Shown here: one piece after another, positions 1 through 64,000 of the stretch
Position numbering within the stretch: the stretch's first letter is position 1
How the letters are laid out: each line of letters opens with the position of its first letter
Assembly: GCA_964036045.1 (NCBI GenBank)
Contig: OZ038379.1
Span: 75,225,992 to 75,289,991, forward strand
DNA: 64,000 nucleotides
Source: Eutreptiella sp. 'Long Island Sound 2002'
Lineage: Eukaryota; Euglenozoa; Euglenophyceae; Eutreptiales; Eutreptiaceae
Direction of reading: 5' to 3'
Translations under genes and position numbers: made by a program
The notes under the pieces: model-generated
Database searches by the model: none
Seen by the model: only the letters and a program-made list of their open reading frames with translations
What the model was told of the DNA's origin: nothing

Positions 1-108
1 AGTGCAGTGCCCAACATTCCTAAATCTCTTGTGTCTGGCGGGTGTCACCACAATGGGGTTTTCGTGGCCCTGCCTGTCACTGGCCCCAACGAGAAAACGT
101 CTCTCCAC
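1..108. repeat. Left arm of an inverted duplication flanking a transposon
   Basis: These 108 bp are the reverse complement of 1,469-1,576. The left arm ends in the octamer CTCTCCAC (101-108), which is one copy of the target duplication of the element that follows. The arm probably extends beyond the window edge. Confidence 0.85.
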
Positions 109-252
109 CAGGGGTGGATATAGTGGGGGGGGGTGGTCCCCCCCCCCAGCCCCCCCCCCCCCCCCCCGATGACGATTACGATTACGATTCACCCGTGTGA
201 CTGAACGGCAGTTTTGTCGGCAGTTTGACAAAAAAAAAGCGCCAGGTCTGAT

Positions 253-346
253 GGCCAAAAAAAGCGCCAGCAGTTTGGGTCCAGCTGGCATTGAACTCAG
301 GACCCAGATTCCTCAAGTCTGGGCATCATACCACTGTGCTACTGCA
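253..346 (-). ncRNA. tRNA-like pol III unit (SINE-like) inside the hAT element
   Basis: Read on the minus strand, TAGCACAGTGG near 337-327 fits the tRNA A box (TRGCNNAGYNGG) and GAGTTCAATGCC near 303-292 approximates the B box (GGTTCGANTCC). Between them CCAGA/TCTGG can form an anticodon-like stem. About 30 nt downstream are T7 and then T9 runs (254-260 and 229-237 on the plus strand), as expected for pol III termination. The T arm pairs poorly and the anticodon loop is 9 nt, so this is not a functional tRNA. A tRNA-derived SINE head or chance resemblance both remain possible. Confidence 0.35.
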
Positions 347-425
347 CTGATGTGCCCTCCCTGACACAAAACACTACAGTGCACAGTGCTGTATGTATCC
401 CATGAAGACAGTTCACAGTGTGCAA

Positions 426-728
426 TTATTTCTTGACACATTTTGCCAAAATGGCTTGCAGTTCGGAACCATCTGTGTCTGCACTGCCTGAGCTGGAGCT
501 GTCTGAGCTGGAACTTGAGATGGAGACGACAACACCACTGGACGAGGCTCCAGACGAGCTACTGGATGAATCTGCAGCAGGCGCATTGGCAGCCATGCAA
601 AATTCCTGCAGGGCATTGTCATCCCCGCTGTCATCACAGGTTTGTACAACAAGAACCTTGCGCTTTTTTCCCTTGTCACTCCGGGTCTTGCGCTTGCGTG
701 TTTGGAAGCACCTACGATCCCCAGACAT
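426..728 (-). CDS. Short Ser-rich, basic ORF inside the hAT element (doubtful)
   Basis: A 100-residue frame with a basic N-terminus (runs of Lys/Arg at residues about 5-25, nuclear-signal-like) followed by a Ser-rich acidic stretch (about 53-85). It resembles no family I know. It lies wholly inside the non-autonomous element and could be a remnant of an internal gene or a chance reading frame of CAG/GAG-rich DNA. Confidence 0.18.
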   Translation of the reverse strand: MSGDRRCFQTRKRKTRSDKGKKRKVLVVQTCDDSGDDNALQEFCMAANAPAADSSSSSSGASSSGVVVSISSSSSDSSSSGSADTDGSELQAILAKCVKK

Positions 729-1468
729 TTATCCGGTGTCCAGATTTGGCGGCCTCTCTTTTGTTCCTCCATTTCAAAGAGAACAAAATAAAAAGTGGAA
801 GAGGCCTGCAGCACCGGAAGCGAAAATGGAAAAAAAGCACCCTGTCACTGTTTACAGTTTTCACAACCACATTTGTGTTGGTAGCAGGAACGCAACAAGG
901 GAGAAAAACCATGGTATTTCTGCAAGCAGCAAGGAGGTACAAAATTGCATTTGATGTCCTGGGAAAGGGAGAAAAAGCGCAAGGGACTGTGGGGTACAAT
1001 CTGTGATGACACAGCAAGGAAAGGGGTGCAAAACCCAGGTGGTAGCGCAGCTGCAGATTCATCCAACTCTGCGAACACACATACCTGTAAAGCGAAAAAG
1101 GTGCAAATCGTAATCGTCATTCCGTCATCACTGCCTCCCGGCTCAACGCCCCCCGCCCCCCCACCACCCCCACCCCGGTAATGTCGTCACTATTATATCC
1201 ACCCCTGCTCTCCACCGCCATAGGTCACTTGTGAAATCTGAGCCTATATTTGTGCTGCAAACATGTGTGTACAGTGTAGCCGAATGGGGGGGGGCTGGTA
1301 GCTCGCATTTCTGATTGCCCCCCCCCTGGAGTCACACATTTTGCCACAATGATTGCACCTTTTTCAACATTTTTGTGATCTTTATAGATTTCTATGGTGG
1401 TAGAAGGGGTGCTGCACACTTCTGTCCCACCTATGAAATTGCAGTGATTTCAGAAGTGACCTATGGCG

Positions 1469-1576
1469 GTGGAGAGACGTTTTCTCGTTGGGGCCAGTGA
1501 CAGGCAGGGCCACGAAAACCCCATTGTGGTGACACCCGCCAGACACAAGAGATTTAGGAATGTTGGGCACTGCACT
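1469..1576. repeat. Inverted paralog carrying the empty insertion site
   Basis: Reverse complement of 1-108. Homology continues for about 20 bp past the octamer into the sequence that lies right of the element at 1,216 onward (CGCCATAGGTCACTT). GTGGAGAG occurs once here (1,469-1,476), showing the pre-insertion state of the target. The 230 bp between the two arms shows no gene. Confidence 0.8.
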
Positions 1577-1864
1577 GAGACTGGGGGGGATCCCCACTTG
1601 GGACGATTCCAGGCTGCTGCTGCCCGCTTCAAACCACTCCAAAATCAGTGAGTATAACATCTGGATACCAGTGTGAATGCGGGCAAACCGTTGTGAGGTC
1701 TCCCTCAGATCTCCCATGATGTATGCTTACATGGTGCATGATAGGTACAAACGCTCGTGTGCCCTTGTTGGCTGTACAGTGGCTTATGCACAGCCAAACG
1801 TTTGTAGCACAACATTTTGCAACATGGGCCACAGCCTGTGGTCCAATGTCTGGCGCTTTATCTG

Positions 1865-2432
1865 TAAATTTTATGCGGCAGAAGCGCCGTAAAATTTTAC
1901 AGCGCCTCCGCCGTAAAATTTTTGCGTCATTAACGTGTCATACAGGATGTTTACTGGTCGGGTAAAAACGGAGAAACAGAGACCACCAGTTTTTGCTCTG
2001 CACAACTGGTCAAAGCTTTTAAAGTTGCCGTGATTTCTGGTATGTATTTTACAGTTTGACAAATGGTACACTAGGGTCCGGACCAGCAAACAAATTTCTT
2101 TTTTCCAAAGCGATTTGCTGGTGCAGAAAAATTTCGGCGGTCAAAAAATGGTTGCCGTGTTAAGGGTAAGATGGTTGACGTCAGCGTGTTGCGCACGGCA
2201 GACGGCGTTTTAAACGACTGGTTGGGCAACATTTCTACTGGAAGATCCAGTCTGAACTACTGCTTTTGCTGCATGGGGTGAAAAGGTTGGAGTCCTTGGT
2301 TGTGGCAGATTTCATTTTTGGGCTGTAAATTTTACGGCGCTTCAGCCGTAAAATTCTTAACATTCTTCGCTGCACTTGTTCCCCCCCCTGTGCCCCTGAA
2401 CTTTACGGCGCTGCCGCCGTTAACAAATTGGC
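1865..2432. repeat. Foldback / MITE-like element with TTTACGGCG repeats
   Basis: The left end (1,865-1,925) is an imperfect palindrome built from CTGTAAATTTTA, GCGCCGTAAAATTTTACAG and CCGTAAAATTTTT. The right side (2,325-2,356) repeats CTGTAAATTTTACGGCGC and GCCGTAAAATT, and a third partial copy (TTTACGGCGCTGCCGCC) lies at 2,400-2,420. No coding potential is visible between. I see no convincing target duplication, so the exact borders are uncertain. Confidence 0.5.
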
Positions 2433-5400
2433 CTAGTGTCAAGCATATTGGTGAAAAAGGGGGGTAGGGACCCTGGGACACAAAAAGGGGTGAAAATGTG
2501 CTCAGCGCGCGCATGGCACTCCCGGGAAGTACGCGAATAGTGCACCCCAAGCTGGATGCACCTGTGCAGGAACAGAGCGAGTGCAGGGGGATGGGTGGGT
2601 GACAGACTACAAGCCCTGGGGCAGGCTGGGCCACAGGGAGGCCTGGAGAACCCACGCAAACCGCCACCCCCCGGTGGAGCCCGCCCTGCACCATCGTTGC
2701 TCCCCCACAGTGGCCGGCGAGGGGTGGGGCACGCGACCTTGCGACCCAGCCGCCGCGGCTGGACTGGGTCGCCCCCCAGATTGCGTGTTAGCCCAGGGGA
2801 TCCCCCACCTGGCTTCGCCCCCACACCACGGTGAGGTCACACGCCCCTGGGCGGCCGTGGGGGTCTTTTGGCACCCCTTTCATTCTATGCCCTATGACCA
2901 TGGATATGCCGTGAACCGACCACGCGGTGTTACTCCAAGAGGGAAAATGTGATGTTTTCAGAGAGCCATGGAACAGAAGCAATTTAGTGTGCACAAGAAG
3001 GGTCATGTATGGAAGCTAGGGCCAGAGCAGCAGCAGCTACAGCAGCTTTGTTTTTTGGTGTTGAAACAGGGACCACACAAGATGACTCTGGCTATGATGT
3101 GCTGCAGCGGCAAATGGTGTCCAGTCGCCACTGGATGGCAGCCAATCCCGAACGGTCAGGATGCTTGGATGCTGAGACCAAGTGCATAGCTTTAATGCCA
3201 CAGGCTGCAATGGGGGTCAGATGCTAAATGACACACCCACTTACTTGTAGCATCTGCGCTTGGAATATGGGAGGAGGCTCCTGAAAAATGGCAAACCTGT
3301 TGTAGTCTTGGAGCAGGGGTGGTGCCACGTGGGTATGCACCACTGCCACCACCACAGCAACGGCTGCTGTGGGTTGGGTTGCGTGGTGGTGGGGATGCTG
3401 TGTATGTGTGCACTGGGGAACACTAAATTGAGAGGGCACGAACCCCTTAAGGTCCAAATCACTGTTGCACAGGGTCAGAGAGCAGATTGCCAACACCCTG
3501 ACACCAACAAAAGTTCCAGATATGCAACATGATAGAGGGACCCATATTAAGGAGCAATGGTCATAGGGCTAATATATTTTATGGGCGCCCCTGCCCCTTC
3601 AGAGGCTGGCAAATCAGGAACATGTGAGGAAGCGAGCATCCGGCTCAGCACATCACATGGGCAAACAAATGTGGGTCAGCGGGGTGTATTCGCAGTCCGG
3701 ACAGTGGCTTATAGGGAGGGCAGCATGGCGCATAGTTGGCTGCAAGTACTGCGTGCGTCCAGCCAAGGCTTCCACTCCCCTTGAACGGAACCTCCCTGCG
3801 ATACTGGTTTGCTGGTTGTGTGGTTGTGTGCTGGTTGGCACAGGCCACTTTCTGGCCCGTTTCGCGTGCCGGGAGTGGTGCAGACGTGCAAGCTGCCTTT
3901 AGAGAGGCCTCTTTGAATGAGGGAACCTTGATTCAACTTCAACCACCAATCCTGTCCAAAAAAAACGCAGTGGTGCAGGCACACACCGGTGCCATTCATG
4001 GAATGTTAAGCAGGTCAGGGGGTCTATTGGGTACTGTGTCTAAAAGGAGATGGTAGAATTCAGTTTACTTAACGGTCTTTCCGTTTAGCAGGACAACCGA
4101 CTCTTCAGTCTTCTGCACCCCGACACAGAAGATGTCGCTGTCGGCATCATTAACTCCGCGATACGAAGAATTGAAATGCGCGTTCATGAAATCGGGCTGT
4201 GCACGGCCTTTTCCAATTTTGGGCACGGGCTTGCCAACATCCTTTTGACAGTTCTGGTCATCCTGGCTGTGATCTTCTTCTGAGGCCCCCAGTCTTTCCT
4301 CCTGTGTGAATGCCGTTGAAACTATGCACGAGTCTAGAGAGGATGTGCAAGCCCAACGCACAGGATGGAGAAAGCACAGAGGTGATGTTCGTTTGTCTTG
4401 GGCTATTCCTCCTTTTTGCTTTTGAGCGGGGGACAGGGTCCACAAAGGCTGGTTGATTCAAGGTGCAGCTTCTCACAACATTGTCATTTTGCTCCATCTG
4501 TCCGTTTATTTCCACTGATCTCCTGAAAATGCATCACACAGCATGATGCTTTACGCCGGACACAAGCTCCCCTTGTCACCCTTGTGTGCCTGCGACCATG
4601 TGAGGCAGGAAACCATGGCCACAAGGATCAGCTTGCAGCAAGCTCAAAGAAATTCAACAAAAAATATCTTGGGAGGATTTGAGACCCAATGATACCTGAC
4701 GTTAGTGTTAAAATTCGTGTTAGTAGTCATGACATCACTGCATGGTGAAGGGGAGGCTGTAAAACACTATAATATTTTTACCCTTTCCGGGGTCTTCCTC
4801 TCACTTGCCTATTGCAATGTAGCACAGAAAGCAGAAGCAGGCTGGGAGCCGAAAGCAAATTTGGACATGAGGGTTATGCCAATGATGGGCTTGAGCTCCT
4901 CATGTGGATTTTTTTCTTGTAGCCATCTACAATGAACCCTCTACCCATCCAAAAAACCCCGTTGTCTGCGCAATAAGTTTTGTTCAAATCAATTTTACAC
5001 CATGTATTTTCGTGGCATCTTTTTTTTGAAGCAATGAGAGACGTTGCTTTCCATGTTGTGGCAACATTGCCAAATGATGAAACTTGTGGCATGTTCTGCG
5101 CCCTCCTTTTCAGAATGGTCGGTGCCCTACTGTTTGGAACCCAGTTGGTCTTCGTACAACATCCAATCCAACGGGTGTCCCTGTATGTGCAGTAGGTAGT
5201 CCACGGAGCACTGATCCGCAGGGATACATAATCCCCCCCTCCTTAGTTTGAACCATGGATCACAGATCACCTACCCCATAACCCCCCCCTCCCCCCGCCT
5301 CGCCTTCTATCTACCCCCTGATGCGCGGTTTTTCGGAACACCACCCCGCACACAGATAACGAGTAACCATTGCCAACACAATTGCAAATGAGTGGGCTCT

Positions 5401-7112
5401 GGCATTGCCCAAACTAGCACAATCCAATAATAATTGAAAGTATGACATGCAAGTGGAAGCAACCGAAGGATTCGCCAATTCATCTCAATTTTCTTTTGGT
5501 CAAAGCGCACTCGGTGATGTAGTGTGACGTGCAAATACAAAGCGAAGAACCGATCTACCAATCTCTCATGAAAAAAATTGTCCAAAGTGCACCCGGTGAT
5601 GTACTTTGGCATGCACCTAAGAAGCAAAAAAACGATGAATTCATGTCCAAAAAAATTGGTCAACTATTTCAGCAGAGCACACGAAGCACCAAATCATGGA
5701 CTTGTGGATCCAAAGGTCAACGGATGGGCGCCCCGAAATTTTGTGGACCATGACAAGGAGTTGAGCTGGCAAAACCTTCAAGGTATCCAGTTTTTTAAGG
5801 AGAGAAAGCAATGACTATGAGGTGGCGCATGAGGCAGCCCTATGATCCCAAGTTGGAAGTCACCCTAGAAGCCTCCTCTACATCACTCAATGCCACCCCA
5901 ATTGCTGCCATTGAGCAATTTGCTGTGGCCGGTCACCGGTCCCACTTCCAGGGCACCCAGAGGAGTTGGCTCTTGGGTGAGCCATGTGTTCTTGCATTTT
6001 GTCGCCTTGCGCATTAGGAGCTTGGCCTAGAAACACAGTCGTAGACCTTCAATAGGAAGAGCATGCCCACCGCCTCTAAAGCCAAGGAAGTGGTCATCAT
6101 CATTTGAACTAAAGGACCGCAATTTGCATTTGTCAGCCAAAAGAATGGATGGTTCTCGTTCCAGCATACCTTCGAGATCATTGTGTTCATTGATCAGAAC
6201 AACGGGTTGAATGGTTTTCTATCCCAAGCAAAACACGCCCGTGAGAAGGGGTGGCAAGTGCAAGGATTGATCACTATAGTGGTTGCAGCGCATCCATTGT
6301 TCGTTTGTCTCCAAGAGATTTCATGGAGACCCTGTCGGATTCCGTACGTACGAAATCAGCTCCGGTCGAGTTTGCATGCCCAAGGACATACCTTGAGAAT
6401 CGGACAAGACAACCAAGTACAAACTTGTGTTTCTTCGAGCTATCACTTGTATACAAGTATATATAGCAACTCACGCTTATCTTGCAATGAGACCAAGGTG
6501 TCAGGAGGCTCCTCCTTTGGTGTTGTGCAAGACGGGTGGTACAACACAAAACGCCTTCTAGAGCCTTGGAACACATGGGTCCCCCGCACCTGATGCGGAC
6601 GCCCCACCTTGTGCAAAGAGGTCTGCAACCCCATGCTCATTGGCCCATGGGCAGATGTGTGCAAGCACTCTGACCACGGGGGTGGTGATCAGCTGTGAGG
6701 CAAGCAAATGTTAAACGAAGTGTCACGGCGCATTCCACACCACCATTTTATATGTGGTCTCAATGTACATGAAAGCACAGCTTGTAGGGCCGGCGCAAGT
6801 TTGGCCATCAGCAACTTTGGGCAGCTCCAACAAAGCTATAATATTTGCGCACCTATGCACAAGGCCAGCTAGTGGGTACCACTGTCCGTTAAAATCTAAG
6901 ATACTTACCTTGGTGCTTAAGTTTAGACAACCCCTCAGCTGGCACAGGTTGGAGGCGGTGCAAGGTTTGTAGCAGTGTAACTTGAACGACATGCTCATGC
7001 CGCACAAGTACTGGGTCGGCTTTGGGACCCCGTGACTGCGTAACTAGACTAAACCTGGTGGCACGTGAAGAGCCCATTTTGGGGTGCACACCTATGAGTG
7101 CACTAGAGCAAG
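2433..7112. other. Stretch without a recognised gene
   Basis: Frames here are short and mutually overlapping on both strands. None shows a motif I recognise. AT content is higher at 4.6-6.5 kb than in neighbouring parts. A minus-strand frame at 4,065-4,445 is listed separately. Confidence 0.6.
4065..4445 (-). CDS. Unrecognised 126-residue ORF, possibly a remnant exon
   Basis: The frame has a hydrophilic middle rich in Glu/Asp/Gln/Lys and a protein-like C-terminus (ends NGKTVK), unlike the low-complexity shadow frames around it. I recognise no domain and see no neighbouring exon that clearly belongs with it. It could be chance. Confidence 0.15.
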   Translation of the reverse strand: MWTLSPAQKQKGGIAQDKRTSPLCFLHPVRWACTSSLDSCIVSTAFTQEERLGASEEDHSQDDQNCQKDVGKPVPKIGKGRAQPDFMNAHFNSSYRGVNDADSDIFCVGVQKTEESVVLLNGKTVK

Positions 7113-7450
7113 AGTGCACCCTTCGTGAAGCGGATGTTTAAATGGGCGATTCGTAGAGGCGCGAGTTTGTCAACTGTTTGCCATGTTTTGCGCGTAACTT
7201 GGTGCCACAGTGTGTGTTTCTCGTGCTACTTTCGCCAAAACGGTGCTACTGTAAATGTGCTCAAATTCGAATTGTTAACTAGCCGGCAGGTCATGAATAT
7301 TTGGTGCTATCAGGTCGAACTCACCGTGAATCCTCTAAAATTCATGTAGAATTCCCACCTAATTTACACATGTGAACGTCGTACGAAATTTGTACGAACT
7401 TCGCACGAATTTCGTACGAATTTTGTACAAATTTGAACGAATTGCCCCTC
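7113..7450 (+). mobile_element. Single end of the GTACCCTTCGTGAAC TIR family
   Basis: GTGCACCCTTCGTGAAG at about 7,113 and the following 250 bp match the reverse complement of 23,362-23,100. Shared blocks include TGTTTAAATGGG and TGTGTTTCTCGTGCTA, and both end in a cluster of TTCGTACGAA-like palindromes (here 7,376-7,443). This is therefore another terminus of the family that bounds the 18,669-23,362 element. I did not find a matching opposite end nearby, so the copy is solo or decayed. Confidence 0.6.
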
Positions 7451-7735
7451 ATTTTGTCTTGTAAGTGCTATTTGTTGCACAAATTGAATATTGAACCATT
7501 TGTAGGTTGTAGGTGATAGGAGATGCACGATAATGGGGCGGGGGGGTTCATAGGAGTCAAACCATAGGTGCATAACCAACCACATCTAGGGTTGAGAGGG
7601 CGGGGGACGGGGGGCAAGGAGACCCCCACTTACACCCCTTGAGCGTCTGAGTGTGGGGTTATGAGGGTGCCTTGCTTGTTGCATTGCGGGTAAGGTGAGG
7701 GAGGGCATGCCTTTTCTCTTCACAGGTTTTTAATC

Positions 7736-7766
<31 letters not shown>

Positions 7767-8215
7767 GCTTCGCACGTGCTGCCGAGTAGAAGAGTTGGAT
7801 TGTTCACCCACCAACAGGGCGCGTGAGCCAGGTTTAGACTGTCGTGAGACACGTTGGTTTTACCGTTATTTTGCTTGTCTATGCCACTCATTTGTGATTG
7901 CCTCACACTTGTGAGGGTTGGGTTTGACAACGGCAGCGCGTGGTAGTACTAGAGGACCCCTTGTGCCATGCCTTTGGTTTCCGCGTTTTGCTGAGCGGTT
8001 GCGTCTTCCTCGTCTACACATGGCGGATATTGGCTGAAATCATCTAAGTCTGAACAGGGCACCCGGCTTGTGCACACCCCATGGGGCAGCAACATCTGAG
8101 TGCATTGCTCTGTGCGACTCGGTGCATCCAGACTGAGGTATGTTGCTTGCAGTTGTTTCCGTGTGGAACATATTGTGGCTGTGGCTGGAGTGGGGGGGCT
8201 GCTTGATTTTATTGA

Positions 8216-8300
8216 GGGTATATGTGTGTGCATGCATGGGTGTCTCTGTGTGTGCGTGTGTGTGTGTGTGTATGCAGGGGGGGCGGGGGGAGAGGTATAG
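8216..8300. repeat. TG-rich microsatellite
   Basis: Interrupted (TG)n with TGCATG and a following G-rich run. Frames here on either strand translate to Cys/Val or His/Thr repeats and are not genes. Confidence 0.9.
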
Positions 8301-8344
8301 GGAAATGTATGTGGGTGTGGGGACAACAATGCATGTATAGGTGG

Positions 8345-8570
8345 TGTTGGTGTGGCTTTTCTGCGAGTGTCCTGCAACAATGGTACGAAATCCGTACCAG
8401 GTTCGTACGAATTTGTACGAATGCTGTCCTCAAAGTGCCTCAAAGCTTGGCACTATGAATGTCGTCGTTACGAACTTCGCACCAAGTTTGTGTGAAGTTC
8501 CTACGAAGTTGTAACAAATTGCACGAATTTGAAACTTTTTTTGTGCAGAACTAGCAGAAAAGCCACACCA
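8345..8570. repeat. Foldback unit 1 with central TTCGTACGAA cluster
   Basis: Begins GGTGTGGCTTTTCTGC and ends with the inverse GCAGAAAAGCCACACC, giving a roughly 230-bp imperfect palindrome. The interior is packed with variants of TTCGTACGAA (8,385-8,530). The unit is repeated at 9,222-9,443. Confidence 0.65.
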
Positions 8571-8644
8571 GCACGACCCACACACCACCATTTATGCACC
8601 CTTCCTACAGACACATCGGCCTAAAAAAAAAAACACACATACCC

Positions 8645-8905
8645 TAATTATGTGTTTGTGTGTGTGCCTGTGTGTGCGTCCTCGGAGCGCGTGTGCGTGT
8701 GTGGGCGAGTAGGTGCATGCATTGGTGGGTCTTTGTTTATGGTTATCCGGGTGTGTGTGGGTGCATATGGCTAGATTGGTCGATGGGTGTGGGTGTGGGT
8801 GTGGGTGTGCTTGTGTGCATGCGTGTGTGCATGTATGTTTGGGTGGTGTGTGTGTGTTGGTGGATGTGGGTATAGGTTGGTGTGTGGGAGGGTGGGTGTC
8901 GTCAT
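8645..8905. repeat. TG-rich microsatellite
   Basis: Imperfect (TG)n / GGTGTG repeats with occasional GCATGC. No coding signal. Confidence 0.9.
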
Positions 8906-9221
8906 GAGGACACGTGTGTTGTTCTTTTGTGTTGTTGTTGTGTTGCTCTGTTGTGCACAATGGGCAAAGCGGCTGGTTTGGCACAAGTTTGGGGGGAGGG
9001 GAGGCATTAAAGCTGCTAGGGAATGTAGGAAGAGGGCTTATTTAATTGAGGGTATGTGGGTTTGTGTTCGGGGCTGTGTCTATGTTTGAAAGGTGCTTCA
9101 CTGTTGCATGTGCTCTTGGTGGCTGACATGTAGGAAGAGTGTTTATGCAATTGGCGGGATTCGCAAGTGCATGTGTGTTTGTGTTTGGGCTTGCTTGTCT
9201 GAAGGTGCGTGGGCCGTGCTC

Positions 9222-9443
9222 ATGTGGCTTTTCTACCTGTTCTGCACAAAAATGATAGAAAATTATGCGAATTGATGGACCTTCATACGAACTTCTTACG
9301 AAATTCATAGAAACCATATTCAAACTGCCTATATCTGAGGCATTTTGAGGACGAAGCTCGCACCAATTTCATACCAATTTGTACGAACTTCGTACGGATT
9401 TCATTCCATTTTTGTAGGACACTGGCGGAAAAGCCACACCAAC
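9222..9443. repeat. Foldback unit 2 with central TTCGTACGAA cluster
   Basis: Begins ATGTGGCTTTTCTACCTG and ends GGAAAAGCCACACC, matching the arms of unit 1. The interior has clustered TACGAA/TTCGTA motifs (9,285-9,412). The outer flanks of both units share TTGAGGGTATGTG-type sequence in inverse orientation, so 8,150-8,460 and 9,340-9,600 form a larger inverted repeat. Confidence 0.65.
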
Positions 9444-9647
9444 ACCACCTTCAAATGCACCGAAGTCCCCACCCACACACATTCTCCTTGGCTTGCCCCC
9501 CCGGCACACGTACACAGACACACCCATACACAAACACACACATACCCTCAATGAAATCAAACGGCCCGCCCACTCCACCCATACCCACACACCGCCCACC
9601 CACACACGCACCACACGCACGTGGACAATGGATGTGTTACGGGTAGA

Positions 9648-9815
9648 TGGGGGGGGGGGGGGGGGTGGATTGTGTGTGTTTGTGTGTGTGTGTGTGTTTG
9701 AATATATGTGAGGATGCGTTTGTGCGGATGTGTGTGTGTGTGTGTGTGTCTGTGTGTGTTTGTGTGGGTTGGTGTAGCCATGTGTAGTTGGTTGTGTGGT
9801 TGTGTGTGTGCCAAT
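9648..9815. repeat. G18 tract and TG-rich microsatellite
   Basis: A run of about 18 G followed by interrupted (TG)n. The minus strand reads (CA)n and gives spurious His/Thr-rich frames. Confidence 0.9.
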
Positions 9816-10130
9816 TGCCAATTGCCCCGCAACGGGGGTGATGCACTCAAATGCAATTCATGCCTGTGGCAGCTCTTGAGGAGTGGTTTGTTACAGTGTT
9901 TGCACATGTTGGAGCCAGTTTATGGGTCACAATGACACACTTGACCTCGGTCAGCCACTAGTCTGGCTCTAGGTCCGGAACGTCCATAGGCGCATTGCGC
10001 ATTTGCTACCGCCTGTGGCGGATAGGTGGTCAGTATAAAAACATAGCTCTTGGGTGTTGCGCACTGCGCGTATTCCTGCTGTGATTGCCGATACCTCCGC
10101 CCTCTTAATGGTGCATGGTCTCACTGAGAT

Positions 10131-10834
10131 ATGGCATGGTGGTCTTCAAGAACCCAAAGGTGGGACAAAAGCCGCCCCGGGTAGTGCCAATGCTCACGAA
10201 CATCCACTTTCCGCGAGCTGGACCCGTGCATCGGCGCAGCGGCAATGAGGTGAACCCGGTGGTCGCCTGCTACCGTTAGCTATCGCGTGGGGTGGATGGC
10301 ATCAACCAGATGTGCCAGATGGGACGGCAGATGACCTAGTCGCATGTTGTTTGTGTGTTTGTCCTCCAGTACGCCGTGGTCAACGCATACGCGAGTTGCC
10401 GGTCCCTTTGGGGGGGGGGGGGTAGTATGTTTGACTAGCCGTGGGACCTCATCCGGCGCTGTTTTTGTAAATTGGCAGTTCCCAAGCCCATCGACGTGCC
10501 GATGCGGATGCCGGGCCGCCGGGTGTGCAAGCATTGCAACCGGGGCAAGACCAGGTACGTTTGTTGTGGGTGCGGCAAGTGGTACTATGTGGGGTTCTTT
10601 GCTGTGGCGCATGGGGTGACCGGGGAGGTAGAGTCTAATGTGGAGGAGGAGAGCCAAGAGGCCGAGGAGGATGGGAGCGAGAGGGATGACATGGAGGAGA
10701 GTCAGGTCGACGACGAGGAGGAGAGGGAGGAGGAGGGGGCGGAGGATGAGCAGGAAGAGAGTGAGGATGAGGAGGAGGAGAGTGAGGAGGAAGAAGACGA
10801 CGACATGGAGGAGGACAAAGTTTATGAAGGATAA
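10131..10834 (+). pseudogene. piggyBac-like transposase C-terminal half, copy P1
   Basis: The frame starts in the middle of the transposase. It keeps the conserved FKNPKVGQKPPRVVPM block, the GVDGINQ equivalent of the piggyBac GVDxxDQ motif (third catalytic Asp) and a C-terminal Cys-rich domain (CKHCN...CCGCGK...H) ending in a Glu/Asp-rich tail. Compared with copies P4 and P5 it carries TAG at 10,277-10,279 (Glu or Thr elsewhere) and 10,337-10,339 (Trp elsewhere). A short deletion precedes the second TAG, and a G-run frameshift near 10,410 separates the core from the Cys-rich part. The N-terminal half is absent. It is a dead fragment; the family assignment is firm from the paralogs. Confidence 0.8.
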
Positions 10835-10849
10835 GGTGGTGGACGGCGG

Positions 10850-10960
10850 ACGTGGTGGAATCGTGGACTTCATGGCCGCCAAGCCACTGCCATCCCTCCC
10901 ATGGGACCGGTGCGAACCCTATGGGACAACCGCGCAGGCTAGATACCCAAACTGTTAGGA
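10850..10960 (+). other. Conserved block downstream of piggyBac-like transposase (P1)
   Basis: Contains CTGCCATCCCT, CATGGGACC and AACCGCGCAGGCT. These recur just after the transposase in P5 (34,290-34,410, plus strand) and P4 (31,470-31,340, minus strand). The position relative to the transposase end is the same in all three copies. Confidence 0.7.
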
Positions 10961-11219
10961 CGCAACCCTCCAAAAGTGCGTGTGTGTGCATTATGACGTG
11001 CTCCACGCGCAACACGTTTGGCGCGTGCCGGAAGTCTGATTCTAACCCTGCTTGCGGCATTCGGTGCGGCGTGTTTTCCGCATTCTGCGCGTTATGCGTG
11101 TGTTTTTTGGGTTGTCGACACTCTACGCGTGCTGCGTGTAAGAAAGCAACAGGTGCGGCACATTTCATGCCACGTAGAGCGCTTCCAGACAAAACTGCCC
11201 CCTCTTTAGGCAATGGAAT

Positions 11220-11609
11220 ATGGTGGGGACTACACCGGCTATGGATGTTGAGGTGTCAACCAGCAGTTCGTGGTATGGACGTGGGCACCCTGACCGTTGT
11301 CATGTCATTGGCGGTCACTTTTTCCGGACCAACGGCGTGGCCACCAACACGGAGCAACAGGTGCGACCCCAAACAGCGGAGAGGCTTTTCATGTGGTTTT
11401 GCGAGCAGAAGGAACATATGCTGGGGGAGGATTCGGCAGTGAATGACGCCGGGGTTAGCGCTTTGCGCAGAGCAGTGGCGACGGTAAGAGGCGAAGGAGA
11501 GGCGCACAAAACGGAAAAGACAGCAAAACGCCGGGCAACACAAGCGACACAGGCAGCGGGCGCAAAGGGACGCCTGAGTCTAGGTGTTGCACGTCAGCCC
11601 TTGCGGTGA
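11220..11609 (+). CDS. Unrecognised ORF downstream of piggyBac copy P1
   Basis: A 129-residue frame with mixed, protein-like composition. It includes an ERLFMWFCEQKEHML-type helix and a Lys/Arg/Ala-rich C-terminal part. It follows an intron-like stretch (about 10,980-11,180) containing the GTTTTCCGCATTCTGCGCG motif seen in introns of the piggyBac-like genes, so it may be a 3' exon of that unit. No family is recognised. Confidence 0.3.
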   Translation: MVGTTPAMDVEVSTSSSWYGRGHPDRCHVIGGHFFRTNGVATNTEQQVRPQTAERLFMWFCEQKEHMLGEDSAVNDAGVSALRRAVATVRGEGEAHKTEKTAKRRATQATQAAGAKGRLSLGVARQPLR

Positions 11610-11645
11610 CACAACATCGGCCACCGATGCAGAGGGGTGGCATTG

Positions 11646-12122
11646 GAGCGGTTAGTGAACAAAGAGCAGATGGATACAACGGAAATGTTCCCACAAAAAG
11701 AAGTGACCTAGACAAGGCAAGAACAGGGGGCGCCGCCGTGTACACCACTGATAACAACTCACGAAGACGAAGTAGCCTCCGTGGAGCGTGTCCCATTCGG
11801 CCAAAAAGGCGAGGAGCAGCTGGACGCCGACGGAATCAGCGACCATTCGTCACTTGTGTGCACCCATATGGCAACATCGGATGACGACGACCAGTTAATG
11901 GCAAGCAGCGCGCACGCACAGGCACACATAGACACACACGACAGCGCACGCGAAGCACGGGACCTCAAGGGTTTTTTCATAGGACGGGTCAGACGTGGAG
12001 TCGGCGCCAAGTTTTCTCCTCGACTCCACGAAGGTCCATGCCCGAACAGACGGGTTCGAGATTGGAGGGCGGGCGGGGTATGGGGTGCACCCTCCCTAGG
12101 CATAGTATGCCAACATCAATGA
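11646..12122 (+). pseudogene. Unrecognised acidic ORF interrupted by one TAG
   Basis: One frame reads through 11,646-12,122 with a single TAG at 11,709-11,711. Composition is acidic and hydrophilic (a DDDDQ run near 11,880), then basic near the end (GRVRRGVGAK). The other frames over this stretch are Arg/Pro shadows. It could be an exon of an unknown gene carried with the P1 fragment. Its end overlaps the opposite-strand fragment P2. Confidence 0.3.
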
Positions 12123-14241
12123 GCCGGTGCGTGCACGACGCGGTTTGCCCCTTGGTCATAATCCAGAAGGCGTGCTTATTCATGTACAGGCACATGTCCA
12201 CCACGTACCCACTAGTGGCATCGGCAAGGCAATACAACTTAATGCCGGTTGAGTGGGGCTTGCGGGCAATGAACATCCGTAGTAGGCCACCACGTATGCC
12301 TTTGTGCGGCATAACACACTCATCCCCGCACGCCGCGCCACCCGGACAGGCACCAGCCCACTGCCTGTTACGCTCCTCCGGTAGCTCAACAACGTCGGGC
12401 CGGATGTTACGGCGCAAGACGTAGTACTCTGCGTGGCTCAGCAATTGTGCCATGAAGGGGTTGTAAAGCAACCCATCCCGGTCCCAAATGCCATCTACTT
12501 GCGTGGGTCATACCATGCCTCGTAGGAGTAGGAACGCGTTGTACTTACGGAAATGGGAGTCACCGCTGGATTCGATTGGGGCAACACCTAGAATCGATTG
12601 GGTCAACCGCTAGAATCGATCGGGTCTACCGCTAGAATCAACACGGATCAGGTAACACACCTTGGTACTAGGGGGCTCAAGTGGAAGAGATTCGCCTTTC
12701 GAGGGACCCCCGTTGTAATTCCTAGATTGGTGCCAGAATGTGGTCGCAAACCTCATCCTCGGTACACCCAGCTAGTTCGGTTTGGCCTGGCCGGACTCCA
12801 TGCATGATGCTTGCTGAACAATCCTCCAAAGGAGGTGCACCTACATAAAGATTCTTGGGAAATGGCATTTTCAAAGAGCGGTGTTCCAACTCCGGAGGCG
12901 GGACCGGAGGCAATGCCGAGAACGCCCAAAACGCGAAGAATGCGCAACACCAAATGCAAAGGCACAACCGGAGGCACCGCACAGGACATGTAGTATAAGG
13001 CTGTGTGTGTGTGTGTGTGTGTGTGTGTTTTGGGGGGGAGTTGGCCTCAATGCCCCTACCACACAACAATAGGCAATAGGTATGGTATTTGTTTTTGCGA
13101 CACAACACCACTTCGGTTCTGCTAGGCGCAAACCGGGCACTACATGTCCGATCGCCATGAAACTACATTATTGTACACCCAAAAAACCGTTAATATCACC
13201 ACAAATAGCGATGCCACCAATTCGGCGCCTGTTGTGAAAAAGAGACTATTTGCGCAGAAACCTCCCACCCAGAAGGTGACTCGCACGAGCGCCTGCATAA
13301 CACGGAAAACAATGTCCTAGCCTCCAACGGAAGGCTGGAATCAGGACGGATAGAACGCGGAAAACGCGCAAAGCGCATAGCACAAACCGAGGCAGATTCC
13401 GGTTAGGGTTAGAGATTCCGGAGGCGCCACAAAACCATACGGGCATAACGCGCAAACGGTAGCAACACCACAACGCGCACCTACTAACCTACCGCACCAC
13501 CATTGGCCCCTGCCCAGACCTCCGCACACGTTGTGGCGCCTTCTACGGCCTCGCTGGGTCCTTCTTGGGCAACGTCACCTTTGTGTTTTGGGGGCAACTG
13601 CTGCAGAACCGGGAGAACGTGATAACTCGGCTCCAAAGGCAATGTGGAGGCACGACATGCAGGACGGGCAAGACGCGGAAAACGCGCATCACACCACGTA
13701 TCGGCCTCTAGAGGCAAACAACAAGCAGACGTGGAGAAAATGCCGCCAACCCAAAACGCCCTGCACAACAGCCTGCTGCTGCTCCATGGCACCACGGCTA
13801 CTTCTTTGCGTTCCACGAGGGGGTGGATCGTGCCGCATATCGCCGGCATTTTGTGGAGGCGCAACAGAGGGCGCCGACTGACGGCTCCTTACAAACCACA
13901 CATTCAAAGCCCCAACGGAGGACGTACAATCCGGTTGCTTCCGAAGCCGCCAAGGCACCTTCTTGATCTATGCCACTTCGGTGAATAGGCCGAGCGGCGC
14001 CTCGGGTTGAATCTCTGGCGGCACGTCCTCAGATATTGCGTCGGGGGGTGGGCCATGCGGAGGAGGAGGGGGGGGACTGCGCGGCAGCGGCGGAAAGGGG
14101 GGCCGCTGCGGGTTGTTGGGGAGTGGCTGCTGAGGCGGACGGTGGGCAAGGGGGGGGGGGTATTGTGGTGGCGGGGGGGGGGGTGCTGGTAGTAGTACCC
14201 TCTCGTTTGACGGGACACCTAATCCCATTGGCAGTCTGCAC
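12038..14241 (-). pseudogene. piggyBac-like gene remnant, copy P2 (internally deleted)
   Basis: Minus-strand blocks match the larger copy P3/P4 in order. A Pro-rich exon lies at 14,228-13,970. An exon with CTEDEVCDHILAPI lies near 12,722-12,860. The N-terminal transposase block (KYNAFLLLRGMV, TGA at 12,510-12,508, then QVDGIWDRDGLLYNP) lies at 12,550-12,460. The catalytic-core start (GDECVMPHKG, first Asp; IKLYCLADATSGY) lies at 12,420-12,210. About 60 codons containing the second catalytic Asp (DSFF in P4) are then missing, and the frame resumes at MNKHAFWIMTKG. Stretches between blocks contain the TTTTCCGCGT intron motif. It is dead: a core deletion, a nonsense codon and no C-terminal domain. 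Confidence 0.7.
12565..12640. repeat. Short tandem repeat, CTAGAATCGAT unit
   Basis: About four imperfect 22-25-bp copies sharing (C)TAGAATCGATYGGGT and ACCG. It lies in an intron-like gap of the P2 remnant. Confidence 0.6.
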
Positions 14242-14299
14242 AGCGTGTAGCGCTAGCAGACCGCCTCCAAAAGCGTCGGTGGAATGATACGTGCGATAC

Positions 14300-14690
14300 G
14301 TGTGTCAGGCGTGGAGGTGCCAAAGAAAAATTAGGACAAGGACAACGGAGGGGCAGCCCGTGGTCACTTGTCCTTTGCGATTTCCCGGAAGGGCCCGCAG
14401 AAGAGCATTATTGCCGCACCAACAAGAAGAGGGAAGTTCCTGTCTGAAGGGGGGCACAACCGTGATTTGGGGACGATGCAAAGAATCTTAGAGACGAACT
14501 TCAACATAGCGTTTGGTAGATTGGTGATGCATTACATGGAGTGCGTGTCTGAGGAACCACAGTCCGGGCAAGAGATCGGTTTGGCAGTTCTGCTACACAC
14601 CAGCGTCCGAGCCCTGAGCGTGCAAAGCGCATCCATCTACCTTGGCGCGACAGTCTTGCACTTTTGCGGGATCGCGCGGTCTCCCCTTCT
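14300..14690 (+). pseudogene. piggyBac-like N-terminal fragment, copy P7
   Basis: The frame carries GTMQRILETNFNIAFGRL and the following ~45 residues. These align with copy P3 near 37,190-37,020 (AMQRTLESDYEVSLGRV and onward, including SVRALSVQ versus DVRAYSVQ). A TAG at 14,332-14,334 interrupts the Lys-rich lead-in that P3 also has. It lies on the strand opposite to P2, although both belong to N-terminal parts of the family, so an inversion or independent fragmenting is implied. Homology stops just before 14,697, where LINE sequence on the other strand begins. Confidence 0.6.
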
Positions 14691-14696
14691 TAGTCT

Positions 14697-17600
14697 TCAC
14701 CTACCACCAGGGTGCTTGACTGTCAGGGCCCCAAGGGCAGGGTATACGACAACCCTTCGGTGTGGGTGGCGAGGTGGTCTGCCTCCCCGAGGCCCACCCG
14801 GGCCCCCACTATCGGGTGGACGTCCTGGGCGATCACGTCGAAGAACTTCGCGAAATCCGTGATCAGGACGTCCACTACCGGGTGCTGAAATCTGGGCAAG
14901 TCCAACTTCATGTGCACCGTGCGGACCACCTCTTGCAGGGATAATCCCCGCATGCCCCCTACAAGGCCCCCTAGGGCCCATTCATAGATGGCCGTGGCCA
15001 AGGCGTAGAAAGCCGTGGGCTCCAGGTTTGAGATGTGGGGAGGAGATGGTTATCCCCCGGAGGTTTGCCTCCAAGACAGGCGGGTCCGGGGTTTATAGGA
15101 GCAGGGTAACTCGCCCTTGCTTGCCCAACGTGTGACACACTGGGGAGGGGCGCACTACGGCGCAAAGGGTCTTCTGGTCCGCCTCCGTCAGGTGTTGGTA
15201 CCAGGTGATGTCGATGTACACGCCCGCCTCAGGCGGGCGGATGTCGGGGCCGCGGGCTTTACCAGACTGCACCTCCCAGAGCTGGCGAGGCTGGACATAT
15301 GCGCCGCGGGCTGGCAAGGCATGTTGCGGCAAGAGTCCCGGGTATCGTTGGAAATGGGGCCACCGGTCGGGGTCGTCCCGTATTCGGTAGCTGTGGCCCT
15401 GGAGCCTCTAGCGGCTCAAGTACACGGCAGACAACGTCTCCCTGGGGTTGTGGAGCGCGTTGCTGTCCAAGGGGATCTCTGAGATATCCCGCGAGGGGCC
15501 TTGGCTGCGCCGTTGCACGTCCTTCCACGGCTCAGGGATGCGCTTGAGGCTCCGGGTCTCTTGCGCGCCAGAGGGCCCTGTGATATATCCCTCGATGCTT
15601 TGTTGGCGCTGGGCTTCTCCCGATCCACGAGGCTCCTTTTGAGGCCGTGTCCCGCTGTCAAGGAGGTGCCCAGCATGTTTTCGGCCATCATCGTGAAGCG
15701 CCCTACGGAGGGGAGGATACTCCGCGCCGGGAAGGGCTGTTGGGGAGCTTTCGAGGGGGGGGGGGGGGCGCTCCGCAGGGCGTGCCCAGAGGCGGTTGTG
15801 CCGGAAACGGAGGGCCCGGACCCTGCCCATAACATGGGCCCAGTCATGGATTGCCCGCTGCAGACCTTTCATCCAACGGTCCGGGGCGGGCTGAGGGTCT
15901 ACGGCTCTCCTGCGAGGCACCGAGCTCTGGAAATCAGCTGCAAGTGCTGGGGACAGGGCCATTGGGCCCAAGTGGTATTTTGCTGTGCGCCAGACCGCAT
16001 GGGGGCTGGCCTTGTCCAGTCGGATCGCCGAGAATGCGGCAGTGAAGAGAAGGGGGACGTGAAGGTCCGAGAGGAGGGTAATCCCCGAGTAGTGGTAGGA
16101 GGCGATAGTGAACTGCGCCTCACTATGGCAGGCGACTGTGTCGATGCGGAAGCGCGCGGCACCCTGGAAGCAGGATATGTTCCCTGCGGGACCGCGTGCA
16201 GGTCCACCAAGTCCCTGAGGTTGAAGGCCCTCAGGAATGTGCGGTAGCCCAAATCTTCGGGGCGCGGAGTATCCCGCCCAGCCGGTCGGGACGCCGAGTT
16301 GGTGTCAGTCACAACCAGGACAGTCCTCGGGTCCACGACACAGTTGACCTCCTACCAGACGCCCGCCCACCATCGAACATATGGCTCAACGCCAATGTTC
16401 CTTTGGGGGGCATGGGCCGCCAGCCCGTGATGCTGCCCCCTGGGGTTAGCACCTCCGTGAGGAGGGCGTTCGCGCCCTCCTTGACCCACATGAAGGACGC
16501 CCAAGTAGTAGTCCCCGTACGGACATACACCTCAAGGCCTGCCCCCGTCTTTCCATGGGCCGGGAGCACGACGTGCCGGGTGTAGTCCTGGAAGGGGGGG
16601 TCCTTAGGGCTTGCCAGGGACTGGGCTTCTGCCAGGATGAGAATGGTGGGGCGGCGCGCCGCCATGTGTAGGGCCTGCGCCACGTGGCATTGCCGCTGGT
16701 ACCTGCCATAGACATTGAGCCACAGGTACCCTACAGCATGCACGTCCTCCGGCGTGCCCTCAATTCTGGGATGGCGAGGGGCCGGGGTGCTCGGGCTCCA
16801 TGCTGAGGTCCGCTAAACTGGGCTCGTCTTCGGGGTCTACGTCCCGCGCCGAGCTGTTGGCCGCCTCCTGGGCTGCACGCGGGTCGCCCCCGATGAGGCC
16901 GAAAACCGTGGTCGGGGAGGGGGTCCTTGCCGGCCGCTCGCCGGTGAGCCTGGGGACTATCTAGTCACGCGGGGCTTGGGCCCGCGCTCCCAGGACCTTG
17001 AAGCCCACTGGGCGGACAGGCTGGAAAGCCCGGACGTAAGTCACCCAAGACGCGCTCCAGCATTTTGAGTCGGCGTCTCGGAGCTGCTGGGCCCCCTGGG
17101 CCGAGGGCACCAGGACGGGCCCCCGGGTCTTGTCGTAGGTGGCCTTGGCCACCATAGGCGTAGCGATGACGAGGGGCGTGCCCCCCGGGCGGGGTGAGGG
17201 TGGCCCGGTGGTCCACGAGGTGGATTTGGGCCGTGTCTACCGGGGCATACCGGTCCCCCCGCTAGACACAGATTTGCACCGGGGGCCGGGGGTGGCCACT
17301 GGGGCACCCCGTGGGACATGCGCCGGGCATTGGCGCACCAGCACCATCCGGGGGCACCGCCCGGGGGGGGGGGGGGGGCAGACCAGACATAGGCATATGC
17401 CATGGCCTGGAGCCACCACCCGGGGCGTGTGTTGCCCGAGGGGGTTGGGAGGCGGAGGTGCACCTTCCCCTCGATCAAGTAGTACACCGTGATCCCAAGT
17501 CCAGGCGGGTGAGGGGCCGGGATGGCATCTCCCTCCCAGCTGGGGAGTGAGAAGGAGAGGACCCCCGGGGGTGAAGTTCACGAGCTGGAGCAGCTTGCGG

Positions 17601-18668
17601 GTCCGCTTGGCGTATTGCGCCAGGAGGGGGGAGAGGCCGTCACTCTCTGGGGAATGGGGGACAGGGAGGGGGGTGGTCTCGTGGCCCGTGGCACGCATGT
17701 GGCTCCCCACTGCCGACACGTGTTCGCTGTCCAGGAAAACAGCGACGTCCATGGCCTTGCAGGGGTTCGCCTCCTCCACGGCTGTATCAGCAATGAGTGC
17801 CGCCAGGCGGGACTCATGCGGGCCCATATCACCTGTCGGGCTCTCGACGGGGTCCGCGGCAGCAGTTCGGGGTCCTCGGCTGGCGGTTCGGGGTCCTCAT
17901 CGGACGTGTCCGCCGGCTGCGAGGGTTCCGGGGGATTGAGGCCATCAGCGTCACCATCGTTGAGGCCAGCCAGCTGGGTGGCCGTGCCCTGGGATGCATC
18001 CACGTCGATGGGGGGGGGGGGGGCTCTGCCGCGTGCGGGACTTCGGTTCCCAGGGTGGGCGAGGTGGCATTGGGCTGCTCACCTTGGGCGGGCTCAGGGG
18101 CCCGTTCATCTCCGAGGGTTGACTCCGCATTACCCTCACTTGTCCCTTGAGGGACCACCCGCGGTGGACACGGGCCACATGGGCGGGGGCACCGCAAGCG
18201 ACACACGTCACACCAATCCAGGTTCTGCCCGCCCACGGGGCTTTCCATCGCCGGGGGGGCCGAAATCACGGCGTCTCATGAGGCCCGGGGGGTAACGGCT
18301 TGGCAGGCTGGCGCCGGGGGGTCCGCCATATAGGCCGGCTGGTCTGTTGCGGGCGCCAGTTGCGGGTCTACCGTAGGGGGGTCCACGTCCATGAGGTATG
18401 GGACATCTCCATTGCTATGGTCGGTGGGCACTCTCTGGGTCCGGGCTGGGGGCCCCCGCCACAGCACTGGTGGGCGCGGGCCTTGTGGAGTTGTGCCAAT
18501 TATTGGGGTAGCGGGGCTGCCGGCCTCTGCAAGCAAGCGCCGGCGAAGCCGGCTCGCTCGGCCATCGGTGGCCGCTCTCTGTTGTGCAGGCGAGCCCAAC
18601 GGGGCGGCGGCGCGCCGTTGCCGCAGCTCGGGCGCCGCCGCCTAGCTTTCGGGCTGCAGGGGGCCTGT
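14697..18668 (-). pseudogene. Non-LTR retrotransposon (LINE) ORF2: endonuclease and truncated RT
   Basis: From high to low coordinates: a disordered Pro/Ala-rich N-terminal region with a Cys cluster near 18,220; an endonuclease/exonuclease/phosphatase domain at about 16,740-16,020; and the start of a reverse transcriptase at about 15,010-14,730. The endonuclease motifs are LWLNVYG, LILAEAQ for the catalytic Glu, VVTDTN for the GDFN-like site, FRIDTV and LLSDLHVPLL. RT motif A reads VLITDFAKFFDVIAQDV. The RT stops after ~50 further residues; no YxDD motif C remains, because the junction at 14,697 cuts it off. Frame breaks coincide with poly-C/G runs (about 18,010; 17,360; 15,755), and a TGA lies at 18,278-18,276. 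It is an inactive remnant. The 5' side is continued by the ORF1-like region beyond the inserted element at 18,669-23,362. Confidence 0.75.
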
Positions 18669-18937
18669 GTACCCTTGGTGAACGGGGGATAAGTGGCCTT
18701 TTGAATGGGGCGCGAATATTCACGTGAATCGACCCAAAATTTGAGGTTGTCGGGGGAAAACGCCATATTTTTGGTTCCTTCTGAGGGATTTGAGGGGGTA
18801 AAATTGTTCCCCCAACTTCATTACGCATCATCCAGTGAAGGTCCCGCCCCAAAAGCATCCACCATCCCGAAACCGCGCCCCAAACGAGAGGTGCCGAAAC
18901 CCGGCAAGCCTGTAGCTGATTCACAGGCGTGGATTCA

Positions 18938-19010
18938 CGTGAATTCGTGCGAAAGTCGCACGAATTTCGCATGAATTTGGTATGATATTCACGTGAATTC
19001 ACGTGATTTT
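18938..19010. repeat. Cluster of TTCACGTGAA / TTCGTGCGAA palindromes
   Basis: Several overlapping self-complementary decamers of form TTC-NNNN-GAA, plus one isolated TTCACGTGAA at 18,717. It is subterminal to the left end of the 4.7-kb element. Confidence 0.75.
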
Positions 19011-19049
19011 ACACAAATGTTACCGGTGTGCACCCCCTGATTTGTCCTA

Positions 19050-20710
19050 ACACCCTAGGTACACTCTCCAATGCATGCTTGCATGCACTCTGGCCACGGG
19101 CAACAATGGTATGGGTTCATGTTGTGATCTCATGTCCGTTTCTTGCGACACCGGAACCGCCGCTGTAGAGTCTGAAGGTGCTGCATGTCGGTTAGAACCT
19201 GTATTCTTGTACGGCTTCCATACGTTTGTACACTTATGGGCCCTTGCCCATTTTGTGCCCTTTTGGTCGCATCCCACCCATGCACCCAGAGGCTATCATC
19301 AATGGTGTGGTTGTCCACAACCACTTGCACCCCTAGTCTCCCCCGGAGGAGGCTTACGCCCCCGTTGTTGCGCTACATGCGCTTCAGCCTCCGGTGACTT
19401 CCCTCCATGGCAAAGCAGGAGAACTGTAACAAGATTCTCCACTTCGTTGCAAAAAAATGCATGTGGTTGATCCAAAGATGCGTCCACGGAAGTTTGCCCC
19501 ACTGAAGCTCATTGTGGGCGGTGCCCATGGCTATGCAATGGTTCCGGAGCCGCCCCAAGTCGGCCGCGGAGAACCATGCGGAACGCCAAGCGTATACACA
19601 CATGCTTGCAAAATTCTCCCACCACGTTTTGCACACGAACTCCCAACTTTTTCCGCCTACTTGATGCTGCCTCACACTAGGGTGTGGTAGGCAAGCATCT
19701 ATTACCTTCTCCCAACCCCTATTCCGCATGAAATGGATGGCAGCAACACACTCCATCCTTACCTTCCCCTTCTTGTTTGCCTTGTCATTCTTTAATGAGG
19801 CACGAGTGCAAGTTCGTGCTGCAAGGCGTGCTCCATCTGGAACCGGTTGCAGCATGGTGCGTGCCACAGTGGCCAGTGCCTTACCTGTCAATTGTAGAAC
19901 TAGGTCCCGTGTCCCGTTGATGCCACACAAAGGGACACGGAGGGCCATAATCAGGCACTCGCCTATCACTTGTAATGGTCCTATATATAGCACCCATGGA
20001 AACAATCCCTTCCCAGTTGCCGTCTATTGCACTTGCTATGCCAAAGGTAGCGAGGCAAACAGCACGGTTGCGCATGCAGACCCAACACACAATGGCACCG
20101 GGGGATTCTGCCTTCCGGTTGTGGCAGCCCGCCATGAGCACGTGTGCTTTCCCATCTGCACACAGAAGAAAAAAAAAGGACTGCCTATCGTTCCCTTCCG
20201 TATCTTTAAAACTTACGGTTGCCGCCTTGCGCAACTCGTCATCAACATCGATTTCTTGGGAGGCCGCGTAGAGGGGCTCCCACTTTTCACTGCTCCGCAA
20301 TAGCCACCAACTGGATAGTTGGTTGGGGCTGGTGGTGCCACCAAGCCTACAATGGGCGTACGAGGCCTCATGCCTCGATGTACCATCCTCCGCAATAGGC
20401 AACCAATGCAGCTGCCGGTCCCCGGGCTGCATGATGTCTGAGGGTGGAGGTGGTCAACACTTGTACATGTGGCCGATGCGGTGGGGTAGGTAGCAGGCCG
20501 TACCATGGATGGTCGTGTCGTCTCCCGTATACGCAGTGAACGCCCGGGACTCCGGTAACGCTAGCTGCCGAAGCATGCCGCACACCTAGTCCCATGCCAC
20601 ACCGTACGTCATGCTCCCCACTAGGTACCGCGCCTCTATGCTAGAGAGGTGCAACGACCGGATCCGCCAAACGGTCATCATCAACCTCTCCTCCATGGTG
20701 GGCTCAAGTG
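19050..20710 (-). pseudogene. Transposase-like pseudogene (unclassified family)
   Basis: One protein can be followed through frame breaks. The N-terminal part (20,710-20,457) includes TYGVAWD, then TAG (20,588-20,586), and HGTACYLPHRIGHMYKC before a TGA (20,456-20,454). Next is FFFLLCADGKAHVLM and VCWVCMRN (about 20,190-20,080), a DGK plus Cys-pair arrangement. The C-terminal part (20,005-19,376) has WTHLWINHMHFF and CFAMEGSHRRLKRM, then TAG (19,375-19,373), and it continues in frame with VVVDNHTIDDSLWVHGWD to about 19,200. The gross layout resembles transposase-like proteins common in algal genomes, but I cannot name the family. A related, shorter remnant lies at 39.4-40.0 kb. At least three stops and one frameshift make it inactive. 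Confidence 0.5.
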
Positions 20711-20967
20711 GGAGGGCCACTACAACTCTTGTTTCTGGGGCAAGCACTATTTGCCGGTGTCGGGAAGGTTCTTGACGGTCTGGGGTGCTGCAAGGTCCTT
20801 GGTAACAACTTGCTAGAGCGCTTATAGGCGCCTCTGTTGTGTAGGATCGGCTACCAAATGGAATGGCTCCTTGGGCCGCGGCATGGTGTTTGGTACAAAG
20901 CCTGTGGAATTGGGGAATGGGGGTTTTTATCGGAGGTTTCTACCATCCCCATGCCCAAGGTGACTAA

Positions 20968-21130
20968 ATTTGGTGAGATTCACGTGAAATTCGTACAAAA
21001 TTCGTATGAAATTCGTACGAATTTCACGTGAATGAATGTGTGTGAATACTGAAGTTTTGTGAAATTCGCACGAAATTCGTACGAAATGCGTAAAAATTTC
21101 GTACGCGTTTCGTACAACTTTCACGTGAAA
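20968..21130. repeat. Cluster of TTCACGTGAA and TTCGTACGAA palindromes
   Basis: Roughly ten near-copies in 160 bp, with TTCACGTGAA at both edges and TTCGTACGAA variants in the middle. It separates the two broken genes of the 4.7-kb element. Confidence 0.8.
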
Positions 21131-21477
21131 GTGAGCCAATTTTCAAAAGAAAGAAAGAAAATTCAAAAAAAGATTTGAGTCATCCTTTTGCCCTCGTTGA
21201 CCCTCACAAAGCAAGCACACGTTGAAGCTCAGGAGTTACCACACAAGCGGTCCAATGTCCACTTGTTTCACCATTTCGGCTGACACCTGAGCAGTGTAAC
21301 AGATCGACTGGCACAGGAGACCCCAATTAAAATACAGACGGTGTTGTGAAGAAAATTGCGCAAAATGGGGGGGGGAGTACCCCACATGTCGTTCAAACTG
21401 CCCATGCCGGGGGGGGGGGGGCGCTGGGCAGCACCCCCCTCCCACAACCCCACCCTCCCAACCACCGCCTTCCCCAC

Positions 21478-22995
21478 TCACAACACCTGGTCCACGCTGG
21501 GGAAGTCCCAGCTAGACAAATTCCCAGCAACGGCCAGGGCCTCTTGGGGGGGATCCAGGTGTGGGGTGTTGGGCTGGTGGTGGCGGTGCCGGGGGTCGGG
21601 GTTCCACAAGCTAAAAAAAGCCCCGTGCAGCCCATCCTTGGAGTTGGGGAGGGCAGGCAACGCATGGTGGCGGCTTGTGGCCACCATCAGCAGCATGTTC
21701 CCCCTCTGCAGCTGAATGGTGCCCCAACGTGCATCCCCCGCCTCCCCCAGGCCCGTCCCCGCCTGCACCGCCACCTGGCAGTCCCCGGACAAGCAGAGGA
21801 AGCTACTCAGGTGACACCCCGAGATGTCCCTGGTGTCGGGGGGGAGCACCTCGGGGTGGGTGGCAACATCGGTGTGGGGGAGCTGGGACCCACTCCCCAC
21901 ACTCGCCACGATGACGCTACCCGGTGTCACTGGGTGGAAGTCCCCAACCTGAGTAACACTTTCGGTGAGGGGGGGTGGAACTTCTTGAACAGAGCCCCCC
22001 CGACCCCCGACCCCAAGGCGCTTTTGCTTTGCCAATGCCGCGCAAGATCCAGATCCCTTGCCTGATCTTCACTCCGCCCGGCGTTGAAGAGCGGTTCAAA
22101 ATTCTTTGCGACGACATTTTCGTTGCCGCTGCCCCACGCCTTCATCACCTTGTTCCACCCCACCTCACAATCCCGTGGTTCCACACGCCCCCGAAGCACA
22201 ATGTAGCCGTTGCTATCAACAAAGTTGAGGGGCGGCTGGGAGGGGCCAACCCTCTCCGGGGCGGGGTTGCCCATCACCCAATGAGGGGGATCGGGAAAGT
22301 GTTCGGTGCGGAGGGGGGGTTGACTCGAAATGAAGGGGCGGGCGCATGAGGCACCACGGTACCATTGCAAAGAACTTGTACTGTAGAAGGTGGGGTGGGT
22401 GATGTCGGGGATGTGCACCTGTGGGGGGATGGTGGGATGGAAAGGGGCGATGCCCGAATCCTCCCACCACCAGGGGCTGGCAAGGTGCCAAGAGAAGGGG
22501 GAAAAAAAGTGGTTAGATGGTGCCCCGGCAGCAAGATCGTGCAGGCACACCATGTCGCAGTGGGGGGGGTATACACAAGGTTAGTGGTGGGGTACACTTG
22601 GACGTGGGCGTCCTTAGGCTTCCCCACCGGCTTAGTAAGCATGGAATTGAGCAGTTGGGCAATGGTGGCAGGTTGAGGGATCAGATGCAAACACTTAAGA
22701 GAGAAGAGTTGGCGGCGGACGTCCCTCCACAAATTTGTGGCCCAAGCCTTCCCCCCAACATAGGAGTTGCGGGTGGGGCTGCGCAGGTCGATGTGAATGA
22801 CATCGGGGGAGGGGTCGAGGGATGCTGCCCAGCCCACAACATCGTCCACCCCCAGTGCCCCCGACTGGTAGGTTGCTTCCTCCAATTGGTGGTGGGCCAC
22901 GGGGAGGGCTTGGTACTGCGCGAGGGTGTCGGCAGCAGGATCGGGGAGGCGAGCTGGGACAAAGTTTGGTCCGACTTGGTCACAAGAAGAAGCAA
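21478..22995 (-). pseudogene. 2-oxoglutarate/Fe(II) dioxygenase-like gene, frame-broken
   Basis: Three successive minus-strand frames join into one protein-like product. The middle part has NGYIVLRGRVEPRDCEVGW (about 22,210), similar to the GYVVLRG start of phytanoyl-hydroxylase-type folds. The last frame (22,035-21,478) has GSQLPHTDVATHPE, an HxD candidate for iron binding. It is followed by WGTIQLQRGNMLLM and SRHHALP (candidate distal His) and then a KDGLHGAFFSLW strand where 2OG-binding Arg/Lys usually sits. This order (HxD, G-strand, His, basic residue) fits the double-stranded beta-helix oxygenases. Substrate is unknown. TET/JBP-type enzymes, known to travel with some transposons, are one possibility, but I cannot assign that subfamily. 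Frame changes lie near G-runs (22,560; 21,970). Confidence 0.45.
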
Positions 22996-23044
22996 AAAAA
23001 GGCTTTGAGAGCTCTGACAAAGCGAAACAGTGGAAATTGGGGCA

Positions 23045-23105
23045 AATTCGTACGAAATTCGTACGAAATTCGTACCAAGTTCGTGCGAGTTTCACAGTCT
23101 CGTGA
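23045..23105. repeat. Cluster of TTCGTACGAA palindromes
   Basis: Three tandem AATTCGTACGA units plus variants. It is subterminal to the right end of the 4.7-kb element and matches the arrangement at 7,376-7,443 in inverse orientation. Confidence 0.8.
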
Positions 23106-23362
23106 ATCTGTGAACCTAGCGTGAATTTAGGTGTGAATTTGGGTGCGTGAATTTTAGATTCGACCGAATCTCACCGAATATGTTCAACCATGTGGTTACT
23201 TAAACCCTCTAATTTGCACACATTTGTTGGGTCTCACTTTGGGCGAAGATAGCACGAGAAACGCACACAATGGCACGAAGTTACGAGCAAAACACAGCAA
23301 AAAGTTGTGCAATTCACGGTACCGTAAATCTCCCATTTAAACAGCCAGTTCACGAAGGGTAC

Positions 23363-25241
23363 ATGGGTCCCGGGAGGGGGGCACCTGTTGTGCAGCTGGG
23401 CGCGCCGGGGGGGGGGGGGGGGGCTCTGTGGCGAGGGATGCGCGGCATCTTCGATCGTGCCGGCTGTTGGCACTTGGGTGGGCGGCCGTGCCTGCGTATG
23501 CATCACGCGTGGTGGCTGCCAAATGGTGTCGGTTATGAGGCGCCGGACATCAGCCTCTGTGGGGGGCGGCCGGTCTGTGCGCGGGGGGGCTTCCTGGGGC
23601 GGGCAGCGTCTCCCGCCGGCGCTCCGCCGGGGCGTTATGTCGGGTATACACCGTGAGGCGACGCATCACACCATGGTTAACACAGTGGATGGCCGCTAGT
23701 AATTGGCATGGCGGGGGTGCAACTGTTCCCAAGGCAGTGCTAACCACTGCGCACGCAGCTACCGCCTGTGCGTTGGTGCGGAAGGTCAGGTACCCATGGT
23801 TATCCCCTCCATGGAAGGTCTCCGCAAATCCCACTGCCACATCCAGCCGCATAAAGCAGTCCACGCGGTGACGGTGGAACCATCCTGTCGGGGGGCGCCA
23901 GATCTGCAAGACGTCCGGCGCATCCGCGTTACGGGGCCGTTGCAAGGCTTGCGACACCCTATCAGAGGGCACATGGCCTAGGTCCCGGAGACGCGGGGTG
24001 GTTTGCGCTCCCCCGGCACGCCGTTTTTGGGGCGTGGGCGGGTGTTCATCCCGGGCTGACAATGTCTGTTGCGGGCGGGGGGGCTAGGAGACCCCGCGTT
24101 GTTTGCGTGCCTGCAAGGGCTTGTGCCGGCGGCCGGCGCGGGGTATCCGTGGGTGGCTGGGCCGCAACCTGCCGGCCCTTCTTGCGCCCATGCTGGCGCT
24201 TGTGCGGGGGTTCTTCCTGCGGCATACGTGGGGGGCGAGTCTCGAGAGCAGTCCGGGGTTCCCGTTCCGGCCGGTGCCCCGTGTCCGGTGCATCATAGCG
24301 CAGGCGCCGGGCAGTATCAGGGCTGGGAGACCGGCGCCTGCGCCGGTTTTGGTAGTTTTGCCGCCCCCGGCCTTTCTCGGGGACGGTGTCGGGCGTGCTA
24401 CGGCGGGGGCGGTCATCGTGCCGTGCAGGGGTGCGGTCGTTGCCCCAAGTGGCGGGGGCTCGGTCTCCAGAGGCACATTTGTCCGACCATCGCTCATTGT
24501 ACACCTCAAGTGAGTGGTAGGGCCGGCGGTATGCCGCCCGGTCATCTCTGCCGGGACTCTCATCCCGGCGGTGTTCGTGCGGTCCCCTTCAGGGGGGCGG
24601 GATCGGCGGCGGGCCGGTTCCGGGAGCGGGCGCAGCGCCTTTTCGGGCACTAGGGGACAGCGGTCCTCCTGGGGTTCAGCCGCAAGCATCGGGGCCGCCT
24701 GCTGCGCTGGTGCCGCTTCGCCAACCACACCGGGAACAGGGTCATGTGGCACTCGGGGCGCCCTCTGCGCAGGCCCCTCAGGGGGCGCACGGTTGTCAGC
24801 ACGGCGGTCCAAGCCCGCTATGTGGCCGCGCAGGTAAGCCAGTTCCAAGTCGCGGTGATCTAGGGGCGGCACCACCAGGAGCGGCGAGGGCGGCGGGGGC
24901 GTGCCGGGGCAGCCCGTATCACGGTTCCCGCAGATAGTACGCGGGGTAGGTCGGTTGCGAGTGGACCTCAAGCAGCGGCTGGTGGGGCGTGTGGGGGCTA
25001 TAGGTATACCCGGGGGGGGGGGGTATATCCCGGGGACCCCGCCGGGTGCGGCACAAGCGGGCCTCTGGGGATGGAAGGGCGCTGTGCACAAGGGATGGTA
25101 GGTGCTGCTGGGAACATGTTGCGTCACTAGGCTGCAAAACGACGGCAGAGAGTCATGGTGGGCAGCTCGTGCATGGGCACTACGCTCCCTGACCACCGGG
25201 TCGCCCAGTGCTAAGGCGCCGGCTCCTGCTCTCGCTCCCAC
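23363..25241 (-). pseudogene. LINE ORF1-like basic protein region
   Basis: High to low: a Pro/Ala-rich disordered region (25,241-24,510), an Arg-rich region with RNRRRRRSPSPD-like runs (24,504-24,050), then a folded-looking block (24,062-23,650). That block has DVLQIWRPP and GYLTFRTNAQAVAAC, which could be an RNA-binding (RRM-like) fold. A basic plus RRM-like layout is typical of LINE ORF1 proteins. Strand and composition match the ORF2 at 14.7-18.7 kb, and the only thing between them is the 4.7-kb element, so I read both as one LINE. Frames change twice, and no conserved catalytic motif is present. The RRM reading is by eye only. Confidence 0.4.
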
Positions 25242-26039
25242 GATGGTGGCCTTCGGCGGCCGGCCTTATGGGCCCGCGCATCGGTATACTTACTGCCCAG
25301 CGGCCCTCCACACTGCACCTTGGCAATTCTCGAAGCACCTAGATGGGGGGGGGTACCCTTGGTGCCCTTTGGGGGCGATGCTTGTAGTTTGTAGTTTGTA
25401 GATGCTTGTAGTACCGGGGGGGGAGGTTGGCTGCTATGGGGTCATGTCGTCCGTGGTGTGTCCGGGTCGTTGTTCTAATATCTTCCCTTCGCGGCTCGGT
25501 AGGTTGGCGTGGGGGACCTCCCATTTGAGGGGGCCGGTGTTTGACTGCTCCCGTTAAGGATCTCACCTGTTGTACGCCGCGTCCAGATGTAACTGCTCCA
25601 TACATTTGCACCACTAACGTAGTCCTGCACCGACAAAACTGCTGGTCAAAGCAAAGGGATCCCTTGCAGCGTTAGGGTTTCCCCTAACTTGATGGGCGGT
25701 GCCCCTCCCAGATCACAGCCCCTCTCAAGGTTTGAGCCGAAGTTCGCACCTATGGGAGACGCCCAGATTAGACCCAGTACCACCGCACAGGTCGGTGCCA
25801 CCTGGGCCGCCGGCAACGGACTCCAAGCGTGACCTTCCTTATTGCTTGCGCTCAGGTAGGGCCGAAACGAGCACCGTGGGGCCCTCCATCCCCTGTCCGT
25901 CCCTTCCTCGCCGCGTCGGGGCCTGTCCGTCCATGGGGGTGCCCCGGGGCAGGGCGCTCCTGGTGGATGCATGCACCTCGTTTCAAGGGCACTGACCCCG
26001 GTGTTTGTTGCTTCCTAGTGGGCGGTCGGTGATTAGGGG
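25242..26039. other. Stretch without a recognised gene
   Basis: GC-rich, with a small GTAGTTTGTAGTTTGTAG repeat near 25,384. Frames are overlapping shadows with no motif. Confidence 0.6.
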
Positions 26040-26870
26040 TGGCTGGAGAGGGGCAGCAGCCCCACATGGCCAGGGCATCCCTGTCTGGGGGGAAAGGGAT
26101 TATTGCCCGGGGGGCGGTCGGCGCGGACTGAAGGGCCTGCAAGGAGGCAGCAGCCTCCAAGGCCCGGTCACACGAGCCTCGGTGGACGGGGAGTCCTGCC
26201 AAGGGGGTGGTGGGCGCATCCCGAAGGGCCTGCGGGGAGGCAATAGTTTCCAAGGCCCGGGCACACCGGCCTGGGGAGACGGGGAGCCCTGCCCAGGGGG
26301 TGGTCGGCGCGTCCCGAAGGACTTGCAGGGAGGCATCTGTCTCCAAGGCCCGGGCACACCACTCTGGGGGGACGGGGAGTCTTGCCCAGAGGGTGGTAGG
26401 CGCATTTTGAAGGGCCTGCGGTGAGGCAGCAGTCTCCAAGGCCCGGGCACACCAACCCGAGGGGACGGGCAGTCCTACCCAAGGGGTCGGTGGGTCCTGA
26501 AGGGCCTGCGGGGAGGCACTACTCTCCAAGGCCCGGGCAACAGCTGCCTGGGGGGACGGGGAGTCGTGCCCAAGGGGCGGTTGGCACGTCCTAAAGGGCG
26601 AGTGGGGAGGCAGTAGCCTCCAAGGCCCGGGCACATTAGCCAGGTGGGACGGGGAGTCCCGCCCAGGGGGTGGTCGGCGCGTCCGGAAGGGCGTGTGTGG
26701 AGGCTGTAGTCACCAAGGCCCGGGTACCCCGGTCTAGGGGGACGGGGAGCCCCGCCCAGGGGGTGGTTGTCGCGTTTTGAAGGGCGTGCGGGGAGGCAGC
26801 AGTCTCCTAGGCCTGGGCACACCAGCCTGGGGGGGCGGGGAGCCCTGCCCAGGGGGTGGTCGGTACCAAG
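26040..26870. repeat. 93-bp minisatellite (about 8-9 copies)
   Basis: The marker CAAGGCCCGGG recurs at 26,251, 26,344, 26,437, 26,527, 26,621 and 26,714, with diverged copies near 26,158 and 26,807. Spacing is 93 bp, except 90 and 94 at two steps. On the minus strand most of the array (26,634-25,852) is one open frame repeating a 31-residue unit of the type CARALET-ASPQALRDAPTT. Each copy also contains GACGGGGAG and GGGGGTGGT. Coding is uncertain: 93 is a multiple of three, so an open frame propagates automatically. Confidence 0.9.
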
Positions 26871-27197
26871 GGGGTGTTGTCAGGGGGCGGTTGTCTTCAG
26901 CGGCGCGTACTCGCCGGTCGGGGGGGGGGTGGCCCCACCCAGTTGGCAACCGTTGCTGACACATGCGCTGAGTGGCCACCCTCACCTGTTGTGGCGTCGG
27001 GCCGCCCCACCGGTACGGCCCCGGGCTGGGTCCTCCGGCAAAAAGGACGTATTAACTACCCGCCTCTGCGAGCCTTGTGATTGGATTGCCCCCCACCCCT
27101 AGACTAGCAAAGGTATGCAGCAAGCAGGCACTACCGGAGGTCATAGCCCCAGGGTAGCAGTAGTGGGACTCAACATGAGTCCTCTTAACCAAAACAA
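26871..27197. other. Stretch without a recognised gene
   Basis: GC-rich unique sequence between the minisatellite and the hairpin; only short overlapping frames. Confidence 0.5.
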
Positions 27198-27245
27198 CCC
27201 TAAATTCCGTCGGGGCCTAACTCCCGAACAGTACGGAATTTAGGG
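27198..27245. repeat. Perfect 13-bp stem hairpin
   Basis: CCCTAAATTCCGT (27,198-27,210) pairs exactly with ACGGAATTTAGGG (27,233-27,245) across a 22-nt loop. It sits alone between genes; function unknown. Confidence 0.8.
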
Positions 27246-27249
27246 CCCC

Positions 27250-28020
27250 CTTGGGCAGTTTAAGCCCGCGTGGTGCAGAGAGGCGTAGCTACCATCACTT
27301 ACGTGTGGTCTGCTATACCAGGATAACCGGGCTCGCCTCTACGCGGCCAGTCGGGTCCGCCTCTTGGAGGGCGCACTTAACCGGCCATGGCAGAGCCCAT
27401 TAACCCTTGAAGCATTAGTTATGGCAGTAAACCCTACTTATTGGGTTATTAAATATGTGCACATTTTACGCGCAGACATGCCCCCTCCGGTGGTGCGGTC
27501 TACATTGGGGCTGCCTTTGGGGGCTCGGGTCTTTGACATGGTCCCCCAGCACTCCCTTGTGTTGGTCGGGGGCGTACATTATACAAATACTGCGGTTCAT
27601 TGTTTATACCACTGCATTGCTTCGACAGCTTTGCGCGGCGCAAGGGCGGTGTGCCCGGGAACCGCTCCGCCATCGGGGACACGCCGCCCATTCAGGGGGG
27701 TTGCGGGGAGACACCTCCCCCTCCGGCAGCATCGCTCTAGCCGCGCTTTGGCAGCGAGCCGTGGCAGTCATCAGGGCTACCATTTTGTGTAGACTTTTGG
27801 ACCTGTGCACTATGGCCTCCCCCTGCGGCCGCGGTACCCCCAGGCAAGTCTCTAGGCACCGCGCCAGTGCTAGGGCGGGGGGCCCCACACCCTTCGTACG
27901 GACCCTCCGGGGCCCTCCCCACCAACACACCTGGGCGCCTACCATTAAGAGCCCACACTGGAGCCTCTTCGGTGGCGCATCCTGGCCCGGTTGTCCACGT
28001 GGTCGGCCGCCAATGCGGGG
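27250..28020. other. Stretch without a recognised gene
   Basis: A 142-residue plus-strand frame at 27,364-27,792 has a protein-like first half (ALVMAVNPTYWVIKYV, VVRSTLGLPLGARVFDM) but no recognised domain. The rest is GC-rich with overlapping short frames. Confidence 0.4.
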
Positions 28021-28022
28021 CC

Positions 28023-29121
28023 CTAGAGGCGCGCCGCACGGGCGCTGTCAGCCTGTGAGAGGCAGATGGGCAGACAAAAAATTAGGACGATTGGAGGGCC
28101 CGTGCCACATTTTTCGACCATTGGACTCGCCTTCTTCACATCACCTATACCAAATGTCGTAAATTTAGGCAAGAGCACATTCAAGACAGGGATGGTTACT
28201 TCCACAACATTTCGGAGGGTGATACTATCACATTCAACTCGGTGAATCAACCTTTTCAAAGGGGACAACCATTCATGCACATTTCGAAGTGTGCACCCTG
28301 ACACTAGAGGCACACTTGCAACGCATTGACATACCCTCTTGTACTTGAACCACTGATCTGCCTTGCTGCGGCAGTCGCAGACGTGGGGCACGGCCCCCTT
28401 CTTCGCGGCCTTCCGCACCTTGACGTGGTACAGCTGCACGGTGGTCAAGTAGAAGTTCTTGCCCGCGTCCAAACCATTCGGCAGCTTCTTCTGCTTCTTG
28501 GCCCTGTGCTCCACCCACCCGCACCAGTACCCCGCTGTGCAGGAAAGAATGCAATCAAGAGAAGGGAAGCATGGGCAGCGGAAGCAAGAGACAATGTCGA
28601 GTAAGCACGTGGCGGACAAAACCAACGAGTGAAACGAACCTTACATGTTGCGGGCACATACACATCTGCGCTTTCAGCTGGAAAACAACGAAGCTCATCC
28701 GACCGGCGTCCTTCGGCTTCCAATTCTCCAACGACCCATCAACTTTCAGCCACTGCTTGCAGTTGCTGGGGTACAGTGGGGTGGTCATTTTGTGAGAAGA
28801 GGGCCTCAGGGGCAACCGGGACGACGAATAGAACGCGGCAAACGAAGCAAACGTACCTCCAGAAGCACATACGGAAGCAGCAGAGCGGAACGCGGAAAAC
28901 GCGGCCGGCAGGCGGCACCTGTACAACGCTCAGAACGATGGAAGCAGAGGCAGAGGCAACATGCAAAGTGCTTCTCTCCTTGAAAATGGATAAACCGCAT
29001 CAAAACTCATGCACGAGGGAGTCGGGCCACCTCAGAAACCCCCGGAAGCGTCGTAAAAGCAAGGCCGTCTCTCCCGTCCCTTAGAAGCGCCCAATTCGTC
29101 ATCTACGGCGTAGACAAAGGA
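28023..29121 (-). pseudogene. piggyBac-like element 5' part, copy P6
   Basis: The right end reads GTAGACAAAGGAA|TA, the same terminus as the 31.1-38.9 kb and 32.7-34.7 kb elements (end at 29,121). Reading leftward, a 5' leader with CAAGGAGAGAAGCAC (shared with P3) is followed by exon 1 from ATG at 28,788 (TTPLYPSNCKQW ... FVVFQLKAQM). An intron follows (donor GTATGT at 28,661, acceptor CAG ending at 28,535), then exon 2 (GYWCGWVEHR ... FYLTTVQLYHVKV ... VCDCRSKADQWFKYKRVC). The exon/intron order and phase are identical to P3 and P5. Nothing matching the transposase core follows, so it is a 5' fragment. The N-terminal domain is of unknown function. Confidence 0.65.
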
Positions 29122-29183
29122 ATATATCACACACATATGCCCCTCAAACACCCCTAGAGCAGTGGGGGTGAGGGGGGTTCTGT

Positions 29184-29390
29184 TTAGATACCCCACTTTT
29201 TGGCATGTTTGCGGATCATTGGCAGCCACCAGTTTTTTGAGTAGTTCATGGCCGTCATTAACGTCTCTACCTCCCGAACATTGTCTGCTGCGGCCTTCCT
29301 TGACAGCCTATAATGTGCACATCCTTTCAGTTCATTAGGGATGTAGGAGGTGATCAATATGCGTGCGTCGGGGGCGTGTGGGGCGATCAT
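29184..29390 (-). pseudogene. Short ORF, possible RT C-terminal fragment
   Basis: 68 residues with protein-like character (LTSRKAAADNVREV-type helix, then SKNWWLPMIRKHAKKWG). It might be the C-terminal thumb region of a reverse transcriptase copy like the one at 30.3 kb, in the opposite orientation, but I cannot show it. Confidence 0.2.
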
Positions 29391-29399
29391 CTGTCGTAG

Positions 29400-30289
29400 T
29401 GACGACGGATGGGGGGCACCTGGGTTTGTTGACCATGCTGGGGGTGTTTCTAGTTAGAACTCAATTTCCGGAACACCCACCTAACCTCAATTTTGCGGCA
29501 AACCACCTAAAAAAAAGTGGATTCGGCACCCTCAAAAAATCCCGATCCCCTTTCTTTCCCCACACAACCCGCATCGTAGGGGTTTTTTTGCCGAGAAATG
29601 GAGGAACATTTTTCAGTTTTCCTCCATCCCAACGGAGTATCGGCATGGGCCTTACAAGAGAAGGCTCAAAAATTGTTTCAGGGGTTGGTCCTTGGTGAGG
29701 CCAAGTATGTCCCTCCGCCACATGCACCATTGCATGTCCATGAACGCCCTGGAGCAAGGGCTTTTGGGACTGGAGGCAGCCAAGGCCTCGGACATTGATG
29801 ACTTTGTCCACAGGAGCTTATTCCTGACCCAATTGTATATACAGCGACACCAAAATATCTTGTTGTCAAGCATTACGACTCGGATGGGCAGACAGGACCC
29901 TGTGGTGGTGTAGAAAAATGAGAAAGAGGCTGGGTGTCAGCCGCAAGAAGTACCTCATATCCAGAAAGTCTGCAGACCCCCCGTATCCGTGTTCGCCGGC
30001 CGAGGCTGCCCGGCTCCAGGTAACACAAAAGGTGAATACCAGCCACGTGTGGGAGGCATTCCGTGCGATCTGCCTTTACCTCGACCCACACACACTCTGG
30101 GCATTTGTCACCCTCTCAAAGTAGGGACGAATTCGGCTGTGTTCCTGGTTGTCCGCAACGCTACCACGCCCCCCTGAATGGTTTAGAGTGTATTGGCTGA
30201 TGCCGGGTGTTGCTTTGTCCATTGCACCCATTGAGGTGTCCCAACCGGACACCAATCTCCCACTTCCATAAATGCCTATATTTCAGGAC
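29400..30289 (+). other. Region upstream of the RT, possible N-terminal remnants
   Basis: Plus-strand frames with protein-like pieces occur (ASDIDDFVHRSLFLTQLYI near 29,790; RKYLISRKSADPPYPCS near 29,950), separated by stops. They could be the 5' part of the RT gene at 30,290, but no motif proves it. Confidence 0.3.
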
Positions 30290-31098
30290 CGTCTTGCTCA
30301 ATTGTACCATCAGCAGCGGCCCCCGCCAGTCTGTGAATCATGTCACGCACTTGTTTTTCAACATCCTGTTACACCAGACTTGGTAATGGACCCGTGCCCC
30401 TCGCCAGGGTTTCAGTTCCTCTACAAATATAAAAGTGTGTAGCACCCGTCCCCTCAAGCCCGACGAAAAACAAAGTTCCGCGAGGTCATTACATACGCCG
30501 GACACCCATACCCACGTGTGGGTAAAATGATGGGCCGTTGCCTAACCAGGTTGTGGAAACTGGTCATACAACACCTGGTCCCTCGGGAAATGCTAAAAAT
30601 GAGTGACCTCATGGAGTTTGTCCGTGGCTTGGTGAAGCGACAGAAAAGGGTGCGCCGAGATGAACAAGAGCTCTGGATGGAACTTGACCTGGTGGAGATG
30701 TTCCCTAACATCCCCAGGAACGAAGTAGAGAGTGCACTGGTGTTTCTACATAAAAGATTAATGCAAGCTATGGGGAAGACAGACCAGCTGAATTTCTTTA
30801 TTGCAAAAGGAGGGGTACAACGACTGGATAACGGTGTGCAGGGAGACGGGGCATCTTTCATGTATTTTACGTTCCACGATGTCCTGCCATACACACTTTT
30901 TGACACCGTGTTTAATACCCTCTTCTGCGCTTTCAGATCTGCATTTACGTAGGTCACAGGAACCCCTATTGGTGGCTCGTTGACCACACAGATTGCATCT
31001 CTGGTGTTGATTGCACGGGGACTGCAGTCAAATTCAACCACCCGTCTGAGGGAAATGGGCTGGGACTGGATTAGGTACGGGGGCAATTTCTTGATCCA
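30290..31098 (+). pseudogene. Reverse transcriptase, 5' part (split by insertion)
   Basis: The frame runs from a CESCHALVFQHP segment through motif A (WMELDLVEMFPNIPR, near 30,690) and motif B (VTGTPIGGSLTTQIASLV, near 30,955) to the catalytic palm motif C position (RYGGNFLIH, near 31,080). Two TAG codons interrupt it, at 30,440-30,442 and 30,950-30,952. The latter sits where RTs usually have Gln three residues before the motif-B Gly. Motif C has GGN where Asp-Asp or Asp-Asn is expected. The layout is closest to Penelope-like and related algal RTs. The gene is cut at the TA of CATATG by the 31,101-38,881 element and resumes in frame at 38,884. Confidence 0.65.
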
Positions 31099-31339
31099 TA
31101 TTCCTTTGTCTACCATCTGTAGGTTTCTAGCCGGAGGCGCGCTTTTGCGGCCAACGGTGTTGCAGGTAAGGTTTTGAAAACGCGTAGAGCGCGCACAACG
31201 CGTACAACACGTACAGACCAAGTAACACGCACAGAACGCATAGCACGCCGAACACACGCCTCCAGAGGCACGTGAAGAATTGAAATACCGGAACGCGCAG
31301 AACGCGCAGAACGTCGCTTTGCACACGGGCACACATCGA

Positions 31340-31470
31340 GGAGGGGCCGCGTCCTCACAGTTGGGTATCCAGCCTACGCGGTTGTCCCCCAGGGTTTGCA
31401 CTCCCATGGGTAGGGATAGCAGAGGCTCCGCCTCCATGATCGTCTCGTTCAAGCCCCCCATTCCACCACA
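31340..31470 (-). other. Conserved block downstream of piggyBac-like transposase (P4)
   Basis: Directly after the TAG of the transposase the same frame stays open for about 45 codons (NETIMEAEPLLSLPMG...). It then meets an intron-like stretch with CGCGTTCTGCGCG motifs. The block is shared with P5 and P1. Nucleotide identity to P5 is visibly higher here than in the transposase itself. Confidence 0.65.
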
Positions 31471-32735
31471 CTACTCCTCATCCTCCTCATCCTCCTCGTC
31501 CTCCTCATCCTCCTCATCCTCCTCGTCCTCCTCATCCTCCTCATCCTCCTCACCCTCCTCGTCGTCCTCGTCCTCCTCGTCCTCCTCGTCCTCCCCGTCC
31601 TCTTGGTCCTCCTCATGGTCCTCCTCCCACACCTCCTCGTCCTCCTCGTCTACCTCCATGTCCCGTGCGCCTTGCACACCTCCATAACCATGTCCTGGTG
31701 CAAAGCACAACACGTGGAACGCCTTTCCACAACCGGTACATTCATAACCGGTTCTTCCCCTCTTGCAAAAGTGGCACACACCCCGCCGTTGTGTCGCCAC
31801 CGGCACGTGCAACTCTTGTCGGAGGGGGTGGGCAAAGTACCGCCGCCGCAACACTTGCCATTGCCACTCCCACATACTAGTGGTCTCCTTGCAAAGTCCC
31901 AATTGCCGGCAAGTTGCGAACACATTCGCAACCGCATACCGGAGCACGAACGCACGCACCGCGTGGGCCCATGTCATTTGGCGGCCAACCTGCCTCATCT
32001 GCAAGGCCATCTGGTTCACACCATTGACACCGCGCGACAGTGTGCCGTACGCCGCCACCACGGGGTGCACTTCGCGCCCGCTTCGCCGGTGAGGTGGTCC
32101 CTTTCGGGCAAACCACACATTCGCCAACATCGGCACAACGCGGGGGGGTTTGTGCCCAACCTTCGGATTCTTGTACACGCACAAACTGTACTTGAATTCC
32201 GTAACAGTGCACACCGCCGTCTTCCCATCCTGCACCTGCTCCCCAGCCCATGTCACGCCGTACGTGGACCTCTTCGTCATCATGAGGAATGCCCGCTTGT
32301 TGGTGGCCAATTCCTTTGCGAGGCCGTGGGACCCGAAAAAGGAGTCGGCACATAGCACCGTCCCCTCGGGTAGCAATGATGCCCACAACTTCATGATGTT
32401 TTTGGCATCAAAGTTTCCCGCCGCAGTGCCGTAGCGGCGTAGCCTGTACACCGGTACACCGGTGTACAAAGACATGTCCACCCCATACCCCCATGTTGCG
32501 TCCGCCAGGCAATACAACTTTATCCCGGTTGGGTGCGGTTTCCGGGCAATGAACATTTTCAAGGGGCCCGCTAGCATCCCCTTGTGGGGCACCACGGACT
32601 CATCGCCGCACGCCCCACCCCCCATGCACCACGCTCCCGCCCATTGGCCATTGCAGTTTTCCAGCAGCGAGACCACATCGGTACGTAGCAACCGTTGCAG
32701 CAAGTAATATTGGCAACGCGTCAGCATGTCTGCCA
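31471..32735 (-). CDS. piggyBac-like transposase, catalytic core and Cys-rich domain (P4)
   Basis: This is the downstream part of the split gene whose upstream exons are at 38,292-34,653. It has the first catalytic Asp in CGDESVVPHKG, then IKLYCLADATWGYGVDMSLYTG, the second Asp in LCADSFFGSHGL, the KNPKVGHKPPRVVPM strand, and the RGVNGVNQMALQM segment matching GVDxxDQ. Next come a C-terminal zinc-binding domain (CHFCKRG...CTGCGKAFHVLCF) and a long Asp/Glu tail ending at a TAG. These are the piggyBac (DDE_Tnp_1_7) hallmarks. The third catalytic Asp is Asn here (codon 32,025-32,023), while P1 and P5 keep Asp, so this copy is probably inactive. The second Asp of GVDxxDQ is Asn in all three copies. 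The acidic tail is encoded by a near-perfect GAG/GAT triplet repeat (31,474-31,640). Confidence 0.85.
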
Positions 32736-33339
32736 TATTCCTTTGTCTATGGCTCTCGGGAGCCGAATTTGTCGTGCATGTCTCCGTTGAGGTTTGGTTG
32801 GCTCTAGGGGTTTTTGAGGGCGAGGAACGCACCGGAATTGTCCGTTTTTTGTAATTTCATCATTTTTGGGTGTAGAGCCACTTTGCTGACCGTGGCTCCA
32901 CTGTCATACGGGTCCTACATGTCCTCCATGACCCCGTACAAGTAGGTAACAACGTCGCGCGTGTCCCGCGCGTGCCGCGCGCTTCCTACGTCCGGCTCCA
33001 CAACTGTCCCCGGCGCCAATTACTTTGTGAAGTATGTTTTACGTGTTTTGCAGCACTTGTGCACGCCTTGCAATGCATGTGTGAGGGAGAACTGCGTGTA
33101 CATGTCCAAGTCGCGTCAGTTACGCCCTGAGCGTGACACCGCCGTGGCCCACAGGGGGCCTTCGGAGAGCTGCGTGTACATGTCCAAGTCGCGTCAGTTA
33201 CGCCCTGAGAGGGCTTGCTCTGCGGGTGGTGCGTGGTGGCTCTGCTCTTGTCCCCAGGGCCAAATTGCCTGTTCTGCGCGTTCTCAGTGTTCCCCAGCAC
33301 CTGTGCAGGATTCTTGTTTCGTTGCTCAGCACTAGGTGC

Positions 33340-34288
33340 CATGCTACCTTTCTACCCCAGTCAGTACCAGCTGCCCCACACCCACCTCACCGAGTGCGAC
33401 CCCGTGTCGTGCTGCGACGTCATGAAGGACCAGAATGCGGCGGTGATTTTTCAAGTGAAGCAGCAAACATGTATGTGCGCAATGTTCGAGTTGCTCGAGT
33501 TTCACGTGTTGCCTCTTCGTGTGCCGCTGGTGATTTCACCCCTTCTTTGCAGCCGGGTACCATGCCGGGTGGGTCTCCGGCATGGAGGAAGTGTATGATA
33601 AAAGGACGAAGAGCAATCATTGGGTTCTGACATCGATGTAGTCCTGCACGTACATGGTCCGTACAACAAAGGAGAAGGGCCGCAAGATCGAGGGCAGCAG
33701 AGCACAGGTAGCCAGGAGGGCGACATGGCACGGGCAATTGTGGCCGACAGGAACTATGAACTTGCCGTGTACAAGAACCCGAAGGTGGGGCACAAACCCC
33801 CAGGCTTGGTCCCCTTCCTTACCAATTGTTGGTATGGGGAGGAGGTGCCCAAAGACCGGAGAGGGAACCCTCTCCCTCCGGTCGTAGCGTGCTACCGGGA
33901 GTTCTCCCGTGCCGTAGATGGGGCCAACCAAATGGCGCTGCAAATGTGCCAACTGGGGAGGCAAATGACCTGGAGCCACGCTGTGCGTGCGTTCATGGTG
34001 CGGTACGCGGCGGGCAATGCCTTTGCCACCGCCAAGGGAATGGGATTGGTGAACGACAAGACCACCATGTGGGAATTCCAACGGGACATCCTCAAGCAGC
34101 GGTACTTTAGGGGCGCGGAGTTCAACAACACAACGCCAACTGCTGCGGTCCCTACGGTGCATGCACCGAAGCGCTTTGCGAGCCGCCTCTTGTGCACGCA
34201 TTGCCGCAACGGGAGTACGCGTTGGGCGTGTGGAGCGTGCGGGAAGCACATGCACATCAAGTGCTTCGGGGATGCCCACGACGTGTAG
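33340..34288 (+). pseudogene. Internally deleted piggyBac-like gene (P5)
   Basis: Exon 1 (33,340-33,470) encodes LPFYPSQYQLPH ... VIFQVKQQT. The intron is 33,471-33,552 with donor GTATGT and acceptor TTGCAG. Exon 2 has GWVSGMEEVYDKRTK and reaches a TAG at 33,639-33,641. After a junction, a frame from about 33,720 carries ELAVYKNPKVGHKPPGLV, SRAVDGANQMALQM (third catalytic Asp retained), the conserved QMTWSHAVRAF helix and the Cys-rich domain (CTHCRNG...CGACGKHMHIKCF), ending HDV-TAG at 34,286-34,288. The first two catalytic Asp residues are missing, so it cannot encode a full transposase. No acidic tail is present, unlike P4 and P1. Confidence 0.8.
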
Positions 34289-34289
34289 T

Positions 34290-34410
34290 CTGTCATGGGC
34301 GTGCTGGGGCGGAACGAGACGGTCATGGAGGCGGAGCCTCTGCCATCCCTACCCATGGGACCAGTGCGAACCCTGGTGGAACAACCGCGTAGGCTCGATA
34401 CCCAACTATA
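34290..34410 (+). other. Conserved block downstream of piggyBac-like transposase (P5)
   Basis: Starts right after the TAG and stays in frame for about 35 codons (RNETVMEAEPLPSLPMG...). It aligns with the P4 block at 31,470-31,340. One extra base near 34,380 relative to P4 shifts the frame of the last third. Confidence 0.65.
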
Positions 34411-34652
34411 AGGACGCGGCCCACCCCCCCCCCCCAACAGCGGTACTTTGTTCCACAACACGTCGTGCGCGTCGTACGCGTTGCGCGCGTATTCCAGGCG
34501 TGGCTCTCCATGTGTCCCCGGAGCCACACCGATTCGTTCTGCGCGTTCCGGATTCGTGCGCGTCGTAGAACCTTTTTTTAAATTCGTCCAGAACGCCTAG
34601 AACATTTCATGTGTCTCTCGTCACAAATGATGTCTCCGTAGACAAAGAAATA

Positions 34653-37600
34653 TGGGGATTGTATAATAGGCCCTTGCGGTCCCAAACCCCGTCCACCTGC
34701 ATGGGTCGCACCATCCCCAATAGAATTAGAAATGCATTGTACCTAGGTACTAGAGGTAGCAGGTCTGGCCTTCCGTGGTCCCGTAGGGCTTGGCATTGTA
34801 GATTCTCTATGGGGGCCATGATATGGTCCCACACCTCGTCCTCAGTATAGCCGATGAGCCAGGACTCCCCGGGCCGGATACCGTACTGGATATCGGCCGC
34901 ACAGTCCTCCCGTGGGAGCCTATGGTTGTACAGCGGTGGCTGAAATTTTGGGGGCATCACAAAAACCGATTGTTGAGAAATGAGACTCTGTAGAACACGC
35001 AACACATCAGTGGCAGTTCCAGAGGCAATAGCAGAGGCAGCACGGGCGGAACGCGCAGAACGCGCAGCACACGCAGAACGCGTAACACGACCTCCAGAGG
35101 CAGAAGCAGAAGTGGACACGTAGAGCGCGTATCACATGAAACACACACAGGGCACGTTGCGGGGACATGGGCTGGGCAAAGGGCCATGGGGTCAATGGGG
35201 GCAGCAGCACGAACAATTCGATTCTTGCTTTCTTGAAACGGTGTCCGTGCACCCTGCATGGTCCACGCAAAGCAGCGGTCGCAGCCGCCACCATTCATTC
35301 GAACGTCGAAAAAGCATTCACAACGCAATAAATAACGGCGTCGGTGCCCCAATGGAAGTGCCGCCTACCGATGCGACCACTGTGGGGTCGGCTGTGAGTG
35401 TGCTTGCTGGGCCAACGGCAATGGCCTTGAAAAGAAGAGGGGTCGTGAGGTTTGTCTGCAGCCGAGTTCGTCGGGGTCGGGCCACTCATCCCCATCCGAA
35501 AACTGTGTGTTTGAAAATATGCTGCCTGGGCTGCTCCAGCTTAGGTCGGACCGATATACTAAATCTGCACTATCTCCTCTTTCTCCATCTCCTCTCCCGC
35601 CGCTGCGGCTTCCTCCGGGGGCGGCTCTCCCATCTCCGCATCGCTCTTCGCCGCCCAAGCGCTCTCTTTCTCGGCTGCCTCCGGCTCCTGCGGTGTATCC
35701 ACTGGCGGGGTTGACTCCTCCTCCGGCTCCGTTTTGATTGGGGGCTGCAGAACACCAAAAACGCGTGACACATGCAACCCACCTCCAGAGGCAAGCCGAG
35801 AGGCACCAAAACGAACACGTGTGGAACGCGCAGAACGCGGAGAACACGTGGCCCACACCCAGAGGCACACCCGGAGGCTTCGTGCAAATCCCCCGGAACG
35901 CATAGTACTAATGTGCAACGCGCACCTGTGCACCTTCCGTGTGTGGGGGTCCCGTCTCCGGCCCCACCTCCGGCCTGCCTTGCTGCTCGGCTGAGGTCCC
36001 CGCGGTAGTGGCGGTGGTGGGAGTAGTGGCGCTGGTGGGATCCCCGGCGGTGGCGCTGGCGGCAGCATTGCTTGCGGTGGAGGATACGTGGGTGGCGGCA
36101 GATACGCGGGGGGCTGGTACCTGTACGGGTCGGACCCATACGGGAGGCTCCCGGAGCTCGAAGGCATTTCCGGATCCGTCTTCATCGGCTGGTACTCGCA
36201 CCACGGCTCATACTCGTATCGCGGCTCATACGGATACCCATGCTGCTGCGGCCACTCCTCCCAGCTTGTCTGCAGAACATGTAGAGCGCGCAAAATGGCT
36301 AAAACATGGGAAGGCAAATCCAGAGACTCACAGAATCCAACGTGCAGACCGCGTAGAATGCCGGAGGCAGGTGAGAAGACCCGTGCCACGACGCGCAGCA
36401 CAGGAATGCACACCCGGTGCCTCTTTGCATCCTTTGTCCTCACGAGTGTCCATGCCCCTGTGTCCGGCAGGTCGACACCTCTGTCCTCCGTTAGAGTGTA
36501 GGCCATGAGGCCAGCCATGCGGACCGTGCGCGACAGTTTCTCCTGTACAGACCACGCAAAGCGCGTGCAACACAGGAAGGCACCCCCAGATCAACAAAGA
36601 GGCGCAACGTGGGGAACACGTAGCACGCGCAGAACGCGGAAAATGCGCTACACGCTGGACCGGAGGCGTTAGAGAGGGAACACGCAACACATGCAGTACA
36701 CCTGCAAAGCGTCAATGGGCATGTCGACAATGTCCTCCGCACCAAACGCACTCAGTTGGTCCGTGCTGCGCCGTGGTCGGTATCCTGACGAAAGGGGCTC
36801 CCCCTTCAACTCCGCCAACGGCAGGCCTATAGCTGCGGGGTCACCAAAGTCCGTAGGCCAGTCCGGGGCCCCGACACAGTTTGTGCACACCGACAACCCC
36901 TTGATCAACCCGATTGCGACTTGGCGGGGTCAGCTGCTGCGGTATCGCTCCTCAAACAGTTCTCCGGCAGCGGCCGTGCTTTGTGCATTCTTCGTGCCAC
37001 AGCGGAGGACCATCTGCACACTATACGCCCGCACGTCCGTCACCAGGAGCAGCGCCACGCCCAATTCGCGACGCACTTGTGTTTCCTCGGCCAAACACAC
37101 TTTGTAGTGTTGGCATACTCGTCCGAGTGACACTTCGTAGTCCGACTCCAGGGTGCGCTGCATGGCCTGCACATCGTTGTCGTAAGCGGCCCCGGCTTGG
37201 TACTTCTCCCCTCGGGTTGCACCTGTGGGCATCGTCCTGTGCGGTTCGCCTTCCGCTGCGTAACGCACATGCTTGGGCTTCTCCTCCACTTTCTGCTTGC
37301 CCTTGCTCTTCTTCTTGGGTGGACTCTTCGTCTTTTCCTTCTTCTTCTTGGACAGCTCCTCCGGCTCTGGCTTTGCCTGTGGCTTCGCCTTGACAGGGGT
37401 CCCCTTTGGTTGTGCGGCCATGCGGGCAACCTCCAGGTGGGTGCTGCGGGGGGCGCGTTGGGCGAGGGAGGGCTCGTCCTCGTCCTTCACACTGGCAGCA
37501 GCACTGCCCTCCTCCTCCTCCTCGTGCTCCTCCTGTGCCTCCTCTGCCTCCTCTTCCGACTCCTCTTCCGACTCCTCCTCATCCGAACTCTCCGTGGTTG

Positions 37601-38292
37601 CGTCATCTTGGATCCACGTCCACAGCCGGTCGCGCGGAATCTGTAGAACATGCAGAACATGCAAAACACATGGAGGCAACGCCAGAGGCAACACCGGAGG
37701 CAACTGTACGAAACGCGCAAAACGTGGAGAACGCGCAAAACTCATAGCACACAACCAGAGGCAGCTCCAGAGGCAACAAAGAAGGGGACGGATAAAACGC
37801 GCAGAACTCACAGAACATCTTTTTGGATTTCAAGAAGCCATCCTTCTTGTTGCGGACGTCTTGCACCACATGTAGCGCATGTGGCTTGCCCCTCGGGGCC
37901 TTCACCTGTAAAAGGGTGCAAGGGGCGGTAGGGGACAAAAGGCAGCGCGAAATAGTGCTCACATGAACCGCAAACCCGTGAACTTGGTACAACTGATACG
38001 TTGTGAGGTTCGTCAACCAAAATTCTTTGTCTTGCCGGTCCTTGGCTCCTTTCTTCTTCCGATTGACCCATCCGGCATGCCACCCCGCTGCGACACAAGG
38101 GGGTGAGGAGGACAACGGTGCAAGGCGAGAAGCGAGACGAAAACGGAGACACACACACATACTCGTGGCTTGTTTAATTTGAAAGACAACGAAGGTGTCG
38201 TGCTTCAGTTTCTCCGGATGCTTCCACTCTCCCAGCTTCCCACCCTTCTGCAACCATGGAGAATGTGTGGCGGGGTATAGGGGTGCAGGCAT
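34653..38292 (-). CDS. piggyBac-like transposase gene, N-terminal exons (P3)
   Basis: A split gene reading leftward. Exon 1, 38,292-38,163 (PAPLYPATHSPWLQ ... FVVFQIKQAT); intron 38,162-38,088 (GTATGT...GCAG). Exon 2 from 38,087 (GWHAGWVNRKKKG ... LTNLTTYQLYQV), then exon 3 (KAPRGKPHALHVVQDV) to about 37,815. Exon 4, about 37,634-36,702: acidic, then Lys-rich nuclear-signal-like, then AMQRTLESDYEVSLGRV, with an in-frame TGA at 36,932-36,930. Intron 36,701-36,543; exon 5 from 36,542. Next are Pro/Tyr-rich exons (about 36,275-35,560) and a last exon from about 34,960 (GYTEDEVWDHIMAPI, VPRYNAFLILLGMV, GLLYNP). That exon is cut by P5 and resumed at 32,735. Most introns carry GCGTTCTGCGCG-type repeats. 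The N-terminal domain is of unknown function and recurs in P5 and P6. Confidence 0.7.
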
Positions 38293-38883
38293 GGCTCCTG
38301 CACCATAAAAGCACAGCGGCCTAGGAATGTTGAGGCAAAAACATGCTACAGAGCACGTAGCACGCGTACAACGGCTCGAGAGGCAACATCAGCAGCGAAA
38401 AAAGACAACACGCAAAACACCCAACACACGTGGGCCATGTGGCACCAAGGCAAAGGCATAGGCAGGAGGCAATTGTCGGTCGAATACGCACGTTTGAGTT
38501 CCATTGGGAACCTCTGCAGGTGTGTGGCAAAGTACACGGGTGCAAGCATGGCAAAAAAAAACGGGTATGGTATGATAGGTGTGAAGCAATTAGCCCCTGC
38601 AGAACGCGTAGAACGCCTAGGAAGACTTCCAGAGGCAGACTCAGAGGCACCGAACCGAAACGCGGAGGACGCGCAACACACGCAGCATGTGTAGCACCAA
38701 GACAGAGGCATGGGCAGGAGGCAATTGTGCTTCTCTCCTCAAAAAAGGTTGAGTTGAGCTAAAAGGATAGTTCCATTGCGTCCCGCACCCTCGACAACCC
38801 CTCGGAAGCACAAAACAATGATAAAAGCAAAAAAGCGAGAAAATTTCGTGCTATGCGTTCTACGCGTGGTAACCAAAGGAATA

Positions 38884-39086
38884 TGACAGTCTGTGCTCCA
38901 AGGGATGCAGGCACGGGCACAGTGATGCGACGCCATGCGGATTCGGCAGTGGCTTTGTTCAATTCAGTGTTCCGTATGCAACTGCAATTGGAGCAGTGGG
39001 GGGCTCAAATCGATTTCTTGGGCGCCAGATTGGGCGACATCGCTTCCCAAGACGCAAAATATAAGGGGTTCCGCACAACGCCCTAG
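38884..39086 (+). pseudogene. Reverse transcriptase, 3' part (after the inserted element)
   Basis: Continues the RT frame from 31,098 once the 7.8-kb insert is removed (H|M TVCAPRDAG...). It contains ALFNSVFRMQLQLEQWGAQ and FLGARLGD, fitting the post-catalytic segment of this RT group, where an LE..G...LG pattern follows motif C. It ends at a stop at 39,084-39,086. Whether the RT originally continued further is unclear. Confidence 0.6.
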
Positions 39087-39232
39087 AACGCTGCATCCCA
39101 AACACCACATCACTACGAACCTCCCCAAACGCCGGAAGCACTGCCAAGGACACCCAGCTCAGGGAAGCCCCCCCCCCCCCCCCACAGCAACCTGCAACCC
39201 CACCGTCTGACGACACCACCTCTATGGTATGC

Positions 39233-39400
39233 ATGTGTATGCCCCCAGCGATGACACGGCACCTTGAACAAATGAAGTCGAACACATCACGCCATGTAGC
39301 GCAAATACCAGCGCATTTCCGGCCCGAGATACTGCAATTTCTGGTCGAGGAAGAAATGTGCCAAGCACCAATGGATCCACTTGGTGGGGGACCAACGTGA
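39233..39400 (+). CDS. Small unrecognised ORF
   Basis: 55 codons with protein-like content (MTRHLEQMKSNTSRHV, then HFRPEILQFLVEEEMC). It could be a further exon of the RT region or chance. The opposite strand reads a plausible continuation of the 39.4-40.0 kb remnant (TKWIHWCLAHFFL), so only one of the two can be real. Confidence 0.2.
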   Translation: MCMPPAMTRHLEQMKSNTSRHVAQIPAHFRPEILQFLVEEEMCQAPMDPLGGGPT

Positions 39401-39406
39401 GTCTCC

Positions 39407-40008
39407 CTAAGCTTTTGAAAATTTTGTGGTCAACGCACGGTGGCTTTCCACTTGGGTTAGAGTGTACATCACCCTCACCCTCCAAAAGTCATACAAACCC
39501 TCAGTGCATTTTACCATGACGTGCACAACAACCCATAACGAAGGTCCACCAGGGGTCCTCACTATGGGGACATGCTTTTTGAGGCAATCCACAAATTGCC
39601 TTTGGAAAGGGGGGGGGGTTAGGAAAAATTTGGTGCTTGTAAGATCGAAATCTTTTTCTGTGGCCCTTGGGGCCGCGGTGAGACGGTCCCTCAGGGGAAT
39701 GCCTGGGGTCTCATCCTTCAGGGCTTGTTTGAAGTCCTGCAAAGCTGCAAGAGCTTGGGCCTTACCTGGAGGGTGGTCCCGGTGCGCGTTGCAATGCCAT
39801 TTAGAATGCGGCATGCTGCATGTTGGCAGTCCCCCGGCTGCCTATCAGGGGTCAGACTTCTCAAAAATGCCCCCCATCTTGAGGTGGACTCCATCCCCAT
39901 TTGCTCAACAATACCATTGGGGTCCTTGCACAACCAACACTTAGATCCAGCCCGCCCCATTGCTTGCATCCCTTTCCCATCCCCAGTCAAAATGAGAATG
40001 CAAGTCAA
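39407..40008 (-). pseudogene. Transposase-like remnant related to the 19-20.7 kb pseudogene
   Basis: The first frame (40,008-39,810) has GDGKGMQAMGRAGSKCWLCKD, a DGK plus CWxC arrangement like CADGK...CWVC at 20.1 kb, then CQHAACRILNG. The second frame (39,814-39,407) continues with FKQALKDETPGIPLRDRLT and VHVMVKCTEGLYDFWRVRV. One frameshift near 39,800 joins them, and the product stops at 39,407. The similarity to the other pseudogene is at the motif level only; the family is not named. Confidence 0.35.
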
Positions 40009-40119
40009 AAATTGGTTTTGAAAGAGGACAACGTCCTCCAGCTATGGGTATAAAGTCTGAAGTCTGAAGACTGACTTGGCATGTCGTGTTGCGGACCCAC
40101 CATTAGAGCACATCCAAGT

Positions 40120-40590
40120 AAAAGTGTGATACAAGTGCCCCCCCCCACACACACACACAGCACACACAGGAACTTGAGTTCAAGAAAATGGTTACAGCAG
40201 TGCACACCCCCCCCCCAAGACACATAGCAACTTTAAAGGAAAATGGGGATAAAAGTGCAATACCCCACCCCCCACAGACACACAGGCACTTCACCTCGGT
40301 AAAATGGTGCGTTAGGGAAAATAGGTTGGAATGGAAAATGTGGACAAGGGAAAACTGGAAAAAGTCTCATACAAGCCCCCCCCCCCAAAAAAAAACACAC
40401 AACCACACAGTTCAAGAAAATGATGGGTTGGGTTGGGGAAAAAAGGGGGTTTGAAATCCGGAAAAGGCAATTCTGGGAACAATGTGGCACAAGTACCCAC
40501 CCCCCACCCTCCCTACCCCAAAAAAAAAAACACATACCTCTTGAAAAATGGGGCGTTGGGGAAAATGTGGAAACAGGGAAAACCAAGGGA
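40120..40590. repeat. Degenerate tandem repeat of C-run / ACACAC / GGGAAAA units
   Basis: Five or so units, each with a C-tract, CACACA, then TTCAAGAAAATG-like and GGGGAAAA segments, spaced 60-120 bp. The minus strand gives spurious hydrophobic Cys/Phe frames. It lies just beyond the 3' end of the hAT-like gene. Confidence 0.6.
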
Positions 40591-40706
40591 AATGGGAAAA
40601 CCGTACTGATGCTTGCTAATGCATGAATGGACCTGCAGAGAAGGAGAACATGGGGATTGGCACAGCAGGCATGCAAAAGCACAATACCACTGCAACCCCA
40701 ACACTG

Positions 40707-43110
40707 TCATTCATCAATGAGTCCGTCCATGTCATCCACCGGCACTTGGGAACATGGTTGTGAGCTGCTGGGAGGTGCAGCAGAACGGGTAACACGATCC
40801 GTTGGGGGGACCCAGTCACAGTCCATCTGGGCTAGCAAGAGCAACACCTCTTGCATAGCAAGTTCTCGGGCTTCTCCCCGGGTCTTGCTATTTGGCACCT
40901 TCACACCCATGCTTGCCAAGCAATCACAAATGCGAGCGCGTGTCCAGTCACGCAATGTGCCTGATTTTGCAGCACATACCAACTTGGCCTGTGCACTGGC
41001 CAAGGCACGCTTTGGGTCGGACTTCCGTGGTGCCACTGCCTCCTCTTCACTATTATTTTCAGCAGCCTCAGCTGCATCATCCACAACCTGCACCACTGCC
41101 TCACCACACGGTCTTGGATCCTTGACGAAGCATGTATGGCAAACCAGACATGTGTTGCACCAGATGCGCACAGATTGCCTGCACATTGCAGAGTCCATGC
41201 CCTTTCGGAAAGTGAAGAAGTCATGGTTGCCACCATGCTGAGCATGACTACCATCTGGTTCGACCAAAGTGCCCTCAGTGTGCTCAAACGGGGTTGTCGG
41301 TCAGCGCGTCTGCGTGTTGCGCCTTGACAAGCCAGTGGCACTTCCGACCCCCCAAAAGATGGCAAAATGTCACCATCGTCTGCCACTGCAGCCTCCCCTT
41401 CCAGGCACTGCAACATGGCTGCTTCCACTGATGTATGTGGATCAATGCGATGCGAAACCCTATGCCGGGGACGCACATCGAAGCGTGCATTGGCTTCCAG
41501 CTTGCTGGCTACCTCAACACCCTGCCCCTTCGCCCACTGCCGCAAAGGTGGCAGATTACAATGCAAAGCCATGCACATGCTAAGGACATGTGTGTCCTCC
41601 ATATCATGCATACTGTTGGTGAACCTCCCACTCAACGAAATGGCACGCTCAACAGCAGCCTCAGCAGGGCAATATGTGCGCAGCAATGCCAAAACACGCC
41701 AAACATTCACCCATTGGACATGCTCCCGCTCCGGCGTCAAGGCCTCCCACATCCGGGACATGGGGGTCTTGGCGAAGGTCCGAACGACATGCTCCTTGAA
41801 GGATTCCCACTCTTCCAATGCACGAGCAGCATTAACATGCGCAGCTGCCAGCTCAGCATGGTGTGTGCCCATGAACTGCTTCAGCAGTTCCACTCCAAAT
41901 GTGGCTTGATCAGCCGCTGGTAGAGCGAGCCAACGGCCGTCGTCAAGCAACACAGCACACTCAAGAACACCCCGCGGGTCAATGGTACCCTGTCCCTCCC
42001 TGATGCCAGCAAGCAGTGTGTCTGTGACTGCCCGTGCCTCTGTGGATGGAAAAGGGGGGCTGGTTGTGCACCTCTGGCCATCGGCATCCAACCGGACCAA
42101 TTCAACGCCATGCCATGCACGTGTCACAGTTTGCTCTTTGAATTGAGTCCACGCTGGCCCCTCCTCCCTCGCCACCTTTTCCACCCGTGCCTGTAACATT
42201 TCGGTTGCCTTGGTCAAGTGGGCACCTGTTGGTGCATGCAGCTGTGCAAAGTTGTTGAAGCTGCGCGTACCATGTAGTATGTCCCCATATACCACTGCCC
42301 ATGACAGCAAACCTGCATCATGGCAATCCTCCCACACATCCTCCTCCTTGGTGGTGAGGTGCGTTTTGGAATCCAAATGCCTCGCCACCCATGGCACATT
42401 GGCCAAGAACACCTTGTTGCGACGGGCATTTGCCTCGGACCACCGGATACGGTGACTAGCAGGGATCAAACGCAACCCGCTGCGTGTATCTGGTCTGGTG
42501 TTCTCTTGGACACACCTCTGGAGGTCCTTCCACTGGCGCGCACCGTTGTACAATGCACGTTGGCGACCCACAGCTGCCAGGTAGTCAGCATGCACTTGGC
42601 CGGCAGCCTCCAAGGCAAGGCCTAGTTTGCGCTGGACCACATGGCATGGCTCACCCAAAGGGGTTAGCAAGGACAGCCACTTCACAAGCATGGCAAACAC
42701 ATTGTGCTCCATTGCCGACACATCAACAGCTTGCCTTGCAGTGGCACCACGCACACCAAGGTTAGAGGCACCATCCACCGCAAAAGCCACAACCTTCTGA
42801 GCCCACCAGGCACGATCAGGCATCCACGACAGCAGCACTGCCTCCACCTGTGCCGTCACCTCTTGTGCCTCCCCTGAAGCCACATCCACCACACCAAGGA
42901 ACACCTCACACATTCCCCCCGGCCCAGTGCCTGGAAAGAGGAGCACGATGGCATACTCATTGATGCAATGCCGTTGCCGGTGGGATCCATCCAACAACAA
43001 GGCAATGAACAATGCCCTTTGCAAGGTCTCTGACACACCATCTTGCATGGCGCCATGCATTGCGACCATGGCCCTCTCAACTATCCATCGCCGAGAGGCA
43101 TGATGGCCCG
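40707..43110 (-). CDS. hAT-type transposase domain (3' part of the OTU/USP/hAT gene)
   Basis: From the frame at 43,069 it carries hAT hallmarks: a first Asp in ALLLDGSHRQRH (D27 of this frame); a second in AVDGASNLGVRG (D99, codon 42,775-42,773); the CHVVQRKLGLAL Cys/His helix shortly after; and the C-terminal AAVERAIS with Glu (E474, codon 41,650-41,648), corresponding to the SERxFS dimerisation motif. A one-base shift near 43,090 separates it from the USP frame upstream. Frame shifts near a G6 run (about 41,352) and a C4 run (about 41,293) lead to the true C-terminus in another frame (41,267-40,707). That end has a Cys-rich segment (CNTCLVCHTCF) and an acidic region. All three catalytic residues are intact; the frame breaks may be mutations, introns or sequence errors. 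Confidence 0.75.
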
Positions 43111-45288
43111 GTTCGGAGGTAAACGAATGCGTTCACTGATTGCACGGATGGATGTGCACATGCGGAGGCCAATGTACACCTCCACCAAGCGCGACAAAAT
43201 GGCTACCGCCGCATCGCTCATAGGTACACCGAGGTCCATGCCCTCACCCCTAATGAACACAGTGCTCCTCTCTGCAACATTGACTGCACATGCAGATGCA
43301 CTGGGGCACAGTGCCCGAAAACGTTCTGCACAATGCACCCGGAAACTCTCCTCAGCGGCCAAGTGGTGGTGGCCAGGATTATCAATTTTCTTGCGGCTGC
43401 TGGTCGTGCCACGTGACACACCAAGGTGACCCTCCAGGACATCTTTACGCCATCCCTTTGGTGTAGCAATCATCATACGCATGCCCATGCCATATGTCCC
43501 ATTCACCAAGGCTGCAGCAGCCTTCGGTGGCCGCTTCACCCCACGACAATCCGTTTCAGCAGCCCATGAACAACATATGCACATTACACCCCCTTGAACA
43601 GTGAACTGCAACTGCCAATGCTCATCCACAAACGCTTGCAGTGTCTTTGGCCCTGCTGTCTGTTGCCTGGGGGCTGCCCCCATCATCACAGAAAAAGCAT
43701 TGCTCCCCGTTGCTGCCAATGCAGCAGATCGGGCTCTATCCTGTTCTATGGACTCGGAAACAGACCGGTGTGACATGCCCTGACCTGCATGCCTCTCATC
43801 CCACTCCTTCTCATGACGTGCCCGGAGATGAGCCTGGTGGGCTTGCACACGGACCTGCAGATGCTGTTTCACCCGTACCCTTTGCTTTTGTACAAGCTTT
43901 GCCACAGCTTCAATAAACTCGGGGGTGGGCTGCACATAGCCCACATGTGTGGCATATCCGGGGTCACCCGTTGGCAGCGCCATGGCTGGCAACTGGGTGT
44001 TACTTGGCACGCTCGGGGCATGCCTGTTGACAGTTGGTGTTGCAAACTGTGAGGGGGAGGGTTGTGCGTCCCCAATGTGGTTGGTAGACTCTGGGTCACC
44101 TGTTGCGAGCGCCATGGCTCGCAACGGGGTGATACTTGGCATGCTCCGGGCATGCCTGTCGACAGTTGTTGCTACAGACTGAGGGGGGCCATCACGTACA
44201 CCACGAATGCTTTGTAAACCGCCCTGTGACAGACCCACCATCTCCGTGGGAGTACGCTCATACAATAGGAATGTCACCTTTCGTGAAGTGGCTGGGGGCC
44301 GTCCCCTGCTCACGGACGCATCATCACACAACCACCACACATCGCGACCTAAAATGTGAGCAATAAAGTGCCCTTGCTCCCTAGTTGGTCCAACGTGTAG
44401 CACCATGGCCCGAAGGGACCAATGGTACCCATTGATATCCACAAACTCATGATCCACCGTCAAGCTATGAAGCTGTTGATTGTGGACATGGAGTGGAGCC
44501 CACTTGTTGAACACTAGTAACGATAGTACAATGGCCTCCTGGAGATCCCCCACACAGCCACATGGGGGGGCGTTTGAAGGGCGGCCCAACGAACGGCCCC
44601 TCATTCCCTCCCTCATTCGCACCCGCACGCTCTGGCCCTGGTTAGTAACATGCAGGACTTGGGCGGGCATTCCCAACTCACCTCCAGCCTGGTGGACTTT
44701 CACGTCACACACTGGGCACCGCTGCCACCATTGCTCATGAGACAAGCAGTCCGACAGAGAACGAACACCAGCACGAACCAGTTTCGGTACCATGTGCTTC
44801 CAACACTCAGCCATCTCGGACTGCTGCATCCACTCAAACTTGGGAGCCCTCCTGACACATTGACACCGACCACTACACTGGCACACAGTAACAGTTGGCT
44901 GTCCCTCATCCGCCAGCAGGCGTGCAACGGCATGTGGACGGTACACAGCACCTGTCATACCTGCCACAATGTCACCCCAACATGTAGCCCACACCGCCAC
45001 ATCATCTGGGCACTCATCATGGAAGGCCTCGTGTCCCCCAGAGGCTAGCAGGAGGCATCGCAACGTTGTACCAAGCCAACAGCAATTGTGACTTGGGGGG
45101 TTCGCCATGCCACATGGCCGTTGCCGTGCTCCACCTTGCGGACCGCCACTAACCTGCAGGCAGGCGGAAGGCATGTTGCTGCAAGAACTTGCGGTGCTAA
45201 GCAGGCAAACTCTGCCACTCTCCACGGCCGTAAAGCACCACCAATCGCCTATCCCCCTTCCATGGGCAAGTAGCATGCCATGCCCCAT
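43081..45288 (-). CDS. USP-type ubiquitin hydrolase plus zinc finger, upstream of hAT transposase
   Basis: The Cys box is GMANPPSHNCCWLGTTLRC (residues 60-78, catalytic Cys 69 or 70). Paired cysteines of the USP zinc ribbon follow (136/138/142/144 and 191/194). The His box is QGHFIAHILGRDVWWLCDD (His 307, Asp 322/323), ending in the FLLYER strand. This is a complete peptidase C19 arrangement. A linker with a duplicated ~42-residue unit follows (about 370-455; DRHARSMPS / NRHAPSVPS). Then comes a probable TTF/BED-like zinc finger (CICCSW ... GHHH) that normally begins hAT transposases. A one-base shift at about 43,090 leads into the transposase frame. The start is uncertain, because the frame overlaps the end of the upstream OTU ORF by 92 bp. 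The natural product is probably one protein across both. Confidence 0.75.
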   Translation of the reverse strand: MGHGMLLAHGRGIGDWWCFTAVESGRVCLLSTASSCSNMPSACLQVSGGPQGGARQRPCGMANPPSHNCCWLGTTLRCLLLASGGHEAFHDECPDDVAVWATCWGDIVAGMTGAVYRPHAVARLLADEGQPTVTVCQCSGRCQCVRRAPKFEWMQQSEMAECWKHMVPKLVRAGVRSLSDCLSHEQWWQRCPVCDVKVHQAGGELGMPAQVLHVTNQGQSVRVRMREGMRGRSLGRPSNAPPCGCVGDLQEAIVLSLLVFNKWAPLHVHNQQLHSLTVDHEFVDINGYHWSLRAMVLHVGPTREQGHFIAHILGRDVWWLCDDASVSRGRPPATSRKVTFLLYERTPTEMVGLSQGGLQSIRGVRDGPPQSVATTVDRHARSMPSITPLRAMALATGDPESTNHIGDAQPSPSQFATPTVNRHAPSVPSNTQLPAMALPTGDPGYATHVGYVQPTPEFIEAVAKLVQKQRVRVKQHLQVRVQAHQAHLRARHEKEWDERHAGQGMSHRSVSESIEQDRARSAALAATGSNAFSVMMGAAPRQQTAGPKTLQAFVDEHWQLQFTVQGGVMCICCSWAAETDCRGVKRPPKAAAALVNGTYGMGMRMMIATPKGWRKDVLEGHLGVSRGTTSSRKKIDNPGHHHLAAEESFRVHCAERFRALCPSASACAVNVAERSTVFIRGEGMDLGVPMSDAAVAILSRLVEVYIGLRMCTSIRAISERIRLPPNRAIMPLGDG

Positions 45289-48277
45289 TGCGGACCACTA
45301 CAGGTTGCCTATCGACACGGTACCTATGCCCCGGACGGCTAATGCCATCTGGGCACTGCCTTCTCCCTGGTCTGCCACGCGGACCACTGCCAACGCCTCC
45401 CTCTTCCACCCAGATCTCAGCACACACGTGCCGCCCCGTGGAGAACACTACTGACCACGGGGTAGTATCAAAACGATGTTGATGGGGAGCTGTCGTCTCA
45501 TTGCATGACAGCTGTATTGTAGTCCATGTGAACCACTTTGGTACCAACTTCCTTGCAATGCGGTTCACCATCATCACAAGGGGGCCATGCTCTTGTGTCC
45601 CTTGCACAAGCCGCGACCGGCGACAATCACCTTTCGCTGTATGTCCTTTGCTCCCACCGACACCCAACTGCAACCTTCGCAAGGAGAACTGCCCTAACGT
45701 CTCTCTAGTGTACAGCAGTGTCCCCATTATGCCATGCAAGACACACAAAGGTGCTACCTGCAACCAGCGGTCGTAGCTGGCGCCCCGGTAATGTCCTCCC
45801 GGCCGCAGCCGGTCACGTTCGGCCTCACCAACGACGATCACGCATGCTTGTTCACAGGCTTCCTCCATCTCCTGGATCGTATGGTACACTTTGGCTTCTC
45901 CCAAACCCGGACTCCAAGCTGCAGCTGACGTCACAGCAGTGTCTGGGCCAAACCTTGAATCCATTATTTTGTGTGTGTTTGTACGCAACAACACAACCTT
46001 CCCATCGATGTGGTGGGCGAGATGTCGAAAATGGTCGGGCTTTCCCCCCCAGGGCTTCCCTTCCCAATTATTCGCTTCCAGGGCCCTACAAACACTTAGA
46101 GCACCCTCCTTAACCTCTATCCCACACCGTTCCCTGTACATTGTGGTTGCCTGGACTCGGAGGTCCACTGCAGTTAAGGGGGTCTCACTGCGGAGCGCAT
46201 GGAGGCTGAGGGCAGTTGCATAAAAAAAACATGCACCAACGACATACTCATCACGTGCCAACCGTAACTTCAGTTGCCGGATGGTAGGCAGCTCCCTACT
46301 GGCAGGAGCCTTGATTTTATCCACCTCAACCTTTTGGTTAGGATTGTCACAGTCAATTGCTGCGGCCCCATCCGCCCCTAGCCGCACATGCTTTGCAGCA
46401 GGCATGGGGTTGGGATCCCTAGGCATTGCTTTCTTGCCTGAGGGGGGGCTGTTACATGGCTCTGAGCCATCCGTGCTGGACTGACCAGGTGCCACGACAG
46501 TGCATGCCGTCCCCATACTGCTATCCATATTTGGGGATGCCATTTCACTATCTTGCCCACTCAATGAAACCTGTGGTGGGCGCTGTGCTAGGGGCACAGG
46601 GGATCCCTGATCAGAGAGTGACTCCGCACCGCAACCGGGGTGTGGGGTGAGGCATTCTTCTGCAGCACCTGGCCCCATGTTCTCCATTACCTCTCGGCCC
46701 TGGTTCTCATTGTCAGCATGCACACCACCTGCAACTTCGGGTGCACCGGGGGGTCCACATCGCAGCGCACAGGCTGGGACGTTGGGCGCACTTGGATCAC
46801 CTCTGCGGGGATCCTGGTCAGCAGTCATAGGAGTGGAGGCAGGGGGGGGTGGGGGGGGGGGGGGTTGCTGTGCTTCACCAAGGGTGCCAGCTGTGCCTAT
46901 GGCCTCCTTTGTGCCCCCTTCCAGGTGCATGGCACATGCATCGTTGGGCGTACCGTTGTCATCAAGGACACCGACAGATGCATCTTGGGATCCGAGTCGC
47001 AGCGCACAGGCTGGGACGTCGGACTGGCTTGGATCGCCTCTGGGGGGATCTTGGTCAGGTGTCGGGGGTCCTGGGGGGGGGGGGGGTTGCACCCCAGCGT
47101 CTGCCATGGCTTCCAATAGAAGCTCCATGGCCTCCTCCCCTGCATCATCTGTCCATGCATTATTCACCACACGGGCACCAGCATGCAAGTATCCCAAGTG
47201 GTTGCGGGGTACCTCGGGGCTGAAAGGGGTGCACCTCAGTATCACATCGCTACTCTCTTGCATGGGAATCCGCATGGACTCTGCAAAGTGGCGTCCCACC
47301 GTATAGGCAGCCACCAGGCTCTCCTTTGACAGGGGCTCCCGCCGTTGCTCCCCCAAGCCTTGCATCGCAATGCGGACACACCGGGCAATGCCATGGCACG
47401 TTGTCATCAGTGCTTGGTCCAACTGTTGCTGTCTCGTCAGCCGCACCGTCATAGGTGCTGGATTGGGTGGGACGCTGGGTTGAGGTCCGGGACTGCAAGT
47501 GGACGTTGAGCTTTCGGGCAACAGGGAGCTCCGTCCACTACCCCCGGATCCAGGGGTCCCCTGGCCAGTGGGACCTGTGCCACCGGCTGGCGCTGACACT
47601 CTTTGTCGAGCACCCCCGGATCGTGGGGTCCCCTGTGCTTTCCATCCCTCCCCGTTGGCCGGCAACAGTGAGTTCCGGCGGCTCACAGATGCCACCAAAT
47701 CACTTGTGAATGGCCGTGCTGCACTTGTTGCCTGTGGCCAAAAGTACTGCATTGTGCCCAAGGGTACTCTCCGTACTTTCTCCACATACATCCTCTCCAC
47801 AGTGGGTGTGGGGTACTTGGTCTCCCCTCTCCAGAAAGGCCATGAGTCCACAAGTGGCAAGGCATACACAATGTCATTCCATGCCTCTAGCCAAGCAACT
47901 TTGCTAACGCTCATGGGGTGTCCACCAATGGCCCCTCGTCGACTCCCCACTTTCCCACGGTCTTGCTCATACTTTTTTATCCGGTCCCAGAGGCCTGAGG
48001 CTACCTTCTGGTACTCCACAACAACACCTCCATCCTCCCGCGTGCACTTGGGACTGCCCTCTTGGCTGTACATCAGGCGGCACAGTGCTGCAAGTCCATG
48101 GGTATGGACGACATCAAGGGAACATGTCGCCATGTACATTGCCAACTTCCTGTAATAGATGGTCTCCTGTTCTGGTGGGGCATGCCACCCTGCCTCGCCG
48201 AGGGCTAGACGGAATCCCATTTTCATCTGGGCAGCTTCCATGGTGTCCCATGGGGGCCATTCAGGATGCTGGGCCAT
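45197..48277 (-). CDS. OTU-type deubiquitinase ORF, N-terminal part of the OTU/USP/hAT gene
   Basis: A 1,026-residue ORF. Residues 1-210 form a folded-looking region of unknown family (WPPWDTMEAAQ at the start, WLEAWNDIVYALPLVDSWPFW near 130-150). Residues 210-660 are a Pro/Gly/Ser-rich linker. An OTU domain spans about 665-835: GACFFYATALSL (Cys, near 678) for the DGxCLF box, KPWGGKPDHFRHLAHHI for the WGG..EL.ALA signature, and GGHYRGAS (His near 827). The ORF ends in TAG at 45,197, overlapping the USP ORF, so a frameshift or intron near 45.2 kb is needed to join them. The ATG at 48,277 is the first in frame, about 190 bp past the 88-bp array. Linker frames cross G-runs (46,850; 47,080), and the frame is preserved across them here. 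Confidence 0.75.
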   Translation of the reverse strand: MAQHPEWPPWDTMEAAQMKMGFRLALGEAGWHAPPEQETIYYRKLAMYMATCSLDVVHTHGLAALCRLMYSQEGSPKCTREDGGVVVEYQKVASGLWDRIKKYEQDRGKVGSRRGAIGGHPMSVSKVAWLEAWNDIVYALPLVDSWPFWRGETKYPTPTVERMYVEKVRRVPLGTMQYFWPQATSAARPFTSDLVASVSRRNSLLPANGEGWKAQGTPRSGGARQRVSAPAGGTGPTGQGTPGSGGSGRSSLLPESSTSTCSPGPQPSVPPNPAPMTVRLTRQQQLDQALMTTCHGIARCVRIAMQGLGEQRREPLSKESLVAAYTVGRHFAESMRIPMQESSDVILRCTPFSPEVPRNHLGYLHAGARVVNNAWTDDAGEEAMELLLEAMADAGVQPPPPPGPPTPDQDPPRGDPSQSDVPACALRLGSQDASVGVLDDNGTPNDACAMHLEGGTKEAIGTAGTLGEAQQPPPPPPPPASTPMTADQDPRRGDPSAPNVPACALRCGPPGAPEVAGGVHADNENQGREVMENMGPGAAEECLTPHPGCGAESLSDQGSPVPLAQRPPQVSLSGQDSEMASPNMDSSMGTACTVVAPGQSSTDGSEPCNSPPSGKKAMPRDPNPMPAAKHVRLGADGAAAIDCDNPNQKVEVDKIKAPASRELPTIRQLKLRLARDEYVVGACFFYATALSLHALRSETPLTAVDLRVQATTMYRERCGIEVKEGALSVCRALEANNWEGKPWGGKPDHFRHLAHHIDGKVVLLRTNTHKIMDSRFGPDTAVTSAAAWSPGLGEAKVYHTIQEMEEACEQACVIVVGEAERDRLRPGGHYRGASYDRWLQVAPLCVLHGIMGTLLYTRETLGQFSLRRLQLGVGGSKGHTAKGDCRRSRLVQGTQEHGPLVMMVNRIARKLVPKWFTWTTIQLSCNETTAPHQHRFDTTPWSVVFSTGRHVCAEIWVEEGGVGSGPRGRPGRRQCPDGISRPGHRYRVDRQPVVVRNGAWHATCPWKGDRRLVVLYGRGEWQSLPA

Positions 48278-48467
48278 TTGTAGGAGGCCGCCTCACCACG
48301 CTTAAAGGTTGTGGGCTCTTGCGTGGTCCACATGGTGCAGTTCGATGGGCACTTGTTGGTGACCACAACTCAGGAGGACAATCTGGTCCCGGACCCCGAT
48401 ACTCGAAGTGGTAGGCTGCTTCCTCCTTGGGTTCATGCGCGGGCCCACTTGATGCCACCGCGTGGTA

Positions 48468-49500
48468 TGAACGTAGACCCTGGTCGAGGCGCAACGGCCG
48501 GGGACCAAGGGCAGACTTCTGCGCCTCAAGGGCTAGCAGTAGCTGGGGAGGGGTGAGGGATGGACGATGACCGAGGTCGAGGCGCGGCGGCCCAGGACCA
48601 AGGGCGAACTCCTGCGGCTCGGCGGCCTGCAGTGGTCGTGGTGGGGTATGGACGACGACCGAGGTAGAGGCGCGGCGGCCAAGGACGAAGGGCGAACTCC
48701 TGCGGCTCGGCGGCCTGCAGTGGTTGTGGTGGGGTATGGACGACGACCGGGGTCGAGGCGCGGCGGCCAAGGACCAAGGGCGAACTCCTGCGGCTCGGCG
48801 GCCTGCAGTGGTCGTGGTGGGGTATGGACGACGACCAAGGTCGAGCTGCGGCGGCCAAGGACCAAGGGCGAACTCCTGCGGCTCGGCGGCCTGCAGTGGT
48901 TGTGGTGGGGTATGGACGACGACCGGGGTCGAGGCGCGGCGGCCAAGGACCAAGGGCGAACTCCTGCGGCTCGGCGGCCTGCAGTGGTCGTGGTGGGGTA
49001 TGGACGACGACCAAGGTCGAGCTGCGGCGGCCAAGGACCAAGGGCGAACTCGTGCGGCTCGGCGGCCTGCAGTGGTTGTGGTGGGGTATGGATGAGGACC
49101 GAGGTCGAGGCGCGGCGGCCAAGGACCAAGGGCGGACTCCTGCGGCTCGGCGGCCTGCAGTGGTTGTGGTGGGGTATGGACGACGACCGAGGTCGAGGCG
49201 CGGCGGCCAAGGACCAAGGGGGAACTCCTGCGGCTCGGCGGCCTGCAGTGGTTGTGGTGGGGTATGGACGACGACCGAGGTCGAGGCGCGGCGGCCAAGG
49301 ACCAAGGGGGAACTCCTGCGGCTCGGTGGCCTGCAGTGTGTGGGTGGGGGGACGGCTAATGACCGTGGTCGCGGCGCTGTGGTCAGGGACCAAGGGCCAA
49401 CTTTTGTGGCTCAAGGGCAAGCAGTAGGTGGGTTGGGGGATGCGGGATGCCCCTGTTTGAGGCGCTGCGGCCAGCGGCCAAGGGGCAACTCCTGCAGCTC
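48468..49500. repeat. 88-bp minisatellite upstream of the OTU/USP/hAT gene
   Basis: AGGGCGAACTCC-type markers fall at 48,601, 48,689, 48,777, 48,865, 48,953, 49,041, 49,129, 49,217 and 49,305, exactly 88 bp apart nine times. Diverged copies lie on both sides. The core is CTCCTGCGGCTCGGCGGCC plus TGGTGGGGTATGGACGAC. Because 88 is not a multiple of three and no stop is present, both strands read open in several frames; I do not treat these as genes. The same unit occurs at 62,815-63,150. Confidence 0.95.
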
Positions 49501-49625
49501 AAAGGCTAGCACAGGTGAGGTACAGGTATCTGGGTCGTAGACGCTATGGTCAAGACCACAGACAACTTCTTCACCTGAATGGTGAAGTTAGTGGCAGAAA
49601 GGTCGTAACAAAGATTGCACGAAGA

Positions 49626-52600
49626 GGGGTGAAATATTTCACGGAGGCCTCAAGTAATTCACGGAGGGGCATAAATAATTCACGGAGGCATCAAATAATT
49701 CACGGAGGGGCATCAATAATTCACGGAGGGGTGAAATAATTCACGGAGGGGCATAAATAATTCACGGAGGCATCAAATAATTCACGGAGGGGAATAGGTA
49801 ATTCACGGAGGGGTGAAATAATTCACGGAGGGGCATAAATAATTCACGGAGGCATCAAATAATTCACGGAGGGGCATAAGAAATCCACGGAGGGGTGACA
49901 TAATTCACGGAGGCGCGTAAATGATTCACGGAGGGGTGAAATAATTCACGGAGGGGCGTAAATAATTCACGGAGGGGTGAAATAATTCACGGAGGGGAGT
50001 AAATAATTCACGGAGGGGTGAAATAATTCACGGAGGGGCAGAAATAATTCATGGAGGGGTGTAAACATTCACGGAGGGGTGAAAGAATTCACAGAGGGTT
50101 GAAATAATTCCGGGAGGGGCGTAAATAATTCACGGAGGGCCCAAATAACTCACGGAGGGGCGTAAAAAATTCACGGAGGCATCAAATAATTCACGGAGGG
50201 GCACAAATAATTCACGGAGGCATCAAATAATTCACGGAGGGGTGAAATAATTCACGGAGGGGTGTAAATAATTCACAGAGGCATCAAATAATTCACGGAG
50301 GGGCATAAATAAGTCACGGAGGGGTGAAAGAATTCACGGAGGCATCAAATAATTCACGGAGGGGCATGTATAATTCACGGAGGGGTGAAATGATTCACGG
50401 AGGGGCATAAATAATTCACGGAGGGGTGAAATAATTCACGGAGGGGCGTAAATAATTCACGGAGGCATCAAATAATTCACGGAGGGGCATAAATAATTCA
50501 CGGAGGGCCCAAATAATTCACGGAGGGGCGTAAATAATTCACGGAGGCATCAAATAATTCACGGAGGGGCGTAAATAATTCACGGGGGCATCAAATGATT
50601 CACGGAGGGGCGTAAATAATTCGCGGAGGCATCAAATAATTCACGGAGGGGCGTAAATAATTCACGGAGGCATCAAATAATTCACGGAAGGCCCAAACAA
50701 TTCACGGAGGGGCATAAATAATTCACGGAGGGGTGAAATAATTCACGGAGGGGCATAAATAATTCACCGAGGGCCAAAATAATTCACAGAGTGGCGTTAA
50801 TAATTCACGGCGGGCCCAAAAAATTCACGGAGGGGCGTAAATAATTCACGGAGGCATCAAATAATTCACGGGGGGGCACAAATAATTCACGGAGGCATCA
50901 AATAATTCACAGAGGGGTGAAATAATTCACGGAGGGGTGAAAAAATTCACGGAGGGGCATAAATAATTCACGAAGGCATCAAATAATTCACGGAGGGGCA
51001 TGAATAATTCACGGAGGCATCAAATAATTCACGGAGGGGCATGAATAATTCACGGAGGCATCAAATAATTCACCGAGGGGCGTAAATAATTCACGGAGGG
51101 GTGAAATAATTCACGGAGGGGCGTAAATAATTCACGGAGGGGTGAAATAATTCACGGAGGGGCAGAAATAATTCATGGAGGGGTGAAAAAACTCACGGAG
51201 GGGTGAAAGAATTCACAGAGGGTTGAAATAATTCCGGGAGGGGCGTAAATAATTCACGGAGGGCCCAAATAACTCACGGAGGGGCGTAAATAATTCACGG
51301 AGGCATCAAATAATTCACGGAGGGGCACAAATAATTCACGGAGGCATCAAATAATTCACGGAGGGGTGAAATAATTCACGGAGGGGTGTAAATAATTCAC
51401 AAAGGCATCAAATAATTCACGGAGGGGCATAAATAAGTCACGGAGGGGTGAAATAATTTACGGAGGCATCAAATAAATCATGGAGGGGCATGTATAATTC
51501 ACGGAGGGGTGAAATGATTCACGGAGGGGCATAAATAATTCACGGAGGGTTGAAATAATTCACGGAGGGGCGTAAATAATTCACGGAGGCATCAAATAAT
51601 TCACGGAGGGGCATAAATAATTCACGGTGGGCCCAAATAATTCACGGAGGGGCGTAAATAATTCACGGAGGCATCAAATAATTCACGGAGGGGCGTAAAT
51701 AATTCACGGGGGCATCAAATGATTCACGGAGGGGCGTAAATAATTCGCGGAGGCATCAAATAATTCACGGAGGGGCGTAAATAATTCACGGAGGCATCAA
51801 ATAATTCACGGAAGGCCCAAACAATTCACGGAGGGGCATAAATAATTCACCGAGGGGTGAAATAATTCACGGAGGGGCATAAATAATTCACGGAGGGCCA
51901 AAATAATTCACAGAGTGGCGTTAATAATTCACGGAGGGCCCAAAAAAATCACGGAGGGGCGTAAATAATTCACGGAGGCATCAAATAATTCACGGGGGGG
52001 CACAAATAATTCACGGAGGCATCAAATAATTCACAGAGGGGTGAAATAATTCACGGAGGGGCATAAATAATTCACGAAGGCATCAAATAATTCACCGAGG
52101 GGCATGAATAATTCACGGAGGCATCAAATAATTCACGGAGGGGCATGAATAATTCACGGAGGCATCAAATAATTCACGGAGGGGCGTAAATAATTCACGG
52201 AGAAATCAAATAATTCACGGAGGGCCCAAATAATTCACGGAATAATTCACGGAGGCATCAAATAATTCACGGAGGGGCGTAAATAATTCACGGAGAAATC
52301 AAATAATTCACGGAGGGCCCAAATAATTCACGGAGGGGCATAAATAATTCACGGAGGGGTGAAATGATTCACGGAGGGGCGTAAAGAATTCACGGAGGCA
52401 TCAAATGATGCACGGAGGGGCGTAAATAATTCACGGAGGCATCAAATAATTCACGGAGGGGCGTAAATAATTCACGGAGGCATCAAATAATTCACGGAGG
52501 GGCGTAAAAGTTTCACGGAGGCATGAAATAATTCACGGAGGGGCGTAAATAATTCACGGAGGCATCAAATAATTCACGGAGGGGCATAAATAATTCACGG

Positions 52601-55600
52601 GGGCATCAAAAAATTCACGGAGGGGCGTAACTAATTCACGGAGGCATCAAATAATTCACGGAGGGCCCAAATAATTCACGGAGGGGCACAAATAATTCAC
52701 GGAGGGGTGAAATAATTCACGGAGGGGCGTAAATAATTCACGGAGGCATCAAATAATTCACGGAGTGGCGTAAATAATTCATTGAGGCATCAAATAATTC
52801 ATGGAGGGCCCAAATAATTCACGGAGGGGCATAAATAATTCACGGAGGGGTGAAAGAATTCACGGAGGGGCGTAAATAATTCACGGAGGCATCAAGCAAT
52901 TCACGGAGGGGCGTAAATAATTCACGGAGGCATCAAATAATTCACGGAGGGGCATAACTAATTCACGGAGGGGCATAAATAATTCACGGAGGCATCAAAT
53001 AATTCACGGACGGGCATAAATAATTCACGGAGGGCCGAAGTAATTCACGGAGGGGCACAAATAATTCACGGAGCGGTGAAATAATTCACGGAGGGGCGTA
53101 AATAATTCACGGAGGCATCAAATGATTCACGGAGGGCCGTAAATAATTCACGGAGGCATCAAATAATTCACGGAGGGGCATAAATAATTCACGGAGGGCC
53201 CAAATAATTCACGGAGGGGCATAAATAATTCACGGAGGGCCCAAATAATTCACGGAGGGGCGTAAATAATTCACGGAGGCATCAAATATTTCACAGAGGG
53301 GCGTAAATAATTCACGGAGGGGTGAAATAATTCACGGAGGGGCATAAACAATTCACGGAGGGGCGTAAATAATTCACGGAGGCAGCAAATAATTCACGGA
53401 GGGGCGTAAATAATTCACGGAGGCATCAAATAATTCACGGAGGGGCATAACTAATTCACGGAGGGGTGAAATAATTCACGGAGGAATCAAATAATTCACG
53501 GAGGGGCATAAATAATTCACGGAGGGCCGAAATAATTCACGGAGGGGCATAAATAACTCTCGGAGGGGTAAAATAATTCACGAAGGGGCGTAAATAATTC
53601 ACGGAGGCATCAAATGATTCACGGAGGGCCGTAAATAATTCACGGAGGCATCAAATAATTCACGGAGGGGCGTAAGTAATTCACGGAGGGGTGAAATAAT
53701 TCACGGAGGGGCATAAATAATTCACGGAGGGGCGTAAATAATTCACGGAGGCAGCAAATAATTCACGGAGGGGCGTAAATAATTCACGGAGGCATCAAAT
53801 AATTCACGGAGGGGCAATAATAATTTACGGAGGCATCAAATAATTCACGGAGGGGCATAAAGAATTCACGGAGGGCCCAAATAATTCACGGAGGGGCATA
53901 AATAATTCACGGAGGGCCCAAATAATTCACGGAGGGGCGTAAATAATTCACGGAGGCATCAAATAATTCACGGAGGGGCGTAAATAATTCACGGAGGGGT
54001 GAAATAATTCACGGAGGGGCATAAATAATTCACGGAGGGGCGTAAATAATTCACGGAGGCAGCAAATAATTCACGGAGGGGCGTAAATAATTCACGGAGG
54101 CATCAAATAATTCACGGAGGGGCAATAATAATTTACGGAGGCATCAAATAATTCACGGAGGGGCATAAATAATTCACGGAGGGCCCAAATAATTCACGGA
54201 GGGGCGTAAATAATTCACGGAGGCATCAAATAATTCACGGAGGGGCGTAAATAATTCACGGAGGGGTGAAATAATTCACGGAGGGGCATAAATAAGTCAC
54301 GGAGGGGCGTAAATAATTCACGGAGGCATCAAATAATTCATGGAGGGGCGTAAATAATTCACGGAGAAATCAAATAATTCACGGAGGGGCATAAATAATT
54401 CACGGAGGCATCAAATAATTCACGGAGGGGCGTAAATGATTCACGGAGGCATCAAATAATTCACGGAGGGGCGTAAATAATTCACGGAGGCATCAAATAA
54501 TTCACGGAGGGGCATAAATAATTCACGGAGGGGTGAAATAATTCACGGAGGGGCGTAAATAATTCACGGAGGCATCAAATAATTCACGGAGGGCCCAAAT
54601 AATTCACGGAGGGGCATAAATAATTCACGGAGGGGTGAAATAATTCACGGAGGGGCGTAAATAATTCACGGAGGCATCAAATAATTCACGGAGGGGCGTA
54701 AATAATTCACGGAGGCATCAAATAATTCACGGAGGGCCCAAATAATTCACGGAGGGGCATAAATAATTCACGGAGGGGTGAAATAATTCACGGAGGGGCG
54801 TAAATAATGCACGGAGGCATCAAATAATTCACGGAGGAGCATAAATAATTCACGGAGGGGTGAAATAATTCACGGAGGCATCAAATAATTCGCGGAGGGG
54901 CATGTATAATTCACGGAGGGGTGAAAAAATTCACGGAGGGGCATAAATAATTCACGGAGGGGTGAAATAATTCACGGAGGGGCGTAAATAATTCACGGAG
55001 GCATCAAATAATTCACGGAGGGGCATAAATAATTCACGGAGGGCCCAAATAATTCAAGGAGGGGCGTAAATAATTCACGGAGGCATCAAATAATTCACGG
55101 AGGGGCGTAAATAATTCACGGAGGGGTGAATCAATTCACGGAGGGGCGTAAATAATTCACGGGGGCATCAAATAATTCACAGAGGGCCCAAATAATTCAC
55201 GGAGCGGCATAAATGATTCACGGAGGGGCGTAAATAATTCACGGAGGCATCAAATAATTCACGGAGGGCCCAAATAATTCACGGAGGGGCATAAATAATT
55301 CACGGAGGGGTGAAATAATTCACGGAGAGGCGTAAATAATTCACGGAGGCATCAAATATTTCACGGAGTGGCGTAAATAATTCACGGAGGCATCAAATAA
55401 TTCACGGAGGGGTAATTTTTTCACGGAGGCATCAAAGAATTCACGGAGGGCCCAAACAATTCACGGAGGGGCATAAATAATTCACGGAGGGGTGAAAAAA
55501 TTCACGGAGGGGCGTAAATAATTCACGGAGGCATCAAGGAAATTCACGGAGGGGCGTAAATAATTCACGGAGGCATCCAAAAATTCACGGAGGGGCGTAA

Positions 55601-58092
55601 ATGATTCACGGAGGCATCAAATAATTCACGCAGGGCCCAAATAATTCACGGAGGGGCATAAACAATTCACGGAGGGGTGAAAGAATTCACGGAGGGGTGA
55701 AATAATTCACGGAGGGGCGTAAATAATTCACGGAGGCACCAAATGATTCACGGAGGGGCGTAAATAATTCACGGAGGCATCAAATAATTCACGGAGGGGC
55801 GTAAATAATTCACGGAGGCATCAAATAATTCACGGAGGGGCATAAATTATTCACGGAGGTGTGAAATAATTCACGGAGGGGCGTAAATAATTCACGGAGG
55901 GCCCAAGAAATTCACGGAGGGGCGTAAATAATTCACGGAGGGGCATAAATAATTCACGGAGGCATCAAATAATTCACGGAGGGGCGTAAATAATTCACGG
56001 AGGGGTGAAAAAATTCACGGAGGGGCATAAATAATTCACGGAGGGCCCAAATAATTCACGGAGGGGCATAAATAATTCACGGAGGGGTGAAAAAATTCAC
56101 CGAGGCATCAAATAATTCACGGAGGGGCATAAATAATTCACGGAGGGGTGAAATAATTCACGGAGGGGCGTAAATAATTCACGGAGGGGCGTAAATAATT
56201 CACGGAGGGCCCAAATAATTCACGGAGGGGCATAAATAATTCACGGAGGGGTGAAATAATTCACGGAGAGGCGTAAATAATTCACGGAGGCATCAAATAA
56301 TTCACGGAGGGGCGTAAATAATTCACGGAGGCATCAAATAATTCACGGAGGGCCCAAATGATTCACGGAGGGGCATAAATAATTCACGGAGGGGTGAAAA
56401 AATTCACGGAGAAGCGTAAATAATTCACGGAGGCATCAAATAATTCACGGAGGGCCCAAATAATTCACGGAGGGGCATAAATAATTCACGGAGGGGTGAA
56501 ATAATTCACGGAGAGGCGTAAATAATTCACGGAGGCATCAAATAATTCACGGAGGGGCGTAAATAATTCACGGAGGCATCAAATAATTCACGGAGGGCCC
56601 AAATGATTCACGGAGGGCCCAAACAATTCACGGAGGGGCATAAATAATTCACGGAGGGGTGAAATAATTCACGGAGGGGCGTAAATAATTCACGGAGGGC
56701 CCAAATAATTCACGGAGGGGCGTAAATAATTCACGGAGGGGCATAAATAATTCACGGAGGCATCAAAAAATTTACGGAGGGGCGTAAATAATTCACGGAG
56801 GGGTGAAATAATTCACGGAGGGGCATAAATAATTCACGGAGGGCCCAAATAATTCACGGAGGGGCATAAATAATTCACGGAGGGGTGAAAAAATTCACGG
56901 AGGCATCAAATAATTCACGGAGGGGCATAAATAATTCACGGAGGGGTGAAATAATTCACGGAGGGGCGTAAATAATTCACGGAGGCATCAAATAATTCAC
57001 GGAGGGCCCAAATAATTCACGGAGGGGCATAAATAATTCACAGAGGGGTGAAATAATTCACGGAGAGGCGTAAATAATTCACGGAGGCATCAAATAATTC
57101 ACGGAGGGGCGTAAATAATTCACGGAGGCATCAAATAATTCACGGAGGGCCCAAATGATTCACGGAGGGGCATAAATAATTCTCGGAGGGGTGAAAAAAA
57201 TTCACCGAGGGGCGTAAATAATTCACGGAGGCATCAAATAATTCACGGAGGGCCCAAATAATTCACGGAGGGGCATAAATAATTCACGGAGGGGTGAAAT
57301 AATTCACGGAGAGGCGTAAATAATTCACGGAGGCATCAAATAATTCACGGAGGGGCGTAAATAATTCACGGAGGCATCAAATAATTCACGGAGGGCCCAA
57401 ATGATTCACGGAGGGGCATAAATAATTCACGGAGGGGTGAAAAAATTCACGGAGGGGCGTAAATAATTCACGGAGGGGCATAAAATAATTCACAGAGGGG
57501 CGTAAATAATTCACGGAGGCATCCAAAAATTCACGGAGGGGCGTAAATGATTCACGGAGGCATCAAATAATTCACGCAGGGCCCAAATAATTCACGGAGG
57601 GGCATAAACAATTCACGGAGGGGTGAAAGAATTCACGGAGGGGTGAAATAATTCACGGAGGGGCGTAAATAATTCACGGAGGCACCAAATAATTCACGGA
57701 GGGGCGTAAATAATTCACGGAGGGGCATAAATAATTCACGGAGGCATCAAATAATTCACGGAGGGGCGTAAATAATTCACGGAGGGGTGAAATGATTCAC
57801 GGAGGGGCATAAATAATTCACGGAGGGCCCAAATAATTCACGGAGGGGCATAAATAATTCACGGAGGGGTGAAATAATTCACGGAGGCATCAAATAATTC
57901 ACAGAGGGGCATAAATAATTTACGGAGGGGTGAAATAATTCACGCATGGGCGTAAATAATTCACGGAGGGCCCAAATGATTCACGGAGGGGCGTAAATAA
58001 TTCGTGGAGGGCTGAAATAATTCACGGAGGGGCATAAATAATTCACGGAGGGCCGAAATAATTCACGGAGGGGCATAAATAATTCACGGAGG
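49626..58092. repeat. 8.5-kb satellite array of 20/21-bp monomers
   Basis: About 400 head-to-tail monomers share TTCACGGAGG and end in AATAA or similar. The main variants are GGCGTAAATAA and GGCATAAATAA (21-bp monomers), CATCAAATAA, GGTGAAATAA and GCCCAAATAA (20-bp). Longer segments are repeated: a marker (GCAGAAATAATTCATGG) recurs at 50,038 and 51,162 (1,124 bp apart), and another (GCATCCAAAAATTCACGG) at 55,573 and 57,519 (1,946 bp apart). GGCAGCAAATAA recurs at 53,391, 53,750 and 54,059. There is no coding potential and strong strand asymmetry (G-rich plus strand). Confidence 0.97.
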
Positions 58093-58760
58093 TATGGTCC
58101 TGTAGTTGTTAGTAACTGCATGTATAGTATGAAGTATCACGTCCCGGGTCCTGGCGGCGATTGTTCGGCATCCAAAGGGCCCGTTATCCCATACGAGGCG
58201 CACTGGGTGCCGGCTGCGACGGTCACTACCACAGTGGCAGTGGCATACACGGCCAACATAGGCGTCACACGACGACCGAGGTGGTCCCACAGGTCGAAAG
58301 CGACCACAAAGATCCATCAGGCTACCCCAGGCTTCCCAAGGCCGCATGCTAGGGGAGAGTCCCGACGGGTCCTTCCTTGGGTGCACCATGTCCATATCCA
58401 CGACGCGAGTCCAGAGTGGTAAAGCCGAACGAGCTCCTCCATAAGGGATCGGGCATCAAGGCCGTCTTTTCCCTCGCCCCATTACCACGAAGGCCATGCA
58501 TGGGGGAGTCCCCATGCAGTCTGGGCGGAGGCGTCGACTCCTCAAACCACGGTTTCCCAGGCAGACTGACCGAGGTCAGGACACCGGAGGTCGCCACCCG
58601 ACTGCAAGTGCGTCTGCAAGACGGTAGGCTCACACTGGGACTGACAGTGGCGGACCGCTGGGAGTGTAGTCAGGCAACTGGGCTTCCCGCCTTGCGCCGT
58701 CAGGATCTCAGCACATCACAGCCACTAGGGCACACGGTATCACGGGCACTCAAACATGAC
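58093..58760. other. Unique stretch between satellite and duplication, no recognised gene
   Basis: Short frames on both strands without motifs. A 105-residue minus frame (58,401-58,084) and a 150-residue plus frame (58,377-58,829) overlap and look like chance. Confidence 0.5.
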
Positions 58761-59192
58761 CAACTTGGGTCACCTCATGGGGACCCTGGGTACGGCACGA
58801 AGCGGGGCGGGGGGGGGGGGTTTCTGTAGAGCCCCTGACTTGGTTCATGACACCCTGAAGCACGGAAGCAAACACTGCACCTAGACGAGGGGCGGACAAT
58901 AGAGACCCTCAGATTGTGGCCGGCAACCCATGACGTTCCATGTACCATCCAAAGTCTATGTTCTAGGGGTGCAAGTCGTTGCGCCAAGGCAAGGACATCA
59001 CACCAACTTGGGTCACCTCATGGGGACCCTGGGTACGTCAGGAAGCGGGGCAGGGGTGGGGGGTTTCTGTAGAGCCCCTGACTTGGTTCATGACACCCTG
59101 AAGCACGGAAGCAAACACTGCACATAGACGAGAGGTGGACAAAAGAGACCCTCAGATTGTGGCCGGCAACCCATGACGTTCCATGTACCATC
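58761..59192. repeat. Two tandem copies of a 243-bp unit
   Basis: CAACTTGGGTCACCTCATGG begins copies at 58,761 and 59,004. About 190 bp of each (to 58,953 and 59,192) is nearly identical, ending ATGACGTTCCATGTACCATCC. No gene. Confidence 0.9.
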
Positions 59193-59243
59193 CAGTCTCA
59201 ACGTCCGATGTCCCACGCACACCTCCACATGCGCCACACTTGG

Positions 59244-59294
59244 TTAGGGTTAGGGTTAGGGTTAGGGTTAGGGTTAATGTTAGGGTTAGGGTTG
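59244..59294. repeat. Interstitial telomere-type TTAGGG tract
   Basis: Eight TTAGGG-like units with one variant (TTAATG) at 59,274, read on the plus strand. It lies 1.2 kb from the satellite and just beyond the 3' end of the helicase gene. Confidence 0.9.
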
Positions 59295-59342
59295 AGCTGT
59301 CCAATGTTCCACGGAGCTAGGGTCATGTCATGATTTCCGAAC

Positions 59343-62300
59343 CTAAAGAGGGATGCCACGTGAAAATGTAGGCTTCTCTGCCGGTGCGACCATGCCAAGG
59401 ACATACCGCTTCACACGATCCGGCAATGGCTTCCAACCACAGTGCTGGGCATGTCCACGGTGAACAGCATGTGGGGCAAACACATCGCGCCCCGCCTCAC
59501 ACTCTCTCACCCTATGGAGCAAAGACGCCACATACACCCCCAAGGGTGTGCAGAAGTCATCGCCCAGGAAGCCTACCATGTCCACGTGCTTGTAGGCATC
59601 CTGCCACACAGGCAGAGACACAGTGCGGTAGCCAGATGACCGGGGGGGATGGGAATAGGTTTGGGCGTCGCGGAAGGGCTTGGTCAGCAGAAACCGCACC
59701 GGCCTTTGCTCGTGGTCCGCCAAATCCTGTGTGTGGCACACTCTCTCCAACCCGTCAATGTCATGCCACCCTGCCCAACCTGTGTCCTCATCCCTGATGA
59801 GGATGTAGGACAATGCCCCCTCCGTGAAATCGGGGAGGGTCACCCCGAGGTGCTTTGGTTCTACGTCCCCCGCTTCCAGGCGCACCCGCATCTCCAGTGT
59901 CCCGACCCTCTTGTTGGCCATGATCCGCTCCCAGTCCAACAATTGGTCACTCTGGAGGGGGGAGAATCCCCAGGGGTCAAGGGCTTTGGCATGCTTCCTC
60001 CACGGTTTCCAAAGCCACTGCCCCACCACCCCCCACCCCGCCCCCTTGAACTTGTAGATGACGCCCACCTCTTTTTTGGCAAGGGTGGGCTGTTGGTACA
60101 TAACCCCCGGGAGGTGCACCTTCTGTACGTCGTCTAGGGAAGGGAAATTCTGCAGTTCGGCAGCCATCACCCTCAGCCCACTCAACCAACCCGCAGTGAG
60201 GGGGGACTCCTCCCAACCGAGAAAGGCCCCGAAAAGATGCAGCTCGGATTGGGCTCTGCTGGTTAGTGTGTTTGCCCGCACCCCGTCCTTCATGATCCCC
60301 GGCTCCGAGGACACCAGGGAGGCAAGGACAACCGGAGCCTGCAGACCCTGGTACCGGTCCAGTGTGGCGATCATCTGCACACACTCATATGCCTGGTCCC
60401 CATGCAGCCGGCGCCCGGCCGCCCCCACACAGTGCTGCAGCCATAGCATCTGCGCATAGTGTGTGGTGACGATTGCCAGTGACTTGGGGGGGTACACATT
60501 TGCACTGTGTGCATGCTCCAGAAAGTGCAACACGAGCAAGGCCTCGTCCTTGCTCGTGTTCCCCTGATTGCGCATGGCCTCGTCCATGACAAGGCTCTCC
60601 CATGGTCTGCCAACCTCCCTTCTCAGTATCCGCACCCGGGCGTCCGACATCCCGTACCGTGTCAGCTCCGATCTCCACTCAGGATCGTTTGTGCTGACTA
60701 TGCGGATGCGTTGCCCTACCAACACCGCGGGGGGTAATGGTGGGGCCGAGGCGGGGTACCAGCCCAAGGACCCCCCCGTGAACAGCCCACGCACCATGGT
60801 TGCCAAAGGCACGTCCATGCGGAATTGCTGGGTTAGGACACACGCAGTACACCTTGTACGGTACAGGATAAACTGCAACACACTACTTGTGGCGAAGCGC
60901 TGCGAGTCACCATACTGCATCCCAGGTCCCTGGTCAAGGTGCACATTGAGGTTAGCAAAATGCTCGGACTGCGGCCATGCAATATGTTGAGCCGTCACCT
61001 TGCCCCCTTTCCCCTTTTTATCCCCTTCCGCTGCAGCTGCTTTCGCTGCAGCTGCAGCTGCAAGAAGAGTGATGGCACTGTATGGGCGCAGTTGACCGGC
61101 ATCCCCACAAAACATGCACTGTGCCCCAAAAGCTGCCAAGTCCAGACCCACTGGGATGCTATGCCTGGAGGACTCATCCACGAAGCTGAATGCGAACCGG
61201 AGGGGTGGGTCACCCGCAAGCAACAACTTCCGCCGTGTGGCGACCATACCAGCTGTTGCAAAGAGAACCCGGCAGCTGTTGAGGGCACACTGCAATGTGC
61301 CATTGCAGTCCGGATGATTGACCAACGTCTCGTGGACTGTTGTTTGGTTGTACGGCTCCAAACCTGGGGGGGTCCGGCCCCTTGCAGCTCGGAACCGCAT
61401 GCAGGGCACGGGGTGGTCCTTCAGGACCGCCTTTGAGAAGACAAGATCCTGGTCCGCCGATTGGATCACCCGCAGCATCAGGTTGTCGACCTGTGCGTTT
61501 GTTGGGGCGGTGACCAAGATGCATGCCCGAGGGGGGTTGTCGGTTAGCCCCCCCCCCCCTTTCCTGCCAGTGTGTATCGAATCTGGCGCCTTGGGATTCG
61601 GGATGCATGGGTCGAAGTGCCCCTGCTGCCACAGCACTGCCTTGATGCAGGCCACCAGGGTCTCCGACTTCCCCGTGCCAGCCCCCCCAGTCATGGAGGA
61701 GACAACAGCACCCTCATCCAGACATTGCCGGACAGCCAAGGCTTGGGAGGGGTTCAAGTTATGATGCTCCACAAGGTGACGCAGGATCTGCTAGTCCTCG
61801 GCAGGGAGGCTGTTAGACAGCCGTGGTTCTTGCCGGGTGGCATTGAGCAACGCGTTCCAGGCCACCCCCGTCCGTATCTCCTCACGCAACGACCGGAACG
61901 CTGCCTCGTCAGGCAGGACACAGCACCACCACCTGCGCATGTGCAAGATGGGCGGTTTGTTCGCACAAACAATGGTCACCATGTCACCAGAGGTGCCATC
62001 ACCTTGCACCTTGCCAATCCAGTCCGGATTTGGTGCCACGTCAAGGGTGTCGACATCTGCCCGCTTCATGTCCCATCCATGGATGACATCCCCATCGGTC
62101 AGCTCGTAGTTGCCCCAAACTTCGAGCTCAGTAGACCATTCTATTACCTTGACCGTGTTGCCATGCTTGTCCTCCTTCAGCGTCTCAACCCTGTCAAAGC
62201 ACAGCTCCCTCTGGGCACCTTGGTCCCATGCCCACCTCCGGGCAGCGGCGATCTCATGCACGGTGTGCACCAAGGATGCCTTGTGGACATACGCATCGCG

Positions 62301-62801
62301 ATCAGCCCAAGGGGTGGTGAATCCATCGGTTGGGTTCGTGTCGATGTCATAGTCCACGTGGGCAAGGGTTTCCGCAAAGGTCCGGGCCTTGTCTTTGGCT
62401 TGCGGCGGGCCTTGGCCTGTGCCTTGTGGTGGGGCCTGACCTTTGTCTTGTGGCGGGCCTTGGCCTGTGCCTTGTGGGGGGGCCTGACCTTTGCCTCGTG
62501 GGGGGCCATGGCCTTTGCCTTGTGGATGCGCTTGGCCTTTGCCTGTGCCTTGCTGGGGGCCTTTGCCTTGCGCAGGGCCATGCCCTTTGCCTTGCTGTGT
62601 GCCTTTGCCTTGTGCAGGGCCATGCCCTTTGCCTTGCTGAGGGCCATGGCCTTTGCCTTGCTGAGGGCCTTTGCCTTGGGCAAGGCCATACCCTTTGCCA
62701 TGCTGTGGGCCTTTGCCTTGCTGTGGGCCTTTGCCTTTGCCGTGCTGAGGGCCTTTGCCTTGCCAATGGCCATGGGGCTGTGTTTGCCCTCCGTTTGGCA
62801 T
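59343..62801 (-). CDS. SF1 (UPF1/DNA2-like) helicase gene with one in-frame TAG
   Basis: The ATG at 62,801 begins a Gly/Gln/Lys-rich repeat region (62,775-62,385), then a ~190-residue domain of unknown type (FAETLAHVDYDIDTN ... RSLREEIRTG). After a TAG at 61,793-61,791, the same frame continues directly into the helicase: Q motif LNPSQALAV, Walker A GGAGTGKSET, motif Ia LVTAPTNAQVDNL, motif II FVDESS (about residue 200 from the GTG at 61,772), motif III FCGDAGQLRP, motif IV LTQQFRMDVPLA, motif V DRYQGLQAPVV and motif VI TSRAQSELHLFG. These are SF1B helicase motifs. About 290 C-terminal residues are of unknown function. The TAG lies just before the Q motif inside otherwise continuous coding sequence. 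It means a nonsense mutation, readthrough or error; the helicase part alone is intact. It is preceded by the same 88-bp array as the OTU/USP/hAT gene. Confidence 0.8.
62385..62775 (-). repeat. Coding repeat, GKGPQ / GKGHGPAQ type
   Basis: About 130 residues made of QGKGPQ, QGKGHGPAQGKG and PPQGTGQGPPQ units in the N-terminal part of the helicase gene. All three minus-strand frames are open here, as expected from the GCCTTTGCCTTG-like DNA repeat. It is probably a disordered, positively charged linker. Confidence 0.75.
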
Positions 62802-62814
62802 GTTATCTGGGTCG

Positions 62815-63150
62815 GGGCGCTGTGGCCGGGGACCAGAACTCTTGCGGCTCAGAGGCTTGCAGTAGGTGAGTTGGGGGTTGAAAGACGACCCTGGTCGGGG
62901 CGCTGTGGCCGGGGACCGAGGGCGAACTCCTGCGGCTCGGCGGCCCGCAGTGGGTGGGTACGGAGAGGAACGACGACCGTGGTCGGGGCGCTGTGGCGGG
63001 GGACCGAGGGCGAACTCCTGCGGCTCAGCGGCCCGCAGTGGGTGGGTACAGAGGGGAACGACGACCCTGGTCGGGGCGCTGTGGCCGGGCACCGAGGGCG
63101 AACTCATGCGGCTCAGCGGCCCGCAGTGGGTGAGAGATGAACGCGTGGCT
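62815..63150. repeat. 88-bp minisatellite upstream of the helicase gene
   Basis: AGGGCGAACT markers at 62,919, 63,007 and 63,095 are exactly 88 bp apart, with a diverged copy at the left. The sequence (GGTCGGGGCGCTGTGGC, CTCCTGCGGCTC, GCGGCC-GCAGTGGG) is homologous to the array at 48,468-49,500. The outer borders also match: GACGCTATGGTC near 49,540 versus GACGCAACGGTC near 63,185. Confidence 0.9.
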
Positions 63151-63253
63151 GTTGGGGCAGGTCCAACTCAGATGTCTAGGTCAGAGACGCAACGGTCTAG
63201 ACCCAAGACGCACTTCCTCGCCTCAAGGGGGAGGTTGGAAATAAAGGAGTGCC

Positions 63254-64000
63254 CTATGTGTAAGAGACGCCCGGTGCACACTTGCCGAAGAGCTGGAAAT
63301 TGGAACGTTTCGCCGAAGTCTGTGGACGTTGCGGGGGGGCCTGCGGAGGCAGCAATGACCCAAACTGCGGCCTCTCCGGCGGGGGGGCGGACTGAGACGC
63401 ACGGCGCTGGAGCAATGAACCGTACTGCGGGGTGGGGCACGGCCGCTTCGGGGCGCGAGCCAATGGGAGGAGGGAGGAGCGGCGGTGCCTGCTATACTGG
63501 GTCAGTGTCACCTGATCACTTGCTGGAGGGGGCAGTGGCCGACGAGGCACAGGTTGTGGGGCCGGCTTGGGGATACGGGGGGGTTTTGGGATAGCACACA
63601 GGATTTCAAGCACCACTGCTGCATGCTCCTCGTCCCTGGAAAGGAAATGCGAACGGCTAATTCGCATGCCCTCCTGCCACACCCGCAAGGGGTTTTTCTT
63701 CGGCTGCTGAACCGCAAACCGGTACATCGCACAGCGGTTCAGCACCCCGTCTACGAAATACTCAACCCCACCCCCGTGATTCTCCCGGATGAGCTGCAAT
63801 GTTTTGGCACTGTAGGGCCCGTGAACAGTGGATTTGGGGGGGGTGGGGGGGTCCTTGGGTACGTACTTGGGGGGTTGTGGGGGGGATGGCGGTGGAACGG
63901 CAGTGCACATCAGGGCCTCCTCCACGGCTTCCGGGGCTACCAGGTATGGGGTTGAGGTAACGTGGGGTCTCGGTGGAGGACTTACTGGCGTTGGAGAGGT
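63254..64000 (-). CDS. Unrecognised protein, C-terminal part (runs off the window)
   Basis: The minus-strand frame is open from the window edge to a stop at 63,254. A Pro-rich start is followed by a folded-looking segment (GVEYFVDGVLNRCAMYRFAV ... NPLRVWQEGMRISRSHFLS ... AAVVLEILCAI, about 63,800-63,590). A Pro/Arg/Ser-rich tail with two QYGSLL / QFGSLLP repeats follows. No family is recognised. It ends about 100 bp before the 88-bp array that precedes the helicase gene, so it may be an upstream gene of the same unit. Confidence 0.45.
   Translation of the reverse strand, partial: TSPTPVSPPPRPHVTSTPYLVAPEAVEEALMCTAVPPPSPPQPPKYVPKDPPTPPKSTVHGPYSAKTLQLIRENHGGGVEYFVDGVLNRCAMYRFAVQQPKKNPLRVWQEGMRISRSHFLSRDEEHAAVVLEILCAIPKPPRIPKPAPQPVPRRPLPPPASDQVTLTQYSRHRRSSLLPLARAPKRPCPTPQYGSLLQRRASQSAPPPERPQFGSLLPPQAPPQRPQTSAKRSNFQLFGKCAPGVSYT

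Follow-up and report, generated by a model that had tools for sequence, protein, structure and literature searches.

The open frames at 40.7 to 48.3 kb of the window, the whole stretch of 64,000 nucleotides that was analysed, belong with moderate confidence to a giant hAT-type transposon with short CAG...CTG terminal inverted repeats (TIRs) and 8-bp target-site duplications, which carries a USP deubiquitinase domain in the transposase frame and an OTU-like/TET-like ORF upstream of it, with proposed anti-silencing roles. A wider reading, which we put forward tentatively and at somewhat less than an even chance, is that of a hAT transposon with a complete anti-silencing kit, composed of two unrelated deubiquitinases, OTU and USP, one of them fused to the transposase, a TET/JBP-derived enzyme whose metal site is the noncanonical HxH, and a UPF1-like helicase, and in which selection has maintained the order OTU-oxygenase-USP across diverged subfamilies. 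The main surprise is a transposase polypeptide that itself contains a USP, in combination with an OTU-like/TET-like ORF upstream of it; least secure are the identities of the OTU and oxygenase regions.

Limits, copies, and contents of the element

The element enclosing the ORFs is assigned to the hAT-type DNA transposons and covers 26,260 bp on the minus strand, from position 40039 to position 66298 in window numbering, with the last 2,298 bp beyond the window. When the sequence past the window was fetched, the 5' end was located at 66298, with GAGGACGT flanking both sides of the element. The TIRs of the window element are 14 bp long and perfect (CAGCTATGGGTATA), of the CAG...CTG type and with CA...TG ends as in hAT elements. 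A search for TIRs and target-site duplications in the window sequence alone with six settings found none because the 5' end of the element falls outside the window. The initial annotation had given the extent as 40707..48277; these limits are rejected by the TIR/duplication-bounded ends, which give an element of about 3.5 times that length.

40039..64000, minus strand: within-window part of the hAT-type element, which has a TIR at each end, is flanked on both sides by the same 8 bp, GAGGACGT, and runs to 66298 (L029)
40031..40038, unstranded: target-site duplication on the 3' side, GAGGACGT in element orientation
40039..40055, plus strand: TIR at the 3' end of the element, CAGCTATGGGTATAAAG, the first 14 bases of which equal the 5' TIR
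48552..49500, unstranded: array of 88-bp tandem repeats within the element, shared by copies c11, c1a, c24, and c12
49632..58092, unstranded: 41-bp satellite array of 8.5 kb inside the element, also upstream of ORF1 in c11, c1a, and c24
59346..61790, minus strand: UPF1-like superfamily 1 helicase ORF (Pfam AAA_11, 1.1e-13; AAA_12, 2.2e-9)
61794..63167, minus strand: repeat-rich frame, joined without a break to the first helicase part in c1b, without Pfam match
63257..64000, minus strand: ORF-A, reaching 64264 in L029, without Pfam match

The genome searched comprised 2,280,300,865 bases in 2,205 contigs. Use of ORF3 as the query yielded 1,931 first-look candidates, a number of places and not of scored copies, and scoring of 60 of them resulted in 62 transposase rows, most of them 95 to 97% identical over residues 3 to 614. 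An open frame of 1,530 to 1,536 amino acids was present in 21 of these 62 rows, 2 of the 21 having stops within the match. The 61 bases of the 5' end used as a query gave 758 first-look candidates, the best 40 of which were all identical, as is to be expected at the head of a capped list. Ten copies of subfamily I, chosen for an open transposase frame, were fetched, and 8 of them have the sharp 3' end TATACCCATAGCTG in common, with flanks that diverge beyond it.

Perfect 8-bp duplications bordered all five copies with both ends, at lengths from 9.3 to 32.5 kb. In addition to the window copy, these duplications were CTGCATCC and GTGGAGGC in two copies showing both ends at once, AGGAGACG in copy c1b (20,387 bp), and CTCTGGTC in copy c1a. 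The length of c1a, 32,470 bp, was obtained from coordinates, since only its 3' part and 5' end were read and the ends were paired via their equal 8-bp flanks. Copies c3a (13,802 bp) and c3b (9,313 bp) are devoid of some internal parts. The shared ends, the 8-bp duplications, and the many candidate places together indicate that the element is mobile and present in many similar copies; the locus is thus not single copy, and the repeated boundaries that the initial annotation had proposed to look for were found across the genome.

The order within the element is ORF-A, UPF1-like helicase, 41-bp satellite, 88-bp repeat array, ORF1, and ORF2. The helicase is present in the full copy c1b, where it is broken into two frames, and is interrupted in the window copy. 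The 41-bp satellite probably accounts for much of the length difference among the copies.

Open frames and accessory domains

Four collinear open frames (48292-45197, 45297-43081, 43132-40901, and 41300-40707) were found on the minus strand where the initial annotation had placed its gene. The features in and around them are as follows, all on the minus strand.

45197..48292, minus strand: ORF1, 1,031 amino acids, an open frame that stops ahead of the usual end (...SHRKFLQQHAFRLPAG in relatives)
45767..46291, minus strand: OTU-like region (GACFFYA, WGG, GGHYRGA), from motif columns and Foldseek OTU rows, without profile match
45200..45766, minus strand: TET/JBP-like 2OG-Fe(II) oxygenase region (PHQH...EIWVE...GAWHAT...RRLVVLY), from mini-HMM and TET2 alignment
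43081..45297, minus strand: ORF2 (USP, linker, zinc finger), open frame in the window copy
44260..45108, minus strand: USP/UCH deubiquitinase domain, Pfam PF00443
43381..43653, minus strand: putative zinc finger of the CxxC type before the core, approximate and from sequence, 59% identity between subfamilies
40901..43132, minus strand: ORF3, open frame in the window copy
41531..43017, minus strand: hAT core and C-terminal AAVERAISLRG region with the D/D/E columns, approximate, frame-broken in the window copy
40707..41300, minus strand: ORF4, open frame in the window copy
41103..41228, minus strand: Cys-rich stretch separating the transposase from the SAP-like domain, approximate, 71% identity between subfamilies
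40821..40982, minus strand: SAP-like C-terminal helical domain, approximate limits

ORF2, ORF3, and ORF4 form a single frame of 1,530 or 1,536 amino acids in the ten fetched copies, which were chosen for this open frame, in the order USP, linker, zinc finger, hAT core, Cys-rich stretch, and SAP-like domain. Protein relatives agree with this arrangement: zinc finger, core, Cys-rich stretch, and tail are in one frame in P0001 and P0004, and the USP is joined to the zinc finger and core in P0006 and P0017. The protein searches, each of which scored about 8,000 candidates sharing most words, gave 42 relatives of ORF3, 12 of ORF2, and 27 of the second half of ORF1, all from ENA except P0043, which is encoded by the window itself; clusters of up to 231 members again indicated repetition. 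The window copy is decayed, with two frame breaks in the transposase ORF compared to P0001 and a stop codon at a position where all nine other copies read have Ser. The initial annotation had missed this decay and also the satellite arrays, the UPF1-like helicase, the SAP-like tail of the transposase ORF, and the oxygenase-like half of ORF1.

A single gene made of three ORFs, as proposed there, is rejected in this form because the ORF1 relatives that reach the end share one stop position, ...RLPA(G/R/V) or ...FRLHAGA. USP and transposase are indeed one polypeptide, and ORF1 is a separate ORF in relatives that overlaps the start of the transposase ORF in another frame. An ATG of the ORF2 frame is located inside the last ORF1 codons in the ten copies read (nine and the window copy), with no pattern match in c3b, and the sequence at the ORF1 stop is CAGGTTAGT in 9 of 10 copies and CACGTTAGT in c1c. 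This junction would allow reinitiation, a frameshift, or splicing.

ORF1 has a length of 1,031 to 1,073 amino acids and encodes a conserved N-terminal region, the OTU-like region, and the TET/JBP-like oxygenase region. It was never open over its full length in the ten copies of subfamily I, which had been picked for an open transposase, the longest oxygenase frame having 212 to 916 amino acids; the window copy, unlike these, has ORF1 open with 1,031 amino acids. In subfamily II, a frame of at least 1,000 amino acids occurred in 12 of the 105 rows listed from about 2,900 first-look candidates. The closed state of ORF1 in subfamily I may mean either that its product is supplied in trans, that slippage occurs at the C/G-tracts, or that the frame has decayed.

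Judged by its sequence, the USP, which the initial annotation had also named, is the best-supported domain of the transposase ORF. Of the four window frames, ORF2 alone had a Pfam match; PF00443 matched it with an E value of 4e-6 and 27.1 bits, above the cut-off of 23.9, and also relative P0044 (6.7e-7) and an open copy (7.4e-6), in each case only at the His-box end (profile positions 196 to 254 of 254). The Cys box NxCWLG is kept in the three relatives holding it (a fourth Cys in the alignment count came from a misaligned row and was left out), His in 7 of 8 and Asp in 8 of 8 covering rows. Its form in P0044, P0046, and subfamily II is NWCWLGTTLQ; in the window copy, NCCWLG, the residue before the catalytic Cys is altered, and nine other copies have NWC.

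The OTU identity of the middle region of ORF1 is probable, as judged from motifs and from a structural comparison. The Cys of the motif columns is kept in 17 of 18 and the His in 17 of 22 covering rows, the catalytic identity being assigned by motif only. Foldseek with an AlphaFold model of low confidence (mean pLDDT 36.5) placed OTU chains at ranks 1 to 8, with a best E value of 0.12; 28 of the 50 rows listed were OTU chains, many of them near-identical nairovirus entries, and two more were named only "deubiquitinase." The OTU call stays at "probable" because the Pfam search found the profile PF02338 in none of the 25 aligned sequences and in neither of the two domain pieces alone. In addition, the OTU-like region did not score above shuffles with an HMM of two cellular OTUs. 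The profile search suggested by the initial annotation found UCH (USP) above the cut-off in ORF2 and neither OTU nor hAT dimerisation, and the OTU claimed there is made probable by the conserved Cys/His columns and the Foldseek rows.

The second conserved region of ORF1 is probably related to TET/JBP oxygenases. A mini-HMM of three TET/JBP reference sequences scored 9 of 10 relatives above shuffles, with E values for a database of one; the references had been put together after the family was seen, so that a bias is possible, and Pfam recognised them as Tet_JBP with E of about 1e-4, below the curated cut-off. A TET2 piece aligned in register with the region (P, 0.21), and the Pfam profile PF12851 matched 0 of 25 sequences and 0 of 2 domain pieces. 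Of the covering rows, 16 of 19 have the first His, 14 of 15 the second His, and 13 of 14 the C-terminal Arg. In all 19 covering rows, the metal motif is HxH (18) or HxN (1) instead of the usual HxD, and the complete HxD...H iron triad did not occur. Oxygenase activity is doubtful in view of this metal motif and of the incompletely conserved first His.

In the diverged copy L031 of subfamily II, an open ORF1 of 1,073 amino acids is followed by the start of the USP, which is cut by inserted retroelement-like sequence; the order OTU, oxygenase, and USP is kept in this subfamily with roughly half of the residues identical. The comparison of c1b (subfamily I) with L031 gave pN/pS pairs of 0.324/0.742 for the OTU, 0.273/0.715 for the oxygenase, 0.279/0.736 for the USP, and 0.379/0.766 for the N-terminal region of ORF1. 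In these four segments of ORF1 and USP, replacement differences are far below synonymous ones, with pS near or at saturation and with a single pair of copies compared, the hAT core being left out. Within subfamily I, in copies picked for an open ORF2, the pooled pN/pS ratio was 0.36 for the OTU (6 copies), 0.38 for the oxygenase (9 copies), 0.44 for the USP (10 copies), 0.40 for hAT (10 copies), and 0.66 from the Cys-rich stretch to the tail (9 copies), and was undefined for the zinc finger. Identity between the subfamilies in ORF1 was 31 and 37% for the linker versus 45 to 51% for the OTU and 53 to 57% for the oxygenase, and in the transposase 50 to 53% for linkers versus 78% for the core, 85% for the dimer region, and 71% for the Cys-rich stretch. 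Exceptions to this higher conservation of domains are the zinc finger (59%), the SAP-like domain (41%), and the His-box stretch of the USP, which is barely better kept than the following linker (54% versus 49%).

A misreading of the OTU and/or oxygenase regions from their motifs, with the USP as the sole real deubiquitinase and accompanied by conserved domains of another nature, is fairly unlikely. The missing profile matches in 25 sequences, the OTU HMM scores not above shuffles, and HxH in place of HxD agree with such a misreading; the Foldseek ranks 1 to 8, the conserved Cys and His columns, the mini-HMM scores above shuffles in 9 of 10 relatives, and the constraint between subfamilies oppose it.

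Possible roles and precedents

An anti-silencing role of the accessory enzymes is plausible. Acting in cis, the USP may deubiquitinate the transposase itself or the chromatin of the element ends to which it binds, which would protect the transposase against degradation and the transposition complex against ubiquitin-marked silencing. The product of ORF1 may act on the chromatin of the element, with ubiquitin marks as the target of the OTU and methylated cytosine as that of the oxygenase, and the SAP-like domain and zinc finger may keep the transposase on the DNA. The genes of the element have CpG values of 0.51 to 0.60 and TG/CA values of 1.41 to 1.64, compared to 0.75 and 1.28 in the left flank; the whole c1b element including the satellite has 0.62 and 1.29. 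Depletion of CpG with an excess of TG/CA is consistent with a methylated element and is not a proof of it. CpG depletion affects repeats in general.

Alternatively, the accessory enzymes may serve self-processing or translation control, with the deubiquitinases maturing or stabilising proteins and the helicase resolving or replicating the large element. The fusion of the USP to the transposase, the ORF2 ATG within the last ORF1 codons, and the UPF1-like helicase in the same element would fit such a function, and Bao et al. 2010 (PMC2836005) suggest that Ulp1/OTU takes part in repair in the course of transposition. This would leave the TET/JBP-like domain beside the OTU-like one unexplained, and we regard it as rather doubtful.

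The precedents are those of single enzymes. Deubiquitinases and TET/JBP enzymes are each known singly in DNA transposons, and their roles there are proposals. As far as the accessible parts of the sources state, OTU or Ulp1 occurs in Ginger1, OTU in Helitrons, and peptidase C19 with transposase_11 in Trichomonas vaginalis (Bao et al. 2010, PMC2836005). These elements resemble the present one as DNA transposons with a deubiquitinase-type protease, one of them a C19 (USP), and differ from it in that they have other transposase classes, one protease is named per element, and the OTU/Ulp1 of Ginger1 is C terminal (PMC2836005). TET/JBP occurs in seven transposon lineages of rust fungi, including hAT7 (Kojima 2025, PMC12730594), likewise a hAT DNA transposon carrying a TET/JBP dioxygenase. 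The duplications made by hAT7 have 7 bp (PMC12730594), those of the element described here 8 bp. The oxygenase of the present element has HxH and is encoded in one ORF together with an OTU-like region; a word search in the main text of PMC12730594 gave no occurrence of OTU, ubiquitin, or protease. Giant KDZ/EnSpm elements of algae (the Ectocarpus paper, PMC12477816) and the giant transposons reviewed by Arkhipova and Yushenova 2019 (PMC6431247) are likewise large DNA transposons with extra genes and belong to other superfamilies; in the portions available, OTU appears once in the review, for Helentrons, and ubiquitin and hAT do not, and OTU and ubiquitin are absent from the Ectocarpus paper.

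Our search of the open-access literature, in which absence is weak evidence, found no paper describing the combination of USP, OTU-like, and TET/JBP-like regions in a transposon; the precedents known are of single enzymes (OTU, Ulp1, C19, or TET/JBP). To our knowledge, the element widens the size and gene content known for hAT elements. A USP in the transposase, an OTU-like/TET-like ORF, and, in one genome, some 1,900 to 2,900 first-look candidate places for each query make the question of anti-silencing with respect to ubiquitin and methylation directly testable.

Class of the transposase

The transposase is of the hAT type as judged from the ends of the element, the 8-bp duplications, the D/D/E residues, and motif resemblance, being too diverged for Pfam, and the initial annotation as hAT is borne out by these features. 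D, D, and E of the putative RNase H-like core are kept in 22 of 23, 22 of 23, and 19 of 20 covering alignment rows. Likenesses to the hAT superfamily (Hermes, Ac, TTF-type) are the 8-bp duplications, short CA(G)...(C)TG TIRs, D/D/E, a zinc finger before the core, and an AAVER motif near the core end. In contrast to that superfamily, the three longest copies measured here have 20 to 32 kb, a USP is fused at the N terminus and a SAP-like tail is present, extra ORFs, a helicase, and internal satellite arrays are carried, and the sequence is too diverged for Pfam. The AlphaFold model of the transposase was poor (mean pLDDT 39.1), with only C-terminal helices and one N-terminal helix well predicted. 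In a structure search with the tail, the top two VIA rows were SAP-bearing chains.

A further candidate class is KDZ (Dileera/Zisupton), a group of large transposases with 8-bp duplications, in place of hAT. Several results argue against it. The motif DGASNLG...CHVVQRKLGLAL resembles hAT, and Hermes gave the best hhalign score among three references (P, 0.034). A mini-HMM of hAT dimerisation, constructed from segments that are assigned to PF05699 by Pfam, had its best stretch in register on AAVERAISLRGRF (the AAVERAISLRG region) in 6 of 7 relatives and elsewhere in P0002. This stretch comprised 35 to 36 residues in P0028, P0005, P0007, and P0004 and 16 to 17 in P0021 and P0001; the scores of the six relatives, 5.3 to -3.2 bits, were not above the best shuffles, as 500 shuffles each of P0001 and P0004 reached 1.2 and 6.8. 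Pfam matched neither the hAT core, PF05699 dimerisation, SAP, nor KDZ, which speaks for KDZ with respect to hAT and against it with respect to KDZ itself. KDZ is kept as a rival because a Dileera family also makes 8-bp duplications according to PMC12730594, and because algae have giant KDZ elements (PMC12477816); in sum, we consider it improbable.

That three unrelated host genes adjoin here by chance, which a reading of the single window by itself could not exclude, is rejected with a probability close to nil, because the ORFs are collinear in ten fetched copies inside TIR/duplication-bounded units.

The single Rfam match in the window was a fragment of eukaryotic large-subunit rRNA, from which the host is taken to be eukaryotic. 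Judged by eye, the relatives P0024, P0031, P0047, and P0071 resemble products of internal deletions that joined parts of the hAT-type element.

The ORF1/ORF2 junction

An ATG in the frame of ORF2, which encodes the USP-hAT transposase, overlaps the end of ORF1 (window 45149-45174) when the junction is read in 10 copies, and CAGGTTAGT at the stop of ORF1 is conserved in 9 of these. CAGGTTAGT together with the overlapping ATG may indicate reinitiation, a frameshift, or a splice site.

Repeats and an insertion within the element

The 41-bp satellite inside the transposon runs to kilobases (window 49632-58092), with a CpG observed/expected ratio of 1.28 versus 0.51 to 0.60 for the genes of the element. 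A telomere-like (GGTTAG)n repeat of 8.7 copies (window 59242-59293) is located between the helicase gene and this satellite. In L031, a copy from the diverged subfamily II, the USP gene is interrupted by an insertion starting at about position 4005 of L031; its reverse-transcriptase-like and recombinase-like ORFs appear DIRS-like by eye.

Sequences outside the element

The piggyBac-type transposase listed here carries a weak PHD-like tail (PHD, 0.027, under the cut-off).

Window 31471-32856, minus strand: piggyBac-type transposase (Pfam DDE_Tnp_1_7, 6e-13)
Window 33602-34288, plus (opposite) strand: second fragment, resembling a piggyBac-type transposase by eye
Window 7611-7866, plus strand: isolated fragment of eukaryotic LSU rRNA (Rfam, E 1.3e-20)
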